IMG/VR virus record: IMGVR_UViG_3300024520_000355 | Span: 1 to 30,100 of that record | From: a virus | Direction: 5' to 3' (one strand) | Length of the DNA: 30,100 nucleotides | In this document: positions 1-30,100 of the stretch, in pieces | Layout of the letters: each line of letters opens with the position of its first letter | Position numbering within the stretch: the first letter of the stretch is position 1 | The notes under the pieces: model-generated | The model's input: the letters and a program-made list of their open reading frames with translations, nothing else | What the model was told of the DNA's origin: nothing | Databases searched by the model: none | Program-made: the position numbers and the translations under genes

Positions 1-1452
1 CGACCCGGCCGAGTCCGAGCAGGTATTCAGGACGAGTAGCAGCTTGGAGATCCCGTTCGTCTCGATGATGGTGGTAATACTGTTGATCGCCTCGCCCGTG
101 TCGAGCGCGACCAGCGACCCCCAGACGTTCTGGTCGAGATTGCGTTGGTTCTTGTCGATGTAGTGGGTGAAGACTATCGGGACGGTGACGGTGGAGGAGC
201 CGTATCGGCCGAGTTGGACCTTACCTCCGGTATCGTCTTGGAACATCGCGATGTTGGGCGTGTCGTTCTTGACGTAATATTGGCCGAAGTTGGTGTTGCT
301 TGCGGCGGGCGCCGCCACTTCCTGAAGGACGATCTCTCCGCTTGCGGCTAGTGTGGACTTTCCGCCGCCGCCGACGATAGACGCAATTGCGGTGATTGAC
401 CCAGTGACGCTAACGGACTCGGCGGAAGTCCCGGAAGCGGTCACCGAAAACCAGTCCTCGACACCCCCCGCGCCGTTAGGCCCCTCGACCGCGAAGCCGA
501 AGCCATACACCTTATAGGAGTTTGTGGCGGTAACGAAGTTGACGGCCGACGGCGTGGCGAACTTGTTGTTCTCGATGATGGTCTGGTTGCCCGCGCCGTA
601 GGAGATCACGCCAGCCGTGGTGATCTCCACTGCGCTGTTCACCGTCAGCGTGCCCGTGATGTCCGTGTCGCCGCCCGCTGGAGAAACCGTGTAATCTCCA
701 CCAGAACTGGTACTTGTGACCGTCTGCGTCGTTCTGGCGGCGTCCTGAATCCAGACCGGGCTAACCAGTTTCAGCGGCGAGTTAGTGAAGAGTGACCCGT
801 CAAGAGAGATATCGCCCTGCACGTTGAGGTCCCCGGCGACCCGCATCCCAGCACTCGCGGCGCAGTTAGTGTTCACGTCGTCGCACTCGGAGAAGCCCAT
901 CGCCGCGGTGCAGCACGGTTCAAAGGTGATGTTGCCGTGGGACTTGACACGGAGGTCGTCAACAATCCCAGTTGACCCGTGAGCGCCGCCCATCTCTCCG
1001 AAGTGGATGAAGAACTCTCCGCTGCTAGTGTCACCGCTGGTGGGTCTCATCCAGAAATACGCCTGCTTATTGGACGCCGTGTCCTCCATATAGAGGATGT
1101 CGCTCCCGGCGCTGTAGTACAGGTCGTCGGAGCAGGTGATTCCACCCGACCCGTCCCCGATCTGGACCACTCCAGTCTTGGTGTCCTCGCAGGACTGGGT
1201 TGGACTCACGGTGTTGTGACCCGTGCAGTCACCGTCGCAGGCGCAGGCGTTGTCCACGCACCACTCGTCTGCAACAGAGTCGTACATCAGGCAGGACTTG
1301 TTCGTACAGTCCGCATCGTCGCAGAGGTTGTAGCAGTACGAAGTCACCTTCGTTGCGCCGAGATTTTGGGCCAGCGTCGGCATCCGGGAAGTGAAAGGAA
1401 TCAGGAGGAGAACCAGGACAACCAACGCCAGCCCAATGGTAAATCGCTTCAT
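1..1452 (-). CDS. Putative tail appendage protein with signal peptide and Cys-rich head (3' end missing)
   Basis: The frame is open for 484 codons from an ATG at 1452 to the window edge, so the C-terminus is missing. The start overlaps the stop of the upstream gene by one base (TGATG). The N-terminus reads like a signal peptide or membrane anchor: MKR, a hydrophobic stretch at about residues 4-20, then a plausible cleavage site after PTLA (about residue 28). About ten Cys follow in the next ~80 residues, several in short Asp/Cys clusters (LCDDADC, CACDGDC), and another group lies near residues 175-195. Further on are beta-rich repeats of tail-fibre type, LNVQGDISLDGSL near residue 207 and YYVKNDTPNIAMFQDD near residue 388. 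The position at the distal end of the late operon suits a receptor-binding or appendage protein, but a secretion signal is odd for a cytoplasmically assembled virion. Function is inferred. Confidence 0.75.
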   Translation of the reverse strand, partial: MKRFTIGLALVVLVLLLIPFTSRMPTLAQNLGATKVTSYCYNLCDDADCTNKSCLMYDSVADEWCVDNACACDGDCTGHNTVSPTQSCEDTKTGVVQIGDGSGGITCSDDLYYSAGSDILYMEDTASNKQAYFWMRPTSGDTSSGEFFIHFGEMGGAHGSTGIVDDLRVKSHGNITFEPCCTAAMGFSECDDVNTNCAASAGMRVAGDLNVQGDISLDGSLFTNSPLKLVSPVWIQDAARTTQTVTSTSSGGDYTVSPAGGDTDITGTLTVNSAVEITTAGVISYGAGNQTIIENNKFATPSAVNFVTATNSYKVYGFGFAVEGPNGAGGVEDWFSVTASGTSAESVSVTGSITAIASIVGGGGKSTLAASGEIVLQEVAAPAASNTNFGQYYVKNDTPNIAMFQDDTGGKVQLGRYGSSTVTVPIVFTHYIDKNQRNLDQNVWGSLVALDTGEAINSITTIIETNGISKLLLVLNTCSDSAGS

Positions 1453-3143
1453 CACGTCCTCAAGACCTCCTTGAATTTCTTCGTTCCTGCGCCATCAATG
1501 TCAACCACAACCAGCAGCACCATCACTCCGCTGCCCATGTCCGACCAGACCAACTCGCCGTTGTCGAAGTCATCCCCCGGATCATCGGGGAAGTTAGCGG
1601 TCGGTATCACCTTCGGCTTGATCTGTAACCTTGAGCGGTCGGCATCTGCATTCGTGGTCGAGTCGTACCTGACCACACCCTTGGAGTCGATCCTGAACCC
1701 AAGCCAGTTGTTCTCGTCCTTCTGCAAGGTCAGTGCGTACTGCGCCCCCAACCCCTCGACAGACTCAGCGAACTCATGCTCGTTCCAGTCCTCGTCACGG
1801 CCGGAGAAGTAACTCTCGACGGCTTGGATGTTGGCTAGTGAAAGTTCACCCTCGAAAACGGCGACGTGGCGACCCTCAAGGTTTGGGCCTAGGATCTGAG
1901 TGATGTCGAACGCTGGGTCGGTATCTTGGCTTCCAACGGTGACCCCAGCGCCGATAGTCTGGTCTGTGCCGTTGAGCCTGACCAGTTTAGCCTTGCGCCC
2001 ACCGCCGCCATTGATAATCACGGGCTCCAAGACAAACGTGACGATCTGCCAGTAGCCCATGCCCGAGGCAAACGTAGGCTGACCGGCGACTACCGGCATC
2101 TGATCGTTCGCTATTTGGGAGGTACCAATCTGTGTCGCGTCGGGTTCGCTGCCCCCACTCTCAAGCACCTTCAACCTGGCCCATGTCGCCGCAGGTGGAT
2201 CGCTTGTGCTGTACGCCCACGGAGACAAGTAGCACACGTCGTTGCCAGCCTCGGTACCTCCAGGGGGGTACGGAATATACTGCTTTCCTAATATGTAAGT
2301 TTCCACCCCGGCAGTCTTGAGGAGTGGCTGTCGGATGGCGGCAATCACCGTTATCGTCGTAGCAGAGTTTGCTCTGTACTCTGGGACGATTTGGAACCAC
2401 TTATAACTCTTTACACCGTTCTCTAGATCGACTGCGATAGGAGAGGTCGCCGTGGACGGGAAGTCCCCGTCAACATCATCTGTCGGCTCGTAAGTGTGGC
2501 AGTCGATAGCGCCGACAACCTTCCCCCTGAACCTTCTCTCCCGCCACAGTGGCCCAGTCTCGTCAGAGTCCCTAAAAGACGCGAGGCCAGTGTAAGTCTT
2601 CGTCCTGTCGATCCACTGAGCAATCGGGTCATCGAATTCAATACCTTTATTGTCTTCCGGGATCGTCCTCGCGTCGAACCACATCTCAAGTCCAGCGATG
2701 GACAACGGGTTAATCACGGCAGCGCCATGACCGAGGTTCATCGCGCCCTTGACCGACGCACCCCTGACGGTGACGTTACCTTCGGGGTCGATGGTATCCT
2801 GCGTGCCGCCAAGGGGGTCCTCGACCTCTAGCTGATTGGCCGACTGCTGAGAGTTCGGCTCGAACGTGACAGGGACGGCCGTGGGGTCGCTAGGCACGAA
2901 CTTGTGCGGCTTCTTCCAATCGAACTCGTACTTGTCGATGGGATCTGCCCCGGAGCGGAACACGGCGACACGCTTGGATGCGTGGGTCCTCGCGTGGTGC
3001 GTGCCGGGGTTCTCTCCGTCCATGTTGACGTTCACGTTGCCCTGCTGAATCCTCGTCTCCAGAACAAGGATCTTGTCGATCAGCATCTTGATCGACTCAC
3101 GTGCGTACACGTCCTGAATCTGGTCTAGGAGGCTGTGACTCAT
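1452..3143 (-). CDS. Virion/tail protein with LamG-like (concanavalin fold) domain
   Basis: This 563-residue protein opens with a helical segment (about 1-36) followed by GTHHARTHAS and GADPI (about 47-69). These resemble the H-x3-H...GGxDP linker seen in many phage tail proteins. From about residue 145, INPLSIAGLEMWFDAR introduces a segment of the type found in phage LamG/concanavalin-like domains, which often bind glycans or act as appendage folds. The C-terminal ~130 residues look like a separate beta-rich module (LTLQKDENNWLGFRIDSKG). The start overlaps the end of the 803-residue tail gene by four bases (ATGA), and the stop overlaps the next start by one base. Virion location is inferred from context and domain type, and no catalytic motif was seen. 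Confidence 0.8.
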   Translation of the reverse strand: MSHSLLDQIQDVYARESIKMLIDKILVLETRIQQGNVNVNMDGENPGTHHARTHASKRVAVFRSGADPIDKYEFDWKKPHKFVPSDPTAVPVTFEPNSQQSANQLEVEDPLGGTQDTIDPEGNVTVRGASVKGAMNLGHGAAVINPLSIAGLEMWFDARTIPEDNKGIEFDDPIAQWIDRTKTYTGLASFRDSDETGPLWRERRFRGKVVGAIDCHTYEPTDDVDGDFPSTATSPIAVDLENGVKSYKWFQIVPEYRANSATTITVIAAIRQPLLKTAGVETYILGKQYIPYPPGGTEAGNDVCYLSPWAYSTSDPPAATWARLKVLESGGSEPDATQIGTSQIANDQMPVVAGQPTFASGMGYWQIVTFVLEPVIINGGGGRKAKLVRLNGTDQTIGAGVTVGSQDTDPAFDITQILGPNLEGRHVAVFEGELSLANIQAVESYFSGRDEDWNEHEFAESVEGLGAQYALTLQKDENNWLGFRIDSKGVVRYDSTTNADADRSRLQIKPKVIPTANFPDDPGDDFDNGELVWSDMGSGVMVLLVVVDIDGAGTKKFKEVLRT

Positions 3144-5551
3144 ACGACTTTAGCTGTCCCTTCCGGTCCAGTGGGTACCACCCTGGTGGTCATGTCGAGG
3201 ATGGCCCCGCGGGCAGTACCAAGGTGAGTTATCTCCTCTTCGTGCCATTCTCCGTGGCGCGATACCTCAAACTGCGTGCCTCCTTGTCTGTTGAGGCTGA
3301 TCGTGGCCGTCTTCGTGGAGGTGCCTGAGCCTTCATCGCGCCCCACCGTATACGCCACTGTTCCAGTCGATCCTGCGCCGAAGTCGGTGTGTCTGAGTTT
3401 TGCGTCGATGACTGAGAAGGATTCCCACTTCTCGCTTTCATACGCTCTCCTTCCCTTGACGATGAACGGGCTAATCGTACCGCTGTAGGACTGCGAGGCG
3501 TCCTGCCCAGTCGAGGAGTCCATGTTCAGGTAGACCTTACCGTCGCTCCAGTGCCCCTCGAAAACACGCGACGTGTTGCTGACCACACCGCTCGTCATGT
3601 CTGCTATAGCGCCGTAGTGCGGCCCAGTGATCTTGGCGTCACGGCCATTCTTCAGGTGCGTGGAACCAAGATGGAAGATGTAGTAGCGGTCGTTCCCACC
3701 ACCAGCAGTGGACGAGTAGGCCATTACGAGGGCGCGGAGATGTGTCATCCATCTCAGCACCCACGCCGACTTGTCGAACCCGTCGAACTGTGTCCAGTCC
3801 AGATCGCGGCTGATCGTGTCCCACCTGTGGCCGTCCGTGACTAGCACTCCATCTTCGGGAGATATCCACGCTACATGAGACGACCCTGCGTGATTCACTA
3901 CATCGGTGGCATACGGGCCAACAGACCCGGGTGCCCCCGCGATCGGGACTATCTCGGACACTATGAACGACCCTGCGACGGTGCGAGGAAGCTCGTCCAG
4001 CCGCGCCGCGGCCTCTTTCATGCTGATGATGAGCGACCCGCCGATCCCGCTCATGTCCACCAGCGTGTCGTTGCGGGGCAGCGGGAAAGACGAGAAAACG
4101 TTGATCTCAGGCCAACTTTCAGGGAACCCCGGGAGCGCGTAGTACAACTCCCTGTCGTACAGCGACGAGATCCCGACCAGCGAACCCTTAAAGTAGGCGA
4201 TACGGGACAGTGCAGGGGGTGGGGTGTTCGCGACGAAGTTGAGCGTCTTGCCGTTCGCGGTGATCTGCAACCAGTCCAGAGGCTTCCCGGTAGGCTGCAC
4301 CAACACCCCGTACTGCGTGAAGTCGTCCATGAAGTACGTCGCGCTGACGGGGACCTCACCGATGAGTCCCAACTGTGTGTCGGTCCCGTTGTCCGGGGTG
4401 CGGTAGATCAGAAAGTGCGTTGCAGTCGAATTGACGTTGACAGTCGGCAGAGTGAGGATCACAGCGTTCTTGTTGGTGAATACCCCGGTGTCGAGGATGT
4501 CGCCGGGAGGTCCCTCGAGGCCGCGCACCTCGTCGTACTCGGTCACGCAATACTTCATGTTGGTGACGCTGACTAGCGTACTGTCGCTACCAATGATGAG
4601 CCGAACGTCCCTGATGATCAGGCCCGCGGCCTTGGTCCCGTCGATGTACTCTATTTTCGCCCTGAAACCCAAGTAGACTGCGGCGTCTATGCCGGTGTCA
4701 TCAAACTCAACCGAGGCCACGTTGAGCGGGTACGCACGGTCGTAAGTGGCTGTCTTGAAGGCTGTCCATGTAGGCGTCGGCTGGTCCATGTCCTCTGATA
4801 TCTCAAATGTGATCTTGACCGAGAAACCAGGGGAGGACTCTCCACCGCCGTCGCCACCGATCAGCCAGTCCATCTGCCCGGCACCCTTGCCTGCACCGCC
4901 AGCACCAGCCGAACGGAGACTCCAGAAGACTTGCAGGAACCTTGCGTCCACTGTCGTATTCGCAGCGAACGAAGAGAACACGGACGTAGTTGACCCCGCA
5001 GCTTCGTGGTACACATACCCGAAGGTATCCATGTCCCCGTCGTACATCTTCGACCCGCCAGTAAAGGCGCTGTCGTCGGCAGTAGGACGGACGGATACAC
5101 CCGAGGAGGGGTTAGTGAACGACATGCCCTCGACGGGGGCCTTCATGCCCATACCGCGAACCGTGCCATCGGACTCGAAGACCAGATTCTCGTTACCCGT
5201 ACAGAGGTAGTGCCGGTCGTTCGCGTGAGCGCCGCTGAGAGTCGTCCCGGTGACAGTCGCTCCAGTGTCGGTGAACGACCCGCTACCGTCTGCTGGGGCC
5301 TTGTAGAGCACCCCACCCGAGAGGACGAGGATCTGGTCTGCCGCGGAGTCGAACTCGGCCAGGTAGGTCCCGTCAATCTTGACCCCGCTTCCCGTATCTC
5401 CGAACTCGGAGCGGCCGTCGAGCTTGTGCAGCCTGCGGTCGCTGGGCTTGTAGAAACCCCCGGTGCAGACTTGCATCTCTCCGTCCTGCAAGTCGGAGCG
5501 GTCCCTAGAATCGACAAGACCCTGGTCGTATTTGCGGGTGACTGTCGGCAT
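3140..5551 (-). CDS. Large tail protein, possibly tail nozzle / tubular protein B-like
   Basis: This 803-residue protein has no signal peptide or membrane segment. The N-terminus (PTVTRKYDQGLVDSRDRSDL) followed by GGFYKPSDRRLHKLDGRSEF resembles the opening of podovirus nozzle or stabilisation proteins, where a short arm precedes a beta-propeller. Repeated short strand motifs fit a propeller, such as LVLSGGVLYKAPADGSG, YLCTGNENLVFESDG and LVMAYSS. The length matches T7 gp12-type nozzle proteins (about 800 residues). It sits after the adaptor and a structural gene in the late operon. Its ATG overlaps the upstream TAA by one base (TAATG). The call rests on length, position and N-terminal style, so homology to a named family is not certain. 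Confidence 0.72.
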   Translation of the reverse strand: MPTVTRKYDQGLVDSRDRSDLQDGEMQVCTGGFYKPSDRRLHKLDGRSEFGDTGSGVKIDGTYLAEFDSAADQILVLSGGVLYKAPADGSGSFTDTGATVTGTTLSGAHANDRHYLCTGNENLVFESDGTVRGMGMKAPVEGMSFTNPSSGVSVRPTADDSAFTGGSKMYDGDMDTFGYVYHEAAGSTTSVFSSFAANTTVDARFLQVFWSLRSAGAGGAGKGAGQMDWLIGGDGGGESSPGFSVKITFEISEDMDQPTPTWTAFKTATYDRAYPLNVASVEFDDTGIDAAVYLGFRAKIEYIDGTKAAGLIIRDVRLIIGSDSTLVSVTNMKYCVTEYDEVRGLEGPPGDILDTGVFTNKNAVILTLPTVNVNSTATHFLIYRTPDNGTDTQLGLIGEVPVSATYFMDDFTQYGVLVQPTGKPLDWLQITANGKTLNFVANTPPPALSRIAYFKGSLVGISSLYDRELYYALPGFPESWPEINVFSSFPLPRNDTLVDMSGIGGSLIISMKEAAARLDELPRTVAGSFIVSEIVPIAGAPGSVGPYATDVVNHAGSSHVAWISPEDGVLVTDGHRWDTISRDLDWTQFDGFDKSAWVLRWMTHLRALVMAYSSTAGGGNDRYYIFHLGSTHLKNGRDAKITGPHYGAIADMTSGVVSNTSRVFEGHWSDGKVYLNMDSSTGQDASQSYSGTISPFIVKGRRAYESEKWESFSVIDAKLRHTDFGAGSTGTVAYTVGRDEGSGTSTKTATISLNRQGGTQFEVSRHGEWHEEEITHLGTARGAILDMTTRVVPTGPEGTAKVV

Positions 5552-6597
5552 TATGCGGCCCCGTCAACCTGAGTAACTTCAAACGCGAACCATGCACTTG
5601 TGCTAACGGCGACACAAACCATGAAGGTGTTGTCCGCAAGTGAACGGGCCTGCAAATTCGTACCACCACCGATGGTGTCGTTTGCGCCGAAAGAAGGGAA
5701 CACGTCGATAGCGTTGCCGGTGTTATTGACAACGATGCACAATCGTCCAGCCTGAGCCTCTGGTAACGCAACGCTATCGTCGGCAGCACCAGTAGTCACC
5801 TCGTTGTACGTCTTGGTAAGGGCCGTTGCGCTGGCCTGTCCACCAGTGGAGAACGCCGTGATTCCTGCCTCGGTGCTGAAGTGCATGTGACCATCTGCTG
5901 ACAGGGTTCCACTGGCCGAGACAGCCGCCAAGGTGGACGCCCCCGTCACCCCGAGGGTCGTCGGGATGTTCATCGCTCCGGTGTCACCGATGGTCGGTCC
6001 GCCGCTGGTGTAGGCTTGGAGTAGTCTCCCGCCCGTTCCGTTGAACCTCGCTATTTCGTTGTCCACGGAGGAGTCGGGGCCGACCACGTAGCCCTGCACC
6101 GAGAACGGGATTACATCGACGGGAGCACCCGAGGAGTCGAGGACCAGTTCCCAGATCTGGGCGTTGTTGTTCCAGTACCCGTAGACCCCCTGCGCGTTGC
6201 ATGTGACCTTGGAGGCTGAGATCGAGGACACTCCAGACATATCGTCATAGATCGTGACTCCGCTGGCATCGTAGCTCGGTGGCCCCGGCCCGGTATCCGC
6301 CCCGAGGTTGGTCAACAGATCGTCCTTGGCGACTGTCACCGCCACAGATACCACGACAGTCGTCGAAGTCACGCTGTCCACCGTGCGGTATGTGTCTTCG
6401 TCGGTCCCTACAATGAGCTTGTCCAGAGCGGCGAAGCCGTGTCCAGCGCGTACTGTTATTGTCGTTCCATCGGACGCCGAAGTGACTTGCGCCCCGACCT
6501 CGTAGGCGATCACCTGATACGAAGCGCCGAACTCGGGGTTCCCGTCGCCGCTACCTGCGGGTAGGATCGTGTTCTCTCTGTAGGCTAGGGTACTCAT
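5551..6597 (-). CDS. Virion structural / tail fibre-like protein
   Basis: This 348-residue beta-rich protein contains two patterns familiar from phage structural proteins. One is DNEIARFNGTGGRLLQ at about residues 178-193, a linker common in tail-fibre proteins. The other is the C-terminal block from about residue 260, where LTKTYNEVTTGAADDSVALP and NNTGNAIDVFPSFGAND recur in many otherwise unnamed virion proteins. The N-terminus (MSTLAYRENTILPAGSG) has no signal peptide. Its start overlaps the adaptor gene's stop by four bases (ATGA), and its TAA overlaps the ATG of the nozzle-like gene. A role as a minor head decoration, tail or fibre-attachment protein is inferred from position. Confidence 0.72.
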   Translation of the reverse strand: MSTLAYRENTILPAGSGDGNPEFGASYQVIAYEVGAQVTSASDGTTITVRAGHGFAALDKLIVGTDEDTYRTVDSVTSTTVVVSVAVTVAKDDLLTNLGADTGPGPPSYDASGVTIYDDMSGVSSISASKVTCNAQGVYGYWNNNAQIWELVLDSSGAPVDVIPFSVQGYVVGPDSSVDNEIARFNGTGGRLLQAYTSGGPTIGDTGAMNIPTTLGVTGASTLAAVSASGTLSADGHMHFSTEAGITAFSTGGQASATALTKTYNEVTTGAADDSVALPEAQAGRLCIVVNNTGNAIDVFPSFGANDTIGGGTNLQARSLADNTFMVCVAVSTSAWFAFEVTQVDGAA

Positions 6598-7268
6598 TGC
6601 TCACTCCAGTCCGTCTGCGTCTCGTTGTCGTCGGCCTTGAGTTCCATCCACGCCAACTCCTCCTCCTGGCGCACGAACGACAGGACTTGGTGGCCGCGCA
6701 TGGCAGCGAGTGTCGCCGCGGCGTGGGAAACAATGAACCTCTCGAATTCGGGCTGGATGTCAATCTTGTCGGCATCGGCAGTCAGGTGCGGGATGCGGCG
6801 GTGGTACCAGTGCTCCAATGTCGGATAAGTCGTGATGAACGACGCGGCGGGTGGCTTGTCCAGAAGCAACTGCCGCTGCTGGTACTGGGTGCTGTAGAAC
6901 CACGGCGTACCAGACTGGGTGGAAATCGGGTGCTCAGTCAGGAGCGTCTTGAGTTCCTTGTACTTCAGGCGACCGTCTCGCTTCGACCCGGAGGTCAATC
7001 TGAGCAGGATGATAGGTTCCTTGTAGTCGCTGGGCAGGCCGTAGTCCGCGTCGTCTGCCACGAGGGTGATCGTCCACTTATTGACCACCTTCATCCACGT
7101 TCGCGAGTTGATCCTGTCGATTGCGTTGTTGATCGCCCGCTGGGCCAACGCATTCAGGTCTGAATCGTCCTGCGTGCCCTGCACGTAGTTCAGCGCGTCA
7201 CGCTTCAACGCGGCTAGCGTGTGCGGCGCTGGAGCGAACCCGCTACTCGCCGCTACTCCTCTCGACAT
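6594..7268 (-). CDS. Head-tail adaptor-like protein (podovirus Gp4/Gp11 type)
   Basis: This 224-residue, mostly helical protein begins with a helix bundle (ALKRDALNYVQGTQDDSDLN, ALAQRAINNAIDRINSRTW). A beta segment follows (LVADDADYGLPSDYKEPIIL) and then a long C-terminal helix. That helix-strand-helix layout, with YGLPSDY in the middle, is typical of podovirus adaptor proteins that sit under the portal (P22 gp4 / T7 gp11 functional class). It lies between the capsid region and the large tail protein, as expected for an adaptor. It overlaps the preceding gene by 26 bases. The start is ATG. Functional class is inferred from fold-like pattern and synteny rather than from a diagnostic motif. Confidence 0.65.
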   Translation of the reverse strand: MSRGVAASSGFAPAPHTLAALKRDALNYVQGTQDDSDLNALAQRAINNAIDRINSRTWMKVVNKWTITLVADDADYGLPSDYKEPIILLRLTSGSKRDGRLKYKELKTLLTEHPISTQSGTPWFYSTQYQQRQLLLDKPPAASFITTYPTLEHWYHRRIPHLTADADKIDIQPEFERFIVSHAAATLAAMRGHQVLSFVRQEEELAWMELKADDNETQTDWSEQ

Positions 7269-7905
7269 GACTCTCTCCTGTCAAGACCACGGTGGGCCGT
7301 GGCTCGAACTGACCCATCTCTTCCAGAACCTTGCCCTCTTCCGGCGCGTCGGGTGAATCTTCCCATTCGGCCTTGTCCTCGGGAAGCTCAACCGTCTCTA
7401 CGTAGTCGGCTAACGTGATGCTGAACTCCTCTTCTAGGGACGAGCGGTCGATGCCGGGAATCTTTGCCGCGATCAGTTTCTCTAGCGTGTGCCGCCAGCC
7501 GCAGAGGATGACCTCGCCCCTGACCTGACGCTTGATCTGGACCAGTGATTCGTTGTGGAAGCAGGCCATTGGGAACGGTGGCTCCTGCGCCAGCAACTCC
7601 TCGGCGGATACGTCGTCCCACGAAACCTCTGCTATGTCCGGTATCGTGGACCAAACGGGCACCTCGACAAGATCGCCACCAGTCGGCAGGCCGCGGTCCA
7701 TCGAGCAAACGTGCTTCCTTCCGTCCGGCCGATCCCTGAAGTAGACCCCCTGTCGGTACTCCATGTAGGGGTGGTCCATGTTCAGTCGTGCGCCGACATC
7801 AAAGAAGATGCCTTCGTTCAGGCGTTCCAGGCCTCGCTTGAAGCGATACTCCGGGATCGTCCTACCGACAGCATCCTTGCTCAGTCTCAGCATCAGATCG
7901 GCCAC
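7243..7905 (-). CDS. Unknown protein downstream of capsid gene
   Basis: This 220-residue protein starts at GTG. The start is fixed by a strong ribosome binding site, ACGGAGG followed by TTTT and then GTG, just after the hairpin that follows the capsid gene. No family was recognised. The sequence is mixed and acidic towards the C-terminus (VELPEDKAEWEDSPDAPEEG). Two Cys and several Trp are scattered, with no CxxC pair. Some N-terminal phrases (RGLERLNEGIFFDVGAR, MEYRQGVYFRD) suggest a compact folded domain. Position between major capsid and adaptor suggests a head completion or head-associated protein, but this is inference only. Confidence 0.65.
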   Translation of the reverse strand: MADLMLRLSKDAVGRTIPEYRFKRGLERLNEGIFFDVGARLNMDHPYMEYRQGVYFRDRPDGRKHVCSMDRGLPTGGDLVEVPVWSTIPDIAEVSWDDVSAEELLAQEPPFPMACFHNESLVQIKRQVRGEVILCGWRHTLEKLIAAKIPGIDRSSLEEEFSITLADYVETVELPEDKAEWEDSPDAPEEGKVLEEMGQFEPRPTVVLTGESHVERSSGE

Positions 7906-7923
7906 AAAACCTCCGTCGTAAAG

Positions 7924-7951
7924 CCCGGGGGACCAGAGGGCATCCCCCGGG
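7924..7951 (-). terminator. Hairpin after the major capsid gene
   Basis: A 9-bp GC-rich stem (CCCGGGGGA at 7924-7932 pairing with TCCCCCGGG at 7943-7951) encloses a 10-base loop. On the minus strand it is followed by CTTTA, only a weak T-run. It lies 13 bases past the capsid stop and just before the next gene's ribosome binding site. It may be a leaky terminator that lowers expression of downstream genes relative to capsid, an arrangement known after T7 gene 10. Confidence 0.6.
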
Positions 7952-7963
7952 GAAAGGAGAAGA

Positions 7964-8938
7964 CTACTTCGCGGTGTAGAGGAGCAGACCCCTGGTGTTC
8001 ACGTCGAGGGGGCGATGCCCAAGACGCGCCTTCCAGCCGATCGTTCCGAAGAGCATGAGCGGGTCGCTCTTGTCCTGGACGTTCGGCGGGATGATGATGA
8101 CGCGGCTGTTCCGCATGTCGAGGTTGCACCGTCCGATGGCGTCCTTGGACAATCCGATGTTCTTGTACGCCGTGACGGTGTTGGTCAGGGTGACCTGAGC
8201 GATGTTGTTCGACTTCATGATCGACATGCCTGCGTAGGTGCCGATCTCGTACCGCTCCAGCTTGCGCTGACCAGGGACGGTGTTCTTCTGGATGTCGGCC
8301 CAGGCGATCTTGACTCCCGTGGTTGCCCCTCCGGGCTCGACGTGCGTCTGGAGATCCTGCGCCGGCTCACCGTGGATGATGAGAACGAAATCACCGCCAA
8401 CCTTGTCGAACCCCTCGCAGTCCTGCTGGTCGAGGCGTCCGCTGGCAACGGCGATGTCTTGCGCCGTCATCGTGTCGGAGGTGGTGAGCGTTCCGGTGTT
8501 GTTGGTCTTCTGGCCGGAAACGATGAACGTGGTCGAGTCGTCCGCGTCGTTCCGGTGCAGGGTGTCGATGGTCTTCGCGGCACCGTAGGCGAAGATGTCG
8601 GAGAGCTTGTTTTTGGCCTGCGGGAGCCACGAGGCGTCCGCGAGATCCGACATCTTGCTGTGAGTGCCGTAGGTCGAGACGGTGGCCTCGTAGGTGCTCC
8701 ACGTCAGCGTGGCGACCTCGTTGGCTGAACCGAACTCAGCGATAGCGGTCGTGTTGGTCCCGATGTCAACCGGGAGAATCCAGCGGGCTACCGTGTGGCC
8801 TGCGCGGACAGGAATATCCGCCATCGTCGCGCATGGCGCGAACCGCAGCTTGTTTCTCAGAATTCCGAGGAAGCGACGAACGATGTAGACCGTGAGCAGC
8901 TTGCGGTCAGAGTGTCCACTAGGATACCCGTACCCCAT
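7964..8938 (-). CDS. Major capsid protein, N4-gp56-like (HK97 fold)
   Basis: This 324-residue protein follows portal and scaffold in the standard head-gene order. Its pattern resembles the N4-gp56 family of HK97-fold major capsid proteins. An N-terminal arm leads to a block where hydrophobic strands surround PVRAGHTVARW (about 44-54). A stretch of helices follows (NKLSDIFAYGAAKTIDTL), then a long P-domain-like strand region, and a C-terminal strand with IIIPPNVQDKSDPLMLFGTI. The start ATG is preceded by AGAGGTGACATC, a good ribosome binding site. It has its own terminator-like hairpin downstream. Length is in the normal range for this fold. The family assignment is by eye; the capsid role is well supported by context. 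Confidence 0.78.
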   Translation of the reverse strand: MGYGYPSGHSDRKLLTVYIVRRFLGILRNKLRFAPCATMADIPVRAGHTVARWILPVDIGTNTTAIAEFGSANEVATLTWSTYEATVSTYGTHSKMSDLADASWLPQAKNKLSDIFAYGAAKTIDTLHRNDADDSTTFIVSGQKTNNTGTLTTSDTMTAQDIAVASGRLDQQDCEGFDKVGGDFVLIIHGEPAQDLQTHVEPGGATTGVKIAWADIQKNTVPGQRKLERYEIGTYAGMSIMKSNNIAQVTLTNTVTAYKNIGLSKDAIGRCNLDMRNSRVIIIPPNVQDKSDPLMLFGTIGWKARLGHRPLDVNTRGLLLYTAK

Positions 8939-8950
8939 GATGTCACCTCT

Positions 8951-10072
8951 TTACAGCATTTCTTCGCCAGCCCCCCGGTCCACATCAAACTCGTCGTCGA
9001 TGCTCTTTTCGAGATCTTCAAGCGGTGCCGTGTACGGGTCGATACCTTTCTTTCTCGCCGTAGACGCGCCGCCCCTGGACCGGGTTACACTGGCGTCCAT
9101 TTTCTTTGAGCGAGTCGCAGTCTTCGCCGCAGCGGAGCGTTGACGCGCTTCTGCCTCTTGAGACTTGAGCAGTTCGATCCGAGTATCCGCAAAAGCTGTC
9201 CGTATCAACGAACGGGCAATCTTGGCGGATACGTTCGGGTTCTTGCCGTACAAGATCTCTTGAACGTCCTGGGTCTCCCTAGCCATATGCTCCTGCATCC
9301 TCGCGGTGAAGGCTTGAACGGATTCTTGCCCTCCAGACTGGTTCAGGTCATTGAAGAAGTCGATAGTCTCCGCTCGGAACGACTCGGCTTCTGCTGTAAT
9401 GGCCCTACCAACCCTTTCGCTGCGGATGTCTTGAAGCTCCTGCTGGAGTTCGGACATTCCATCGGGCGGACGGGTAACCGTGGTCGGTCCAGTTGGATCG
9501 GCCAGATAATCGGAGTCTTCTCGCGGCTGCTGCCCTTGCATCTGTCGCTGAAGCTCCTCAACCTGTTGCATGAGCGCGCCACTGGTCCCCGCACTCGTAT
9601 CCCGCTGGGCCTTGAAGCGGTCGGCCTGTGCCTTCGCCCTTTCATTCTCTAAGCCGGAGATCTCGAGCCGCCGTTCGAGCGATTCGAGATGTTCCGTGAC
9701 GGACATCGGCTCTGCGGGTTCCTCGGCGGGAACCTCTTCGGCGGGCTCCGCAGCAGCCTCTTCTTTGGGTTCTTCTTCTGCGGTCTCTTCGGGTTCTGTG
9801 GCTTCTATGACCTCTTCTTCTTGCTCCGGGACCTCTTCCTGGTCGGGGGCGTCTTCCACCGTGTCGCGGAGACCTGGCGACTCGAACTCGTCAAGGCTCT
9901 GATCCCGCGCCTGCTTCTGCGGCTTGATCTCGGAGTCGATCAACTTTTCGAGGTCGGCCATGTCCATCTCGGCGGCAGGGTGGGTCAACGGGTCGAGGTC
10001 TGCGGTGAGGTCGTCACCGGGGATCTCTCGGCCCATCTGGCCCGCCTGCGCCATTTCTTCGGCCTTAGACAT
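8951..10072 (-). CDS. Scaffolding protein, acidic and coiled-coil
   Basis: This 373-residue protein is very rich in Glu and Ala at about residues 70-125 (repeated EEP, AEEP, PAEEVPAEEPAEPMS). A coiled coil follows (LESLERRLEISGLENERAKA, LMQQVEELQRQMQGQQ), and a basic C-terminal segment (TRSKKMDASVTRSRG) comes before a final acidic tail. Acidic low-complexity plus coiled coil, with a basic end that can contact capsid protein, is the usual make-up of phage scaffolds. It lies immediately upstream of the capsid gene. Its ATG overlaps the previous gene by 8 bases. No protease motif was seen, so separate processing is not indicated. Confidence 0.75.
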   Translation of the reverse strand: MSKAEEMAQAGQMGREIPGDDLTADLDPLTHPAAEMDMADLEKLIDSEIKPQKQARDQSLDEFESPGLRDTVEDAPDQEEVPEQEEEVIEATEPEETAEEEPKEEAAAEPAEEVPAEEPAEPMSVTEHLESLERRLEISGLENERAKAQADRFKAQRDTSAGTSGALMQQVEELQRQMQGQQPREDSDYLADPTGPTTVTRPPDGMSELQQELQDIRSERVGRAITAEAESFRAETIDFFNDLNQSGGQESVQAFTARMQEHMARETQDVQEILYGKNPNVSAKIARSLIRTAFADTRIELLKSQEAEARQRSAAAKTATRSKKMDASVTRSRGGASTARKKGIDPYTAPLEDLEKSIDDEFDVDRGAGEEML

Positions 10073-10346
10073 CTACGCTCTCCATTGACTCTCGCACGAG
10101 TTTATCCATTTCCTCGATGATTTCAAGGTAGATTGTCTGTGCGATAAGATTACTGCTAGCTATTTCCTGGGTCATCCCTTGTGTCCATCGAACCTCAGAG
10201 GCCCTGTTTCCAAGCCTACTCCGAAGCGTCTTGAACGCATCCGTGGAAACGAACTTCTGGATGTCGCGGGTGATCTCGGCCTGATCCTCCCCGTCCACCT
10301 TGGCGGGGCGGAAAAAGTCCTTGTACTTCTCAAGCACTCTACCCAA
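10065..10346 (-). CDS. Small unknown protein between portal and scaffold
   Basis: This protein of about 93 residues is mostly helical and charged (VLEKYKDFFRPAKVDGEDQA, IYLEIIEEMDKLVRESMES). The chosen start is TTG at 10346, because GGGAG sits five bases upstream. A GTG at 10337 is the alternative and would begin one base after the portal stop. With the TTG the gene overlaps portal by 8 bases and overlaps scaffold by 8 bases at its own end. Its place between portal and scaffold suggests a head assembly accessory, perhaps a minor scaffold or decoration factor. No family was recognised. Confidence 0.62.
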   Translation of the reverse strand: MGRVLEKYKDFFRPAKVDGEDQAEITRDIQKFVSTDAFKTLRSRLGNRASEVRWTQGMTQEIASSNLIAQTIYLEIIEEMDKLVRESMESVDV

Positions 10347-12228
10347 CTCGTCTCCCAGCGGCCTGCGCCGGCTCTAGACCGGAAGGCGAAAGACGCTGAC
10401 CGGCGTCGTTGCCGTTGGATGCCGGATTGCCCCCACCAGACTGCTGGGCCAGTTCGCCGTATATCTGCATCGACTGGGGGTCGGCTACAAACTGCTCCAA
10501 CTCGTGAAGGTCGAGGTCTCTGAGGTAGCGCACCATGAACTCGGCCCACGGGAACATCTGAGCCACCGGAAGCTGACCGATGACCTGTGCGGCGCGTTCG
10601 TAGGCTTCGACGCGGGTCTGCCGGTTGTGCTGCGACCGCGAACCGACAAACTTGATGTCCTGGTCGGCCATGATGTCGAAGATCGACGCAGGATTGGGTC
10701 GCGACCCGATTCGATCCTGAAGCGCCCCTGAGTCGTCGAGGAACTGCTGGTTCAGCAGGACTAGTGCCTGACCGATCTGGGGGAGGGCGTCCTTCTCGAT
10801 GAACTGGGCGATGGTCTCGGGTCGGATGCCAGCGCGTTGGTTCTCGATGGATGCCGCAGAGGCCGAACGAGGTACGCCACCCGAGAAGCCGAGTCCCTGA
10901 ACGACGTTATTCGCACCGGACATCTCCCTGACGCCCTGCTTCTGCTGGAACATCACATTCATCGCATCGCCAAGGGGCGGCGCGTAGGTCAACTGCTCCA
11001 CGCCGTCCATCTTGTCCGTCTCGATCGGCACGTTCGGGTGAAACTCTCGCAATTTGGCCGACCTGACGTTCGCGTTGCGGTCAACCAGCCATGGCGGGTG
11101 AGTCATCTTGACCACAGCGTCAGCGATGCAGTTCAGGACGGTGTCCGCGAAGTCCTGCGAGAACCTTGCGGTTTCCAGCGGGGAAATTCCGTAGAACCTG
11201 TTAGTCATCGGGTTGACGGTGAAGTCGTAGAACGGAAGGCGCTGACGCTTGAACGGCCAGACCTTCTTCTGTGCGACCGTTTCACCGCCGAGACAGGTCA
11301 AGACCTGCCAATTCGTCCCACCCTCGCTATCGACCTTCCACGGGACCTCACCGAAGAACTCGTAGCCTGTAAGCTGGATGTAATCGGGATGGGGTGTCCG
11401 CTTGACGGGCCTGTCCAGCCCCTCGAACTCCTGCAAGTCCTCGAGTTGAGGCGTGTCTTCGGTCATACCGGCATTGACGGCACGCTTGACTGCGGCCAAG
11501 TCCCACCGAGGATTGCTCTTGCCCTCATCCAGCGCCTCTCGGCCCAGCATCGTGAACCGCTTCACGCAGCCACGCATACGATTCAGGCGGGTTTCTCCGG
11601 GCATCGGGAAGAAGTCCAGCAAATCGACGTTTTCCATCCTTGGGTCGTCGTACTGGACCTTGGATGGGTTCAGGAACTCGGTAGGAACTTCAATGTTGCC
11701 GACGAGATCGAACGAACGCTCCAGTTCAGGGGCCTCGATGTAGTCCCACTCTGCGGTCATGATGCCCGTACCGAAGATGAACGCATCCTTGAGCCACTGG
11801 TAGAACGTGCGATAGTGCCCTTGGATCTCTAGGTCGTACTCCAGCAGACGAGTCGTGGTACTCGCCATGAAAGTGTCTTCCAGCCCGCGGCGGCGGGCCT
11901 GAATGAACCCGGGCTCACCGAATAGCGACAGCAACACGGACCCTAGCAGCGTTTCGACCACCTGATGCGACTCGGAGTCCTTGAGCATCGACCAGCTAGA
12001 CACCCCGGATGCCTTCCCGTAGTCCTGCGGGTAGTACGTCGTGAGAGGGTAGTCCTTGTCGCGGGCCATCCCCTCGCTGTACGGCTTCATGAGGTAGTTC
12101 TCGGCCGTCTCCAGCCAGATGTGCTTGTACTCATCCCGAAGCTCGTCCGACTCCTTGACGAACGACATGATGAACTCAGCGATCTCCTCGTCCCGGATCG
12201 CCCGCTGCCTGTCGGTTAGGTTTGGCAT
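10339..12228 (-). CDS. Portal protein (podovirus head-to-tail connector)
   Basis: This 629-residue protein has the size and character of podovirus head-to-tail connectors. The N-terminal region is charged and helical (RDEEIAEFIMSFVKESDELR). SMLKDSESHQVVETLLGSVL is followed by a run of alternating strands and helices, and FADTVLNCIADAVVKMTHPP lies mid-protein. The stretch FQQKQGVREMSGANNVVQG matches the Q/E-rich segment ending in a Gly loop usually seen near the channel of such connectors. The C-terminus is Gln/Gly-rich and probably disordered. It begins one base after the TGA of the preceding glycosyltransferase gene. Its position upstream of scaffold and capsid supports the call. The glycan island separates it from large terminase, which is unusual. 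Confidence 0.85.
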   Translation of the reverse strand: MPNLTDRQRAIRDEEIAEFIMSFVKESDELRDEYKHIWLETAENYLMKPYSEGMARDKDYPLTTYYPQDYGKASGVSSWSMLKDSESHQVVETLLGSVLLSLFGEPGFIQARRRGLEDTFMASTTTRLLEYDLEIQGHYRTFYQWLKDAFIFGTGIMTAEWDYIEAPELERSFDLVGNIEVPTEFLNPSKVQYDDPRMENVDLLDFFPMPGETRLNRMRGCVKRFTMLGREALDEGKSNPRWDLAAVKRAVNAGMTEDTPQLEDLQEFEGLDRPVKRTPHPDYIQLTGYEFFGEVPWKVDSEGGTNWQVLTCLGGETVAQKKVWPFKRQRLPFYDFTVNPMTNRFYGISPLETARFSQDFADTVLNCIADAVVKMTHPPWLVDRNANVRSAKLREFHPNVPIETDKMDGVEQLTYAPPLGDAMNVMFQQKQGVREMSGANNVVQGLGFSGGVPRSASAASIENQRAGIRPETIAQFIEKDALPQIGQALVLLNQQFLDDSGALQDRIGSRPNPASIFDIMADQDIKFVGSRSQHNRQTRVEAYERAAQVIGQLPVAQMFPWAEFMVRYLRDLDLHELEQFVADPQSMQIYGELAQQSGGGNPASNGNDAGQRLSPSGLEPAQAAGRRVG

Positions 12229-12229
12229 C

Positions 12230-13048
12230 TCATCGTCGCTCCACAGCCATTGCCGATTGGGTCACATTCCAGTCGGCGGGGTCGAGGTCGGCATCAAGTG
12301 ACTCCTGGGGCCAATGCAATGGTATCCTCTTTTCGTGGAAGGTCTGAACCGAGAAGTCCACATACAGTTTGTACCCTGCACGCCTGACTTGCTCACCGAA
12401 GTAGATATCCTCGGTTTTACGCAGCGAACCCGTCTTCGTCGCCTCGATGCGAATGTCTTGAGGCAAGAGGAACGGGGGTTCGCTCATCGAGATGGTCTCG
12501 ATCACATCTCTCCTGATTGCCATGTACCCTGCCCCGCAGCTTTCGATCTCCCTGATACCACTAGCGGGCATGGTCTTCGTATCCAGGGTCGTTGGGAACC
12601 GGGCTACTCCAGTCTGGTCCTTCACGGCGACACAGGCAAACGTACCGACGCCAGGGTTAAAGGCGCAGGCCACGCCGGAGACTACAGGCTCGCCATGGCC
12701 GCACAGTCGTAGCGGAGATTCCTGGTCTCCCGGGATAACGTCACTGTCCAGCATGACGAGGTACTTCCTGTTGGACTGCCGCAGGAACTCGTGGCACAGG
12801 TATGCCCTGAACACGTCGATGAACCCACCGAAGTCATCGCGGACAGGCATGAGTTCTATGCCAGACGAGACCCATGGCACGGCATACTCCAGCATCTTCG
12901 CGTTGAGTCCATCGTGAGGCCGGTGCGGTATCTGGACCGTGATCTGAGAGCATAGCTTCCTGGTCTCGATGATCCTTTCCTTTACTTCGGGTGTCGGCGC
13001 ATCGGCGGGCTTGACGTTCTTGATCTGCGTAGTAGACCAGAGACTCAT
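12230..13048 (-). CDS. GT-A glycosyltransferase (GT2-like)
   Basis: This 272-residue protein has a GT-A-like arrangement. A nucleotide-binding region leads to MLDSDVIP with a DxD motif at residues 101-103, the usual metal and sugar-nucleotide site. ESCGAGYMAIRRDVIE (about 169-184) matches the acceptor-side segment of many GT2 enzymes. TEDIYF (E213, D214) supplies a likely catalytic acid pair, and H238 in QTFHEK fits the terminal metal-binding His. No membrane segment was seen, so it is probably cytoplasmic. It overlaps the GT-C-like gene by four bases (ATGA) and abuts portal, so it should be co-translated with virion genes. Donor and acceptor cannot be read from the sequence. Confidence 0.8.
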   Translation of the reverse strand: MSLWSTTQIKNVKPADAPTPEVKERIIETRKLCSQITVQIPHRPHDGLNAKMLEYAVPWVSSGIELMPVRDDFGGFIDVFRAYLCHEFLRQSNRKYLVMLDSDVIPGDQESPLRLCGHGEPVVSGVACAFNPGVGTFACVAVKDQTGVARFPTTLDTKTMPASGIREIESCGAGYMAIRRDVIETISMSEPPFLLPQDIRIEATKTGSLRKTEDIYFGEQVRRAGYKLYVDFSVQTFHEKRIPLHWPQESLDADLDPADWNVTQSAMAVERR

Positions 13049-13956
13049 GCGTACTCCATGTCGGTGCTAGGCCAGAATAGGGATGACAGAACCCAGACGG
13101 CCAACATCCAGTCGTCCGCAACGACAGCGACCATCGGGACGACGAAGGGAAGGGCCATTGAGATTAACCGTGCGTGGTCCACGGCGATGAGCGTCTGCGC
13201 CCACGCGATGACAGCCACGGCAGCAGCGGGGACGGCGAAGACCGTTCCGGGTAGAAGGGCGGCGGCGGCGAAGGGTGTCAGTTTCATGTGCCCGAGGTTC
13301 TTGCTGTACGAGAACCACTCCCTTCTCTTACTAGCCTGAGAGTAGGCTATAGGATTCTTTAGCCACTCCTGGTCGGGTGGAGACGGCTTGATCGTGAGTC
13401 TCGCGAGGATCAACGCTATGGCCCCTGGCACAGCCACCCACCAGTGGCTCGGATCACGCAGCAGGATGAACGCCGCGCCGAGGGCATAGCCCGTTTCCTT
13501 AGACAAGGCCGACAGGAGCAACAACAACGCCGCCAAGGGGAGGGAGGACAGCGAGGCCGCTACAGCGAATGCCATAGCCCAAGAATCGGTCAACCACGGG
13601 AACATGATCCAACTTCCGACCAACGATTCGGTCATGATGAGGACCATCACGACAGCGAACGCGGCCCATGTGGACCCACCAAGACTGAGTGTGAGCAGGT
13701 AGCTCGACGCCAGTAGTGCGATCATCCCAGCGAAGACCACGCAGCGCATGGTCCAGTGAGGCTCCATCGGTAGGAAGCGAAGCATCCTCGACACGAACGG
13801 CACAAAAACCCTGAAACAGTAGGGTTTTGGCGTCGGCCTGCCGATCGACATATTGAGGTAATACTGCCCGTCAGGCGAGATCCTGCCGTCGATCTGACGC
13901 ATCCTGAGCGCCAGTACGACCGCGATGACCGCTAGTTGGGCTGCGACCTGTACCAC
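13045..13956 (-). CDS. Polytopic membrane protein, GT-C glycosyltransferase-like
   Basis: This 303-residue protein has about eight hydrophobic segments. Soon after the first one comes PDGQYYL with Asp29, and PYCFRVFVP follows at 45-53. An acidic residue in the first outside loop followed by an aromatic/Arg motif is common in bacterial GT-C enzymes that use lipid-linked sugars. PWLTDSWAMAF and LSALSKETGYALG are also of that type. The start is GTG at 13956, with AAGGAG placed five bases upstream, so the 25-base overlap with the preceding glycosyltransferase gene looks genuine. A polytopic membrane protein inside a head-gene operon is unusual. A flippase or O-antigen modification protein (Gtr-like) is the main alternative. 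Confidence 0.72.
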   Translation of the reverse strand: MVQVAAQLAVIAVVLALRMRQIDGRISPDGQYYLNMSIGRPTPKPYCFRVFVPFVSRMLRFLPMEPHWTMRCVVFAGMIALLASSYLLTLSLGGSTWAAFAVVMVLIMTESLVGSWIMFPWLTDSWAMAFAVAASLSSLPLAALLLLLSALSKETGYALGAAFILLRDPSHWWVAVPGAIALILARLTIKPSPPDQEWLKNPIAYSQASKRREWFSYSKNLGHMKLTPFAAAALLPGTVFAVPAAAVAVIAWAQTLIAVDHARLISMALPFVVPMVAVVADDWMLAVWVLSSLFWPSTDMEYA

Positions 13957-14669
13957 TCGATCTCCTTCAGGATCCTCTGGTGCGTCTCTTTGGTGAACTT
14001 CTTCAAGAACTCGTCGCGGGCCTCGTCACTGTAGATGTGCTGCGGCGCAACGAATGCCCCGAACCCATTGATGACATCGGGGGTCTTCGTGGACACTGCG
14101 TCGAGCCTACTGCAACTCGCCCATGTGCAAGACAGCGAACGATCCATGACTGCGTCAGTCGCCCTGTGCGCTGTTTCATTCCAGAGCGACCAGCCGGCGG
14201 CAGCAACATCATTCCTCCTCATCAACCTGAACGCACCGATCGTCTGGCCGAACCGGACCTCGTCGTACCCCGGCCAATAGACCATCTGCCCAGTCAGCAT
14301 GTCGATGAAGTTGTAGTCCACCATTCCGGTCGGGCCGTGCTTGACCGCTATGTCGATCATTCGCATCAGCGACTCGTCTCCTATGATGTCGTCGCTGCCG
14401 GCAATCATCACCAGATCTGCATCGCGCTCTCGGCACAAATTCAGTCCAGCCTGCCATTTTCCCGTTAGCGGATCGTTCTGGCATTCCACGTAGGAGAACC
14501 CGTGCTGCTTCGCCAGCGACCGAGAAGCCTCGCCTTCGCTGCCGACCACGGCGATGTCGATCTTGATCTCCTTCGCTAGACGCCTACGCATCCTGCGGTA
14601 GTGGTCGAGCACGAGGTCGGTGACCCTCGGCCTCTTCCAGATCGGCATGTCGATCATCAGTTTCATCAT
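13932..14669 (-). CDS. GT-A glycosyltransferase (GT2-like)
   Basis: This 245-residue protein begins with a Rossmann-like stretch (DIAVVGSEGEASRSLAKQHG). It carries ADLVMIAGSDDIIGDE, with GSDD at 91-94 as the DxD-type motif of GT2 enzymes. NDPLTGKWQAGLNLC just before it is the usual 'new arrivals/identifiable N' segment preceding the DxD strand. The C-terminus is helical and charged. No membrane segment was found. Its start overlaps the stop of the GT-B gene (ATG at 14669, with a second ATG directly after it), and its end overlaps the membrane protein gene by 25 bases. The substrate is not known. Confidence 0.75.
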   Translation of the reverse strand: MMKLMIDMPIWKRPRVTDLVLDHYRRMRRRLAKEIKIDIAVVGSEGEASRSLAKQHGFSYVECQNDPLTGKWQAGLNLCRERDADLVMIAGSDDIIGDESLMRMIDIAVKHGPTGMVDYNFIDMLTGQMVYWPGYDEVRFGQTIGAFRLMRRNDVAAAGWSLWNETAHRATDAVMDRSLSCTWASCSRLDAVSTKTPDVINGFGAFVAPQHIYSDEARDEFLKKFTKETHQRILKEIEWYRSQPN

Positions 14670-15571
14670 GCGTACTGCTCATACAGACGCTTCAGCCAGA
14701 GGCCCGTATGCTCCAGGTCATTATCCGCCAGGGCCCATGCCCGGGATTCGTCGCTCATCTTATCTATCTCGGACCCGGGTTGGCCTACAAGGAATTCAAT
14801 CTGATCTCTAAGCGCGTCTTCGTCGTTTGCGATGAGTAGCGGCCTCTCGCCCCACGGGTCAGGATTGACGCAGTTGGTGACGACTATAGCGCCCAGGAGT
14901 GACGCCTCCTTGGCCGTGAGTCCAGACTCGCCAAGAGGCTTTGTTATTCCCTTATGGGTGAACATCATGCACAGCGTCTCAATGACAACATCGCACAGGA
15001 GAAGGTCTTTGATGTGTTCGCTCCAGCCCTTGACTCCTCGAGTCACGTACTCGATACCATCTATCTCCCGGGCGACACGAGAGATCTCCGCGGTCCCCTT
15101 GGAGGCTGGATTCGTCGGGAAGTGACCCACACGCAGACGGCCGCGGGGCCTTCTCTCCGGCTTCGGGTAGATGCTCGTGTCGATGGGTGTCGAGAAGAAT
15201 ATTTCAGGTTTGCTCGACAAACCAAGAAGATCCGGGGTCTCTATCAGCGACATCACCACGCGGAATTCACTGAGCATGTCGTGCATGATATCTTTGTAGC
15301 AGCGGTAGTGCGACCCGCCATGCTGCACGACCACTGGGACATCTCTCTTCGGGAGCCACGGCGGCGGCTTACTGTTCAGCACATGGTATAGGTCCGCTGA
15401 TTCGACAAACCCCGCAACGCTATCGTCATAGATCACGGCCTGCTCGGGGTAGTTGAACGGGTGATCCTGCGACTTCACGGCCAGGGCATCGACACCAACT
15501 CTACGCAGCGCCTTCTCCAGCGTCTTCGAGACGTTGGCGCTGTCACCCACGGCTGCAAGAACTACACGCAC
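14666..15571 (-). CDS. GT-B glycosyltransferase (GT4-like)
   Basis: A GTG at 15571 was chosen, giving 301 residues. It has GCGAGGT just upstream and begins three bases after the acetyltransferase stop, whereas the longer frame to 15892 would run through that gene out of frame and reads as Arg-rich noise. The N-terminal half (VVLAAVGDSANVSKTLEKAL) is a first Rossmann domain. RLRVGHFPTNPASKGT marks the start of the second, and GESGLTAKEASLLGAIVVT matches the GT4 donor-binding motif with E-x7-E spacing. The enzyme should transfer a sugar from an NDP-sugar in the cytoplasm. It is the only GT-B enzyme in the island. Confidence 0.75.
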   Translation of the reverse strand: MRVVLAAVGDSANVSKTLEKALRRVGVDALAVKSQDHPFNYPEQAVIYDDSVAGFVESADLYHVLNSKPPPWLPKRDVPVVVQHGGSHYRCYKDIMHDMLSEFRVVMSLIETPDLLGLSSKPEIFFSTPIDTSIYPKPERRPRGRLRVGHFPTNPASKGTAEISRVAREIDGIEYVTRGVKGWSEHIKDLLLCDVVIETLCMMFTHKGITKPLGESGLTAKEASLLGAIVVTNCVNPDPWGERPLLIANDEDALRDQIEFLVGQPGSEIDKMSDESRAWALADNDLEHTGLWLKRLYEQYA

Positions 15572-15573
15572 AC

Positions 15574-16014
15574 CTACCTCGCTGGACTGCCCATGACGTA
15601 ACCGTGAGACTCGACATCGTGGGTGACGACGGACCCCGCCCCGATGAACGAATGCTCCCCGATGGCTACCGGGCAGACGAGTGTCGCGTTGGCCCCGATA
15701 ACGACACCCTTGCCGACCACGGTCTTGTCGTAGACCTCCTTCCTGATCCCTGGAACCGGACGGCGATCGTTCGTGAAGACCACCGAAGGGCCGATGAAGC
15801 AATCGTCTCCTAGCGTCACCCCGCTGTAGACCGAGACGTTGTTCTGGATTCTCACGCGGTCGCCTATGACCGCACCCTCCTGAACGAAGCACCCCTGCCC
15901 GATCATGACATCCTTCCCGATCTTGGCTCCGCGCTGGATGTGCGTGAAGCGCCAGATGGTCGTGGAATCGTCAATCGACTCTTGGTCCTCGACATCGGCT
16001 AACTCATGGATCAT
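15574..16014 (-). CDS. WbpD/WlbB-like hexapeptide N-acetyltransferase
   Basis: This 146-residue protein is built of left-handed beta-helix hexapeptide repeats (IGKDVMIGQGCF, IGDRVRIQNNVSVYSGVTLG, CFIGPSVVFTNDRRP, VIGANATLVCPVAIGEHSFI). IQNNVSVYSGVTL and GPSVVFTN closely follow the WbpD/WlbB pattern. Those enzymes acetylate the 3-amino group of UDP-2-acetamido-3-amino-2,3-dideoxy-glucuronate in O-antigen sugar synthesis. It ends at GSPAR, shorter than WbpD (about 190 residues), so a C-terminal tail is absent. Its ATG overlaps the WbpB-like gene by four bases. The pairing supports a shared pathway, although related enzymes that acetylate other 3-amino sugars (FdtC/QdtC type) are possible. Confidence 0.85.
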   Translation of the reverse strand: MIHELADVEDQESIDDSTTIWRFTHIQRGAKIGKDVMIGQGCFVQEGAVIGDRVRIQNNVSVYSGVTLGDDCFIGPSVVFTNDRRPVPGIRKEVYDKTVVGKGVVIGANATLVCPVAIGEHSFIGAGSVVTHDVESHGYVMGSPAR

Positions 16015-16865
16015 GCCACATCCTCATTCCATCGTGATATATCCGAAAGCGTCTCCACAAGCTCGGTGACCGTCTGCAACGACGAGACACGATTACCGAC
16101 GCCGGCTGCGATCTCCTGGTACGCCCTGCGGTGACCGGCATCTGGGTTGGTCGTCGTGAGGTTCATGCAGAAGTCCTCACCCCAGATCAGTCTCTCCGCG
16201 GCACCATCCGTGCCGACTGTCCATTGCACGGTGCATTTCGGGAACTTGATACGGCCCTTGATGATGTTCCCGTGAGTGGACTCCACAGCAGCAGACCTCG
16301 GCTTACCGAATAACTGACAGAGAAGGTCGAAGCCGTGGATTCCGATGTTCCACAGAACGCCTCCGCTCTGATCGAACTGCCCCTTCCATGAGTTCTCGTA
16401 CCACTTACCTCGGGTGGCGACGTAATTCATCTTGGCCCACGGAGCCGATCGCACGGTGTACTTCGAACCCTCGGGGCGAAGCTGCAAGATTGCGTATACG
16501 TTCCGCTTGGTGTCATGCTCGATCTTGGCAAGGTCAAACAGTGACGCGCTGGACAGTACGAGCGGCTTCTCGCAGACCACATCGGCATCAGCAACCATCG
16601 CAGACACGCAATGATTAAAGTGGAGGTGATTCGGCGTGCAGACGACAACACGGGAAATCTTATGATCCTTGACGTACTTGAAGAACGGCTCGTCAGATCG
16701 CAGGAACTCGGCACCGGGGAAGAATCCCTCGATGTAGCCCACGTTGTCGTGCGCGTCGCAGATCGCCTTCACGTCCGCGCCGAGAGAATGGAGCACCTTG
16801 ACGTGCCTGCGGGCGATGTACCCGGCAGCACCGATGATCGCGTATGTTTCAGACCTTCTTGGCAC
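16011..16865 (-). CDS. WbpB/WlbA-like Gfo/Idh/MocA oxidoreductase
   Basis: A GTG at 16865 was chosen because GGAGG lies six bases upstream and it puts the Rossmann motif GAAGYIA at residues 12-18. A GTG at 16889 lacks such a site. The order of motifs matches WbpB/WlbA. VVCTPNHLHFNH and CEKPLV (about 99-103) are the dehydrogenase signatures, ILQLR and ATRGKWYENSWKG come next, and GGVLWNIGIHGFDLL carries the conserved His. WbpB-type enzymes oxidise UDP-GlcNAc-uronate at C3 with NAD. The gene overlaps the zinc-finger gene by 17 bases and its partner acetyltransferase gene by four. No aminotransferase gene (WbpE role), which acts between these two steps, is present in the window. Confidence 0.87.
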   Translation of the reverse strand: MPRRSETYAIIGAAGYIARRHVKVLHSLGADVKAICDAHDNVGYIEGFFPGAEFLRSDEPFFKYVKDHKISRVVVCTPNHLHFNHCVSAMVADADVVCEKPLVLSSASLFDLAKIEHDTKRNVYAILQLRPEGSKYTVRSAPWAKMNYVATRGKWYENSWKGQFDQSGGVLWNIGIHGFDLLCQLFGKPRSAAVESTHGNIIKGRIKFPKCTVQWTVGTDGAAERLIWGEDFCMNLTTTNPDAGHRRAYQEIAAGVGNRVSSLQTVTELVETLSDISRWNEDVA

Positions 16866-17229
16866 TGCACGCCTCCGCGATGGCTGCACCGGAAACGAAC
16901 GGCTTGCCGGTAGGGGGATGCTCGGCTACGGCAGTCTCTCTGCTACAAAGGACGCAGTAGGTGTCGGCCCAACGGTCGTGGTTGCGCCATGAGTTAAGCG
17001 CGTGGCCGAGGCCGTCAGCTAGCTGCTCCGCGTCGAGCTTCAGCATACCGAGGCGACCCAGCGGCTCCGTGCCTTCGAACTCATTGATGGGCGTGAGAGG
17101 GTCACGACCGGGAGGAGACTCCTTCGGGGGGACGATGGCGGAGGGATGTGCGGCGGACCTGTGCTTGTTCAGCCCGCGTTCGTTCTTGAACGACCTTCCG
17201 CAGTCTTCGCACTTCTTCCAACTAAGCAT
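16849..17229 (-). CDS. C2H2 zinc-finger protein
   Basis: This 126-residue protein starts with a classical C2H2 finger, CEDCGRSFKNERGLNKH followed by RSAAH. Cys7, Cys10, His23 and His28 have C-x2-C-x12-H-x4-H spacing, and aromatic and Leu positions are filled by Phe14 and Leu20. The rest is Pro-rich, then helical (KLDAEQLADGLGHALNSWRN). A second CVLCSRE pair is near residue 90, which could bind another metal. It sits between a glycosyltransferase gene and the WbpB-like gene, overlapping them by 8 and 17 bases. It may bind DNA or protein. Its role in the island, regulatory or otherwise, is unknown. Confidence 0.75.
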   Translation of the reverse strand: MLSWKKCEDCGRSFKNERGLNKHRSAAHPSAIVPPKESPPGRDPLTPINEFEGTEPLGRLGMLKLDAEQLADGLGHALNSWRNHDRWADTYCVLCSRETAVAEHPPTGKPFVSGAAIAEACSAKKV

Positions 17230-17872
17230 TGATGGCCTCCGGGTTTAGTAGAAACTCACCTACTTGGTGCTTTCTCCTGTTGCGCTGCCTCTGCTTCTTG
17301 ATGTGGGTGTCGTTGTCGGAGCGACTGTAATAATGATAGAGAGCCTTGTCGATCCTGTGCTGCGTCTCGAGATCCTGGCGCATCTTCCGCGCCTGCACCA
17401 TGTCGGAACCGCGCCACTTGTCGGGGTACGGGTGCTTCTTCCTAATGTCCGCACGGATCGCCATCAGTTCTCCGGGGTAGCGCCAGAGCAACTTGTTGTC
17501 CCAGTCGTCCCGGTACTCATGCTCGAGGCCCCACTTCACCGTGGCGATGAACTCACCGTCGCGGTACATCGCAGAGTCGAACACGATGCAGTCAACGCCG
17601 TCGTGCTGCTCGATCGCCTCGACCAGAGACGACACGTAGTCATCCGCTGGGAGGTCGTCGTCACCGATCACCGCGATGTACTTCCCGCGGGCGGCGGCGA
17701 CGAGGACGTTCCACTTGCAGCCCACCGACATGCGTAGGTTGTCCACGAGGCCCAGGACCTCGACCCCGGCGGAATCGCCTATCTGCGCGTCCAGGTTCTC
17801 AACCAGTCGCGGAAGGTACTTCCTGACCGTTCCCGGATAGGAGAGTGTCAGAATGGACAGGTCAATAGGCAC
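17222..17872 (-). CDS. GT-A glycosyltransferase (GT2-like)
   Basis: A GTG at 17872 was chosen, giving 216 residues. AGGAG lies eight bases before it, and the protein then begins MPIDLSILTLSY, a normal GT2 first strand. A start at 17926 would add a Ser/Pro-rich tail inside the large terminase frame. The gene still overlaps large terminase by 11 bases. GKYIAVIGDDDLPADDY has the GDDD metal motif at about residues 70-73. The preceding VGCKWNVLVAAARG is the usual lead-in helix. YRDDWDNKLLWRYPGELMAI and the charged C-terminus (KKQRQRNRRKH) follow. It is the first gene of the glycan island, directly coupled to the packaging ATPase gene. Confidence 0.77.
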   Translation of the reverse strand: MPIDLSILTLSYPGTVRKYLPRLVENLDAQIGDSAGVEVLGLVDNLRMSVGCKWNVLVAAARGKYIAVIGDDDLPADDYVSSLVEAIEQHDGVDCIVFDSAMYRDGEFIATVKWGLEHEYRDDWDNKLLWRYPGELMAIRADIRKKHPYPDKWRGSDMVQARKMRQDLETQHRIDKALYHYYSRSDNDTHIKKQRQRNRRKHQVGEFLLNPEAINA

Positions 17873-19433
17873 AGTATCGGCTCCTGCGGGGGGCTTCGTC
17901 ATCGTCCCACTGGTCGAGGAACTCATCGGCCATCATCTCGACAGACGGAGAGAATTCCTGTAGAGCCGAATCGGTCAAACGGGCGACCACATCACCGAGG
18001 TCGTCAAACTTGTTGGTGTTGCGGCCCTTCGGGAGGGGTCGCCAGCCGCGGTTCTGACCGAGGAGCTTCTCAACGAACTCAGGCGGGCAACTCTCGCAGA
18101 TGTAGAATCGCTCGTCCCTGGCAAGGTCGGAAAGCGCCTCGAAACGTACATTCTTCGCACCCGACTGGTAGGAGTTCTTGAACTTGATCCAGTTCAGGCC
18201 GTTCACGCCGTTGCGCTTCACCGCCTCCCTGGTGTCCTGCTCGTAGTCCACCTGGAGGCCGCCGTAGCACTCGATCCCTACCTTATTGCTGCTCCACTTG
18301 TTCATGAAACGGCAGATTTCGTCTAGCCCTGCGCTTCGTCCCCAGGTTTTGCTGAAAGAACCGTCAAGGAGAACTGCGAATTTTCGCTGTCGATCAACGC
18401 ACCAAGCAATGACAGCAGTCGCCCAGTCGTCCTTGCTTCCATCTCCGCGTTTCTGTTCTCCAATTCCAGTCTGAGACCCAACTTTGGCAGGAGCAGGATC
18501 ACTGAGGGTGAAGACGGTTCGCTTGACACTCGCAAGCTCCTTGATCGTGATGTAGTGTTCGCACTCCGAGGCGTTCCACGGCTTCTCTCCGGCCGGCGAC
18601 GGGTCGTTCATCATCTGGAACGCGAAGTCCGATGGCCCCATCTCCTCACGGCGGATCTTAAGTTCCTTCGCCGTGAACAACACCGGGGTACCCTTGTAGT
18701 CAGGCGACCCCTCGGTCTCCAGCGCGGCCCTGACACGGCACTTCCACTGCTTCGACTTCAGCCAGTCGCCCGAAACGTCGTCCATGTCCCAACGGGTAGC
18801 CTTCGCGAGAATCGTCCCGCCAGGGTTCAATACCGGCAAAACGGTGGTCTTGAACCACCTCTTGACCTTCGGCAACCCGGAGTCCTCGATCGTGTTACGG
18901 CCTACGATGTCGTCAGGGTAGATACGATTGACATGCGCCCCGGTGATCTCCGAGTTGGTGGACTTCCCAAGCAACGTCGGCTGCCGGTTGTATGCCGTGC
19001 GCTTCACCGTGAACTGATTCATCTTCAGGAATCTCTTGTTCGACGGGTGAGGCATGATTTCGGGTAGCAAACCTCGAAGTTTCTTGTTCTGGAGGAAGTG
19101 CGTACCGCACTCCTGAACGATCTTCTGGACCTCGTCATCGACGGCGTGGCAGACCAGGATCGTATCGTTCGGGTCGATCAGGATGTCCTGAATGATCTGA
19201 CCAATCTCCACCGTGGTCTTGTAGTGCCCACGAGGCCATAGATCGAGGACACGGGAGGCACCCGAAATGCGCTCACAGTCCATCTCGTCCAACATCGGCT
19301 TGTGGAACTCTTCGGTGAACAGGTCGTAACCCAGGATCTCCGTACACAGGTACCAAAGCGAAGTCTTGGCCTTTTCGAGCTTCTCCGCACGCTCGTAGGC
19401 AGCAAAGGACTTCAACATCGCCGCGGATGGCAT
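17862..19433 (-). CDS. terL: Terminase large subunit (ATPase and nuclease)
   Basis: This 523-residue protein has the two terminase domains. The ATPase carries a deviant Walker A, WPRGHYKTT at 66-74 with Lys72, and a Walker B in IYPDDIV (Asp174, Asp175). KATRWDMDD (about 211-219) follows as the coupling segment. The RNase H-like nuclease has its acidic residues in LSDPAPAK (Asp312), VLLDGSF (Asp357) and KFDDLGDVVAR (Asp477, Asp478, Asp481). It drives DNA into the prohead and cuts the concatemer. The ATG overlaps the stop of a 60-residue gene by one base (TGATG). The following gene is a glycosyltransferase instead of portal, which is unusual. Confidence 0.93.
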   Translation of the reverse strand: MPSAAMLKSFAAYERAEKLEKAKTSLWYLCTEILGYDLFTEEFHKPMLDEMDCERISGASRVLDLWPRGHYKTTVEIGQIIQDILIDPNDTILVCHAVDDEVQKIVQECGTHFLQNKKLRGLLPEIMPHPSNKRFLKMNQFTVKRTAYNRQPTLLGKSTNSEITGAHVNRIYPDDIVGRNTIEDSGLPKVKRWFKTTVLPVLNPGGTILAKATRWDMDDVSGDWLKSKQWKCRVRAALETEGSPDYKGTPVLFTAKELKIRREEMGPSDFAFQMMNDPSPAGEKPWNASECEHYITIKELASVKRTVFTLSDPAPAKVGSQTGIGEQKRGDGSKDDWATAVIAWCVDRQRKFAVLLDGSFSKTWGRSAGLDEICRFMNKWSSNKVGIECYGGLQVDYEQDTREAVKRNGVNGLNWIKFKNSYQSGAKNVRFEALSDLARDERFYICESCPPEFVEKLLGQNRGWRPLPKGRNTNKFDDLGDVVARLTDSALQEFSPSVEMMADEFLDQWDDDEAPRRSRYCAY

Positions 19434-19615
19434 CAGGACTCCTTAGTGAGCCAAACTACCGGGGTGGGATTCTCGTATGGATTCGGGCCATTACCACACA
19501 TCCAGCGACCAGTAGGTGTGTCGTACCATGTGTACTGAGCCACGAAGACATCAAGGATGCGGTCACGTAACTCATGAGACATCTCAGAGTCAGGATCCTT
19601 GAACGCCAGAGCCAT
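19433..19615 (-). CDS. Small unknown protein upstream of large terminase
   Basis: This 60-residue protein is not recognised. It has a helical N-terminal half with acidic and His residues (FKDPDSEMSHELRDRILDVF), then an aromatic half (QYTWYDTPTGRWMCGNGPNP). The start overlaps the preceding basic gene's end by one base and its stop overlaps the large terminase ATG by one base, so it is clearly part of the coupled series. It is not basic, unlike its five upstream neighbours. Function is unknown. Confidence 0.6.
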   Translation of the reverse strand: MALAFKDPDSEMSHELRDRILDVFVAQYTWYDTPTGRWMCGNGPNPYENPTPVVWLTKES

Positions 19616-20031
19616 CAGACCTTTCCCCTCTTCCTGGCTACCTTCGCACTGATCCGACCTAGCTTCTTGGAAAACTTGCGGGAACGCTTATCACCACGGG
19701 CACGGGTCTCGGCTACCGTCTCACCCCTACGAGCCTTCACGCGCACGTAATCACCAGTGGTGAACGCAGCCTTCGCTGCCTGCGGAGGAGTCAGTCGGGT
19801 CAGTTTGCCGGTCGTGGCACTCTTCCGTATCGTAGGCACCACCGCGACATCCGTTCGGCCCTTGCGACCCTTCACGTCGAACGTAGCCGACCGCACCGAA
19901 GACCTCGTACCGTCAGGATTGGCAATCCCGCCCGTACCAGATCTCGCACCCGCCAACGCACGCTTGCCAAACGTCGTGTGCTTGAACTTCTTGCGGCCGA
20001 TGCGCTTGGCCTTGGATGCACTCCGTGCCAC
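19615..20031 (-). CDS. Basic protein with RKRGKV tail
   Basis: This 138-residue protein has 40 Lys or Arg (about 29%) and few acidic residues. It starts at GTG 20031, overlapping the previous TAG by one base. The sequence is Gly/Ser-rich early on (RALAGARSGTGGIANPDGT). It then contains RRGETVAETRAR, a segment shared in form with the 105-residue member of the cluster. It ends ARKRGKV, close to the GRKKGKV of its two upstream neighbours. Nucleic-acid binding is likely from composition. Possible roles are DNA condensation in the head, histone-like activity or binding of packaging RNA, but none is shown. Confidence 0.65.
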   Translation of the reverse strand: MARSASKAKRIGRKKFKHTTFGKRALAGARSGTGGIANPDGTRSSVRSATFDVKGRKGRTDVAVVPTIRKSATTGKLTRLTPPQAAKAAFTTGDYVRVKARRGETVAETRARGDKRSRKFSKKLGRISAKVARKRGKV

Positions 20032-20243
20032 TACACCTTCCCCTTCTTACGACCCTTGTGCTTGTTGACGGTGCGAAGAAACTTCTTCTCTGCGGTGACT
20101 AACTGGCTCTTTTTCATGTTGATGTGCGCTTGGATACCCTGCGATCTTGCGAACTTCAGTTCCTCACGCTTCTTACGTAGTACACGCCGAGCATGAACGA
20201 CGGCATCATCAAACGCAGCCCTGACTTTCACTTTAGTAGCCAT
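20031..20243 (-). CDS. Basic protein with GRKKGKV tail
   Basis: This 70-residue protein is about 31% Lys or Arg (22 of 70). It is probably mostly one long helix (HARRVLRKKREELKFARSQG, NMKKSQLVTAEKKFLRTVNK) that ends in KGRKKGKV. The coding sequence for that tail lies in a 21-base direct repeat shared exactly with the next gene (20035-20055 and 20247-20267). The ATG overlaps the preceding TGA by one base. It is likely a nucleic-acid-binding or internal virion protein, but no family is recognised. Confidence 0.62.
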   Translation of the reverse strand: MATKVKVRAAFDDAVVHARRVLRKKREELKFARSQGIQAHINMKKSQLVTAEKKFLRTVNKHKGRKKGKV

Positions 20244-20485
20244 CAGACCTTCCCCTTCTTACGACCCAAGACGCGGTTGTTCTCTCGCAAAAACTGCTTG
20301 TTCAGAATGTCCAGATCAGCCGTGTGCTGCTTCACCGCCTTCACGTCACCACGACGCCTAGCATCAGCACGCATCTTACGGGTCGAACTCAAACTGTTGC
20401 GGATGAACTTGATACCCGCGTGGGTCTTGCGGTCGGGACGGGCAACCCGAGGACGTGCAGGACGCTTCCTTGCAGTCGGCATCAC
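20243..20485 (-). CDS. Basic protein with GRKKGKV tail
   Basis: This 80-residue protein has 25 Lys or Arg (31%). The N-terminus is a Pro/Arg tract (TARKRPARPRVARPDRK) and the rest is a basic helix (IKFIRNSLSSTRKMRADARR) ending LGRKKGKV. It shares this C-terminal tail, at both DNA and protein level, with the 70-residue neighbour. The start overlaps the previous gene by four bases; two ATGs in tandem are possible starts. Function is unknown; the composition suggests nucleic-acid binding. Confidence 0.62.
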   Translation of the reverse strand: MMPTARKRPARPRVARPDRKTHAGIKFIRNSLSSTRKMRADARRRGDVKAVKQHTADLDILNKQFLRENNRVLGRKKGKV

Positions 20486-20868
20486 TTCTTACTCTTCACT
20501 TTGCCACGGTACGACTTCTCGTACCCCTCAGTGCCGTAGAGAGTGCCGCCTAGGGGACCAGATTGGACCCCTTTATTGAGGAGTGCGCGTTTCTTCGCGT
20601 GGGCCTTCCCCGCAGCAGTCTTTGCGTACTTCGCCTCGACCGATCGCGCTGCACGACCCTGACGCTCACCAAGACGGGCCTCGTCACGGGCGTAGGAGTT
20701 GATGAGCTTCTGACGGCCCAGCGACTTGGCCTGAGCCTCACTCATCAGCGTGAGACCGGAACCCATCTTCTGCTTCGACCCACCACGAGCAGCGGTGGCC
20801 TTCAGGGTGCGAATGGGCTTTCTTGTGACACGACCAGCCTTCTTCTTGGCTACTTTTCTCGGCATCAC
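20482..20868 (-). CDS. Basic Lys/Arg/Ala-rich protein
   Basis: This 128-residue protein is rich in Lys, Arg, Ala and Gly. It opens MMPRKVAKKKAGRVTRKP and ends YRGKVKSKK. The middle has a helical section with few acidic residues (AKSLGRQKLINSYARDEARL, AARSVEAKYAKTAAGKAHAK). Its tail contains GKV but differs from the GRKKGKV ending of its neighbours. It overlaps the preceding gene by four bases and the next by four. It belongs to the basic cluster by composition and position, with no recognised family. Confidence 0.62.
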   Translation of the reverse strand: MMPRKVAKKKAGRVTRKPIRTLKATAARGGSKQKMGSGLTLMSEAQAKSLGRQKLINSYARDEARLGERQGRAARSVEAKYAKTAAGKAHAKKRALLNKGVQSGPLGGTLYGTEGYEKSYRGKVKSKK

Positions 20869-21182
20869 TTCACCTTCTTGCGGCGGATCGTACCACCCTC
20901 GTCCAACAACACGTTCTCCTGATTCTGACGGTCCTGGAACTGCTTCCTGGTAGGAGGAGGGGTACGCTTCATGCGGGCATGGAAAGCCGCAACCGTCTCG
21001 CCTACCTTCCTCACACCTCGCTTCACAGCACGATTGAACGGATCGTTGGCCCCAGAAGTAGTCTTCGGGGTACCTCGCACCAATCGCTTCTTCTTACCAG
21101 GGGCATGGAGGGGTGTCCCAGTCTTCAAAGCATAGGCCCGAGCTATACTCTTGGACCTCGTTCCGGTCTTCTTGGCCGCCAT
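20865..21182 (-). CDS. Basic protein, first of the basic cluster
   Basis: This 105-residue protein is Lys/Arg-rich (KKTGTRSKSIARAYALKTG, APGKKKRLVRGTPKTT) with a C-terminal half containing KVGETVAAFHARMKR. That segment has the same GETVA-x3-AR form as RRGETVAETRAR in the 138-residue member, suggesting duplication. The end is TIRRKKVK. A 55-base gap separates it from the preceding gene, the largest gap between 19433 and 21911, so it may have its own translation signal. Function is unknown. Confidence 0.62.
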   Translation of the reverse strand: MAAKKTGTRSKSIARAYALKTGTPLHAPGKKKRLVRGTPKTTSGANDPFNRAVKRGVRKVGETVAAFHARMKRTPPPTRKQFQDRQNQENVLLDEGGTIRRKKVK

Positions 21183-21237
21183 CAGCTACTCCTTGCAGAT
21201 CAAGCAGTTCGCTACCGTGCAACCTCGTATTGGCCCA

Positions 21238-21453
21238 TCAGGAAGTCCCGCGGATGATTCGCTGGTACATGTTGGAGGCAATACGAGACCAGTATTCCTT
21301 CTCGGTTAGGAGTTCCTGAGTGATTGGATCGTAGAAGTCCTTGGAGACGGTATCTAATCCCGAATCTACCTGAAATTTCCGGGAGGGATCTAATGAATAG
21401 TCTTGGGTGCGGGATGGGGCCATCCCCCCCGGGCTACCTGGGTCCTCAGTCAC
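21238..21453 (-). CDS. Small unknown protein after small terminase
   Basis: A GTG at 21453 was chosen. It overlaps the small terminase stop by four bases (GTGA) and has a GGAGAGGAGAGG purine run just upstream. This gives 71 residues. An earlier start at 21486 would lie deeper within the terminase gene. The sequence has a disordered first part (EDPGSPGGMAPSRTQDYS) and then a segment with SRKFQVDSGLDTVSKDFYDP and EYWSRIASNMYQRI. No family was recognised. It lies between the small terminase gene and the basic-protein cluster. Confidence 0.55.
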   Translation of the reverse strand: MTEDPGSPGGMAPSRTQDYSLDPSRKFQVDSGLDTVSKDFYDPITQELLTEKEYWSRIASNMYQRIIRGTS

Positions 21454-21911
21454 GGCCTCTCCTCTCCAGCCTTGCAAGCATCCCACCCTTTCCGAGTAGC
21501 AAGCAGCAAGGCACGGTCAAGGAACGCAGCGAACCTGTTGGGTGTCTCAGTGTCCTCTGTCCCGATACCCAAGTCAACTGCCAGCCGTTCCGCTTCGAAC
21601 GCAACCTTGACTAGCCCACCCACTTCAATCGGGGTGAGTTCTTGACTCGCAGTGTCCTCTAGTTTGGATAGCAGTTTGCGCCGGGCCGACTGGATCTTAC
21701 GTAGATCGCCCCGGGCTTTATCCAGGTGTCGCGCTTTCCTACGCTCCACGGCCTTTTCAACGTCCGGAAGGGTCAAGATCTCATGGGCCGCTTGTTTGGA
21801 CACCCCGAGTCTCCGCGCAACCTCTGATTGATTCCCGTTAACCTCAGGCATAGCAGCAGTTACGACGTATCGCTGCCTTGTAGGTGTCAACCCTTGTAGC
21901 TCCGGGCTCAT
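21450..21911 (-). CDS. terS: Terminase small subunit-like, HTH protein
   Basis: This 153-residue protein has an N-terminal helix-turn-helix, NQSEVARRLGVSKQAAHEIL at about residues 27-46, of the type used by terminase small subunits to bind packaging sites. A long charged helix (VERRKARHLDKARGDLRKIQ) and a second helical part follow, fitting oligomerisation. It is the first gene of the late operon and its ATG at 21911 faces the divergent control region. No strong ribosome binding site lies upstream. If the candidate leftward promoter is used, the transcript would start very near this ATG. A transcription regulator of the late operon is an alternative. Confidence 0.7.
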   Translation of the reverse strand: MSPELQGLTPTRQRYVVTAAMPEVNGNQSEVARRLGVSKQAAHEILTLPDVEKAVERRKARHLDKARGDLRKIQSARRKLLSKLEDTASQELTPIEVGGLVKVAFEAERLAVDLGIGTEDTETPNRFAAFLDRALLLATRKGWDACKAGEERP

Positions 21912-21918
21912 GATCTAA

Positions 21919-21948
21919 CTTCTATCATGCTCTTACGGGTTAGGTCAA
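21919..21948 (-). promoter_or_regulatory. Weak candidate leftward promoter for late operon
   Basis: On the minus strand TTGACC (21948-21943) and TAGAAG (21924-21919) are 18 bases apart. The -35 is good and the -10 is 4 of 6. Transcription would start about at the ATG of the small terminase gene, giving an almost leaderless message, which weakens the case. Late expression might instead use a promoter elsewhere or a phage activator. Confidence 0.28.
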
Positions 21949-22185
21949 GGGGAACACTGGACAAAGAAAAAAAAGGCAAAAAAAAGAAATGCTTACAGGA
22001 GATCCCGTCACTGTGTTCCGGGTAGGGAAGGGAAGGCTACACCTGTTTTCGAAGAAACTTTCAACTCTTTTCGAATAGGTTGCAACTGCGAGGTTTTTTC
22101 CGCAATGTTTCTCTTGACTAACATTCTGGCCCATGCATCTATCTGACAGTTTCCCGCTGTCCCGTGGATTCCCTGAAGAGTCTAC

Positions 22186-22214
22186 TTGACTCCTAGGCTA
22201 GCGTACCGTAGATT
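22186..22214 (+). promoter_or_regulatory. Sigma70-like promoter for the plus-strand cassette
   Basis: TTGACT at 22186-22191 and TAGATT at 22209-22214 are separated by exactly 17 bases. Expected start of transcription is near 22220, about 50 bases before the ATG at 22269, with the ribosome binding site ACGGAGG in between. This is the best promoter seen in the window and would drive 22269-25050 with host RNA polymerase. Confidence 0.6.
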
Positions 22215-22268
22215 AGAGGCGTGTCAGACAAAACAGCTGGATCGACTAACCCAACGGAGGATAGGAAC

Positions 22269-22475
22269 ATGAAAACCAAAAAGACGGTTTGCCCCAATTG
22301 CAAGCAGTGGCAAGACCCCGATTGCCTCAATGAGTGCATCAAGCGGGGTTTCGCCCCTGACCCGGCTGGGTATCGGCCGTCGAATTACGGCGGGTGCACC
22401 GCCCAATGCGGGTGCCATGTTGGTCGCCACTGCGATTGCACCCCGCCAGCCACACTGGCCGGGGACAACATCTAA
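22269..22475 (+). CDS. Small Cys-rich protein, probable zinc binding
   Basis: This 68-residue protein starts at ATG 22269, with ACGGAGG placed eight bases or so upstream. A GTG at 22221 in frame would be at the predicted transcription start, so is unlikely. It has nine Cys, including CPNC at 8-11, Cys19, Cys23, Cys43, Cys47, Cys49, Cys55 and Cys57, with His50 and His54. Two small metal sites are plausible. It is the first gene of the plus-strand cassette. It is probably made early and may contact a host factor, but the function is unknown. Confidence 0.65.
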   Translation: MKTKKTVCPNCKQWQDPDCLNECIKRGFAPDPAGYRPSNYGGCTAQCGCHVGRHCDCTPPATLAGDNI

Positions 22476-22490
22476 ACGGAGGATAGGACC

Positions 22491-22886
22491 ATGAAAGACA
22501 AGCTCTACAGAAAGCTAGCAATCGCGATTGACGCCCGCACCCGATGCGACGACAACCGGCATTCCGAATGTGAGCAAATCTGGTGCTCTCGCATCGAAAA
22601 GGTCGCAAAAGACAAGCTCCCTAGCGGGTCCGGTTTCGACAATGGGACCACGGTTGACCTTGACCGTTCCACGGGCGAATTGCTCGTTCTTGATACCTCG
22701 TTCCATCATATGAACGAAAACGGATACTACGACGGCTGGACGGAGCATACCGTCCGTGTTCGCCCGTCTCTGATCCACGGTACCACCATGACCGTATCGG
22801 GCCAGAACAGGAACGATATCAAAGACTACATCGTGGAATGCCTCGATTCGATCCTGAACGAACAGTACGAATGGGATCCCGAATGA
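22491..22886 (+). CDS. Unknown phage protein
   Basis: This 131-residue protein is preceded by AAACGGAGGATAGGACC, nearly the same leader as the gene before it. It has an N-terminal helix with a few Cys (TRCDDNRHSECEQIWCSRIE). Then come a beta-rich part (FDNGTTVDLDRSTGELLVLD, HTVRVRPSLIHGTTMTVSG) and a C-terminal helix (DIKDYIVECLDSILNEQYEW). The look is of a small folded phage accessory protein. No family or catalytic motif was recognised. It overlaps the next gene by four bases (ATGA). Confidence 0.65.
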   Translation: MKDKLYRKLAIAIDARTRCDDNRHSECEQIWCSRIEKVAKDKLPSGSGFDNGTTVDLDRSTGELLVLDTSFHHMNENGYYDGWTEHTVRVRPSLIHGTTMTVSGQNRNDIKDYIVECLDSILNEQYEWDPE

Positions 22887-23074
22887 CCAACCACCGTCAA
22901 GACTACCGGCGCAAGGCCGACCGGGAGCTTACCGCTACCCGCGCTGAGGCTGTCCGCCTTCTAAACGAACAGTCCAGGATCCTACGGACAATGTATTGCT
23001 ATCTGCGGGATCGCGAGGGGCTGATAATCCAGCTAGAACAGCAAATTTCCGAATTGAAACGGAGGGCAACATGA
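22883..23074 (+). CDS. Small coiled-coil protein
   Basis: ATG at 22883 overlaps the preceding stop by four bases (ATGA), so the 63-residue form is preferred over a longer frame that begins inside the upstream gene. The protein is a charged, continuous helix (YRRKADRELTATRAEAVRLL, GLIIQLEQQISELKRRAT) with heptad-like Leu/Ile spacing. It probably self-associates or binds another helix. No family was recognised. Its end overlaps the next Cys-rich gene by four bases. Confidence 0.58.
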   Translation: MTNHRQDYRRKADRELTATRAEAVRLLNEQSRILRTMYCYLRDREGLIIQLEQQISELKRRAT

Positions 23075-23394
23075 ACAGCAAAGAAAAGGCCGATCTCGAC
23101 CGGCACATTACCGGCAATCACGGTGAGGACTCCGTGCACCCGGACCCGGTTGGCTGCGATCAGTGCGAAGTCGCCACAATATGCGGGACTGCGTGCCATG
23201 AAACCGGGTGCCCTAACTCGTGGAAAAGTCCCATTACCGGGAAGGGCTATCCCGCGCCTTGCTGGGAATGTGGATGCAACTTCATCCCGGAAGAACGCCC
23301 GCACAAGTATTCCGTCTGCCAGGGGTGCATTGAGGGAATGGAATTCGACCACGAAGATTCGTACCAGTCGAGCGAAACGATCGATCCGAATTGA
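23071..23394 (+). CDS. Cys-rich protein with HETGCPN motif, zinc ribbon-like
   Basis: ATG at 23071 follows AAACGGAGGGCAAC and overlaps the coiled-coil gene's stop, giving 107 residues. There are four Cys groups: CDQC at 29-32, CHETGC at 42-47, CWECGC at 64-69 and CQGC at 83-86, with aromatic residues between. These are set up for two or three zinc ribbons. CHETGCPN is a phrase met in small phage proteins of unknown role. It may bind nucleic acid or act as a host-factor adaptor. It has no enzyme motif. Confidence 0.65.
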   Translation: MNSKEKADLDRHITGNHGEDSVHPDPVGCDQCEVATICGTACHETGCPNSWKSPITGKGYPAPCWECGCNFIPEERPHKYSVCQGCIEGMEFDHEDSYQSSETIDPN

Positions 23395-23407
23395 AACGGG
23401 GGGCATC

Positions 23408-23593
23408 ATGAGCTACGGACGAAAAGAGTATGCGAAACCCTACGGAAACAGTGCGCTGCGGGCCGCCACCAGCCGCAACCCTCGAAACCTACCCTGCCCT
23501 ACGTGCAAGGAACCGGACCGGCTCACTCCCGCCGACAAGGCCAAGGGCTATCAGTGCGATAGCTGCGCGAACGCCGAAGAGGGGTGCTTCTAG
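23408..23593 (+). CDS. Small zinc-ribbon protein
   Basis: This 61-residue protein starts at ATG 23408, preceded by AAACGGGGGGCATC. It has one clear ribbon, CPTC at 30-33 and CDSC at 50-53, with DRLTPADKAKGYQ between them. The N-terminal part is basic and Tyr/Arg-rich (RKEYAKPYGNSALRAATSRN). The pattern fits small phage proteins often found beside replication genes. DNA or RNA binding is likely but not shown. It lies before the sliding-clamp gene with a 37-base gap. Confidence 0.65.
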   Translation: MSYGRKEYAKPYGNSALRAATSRNPRNLPCPTCKEPDRLTPADKAKGYQCDSCANAEEGCF

Positions 23594-23600
23594 CTTAACC

Positions 23601-23615
23601 GTACCGTAAAGGTAC
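23601..23615 (+). other. Small hairpin before the clamp gene
   Basis: GTACC (23601-23605) pairs with GGTAC (23611-23615) over a five-base loop, ending just before the ACGGAGG ribosome binding site of the clamp gene. The stem is short. It could modulate translation of the clamp, but there is no independent support. Confidence 0.3.
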
Positions 23616-23630
23616 AGAACGGAGGATGAT

Positions 23631-24269
23631 ATGAGTGAGACAAAGGGATTGCTACTCCAGAAACAGGCACTCGAAACCATGCGGACGGCCAGCACCGAAG
23701 ATCCGCGATATTCCCTCAATGGAATTCTGATCGAACCGGATGGGTCCACGGTGGGGACTGACGGCCATATTCTCCACAAGTACACTCCGGGAAAGGCACC
23801 GGCAGAGTTCCCGCCAATCGAAGGGGTCGAGCTTGACGGGCCGGAAGCCGATCCCTTCATTCTCCCGCTTGACGCTTGCAAGGCGCTGAAAAAGGCGTTC
23901 CCAGCCAAGAGTGCCAAGACTCTCCCGATACTGAGGGAATACGCGGCCGTGGATACCGCGCAAACCAATGCGAACGGGAACGCGGTGATTGCAGTCACCG
24001 ACCTAGAGAACCCTACCGTGTTCCGGCCGAAGAAAATAGACGGAGCTTTCCCGACTTACGAGAACGTAGTCCCGAAGTACGAGACTCCCGCGATCGGGAT
24101 TGATCCCAAGCTGCTCAAACGCCTTTGCGAAACCTGGATCGCCCAAGGATTCGAGACGGTGGCGATGCAGACGGCCGATACCGAAACCGAGCAGAAGCCT
24201 ATCCGATTTGACGCGAAGTGCGCGGCCGGTACTTGTACCTCGGTTTTGATGCCCAAGATCCTGAAATAG
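23631..24269 (+). CDS. Two-domain DnaN-like sliding clamp
   Basis: This 212-residue protein matches the second and third domains of bacterial beta clamp (about 366 residues, three domains). In the first half, YSLNGILIEPDGSTVGTDGH (27-46) corresponds to the domain II 'NG...ATDGHRLA' strand pair. FILPLDACKALKKAF and GAFPTYENVVPK (138-149) correspond to the domain II helix and the 'G-FPDY-VIP' turn. In the second half, IDPKLLKRLCETW and VLMPKI (205-210) match the domain III helix and the C-terminal 'MPMRL' strand. Domain I is absent and nothing upstream encodes it. A two-domain chain could form a trimeric ring like PCNA or T4 gp45. It should tether a polymerase; none is in view. Confidence 0.72.
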   Translation: MSETKGLLLQKQALETMRTASTEDPRYSLNGILIEPDGSTVGTDGHILHKYTPGKAPAEFPPIEGVELDGPEADPFILPLDACKALKKAFPAKSAKTLPILREYAAVDTAQTNANGNAVIAVTDLENPTVFRPKKIDGAFPTYENVVPKYETPAIGIDPKLLKRLCETWIAQGFETVAMQTADTETEQKPIRFDAKCAAGTCTSVLMPKILK

Positions 24270-24298
24270 CCCAAAGTGCCAAAACGGCACGCCCACAA

Positions 24299-24329
24299 TG
24301 CCCCGTATGGGCCTATCTCATGCGGGGCA
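24299..24329 (+). other. Strong RNA hairpin in the plus cassette
   Basis: An 11-bp stem, 24299-24309 (TGCCCCGTATG) with 24319-24329 (CATGCGGGGCA), has one G-U pair and a nine-base loop. A smaller GTGCC/GGCAC hairpin lies just upstream (about 24275-24290). It lies between the clamp stop and the next ribosome binding site. There is no T-run after it, so an RNA-processing, stability or partial terminator role is more likely than a full terminator. Confidence 0.5.
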
Positions 24330-24362
24330 ATACAAACGGACCTAGCAAAACGGAGGATTAAA

Positions 24363-24722
24363 ATGAAACAGGACGACGAAACCACAGTTGAAGAGGCCGA
24401 GAGAATCTGCCGCAAGCACTACTGGGACCATATCCGCAGCATGGCCGAAGAGGCCGTGGACGATTCTGACGACGAAGAAGAGCTTGATACCTGGATCCAC
24501 CAAACGGTGGACGGACAGTGCTGCTACAACCACAGGAACCTCGATACGCTCCGGTTTACGGACAACGATGCGGCCTGGGAAGATATGGGCGAACTGCCCG
24601 GGGACCACTGGCAAGCACTCGCCACAATGGCCTACTGGGCTATGTACACCGATGTGATGGACTTCGCCCGGGGTGCCATGGAGGAGAAGATCGAGAAGGC
24701 GGAGGAGGCCGAAAGTGCCTAG
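24363..24722 (+). CDS. Acidic protein of unknown function
   Basis: This 119-residue protein starts at ATG 24363 after AAACGGAGGATTAA. It is strongly acidic, especially at 33-42 (DDSDDEEELD). It has aromatic and His residues (CRKHYWDHIRSM, ELPGDHWQALATMAYWAMY) and a C-terminal acidic helix (ARGAMEEKIEKAEEAES). The helical pattern and charge suggest a small protein-binding factor, possibly a DNA mimic, which is inference only. It overlaps the ribbon-helix-helix gene by eight bases. Confidence 0.6.
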   Translation: MKQDDETTVEEAERICRKHYWDHIRSMAEEAVDDSDDEEELDTWIHQTVDGQCCYNHRNLDTLRFTDNDAAWEDMGELPGDHWQALATMAYWAMYTDVMDFARGAMEEKIEKAEEAESA

Positions 24723-25050
24723 ACAAAATCGCATCCAGGTTTATCTCTCGGATGAGACGCTGGCGAACGTAAAGGCCGACATGGCGAGAAGAGGCCACAC
24801 CAGCGTGACCGAATATGCCCGGGTCGCGTTGTCCTATTACGCGGCACCGCCAGCCACGGAGGCTTTGACCCACGCCAGACCACAGGGGACGGAGTGCGCC
24901 CACCAGGGGTGTACTGCGGCCCGGCAGACTGGATCCCTGAACTGCATGGAGCACTACGATCGCAGGGTCAGGTATTACGAATCGGAGGGAATGACCCGTT
25001 CCGACGCTCAGGGGGTTGTTGACGCGGAGGACCTGAAAGCTGCCCGCTAA
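24715..25050 (+). CDS. Ribbon-helix-helix protein with Cys/His C-terminal region
   Basis: GTG at 24715 was chosen. It has GGAGGAGG before it and the protein then starts MPRQNRIQVYLSDETLANVK, which is a proper ribbon-helix-helix strand and first helix. Starting earlier adds an Arg-rich tract read out of the acidic gene. GHTSVTEYARVALSYY is the second helix. The C-terminal half has CAHQGC (61-66), Cys77 and His80, a possible metal site, and GMTRSDAQGVVDAEDLK. Likely a DNA-binding repressor of CopG/Arc type, perhaps of its own cassette. It is the last gene before the converging terminator. Confidence 0.68.
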   Translation: MPRQNRIQVYLSDETLANVKADMARRGHTSVTEYARVALSYYAAPPATEALTHARPQGTECAHQGCTAARQTGSLNCMEHYDRRVRYYESEGMTRSDAQGVVDAEDLKAAR

Positions 25051-25056
25051 CCCACA

Positions 25057-25081
25057 CCCCCGGGATTCACCGTCCCGGGGG
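25057..25081. terminator. Convergent-transcription hairpin
   Basis: A 9-bp GC stem (CCCCCGGGA at 25057-25065 with TCCCGGGGG at 25073-25081) surrounds a seven-base loop. On the plus strand it lies seven bases after the ribbon-helix-helix stop and is followed by CTTCCTTCC. On the minus strand it spans the end of the 41-residue membrane gene. It sits exactly where the two transcription units meet. The T-run is poor on both sides, so the strength is uncertain. Confidence 0.6.
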
Positions 25082-25192
25082 CTTCCTTCCATGCGCCGCG
25101 TAGGTCGCCGCCCGCTCTCCGCGCCTGAACCAGACTACGGCACCCAGTATGTACCCAGCGCCTACGCCGACGAGAAACGTGAGCCATTCCAT
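25067..25192 (-). CDS. Tiny membrane protein (41 aa)
   Basis: ATG at 25192 to TGA at 25067 gives 41 residues: an N-terminal hydrophobic helix (MEWLTFLVGVGAGYILGAVV) followed by a basic tail (WFRRGERAATYAAHGRKPP). It is preceded by AGGGGTTAAGAG, a fair ribosome binding site, and begins three bases after the stop of a similar tiny gene. Single-pass membrane topology is likely. The stop codon lies inside the terminator hairpin. A lysis or host membrane role is possible. Its short size makes the call tentative. Confidence 0.5.
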   Translation of the reverse strand: MEWLTFLVGVGAGYILGAVVWFRRGERAATYAAHGRKPPGR

Positions 25193-25195
25193 CTC

Positions 25196-25330
25196 TTAAC
25201 CCCTCCCGCGCCGAGCCCGGATGAGTTTACGGATGCCTTTGTCAAGTTCCCAGATCCGGCCCCCGATCCAGCCGAAGAGGAACGCAAAGCCAACATGGAG
25301 CCAATACTCAGGAATGCCTAACTCGTACAC
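25196..25330 (-). CDS. Tiny membrane protein (44 aa)
   Basis: GTG at 25330 to TAA at 25196 gives 44 residues. The ribosome binding site is GGGAGGGG followed by TAAACC. The protein has one hydrophobic stretch with Trp and Phe (YWLHVGFAFLFGWIGGRIW) followed by a basic tail (DKGIRKLIRARRGRG). The downstream gene is also a tiny single-pass membrane protein, so the two may form a pair, e.g. for lysis or inner-membrane interference. No family was recognised. Function is inferred from composition only. Confidence 0.5.
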   Translation of the reverse strand: MYELGIPEYWLHVGFAFLFGWIGGRIWELDKGIRKLIRARRGRG

Positions 25331-25365
25331 GGTTTACCCCTCCCGACGCCCGGAGCGCCCCCAGG

Positions 25366-26022
25366 TTAGCTTTGCGCGGCACCGTCCCCACCACTCAAGA
25401 CTCCCTCTTCCCATTCGTTCTCGTCCCTTGAGGCCGGAGAGAAGGGGTCCGTGTCCACATCATCATCGTAGGAGTCGTCCGCAGCCGCAGCCAGCGCCCA
25501 GTCCTTGACCCCATCGGGGTGAGGCGGCAACGCTGGCCTCTCCTCGGCCCCCTCACCATGCAGCCCGATGAGACGTTTCGGTACGTCTAACCTCTTCCGG
25601 CTTGGCTCAAACCCCTGCCACGCCTCAAGGAACCTTTTTTGCTGCCAGCTCTCGGACTGGGTTGGGCGGCAGACCGCTTGCCACCCACCCATCGCCTGCA
25701 CGGCTTTGACCGTCACGGGATCTTCAAAGCTGGGGGAACCGTAGGCTCCGATGTGGGAAACCTTGTTCTGGACCACTTCCCATTGTTCCATCGCCTGCGT
25801 CTCGGTAGAACCCAGCGCCAACTCGATGATGTGCTTCGGCTTGGGGAACCACTCCCCCTTGTCCATATGCTTGGCGCAGGCGTCCTCGAATTGCTGGTAG
25901 GTCAGTTTGGGTGCCAGCCTATTCCAGTAGAGGGTAATCACGCTATCGCACAGGTTGAGGGGGAATATCTCAGCCAAAGCAGCCAGACACCTCCCGAAAC
26001 CTTCTTTGTCGGCGGGGGTCAT
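25366..26022 (-). CDS. Replication-associated protein, DUF6475-like
   Basis: ATG at 26022 was chosen since it overlaps the previous stop (ATGA), giving 218 residues. The N-terminal half has LYWNRLAPKLTYQQFEDACA, then a His/Asp/Lys segment (KHMDKGEWFPKPKHIIELA). That is followed by the W-x-x-V...IGAYGSPSFEDPVTVKAVQ and GGWQAVC order seen in small phage proteins of the DUF6475 type. Such proteins are often beside phage replication genes. The C-terminus is acidic and disordered (DDSYDDDVDTDPFSP). It may be a replisome organiser or helicase-loader partner; that is inference. No catalytic motif is present. Confidence 0.65.
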   Translation of the reverse strand: MTPADKEGFGRCLAALAEIFPLNLCDSVITLYWNRLAPKLTYQQFEDACAKHMDKGEWFPKPKHIIELALGSTETQAMEQWEVVQNKVSHIGAYGSPSFEDPVTVKAVQAMGGWQAVCRPTQSESWQQKRFLEAWQGFEPSRKRLDVPKRLIGLHGEGAEERPALPPHPDGVKDWALAAAADDSYDDDVDTDPFSPASRDENEWEEGVLSGGDGAAQS

Positions 26023-26216
26023 GATTCGACTACCATCGGCCCCAGCCAAGCCACCCTGCTGATACTGTCCCGGCGCATCTCGTCGGACTCCCAGCACTTG
26101 ATGTGCATGAACTCTGGGTCAGGCGGCTCCGTGTCGTACTGCGACCCATACGAGACCCACGTAACGTGGGGGGACCACGGGACAAACTTCCCGCAGGCGT
26201 AGCAGTTCGGGTTCAC
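26019..26216 (-). CDS. Small protein with CxxC pair
   Basis: This 65-residue protein starts at GTG 26216, overlapping the preceding stop by four bases (GTGA) with GGAGGGGGA just before it. It has CYAC at 5-8 and a further Cys near residue 41 with a nearby His (FMHIKCWES), a likely zinc site. The rest is aromatic and acidic (TWVSYGSQYDTEPPDPEF). It is in the same coupled series as the replication-associated genes. Function is unknown. Confidence 0.58.
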   Translation of the reverse strand: MNPNCYACGKFVPWSPHVTWVSYGSQYDTEPPDPEFMHIKCWESDEMRRDSISRVAWLGPMVVES

Positions 26217-26500
26217 TCCCCCTCCAGTTCATCGATGAGGTTGTCCAGCCCTCCGCACTCCAGGTCATCCAGCACGTTCCTGTCGAAGTCCCGCAGCCAC
26301 GGCTCCGCCCTCCGCGCCCAGCCCTCCAGCCACTCAAGCTCGGTGGGGGCGGCGGCGATTAGGGCACCGTCTCCGGTATCCATTACGTCGCATATGGCGT
26401 ACTCTTCGTGCATCACAAAGTAGGAGTCTGCCTTGCTTATCTCCCACGGCCCCGGAGTCGCCTCTTCCCGTAGCTTCTTGATCCTGTCGAGTCGTTTCAT
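26213..26500 (-). CDS. Ead/Ea22-like small protein
   Basis: The ATG at 26500 overlaps the stop of the methyltransferase-like gene by four bases (ATGA), giving 95 residues. The N-terminus LREEATPGPWEISKADSY and later TGDGALIAAAPTELEWLEGW match the pattern ATPGPW ... IAAAPT-E that is typical of Ead/Ea22-like phage proteins, which are common in early regions and of unknown function. The C-terminus is acidic (DDLECGGLDNLIDELEGE). An extended form starting at 26680 would be read out of the neighbouring gene and is rejected. Confidence 0.65.
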   Translation of the reverse strand: MKRLDRIKKLREEATPGPWEISKADSYFVMHEEYAICDVMDTGDGALIAAAPTELEWLEGWARRAEPWLRDFDRNVLDDLECGGLDNLIDELEGE

Positions 26501-27102
26501 CCTGACTTCTCCACGATATGCCGGTTGCTCTCGAAAACGGCAGCAGCAAACCCCTCGGGGGTGGCCGACCTGACCGCCTGCCTGTCGGGACCAGGCGACA
26601 GGGTGTGCATCTTGCTCCCCTCCGATGGGACCACCGGGGTGATAGGGGGCATGGCGAACCCACCCCCGACCCAGCAGCATGTCTTCTTCGTGTACGGGTC
26701 GCCGTAGTCGGAGGGGTTGAACAGGTAGTCAGGTCTGCGCCAGAGCGTCCCCAGCCTGCCCACGGGGTTCTCCAGCATCCACGGGCACCCGTACCACTCG
26801 CAGAGCCTCCGCGCCGCCTCGATCAGTTCCAGCGCATCGATCAGAGCCTGGAGTCCCTTGCGCTTCCAGTCCCTGGCCCCACTCACGGCGAGATGGGTGC
26901 AGGGAGGGAACGCGAAGATGATCGATGGGAGAGGTAGGTCGGTCGGGGTCATCACCCGCACATCGCCCCACCTGTACGTGATCCTGCCCTCTACCCTATC
27001 GGCCCTGATGCTGTGCTTCGTGTCGATACACAGGCATTCGTGCCCCGCGTCAGCCCACGGCTTGACCATGTTGCCCGTGTAGTCGAACAGGGACAGGATC
27101 AT
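26497..27102 (-). CDS. Short cytosine-C5 methyltransferase-like protein
   Basis: ATG at 27102 was chosen since it overlaps the preceding stop (ATGA), giving 201 residues. LSLFDYTGNMVKPWADAGH corresponds to the AdoMet-binding motif I region. FPPCTH (65-70) carries the Pro-Cys of the C5-methyltransferase active site, and ENPVG (111-115) corresponds to the ENV-type motif VI. A C5 enzyme is normally over 300 residues with a target recognition domain and a C-terminal helix, and that part is missing here. It may be a minimal or degenerate phage methylase, or a related protein with other activity. It lies beside replication genes. Possible protection from host restriction is inferred. Confidence 0.6.
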   Translation of the reverse strand: MILSLFDYTGNMVKPWADAGHECLCIDTKHSIRADRVEGRITYRWGDVRVMTPTDLPLPSIIFAFPPCTHLAVSGARDWKRKGLQALIDALELIEAARRLCEWYGCPWMLENPVGRLGTLWRRPDYLFNPSDYGDPYTKKTCCWVGGGFAMPPITPVVPSEGSKMHTLSPGPDRQAVRSATPEGFAAAVFESNRHIVEKSG

Positions 27103-27422
27103 CCACTCCTCTCCAGCCAACCCTTGATTGTGGTTACGTTCGACCGTCCCGTGGGGCTGAGAGGGTCGGCCTTGACCTCGGGTGGGTTCTCGGAGAAGTC
27201 TCGCTGGTTCATCCACACCTGCATCCCGGGAACGAACTTCCCGCCTTGCTTGGTCCAGTCGTCCCCACGGGAGCAGACCTCTATCCACCGTAGGACGTTC
27301 TCGATGTTGTCCTCTAGCTTGTCCCGCTTCCAGACCTTGAGTGCGAGTTTCCGGGTGCTTCGGTATTCCCAGTGTGGATAGGCTTCCCACGCTTGCTCGA
27401 AACCGGGGGGGTAGGTGGTCAT
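27099..27422 (-). CDS. Replisome organiser-like protein
   Basis: This 107-residue protein begins with FEQAWEAYPHWEYRSTRKLA and KVWKRDKLEDNIENVLRWIE. It ends in KFVPGMQVWMNQRDFSENP. This FxxxWxxYP ... FVPxxxxWxNQRxW-like order is a familiar C-terminal module of phage replication initiators and helicase-loader-type proteins. It may therefore assist origin binding or helicase loading. It is short, so if it is such a module it stands alone. The ATG overlaps the upstream gene's stop by four bases, and its own stop is overlapped by the methylase-like gene. Confidence 0.58.
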   Translation of the reverse strand: MTTYPPGFEQAWEAYPHWEYRSTRKLALKVWKRDKLEDNIENVLRWIEVCSRGDDWTKQGGKFVPGMQVWMNQRDFSENPPEVKADPLSPTGRSNVTTIKGWLERSG

Positions 27423-27667
27423 TTCTCTTTTCCACCGGATAGCAGCATCGCCATCCCCTCGATCCTATTGACTATTACGCGGCTCATTAGGACGCCCTTG
27501 GCCGCGCCGTTCGATGCGTTGAGCGCAGCCACCTGTGCGCTGACTTGCTTGTGGAACCCGTCAGTGTAGAGGTTCCTAGTCTGTGCGCTGATCTTCTTCG
27601 CTAGGGCTTGGGCCGATTTCGCGTTCTCCAGCAGAAGGCCCTCTGTCGTCTCTATCGCCTTGTCCAT
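27419..27667 (-). CDS. Small helical protein, unknown
   Basis: This 82-residue protein starts at ATG 27667, with AAACGGAG a few bases upstream (27673-27680). It is largely helical and rich in Ala, Lys and Ser (ENAKSAQALAKKISAQTRN, KQVSAQVAALNASNGAAKG). The pattern suits a small coiled or helical-bundle protein. No family was recognised. The upstream candidate gene overlaps its first 92 bases in another frame. Confidence 0.58.
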   Translation of the reverse strand: MDKAIETTEGLLLENAKSAQALAKKISAQTRNLYTDGFHKQVSAQVAALNASNGAAKGVLMSRVIVNRIEGMAMLLSGGKEK

Positions 27668-27818
27668 CGTTACTCCGTTTAAGCGCGTCCGTTATCACAC
27701 GGCGGGCTAGGTAGAAATTGGAAAGGGCACCAGAGACTACTGGAGAGTAACCTCTCTTGAGTAGGCTCCGGTACTTCTTGTCCTCGGAGAAAAGGTCGTA
27801 CTGTCTGATGCGTCTCAT
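27576..27818 (-). CDS. Possible small protein after the pentanucleotide tract
   Basis: This 80-residue frame starts at ATG 27818. MRRIRQYDLFSEDKKYRSLL and KRGYSPVVSGALSNFYLARR look like a genuine folded protein, while the last third (DGQGDRDDRGPSAGEREIG) overlaps the next gene and looks like noise. The frame stays open for 51 codons upstream of this ATG, through the repeat tract, with no ATG, GTG or TTG. No ribosome binding site precedes the ATG. The gene may therefore have a different start, or the C-terminal part may be non-native. Confidence 0.42.
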   Translation of the reverse strand: MRRIRQYDLFSEDKKYRSLLKRGYSPVVSGALSNFYLARRVITDALKRSNDGQGDRDDRGPSAGEREIGPSPSEEDQRTD

Positions 27819-27856
27819 CGTTTCGTGATGTGCAGCAATGTCATAGCTTGTCTCGT

Positions 27857-27954
27857 CGTGCCGTTGCGTAACATGCTGTGGCGTAACATCCTGTCCCGTC
27901 TCATCGGCTCGTAAAGTGATGTGACGTCCCTTGCTGTCGTGTGCTGTCTCATCG
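27857..27954 (+). repeat. 5-nt periodic tract, [CT][AG]TNN
   Basis: Ten successive pentamers from 27857 to 27906 fit [CT][AG]TNN: CGTGC CGTTG CGTAA CATGC, then TGTGG CGTAA CATCC TGTCC, then CGTCT CATCG. After a short break the pattern resumes, shifted by three bases, at 27920-27954, with TGTGA CGTCC, then CTTGC (the one break in pattern), TGTCG TGTGC TGTCT CATCG. On the minus strand it reads NNA[CT][AG]. It is a loose periodicity and not exact repeat copies. Confidence 0.6.
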
Positions 27955-27989
27955 GTACGTCCTATCAGAGGCTATAGCGGCTGGTCATG

Positions 27990-28640
27990 TCACAACGTCT
28001 CGTACTCGACAACATCGAACTTCCCGTACCCCTGCGACCGGCAGGCCCCGATTCCGTTGTCCTGCATCATCGCCAGCATTCTTCGGATCTGCTCATCAGT
28101 GATGACGTTCTTTCCGTTTAGGCCCTTGACGACGATATCGAACTCAACCCCAATCGCGTAGTCCACGTTCCTGACAATCGACCTTGGCCCCCTTGCCGTC
28201 ATGACTGTCCCAAACATACGCTCAGTGCCATCTGGATCGGTCTTCCCGATATAGATAACATCAGGCTCAACGAAGAAAGCATGTTGGAAATACTGCCTTC
28301 CTGGGCAGTTGGCCTTCGTGTATTCAAACAGTGTCGCAGCCTCCTTGAATGCAGCCTTAACCTGCCGCGCCTCGATATAGAGGCCGGTATCGTCCCTCTT
28401 GAATGTTGTCGCACCAACGTCAGCCAACTCGTCAGTTGGTACCTCATCCATCAACTTCTCGGTCAGTTCCTCTTTGTCCTTGTCCGTCTCGGACACCGCA
28501 GCCGCAAACCTCTCGATGTCTCCTGGGTCTTTTGGCATGGAACCCAGTAACTTGTCACGCAGTTTGATCCTGACTCGCCAGCGGGTGTAGACATCTGGAA
28601 GTCCTACGGCCTTTGGCTTCATCTTGGTCACAGCTTTCAT
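27990..28640 (-). CDS. Unknown protein with RAMP-like glycine loop
   Basis: This 216-residue protein starts at ATG 28640 after ACGGAGGGAAAC. The N-terminal strand VRIKLRDKLLGSMPKDP is followed by a charged helical part. GLYIEARQVKAAFKEAATLF lies mid-protein. The last third has alternating beta strands (YAIGVEFDIVVKGLN) and helix ITDEQIRRMLAMMQ, before GIGACRSQGYGKF (196-208). That last motif looks like the G-rich loop of RAMP-superfamily (Cas5/Cas7-type) RNA-binding folds. No other Cas gene or repeat array is present. The comparison is by eye and may be chance. Confidence 0.55.
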   Translation of the reverse strand: MKAVTKMKPKAVGLPDVYTRWRVRIKLRDKLLGSMPKDPGDIERFAAAVSETDKDKEELTEKLMDEVPTDELADVGATTFKRDDTGLYIEARQVKAAFKEAATLFEYTKANCPGRQYFQHAFFVEPDVIYIGKTDPDGTERMFGTVMTARGPRSIVRNVDYAIGVEFDIVVKGLNGKNVITDEQIRRMLAMMQDNGIGACRSQGYGKFDVVEYETL

Positions 28641-28656
28641 GTTTCCCTCCGTTTAT

Positions 28657-29094
28657 TCATCTCTCCAACTCCAGAAAGATCTCAACCCTCGGCTGACTCT
28701 GCTCCCCTTCCGTATCGTGGATCTGGACGGGCATGTGGGTCAGGGCGCGATCGTCGGCTATCAACCCAGCCCCGATGCCCTTGCCCTTCGGCACCTGCAT
28801 CCCGTCGAACGCCGCCTTGAGACTTGAGAGCAAATTATCGCGGTCCCTGCTGCTCCGCTTGTCGGTCGGGAAGAACGTCGCGGTGACGGTAGCCCTCGCG
28901 AACGGCATTGCATCCCTGAACGCCTTGAGTTCCATCTCGGCGTACTGTTCCATGATCGCCTGCTTCACCATGATCTTGGCCTCGTGGCGATAGTCAGCGG
29001 TCGCCCTTGTCCTGGGCCAGTGGCTCCTGCTGCGGTAATTCGGACTCAACTCTTTCGGCGGCAACCCTAGCGTCACTAGCAGTTCGGCTTTCAT
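28657..29094 (-). CDS. RusA-like Holliday junction resolvase
   Basis: ATG at 29094 was chosen as it overlaps the preceding stop (ATGA), giving 145 residues. PNYRSRSHWPRTRATADYRH near the N-terminus and SRDRDNLLSSLKAAFDGM (82-99) give the R-D-x-DN-x2-K-x2-D layout of RusA family enzymes. LIADDRALT (111-119) has the Asp114-Asp115 pair in the last active-site strand. The C-terminus (QPRVEIFLELE) is a closing strand. The protein should bind and cleave four-way DNA junctions to help recombination or packaging. The length is usual for the family (about 120-150 residues). Confidence 0.82.
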   Translation of the reverse strand: MKAELLVTLGLPPKELSPNYRSRSHWPRTRATADYRHEAKIMVKQAIMEQYAEMELKAFRDAMPFARATVTATFFPTDKRSSRDRDNLLSSLKAAFDGMQVPKGKGIGAGLIADDRALTHMPVQIHDTEGEQSQPRVEIFLELER

Positions 29095-29360
29095 CGGTCG
29101 AGGATGTCCGCAAGGCGGGACACAAGGACGGCCAACTGGTTCTCGCCTACCTGGCAGTACCCGTTCTGCGGGGCGCACGGGTTGGACGTATCCCCGGGCT
29201 TCTCGCCTAACTCGACGCAGAGCAGGGCCCCATCTTTGTAGTGCGCCCTGATGCGGACATCTCTACTTTCAGGGAGATCGGCACTTGGCTCACTATCGCC
29301 AAAGTCCTGCTCGATAACCGACTCCGAGACTGACCACACGTTCCATTTCAACTTAGTCAC
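29091..29360 (-). CDS. Unknown small protein
   Basis: GTG at 29360 was chosen. It overlaps the previous stop by four bases (GTGA) and follows AAGGGGGAGAGA, giving 89 residues. The sequence is beta-rich (KLKWNVWSVSESVIEQDFG, VRIRAHYKDGALLCVELG) with two Cys near the end (NPCAPQNGYCQVG) and a C-terminal helix. A longer N-terminus reading from 29567 is Gly/Pro noise from the upstream gene. Function is unknown. It lies just before the resolvase gene. Confidence 0.6.
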   Translation of the reverse strand: MTKLKWNVWSVSESVIEQDFGDSEPSADLPESRDVRIRAHYKDGALLCVELGEKPGDTSNPCAPQNGYCQVGENQLAVLVSRLADILDR

Positions 29361-29641
29361 TCTCTCCCCCTTGTAGCCTTGGTCGGTGTGTGCGGTTGGG
29401 AGGGGAACAGCCTCCCAAACGGGACTGTAGCCTCGACCCACTCGTTCTGAGAAAACCTCTTGACCACGATCAGATCCCCCTCCTTGCGGACCACCCGTAC
29501 CCGCTGCCACTGAGGGTTCGCGGCCGTGCCGAATCGAAGGCTGGCCGCAACTCCCGGCTTGACCCACGGGAGAACAGCCGTCCCACCTCGGGACTTGGAA
29601 GTCCTTGGTACCAGATGGGGTCGTATGGAGTTGAACGTCAC
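29357..29641 (-). CDS. Unknown small basic beta-rich protein
   Basis: GTG at 29641 was chosen, as it shares one base with the preceding TAG and has GGAGAGGTA upstream, giving 94 residues. It has a central beta block (GVAASLRFGTAANPQWQRVR, VVRKEGDLIVVKRFSQNEWV) that looks like a small barrel, with a basic N-terminus (RPHLVPRTSKSRGG). No family was recognised. Nucleic-acid binding is possible from the charge but not shown. Confidence 0.58.
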   Translation of the reverse strand: MTFNSIRPHLVPRTSKSRGGTAVLPWVKPGVAASLRFGTAANPQWQRVRVVRKEGDLIVVKRFSQNEWVEATVPFGRLFPSQPHTPTKATRGRE

Positions 29642-29907
29642 TACCTCTCCATGTAGAAATCGAACGATTCCGTCCCGCTCACCAGCGGCGAATTCCTGAC
29701 GAGTCTGTAGCCCCGGGGCCTCTCGCCGCCGAGCCGCACGATCACCACGCGGACCTTCCGCAGCGGCTTGTTGGGGTTGCCGTCCGCCCACATCGTCGGG
29801 ACGTGCCCGGTCCAGCCCACGCGGTGGTTGTTGGACCCCTCGGGGAACTCCACGTCGGCCCAGGGGCCTGCGATGGTCATTGAGGTTCTGTGTACGGTCC
29901 TGCTCAT
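29641..29907 (-). CDS. Unknown small protein
   Basis: ATG at 29907 was chosen, with AAAGGAGCAACC before it and a four-base overlap with the preceding gene's stop (ATGA), giving 88 residues. The longer frame to 30045 starts with an Arg/Gly tract read from the neighbouring Val/Glu repeat and is rejected. The sequence (HRVGWTGHVPTMWADGNPNK, KVRVVIVRLGGERPRGYRLV) is beta-rich. Function is unknown. Confidence 0.58.
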   Translation of the reverse strand: MSRTVHRTSMTIAGPWADVEFPEGSNNHRVGWTGHVPTMWADGNPNKPLRKVRVVIVRLGGERPRGYRLVRNSPLVSGTESFDFYMER

Positions 29908-30100
29908 GGTTGCTCCTTTGTAAATTGAATTCTCACCCCGACATCGCCCTCGACCTCGACCTCGCCCTCGAGCCCGAGCCCGAATTCGACCTCGACCACG
30001 ACCTCGGCCACCCGCTCCTTCAGTTTGGCGATATCCTCGCTGCACTCGTCGCTGGACTTCTGTAGCTCCGACGCCAACCGTTCCGCCTCTTCCTTGGCGC
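29904..30100 (-). CDS. 3' end of a protein with coiled coil and Val/Glu repeat tail
   Basis: The last 64 codons before TGA at 29904 are visible; the start lies beyond the right edge. The visible part has a helical region (EEAERLASELQKSSDECSED, IAKLKERVAEVV), then an alternating tract of Val/Glu/Gly (VEVEFGLGLEGEVEVEGDVG), ending RIQFTKEQP. On the DNA this tract is a near-repeat of GAGGTCGAGG. A scaffold-like or filament-forming protein is possible. No family was recognised. Confidence 0.6.
   Translation of the reverse strand, partial: AKEEAERLASELQKSSDECSEDIAKLKERVAEVVVEVEFGLGLEGEVEVEGDVGVRIQFTKEQP

Follow-up and report, generated by a model that had tools for sequence, protein, structure and literature searches.

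To our knowledge, phage virion glycosylation is experimentally known for a few systems only. The genes gp35-gp38 of Corndog are located between the portal and protease genes, and capsid modification has been proposed for them (PMC4351075). Glycosylated Corndog proteins were reported, and Corndog gp38 and Che8 gp110 were called essential to capsid glycosylation (PMC12363180). A197 of STIV is an essential viral glycosyltransferase (GT), and this virus has a glycosylated coat protein (PMC10551542). As for the sugar, WbpB and WbpD produce an O-antigen sugar in Pseudomonas (PMC10622841), and a Wbp-pathway sugar is linked to protein in Porphyromonas (PMC7468200). Phage GT clusters were interpreted as host-surface remodelling by the pelagimyophage authors (PMC7029224).

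Gene order between terL and the portal gene

The window (the whole stretch of DNA analysed, 30.1 kb) is an unfinished metagenomic contig from an uncultured, environmental, podovirus-like virus. Eight co-oriented minus-strand ORFs at 12230-17872 are bounded by terL and the portal gene; this arrangement, claimed in the sequence-only reading, was confirmed by the ORFs and the flanking-gene profiles. The cassette and the virion genes considered here are as follows:

7964..8938, minus strand, major capsid protein (MCP), a possible acceptor (phrog_1357, E 4e-23)
10339..12228, minus strand, portal protein, the downstream boundary (PF23899/SU10_portal, E 3e-22)
12230..13048, minus strand, predicted GT-A glycosyltransferase, resident at this site (phrog_1574, E 1e-11; fold matches)
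13045..13956, minus strand, membrane protein with several spans, GT-C-like in its pattern alone (hydropathy segments)
13932..14669, minus strand, probable GT-A glycosyltransferase (GSDD motif; a single small set of homologues)
14666..15571, minus strand, probable GT-B (GT4-like) glycosyltransferase (phage homologues; weak GlgA similarity)
15574..16014, minus strand, WbpD-like left-handed beta-helix N-acetyltransferase (PDB 3mqg, WlbB/WbpD, E 5e-35; PF00132, E 3e-27)
16011..16865, minus strand, WbpB-like Gfo/Idh/MocA sugar 3-dehydrogenase, divergent (PDB 3oa2, WbpB, E 5e-38; PF01408, E 1e-14)
16849..17229, minus strand, small protein with a C2H2-zinc-finger-like N-terminus (PF00096, 23.0 bits, slightly below the Pfam cut-off of 25.2 bits)
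17222..17872, minus strand, GT2-family GT-A glycosyltransferase, Che8 gp108-like (PF00535, E 2e-6; phrog_8858, a GT family, E 5e-25)
17862..19433, minus strand, terL, terminase large subunit, the upstream boundary (phrog_38, PHROG 38, E 1e-39)

Neighbouring genes overlapped or abutted at every boundary, the TerL/GT and last GT/portal junctions included, which agrees with the earlier claim that the genes overlap one another and terL. No terminator-like site was found on the coding strand from terL to the portal gene. As in a Corndog-type cassette, several co-directional GTs are placed inside a packaging and head gene block.

Since the contig is metagenomic and unfinished, a host polysaccharide locus could have been joined to it during assembly. 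The idea of a mis-assembled host O-antigen locus was contradicted by the codon use and GC of the segment, which equal those of the virion genes (codon use, r 0.97; GC3, 0.746 in the cassette versus 0.754). Because its codon use matches, the cassette is not of chance or chimeric origin. Moreover, the reading frames overlap at both junctions, L102, an independent contig, has the same GT at its portal junction, and comparable cassettes are present in further independent contigs. An assembly artefact is hardly credible in view of these observations.

L102 (38 kb) is the nearest relative, and its TerL and portal protein were 32% (residues 14-520) and 35% identical to those of the window, respectively. 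Its gene order is terL-GT-portal-MCP, with the portal-proximal GT only; the product of 12230-13048 was 38% identical to L102:9551-10261, which is located between L102 terL and portal, and the other seven cassette genes were absent anywhere in the 38 kb of L102. Because L102 keeps this order with the portal-proximal GT only, the seven genes have been gained at, or lost from, the terL/GT boundary. The motifs MxDxD...P, GxG, ED..F and H of the resident GT were invariant across 5 phages. In a Foldseek search with its AF2 model (pLDDT 73, pTM 0.75), the nearest structure was the GT-A enzyme STIV A197 (E 1.7e-9), and phage GTs and other GT-A enzymes were matched as well; the model points to a GT-A fold with a DxD motif.

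The genes terL and portal had been described as normally adjacent. In this TerL group they do not always adjoin: among the 40 relatives with both genes, the gap was at most 100 nt in 13 and exceeded 1 kb in 8. The suggested search for other phages with the terL-GT-portal order yielded L102, the only one of these 40 with a recognisable GT in the gap. Searches of IMG/VR with peptide patterns of TerL, portal or GT gave no close relative, and there was no DNA-level match to the window in phage records. In some relatives, including those with the long gaps, unrelated genes fill the space, and the cassette position varies among phages. Both facts would suit metabolic cargo, namely a mobile sugar block in a permissive terL-portal gap, late by positional accident and with no dedicated virion role. 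However, the resident GT keeps its place in L102, the cassette codon use is fully adapted, and GTs with WbpB/WbpD recur near head genes across several phage groups. We therefore regard cargo as improbable.

Enzymes of the cassette

Four enzymes were assigned to families, namely the GT2 enzyme, the WbpB-like dehydrogenase, the WbpD-like acetyltransferase, and the resident GT. The proposed WbpB-like and WbpD-like identities stood, as each had a significant Pfam profile and a best PDB match of the expected type. The WbpB-like gene was started at the GTG at 16865, with GGAGG ahead, in an ORF opening at 16889. The enzyme retains the catalytic motifs (the EKP lysine and NIGxHxxD) and 45 of 57 family-conserved positions; in the WbpB tree, its end branch was 3.95 against a median of 0.51. 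Because this homologue is so divergent, its substrate may differ from that of WbpB. The WbpD-like protein matched 3mqg over the full length, and the WxcM-like 4mzu was second best with a similar score, so that the substrate may be of either kind. Neither PF01041 (WbpE) nor PF03721 (WbpA) was found in the 30.1-kb contig, a fragment, and no WbpI was found among the ORFs scanned; of 26 other phage records with WbpB, 11 had PF01041, the WbpE-type family. Without WbpA and WbpE in the contig, the Wbp sugar named in the proposal may not be made.

The GT2 gene was started at the GTG at 17872, the end already given in the sequence-only reading, with a good Shine-Dalgarno sequence (AGGAG), in an ORF extendable to 17926. 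Its product was 34.8% identical to Che8 gp108 over residues 22-199, and the DDD motif was invariant. The small gene at 16849-17229 does not encode a glycan enzyme but a C2H2-like small protein.

For the probable GT-B, a start 321 nt downstream of the longest-ORF start was taken; none of the homologue alignments begins before residue 108 of the longest ORF. This protein was 31-32% identical to WbpB/WbpD neighbours in four phage contigs (L010, L011, L022, and L025) and weakly similar to the GT-B enzyme GlgA (E 0.23); no Pfam match was obtained and no bacterial homologue was confirmed. The probable GT-A at 13932-14669 was 30% identical to L024:641-1468, which lies immediately upstream of a WbpB gene, and its TIGR04440 match was weak (E 0.07). 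When compared profile against profile, the two unassigned GT-A proteins showed no significant similarity to the GT2 set, the alignments being too shallow. The expected three GT-A enzymes and one GT-B were thus recovered in part: profiles and fold identify the GT2 enzyme and the portal-proximal GT, but the third GT-A and the GT-B depend on motifs and weak matches. Likewise, profile searches recognised the GT2, Gfo/Idh, hexapeptide and phrog_1574 families but gave no Pfam match for the GT-B.

The membrane protein at 13045-13956 (303 aa) has several hydrophobic segments. It had no profile match and no homologue in plasmids, phages, or genomes, and its AF2 model, from a single sequence, was of low confidence (pLDDT 46). 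If it were a true GT-C, its substrates would be lipid-linked sugars at the membrane; that would fit a change of the host surface better than a virion target.

Glycosylation of DNA is a frequent role of phage GTs, and the GTs of the cassette might act on phage DNA. A TET-associated GT was among the distant fold matches of the resident GT (rank 26), and a cytosine-methyltransferase-like gene is located at 26497-27435. However, no base-hydroxylating or hydroxymethylating enzyme was matched among the ORFs scanned, WbpB and WbpD belong to sugar-nucleotide pathways, and the cassette lies among virion, not replication, genes. DNA hypermodification is thus very unlikely.

Cassettes in other phages and the target of the glycan

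WbpB/WbpD genes with GTs were found inside the virion modules of other phages, in a portal/scaffold/MCP setting in L010 and L011, in an MCP/tail setting in L015 and L030, whose portal and MCP belong to the same PHROG families as those of the window, and also in L038. L033 carries WbpB without WbpD inside its virion module; WbpB/WbpD cassettes adjoin packaging genes in L026, L027, L031 and L037, and a GT adjoins MCP in the relatives L123, L131 and L156. A position of WbpB near TerL in all records was rejected, the distances ranging from <3 kb to >90 kb. The virion-module WbpB genes needed 4 changes on the tree, and the window branch was too long to place; a single origin of these genes is still conceivable.

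The absence of a terminator-like site, the gene overlaps, the L102 GT in the same place and the cassettes in other virion modules make a predicted dedicated glycan system within the late operon well supported. We infer late transcription from this arrangement; operon position indicates timing at most, not target.

The sugar might be added to, or replaced on, the O-antigen, capsule or another glycan of the host late in infection, whereby progeny would avoid debris or the cell would exclude rivals. The O-antigen role of WbpB/WbpD in Pseudomonas, the GT-C-like pattern of the membrane protein and the interpretation of the pelagimyophage clusters speak for such remodelling. Nevertheless, PHPT (PF02397), a WecA-type transferase (PF00953), Wzx (PF01943) and GtrA (PF04138) were absent in 14 records (the window and 13 comparable contigs), although host machinery could substitute for them. 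The window accordingly has neither the initiating transferase and Wzx of an O-antigen/capsule assembly locus nor the GtrA of a Gtr-type seroconversion cassette. Furthermore, these cassettes recur in virion modules, not in lysogeny-conversion or early regions. Host-surface remodelling is in our judgement rather unlikely. Virion decoration is favoured over it by the kinship with Che8 gp108, the fold match to STIV A197, and the absence of those four families. Of the virion or host-surface sugar system envisaged beforehand, a dedicated system is retained, with the virion as the favoured target; a complete system was too strong a description, as WbpA and WbpE are absent from the contig, one gene is zinc-finger-like and the GT-C is no more than putative.

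On balance, we lean slightly towards a late-expressed cassette of a podovirus-like phage that would attach a Wbp-type sugar to the virion. The older GT (12230-13048) would be the resident gene between terL and portal, beside which the lineage would carry the WbpB-like and WbpD-like pair, the GT2, the probable GT-B, the probable GT-A and the membrane protein. Host UDP-GlcNAcA, or a like sugar, would be oxidised at C3 by the WbpB-like enzyme, aminated by an aminotransferase and N-acetylated by the WbpD-like enzyme, with the missing WbpA and WbpE steps supplied by the host or the unsequenced part. Cytosolic GTs would then attach sugars successively to at least one virion protein (such as capsid, portal, or tail) during its synthesis, and the benefit might be particle shielding or adsorption.

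A wider proposal is that WbpB/WbpD amino-uronic sugar genes and GTs move together into the head/packaging blocks of tailed phages that are unrelated to one another, giving a widespread Wbp-type particle coat, the window being one instance around a resident GT; we put it forward as a doubtful but possible generalisation. If recurrent, WbpB, WbpD and GTs in or beside the head operon would make glycosylated particles predictable from sequence. Such a signature would guide the choice of cultured relatives for testing, and could lead to new protein-glycosylating enzymes active in the bacterial cytosol. It also cautions against taking sugar genes of this type in viral metagenomes as host-metabolism (auxiliary) genes by default.

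Comparison with described systems

Corndog (cluster O) resembles the window in having an O-methyltransferase and three GTs amid the head genes of the virion operon. However, it is a siphovirus of Mycobacterium, its site is portal/protease rather than terL/portal, and no WbpB/WbpD pair or membrane protein is described for it. Che8 gp108-gp110 is likewise a three-GT block, and the GT domain of gp108 shares 35% identity with the window GT2; the block differs in lying at the right end of the genome, outside the virion module, in the extra C-terminal region of gp108 and in lacking sugar-nucleotide enzymes. STIV A197 is a viral GT-A enzyme whose solved fold comes closest to that of the resident GT, but it is only 19% identical to this GT, belongs to an archaeal virus and is a single GT. 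The Wbp pathway of Pseudomonas aeruginosa (WbpA-B-E-D-I) provides the best structural-database matches of the dehydrogenase and acetyltransferase, but the window is without WbpA, WbpE and O-antigen assembly genes, the ORFs scanned include no WbpI, and its WbpB copy is very divergent. The Manatee Spring podovirus MW202801 has a related MCP and GT, methyltransferase, NodB-like and PhyH genes in its virion module, whereas its cassette follows MCP, WbpB/WbpD are not annotated and terL directly adjoins portal. The kind of cassette is already known from Corndog and Che8; the site and the Wbp pair make the present one a new variation.

Layout and identities of the island genes

The 30,100-base window is a complete IMG/VR record, an environmental viral fragment, and no near relative of it was found by the DNA-level search or with peptide patterns of TerL, portal or GT2 alone. 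Its virion genes lie on the minus strand in the order TerS, TerL, island, portal, scaffold-like, major capsid protein (MCP) and tail-like genes, ending at the left end. As the sequence-only reading had proposed, eight minus-strand genes fill the terL-portal interval (12230-17872), each neighbouring pair overlapping or abutting. Start sites, including those of the first glycosyltransferase (GT) at 17872, the WbpB-like gene at 16865 and the GT-B gene at 15571, were refined using Shine-Dalgarno sites and homology.

21450-21911, minus: TerS (weak PHROG support)
17862-19433, minus: TerL
17222-17872, minus: GT2
16849-17229, minus: zinc-finger-like small protein
16011-16865, minus: WbpB-like dehydrogenase
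15574-16014, minus: WbpD-like acetyltransferase
14666-15571, minus: probable GT-B
13932-14669, minus: probable GT-A
13045-13956, minus: membrane protein, putative GT-C
12230-13048, minus: portal-proximal GT-A
10339-12228, minus: portal

Four identities are firm: the GT2, the WbpB-like Gfo/Idh dehydrogenase, for which WbpB was the top PDB match by a wide margin, the WbpD-like acetyltransferase, and the portal-proximal GT-A. The last had no match in the Pfam search; its GT-A motifs are present in five phages, annotated phage GTs are among its top viral fold matches, and the top solved match to its predicted fold was A197, a GT of the virus STIV. Three GT-A and one GT-B enzymes had been proposed, of which the GT2 and the portal-proximal GT-A are secure, whereas the other GT-A and the GT-B are only probable. 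The GT-B is conserved alongside WbpB/WbpD in four other viral contigs, and the homologue of the probable GT-A in contig L024 lies immediately upstream of a WbpB gene. The eighth gene did not prove to be a glycan enzyme; it encodes a small C2H2-zinc-finger-like protein, with a second Cys pair (CVLC) downstream in the protein. The window WbpB keeps its catalytic motifs but is the most divergent of the WbpB set, and its exact substrate is thus uncertain.

On the coding strand, the scan from terL to portal detected no terminator-like site, and promoter-like sites were not above chance frequency. The codon use of the island correlates with that of the virion genes (0.97) and GC3 is the same, a composition that speaks against recent acquisition or a chimera.

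Elsewhere in the window, the TerS-TerL interval (19433-21182, minus) holds end-to-end small ORFs, mostly Lys/Arg-rich, and a C-terminal tail resembling RKKGKV is common to several of them; they are possibly paralogous nucleic-acid-binding or virion proteins. A sliding-clamp-like protein (23631-24269, plus) is encoded in a short plus-strand block flanked by minus-strand modules, followed by DNA methyltransferase-like (26497-27435, minus) and RusA-like (28657-29178, minus) genes.

The terL-portal site in related contigs

TerL alignment retrieved L102 (IMGVR_UViG_3300005355_000390, 37,972 bases), in which TerL, the portal-proximal GT, portal, MCP and two more genes are homologous to those of the window and in the same order, with 29-38% identity for the larger matches. 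In L102, terL and the GT are 3 bases apart, the GT and portal 0 bases, and the other seven island genes are absent anywhere in the record. Since L102 keeps the terL-GT-portal order without these seven genes, the block was either inserted at the terL/GT boundary in the window lineage or lost from that point in L102, and the GT adjoining the portal is the gene resident at this site. Across the wider TerL group the gap between terL and portal is permissive, exceeding 1 kb in 8 of 40 relatives; among these 40, only L102 has a recognisable GT there. Homologues of the resident GT were also seen between scaffold and MCP in two relatives (L131:10290-11619 and L123:15144-16473), each beside a histidine-phosphatase-like gene.

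WbpB and WbpD in other viral contigs

The WbpB/WbpD pair is not unique to the window, and WbpB relatives were found in 29 contigs in the IMG/VR scan. The arrangements included the following.

L011: TerL, portal, radical-SAM, WbpB, WbpD, GT2, epimerase, GT-B (homologue of the window GT-B), scaffold-like, MCP
L010: run as in L011, upstream of the MCP
L015, L030: WbpB, WbpD, GT and methyltransferase genes, all placed after the MCP and before the tail genes
L038: WbpB and a WbpD-like domain, behind MCP
L033: WbpB between portal and MCP
L026, L027, L031, L037: WbpB/WbpD genes adjoining those for packaging or portal
L027: WbpB, WbpD, DegT-type aminotransferase and WecB-type epimerase, consecutive, upstream of portal

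L015 and L030 share with the window the PHROG families of their portal and MCP. Closeness of WbpB to TerL is not universal, TerL being tens of kilobases off in L012 and L019. WbpE-type aminotransferases (PF01041) were found in 11 of 26 WbpB records and not in the window. WbpB, WbpD and the aminotransferase are consecutive upstream of portal at L027:1957-5731 and L031:346-4108, followed by a TIGR00236-type (WecB) epimerase in L027 and a similar-looking ORF in L031; these rows amount to an almost complete UDP-ManNAc(3NAc)A pathway, lacking WbpA. By eye, the MCP gene of L030 (6826-8430) is apparently interrupted by a LAGLIDADG-type homing endonuclease-like ORF (7203-7742), which suggests an intron or intein.

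Role of the cassette and comparison with known systems

WbpA-B-E-D make UDP-GlcNAc(3NAc)A for bacterial O-antigen (PMC10622841), and in Porphyromonas a Wbp-derived sugar is the linker between cell-surface proteins and A-LPS (PMC7468200). A cassette that changes the host surface is the second, less likely choice: the chief point in its favour is the island's membrane protein, GT-C-like by pattern. Against it, neither the window nor any of 13 comparable records contained lipid-carrier transferases (PF02397, PF00953), Wzx (PF01943) or GtrA (PF04138), although these searches gave matches in between 7 and 13 of the 14 genomes used as controls. Because of this absence, the mostly cytosolic nature of the enzymes, the kinship of the window GT2 to gp108 of mycobacteriophage Che8, the parallel with mycobacteriophage Corndog and the fold match to STIV A197 (PMC10551542), we modestly favour decoration of virion proteins as the most likely role.

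Glycan genes within a phage virion operon, as in the window, are already known from Corndog (PMC4351075), and Gordonia phage Mareelih carries GTs between the head-to-tail adaptor and the tail assembly chaperones. No description of a WbpB/WbpD association with virion modules was found in the literature searched, whose scope left out most subscription papers. Two things are new: the terL/portal site, whose resident GT is shown by comparison with L102, and the repeated occurrence of WbpB/WbpD together with virion modules across several phage groups.
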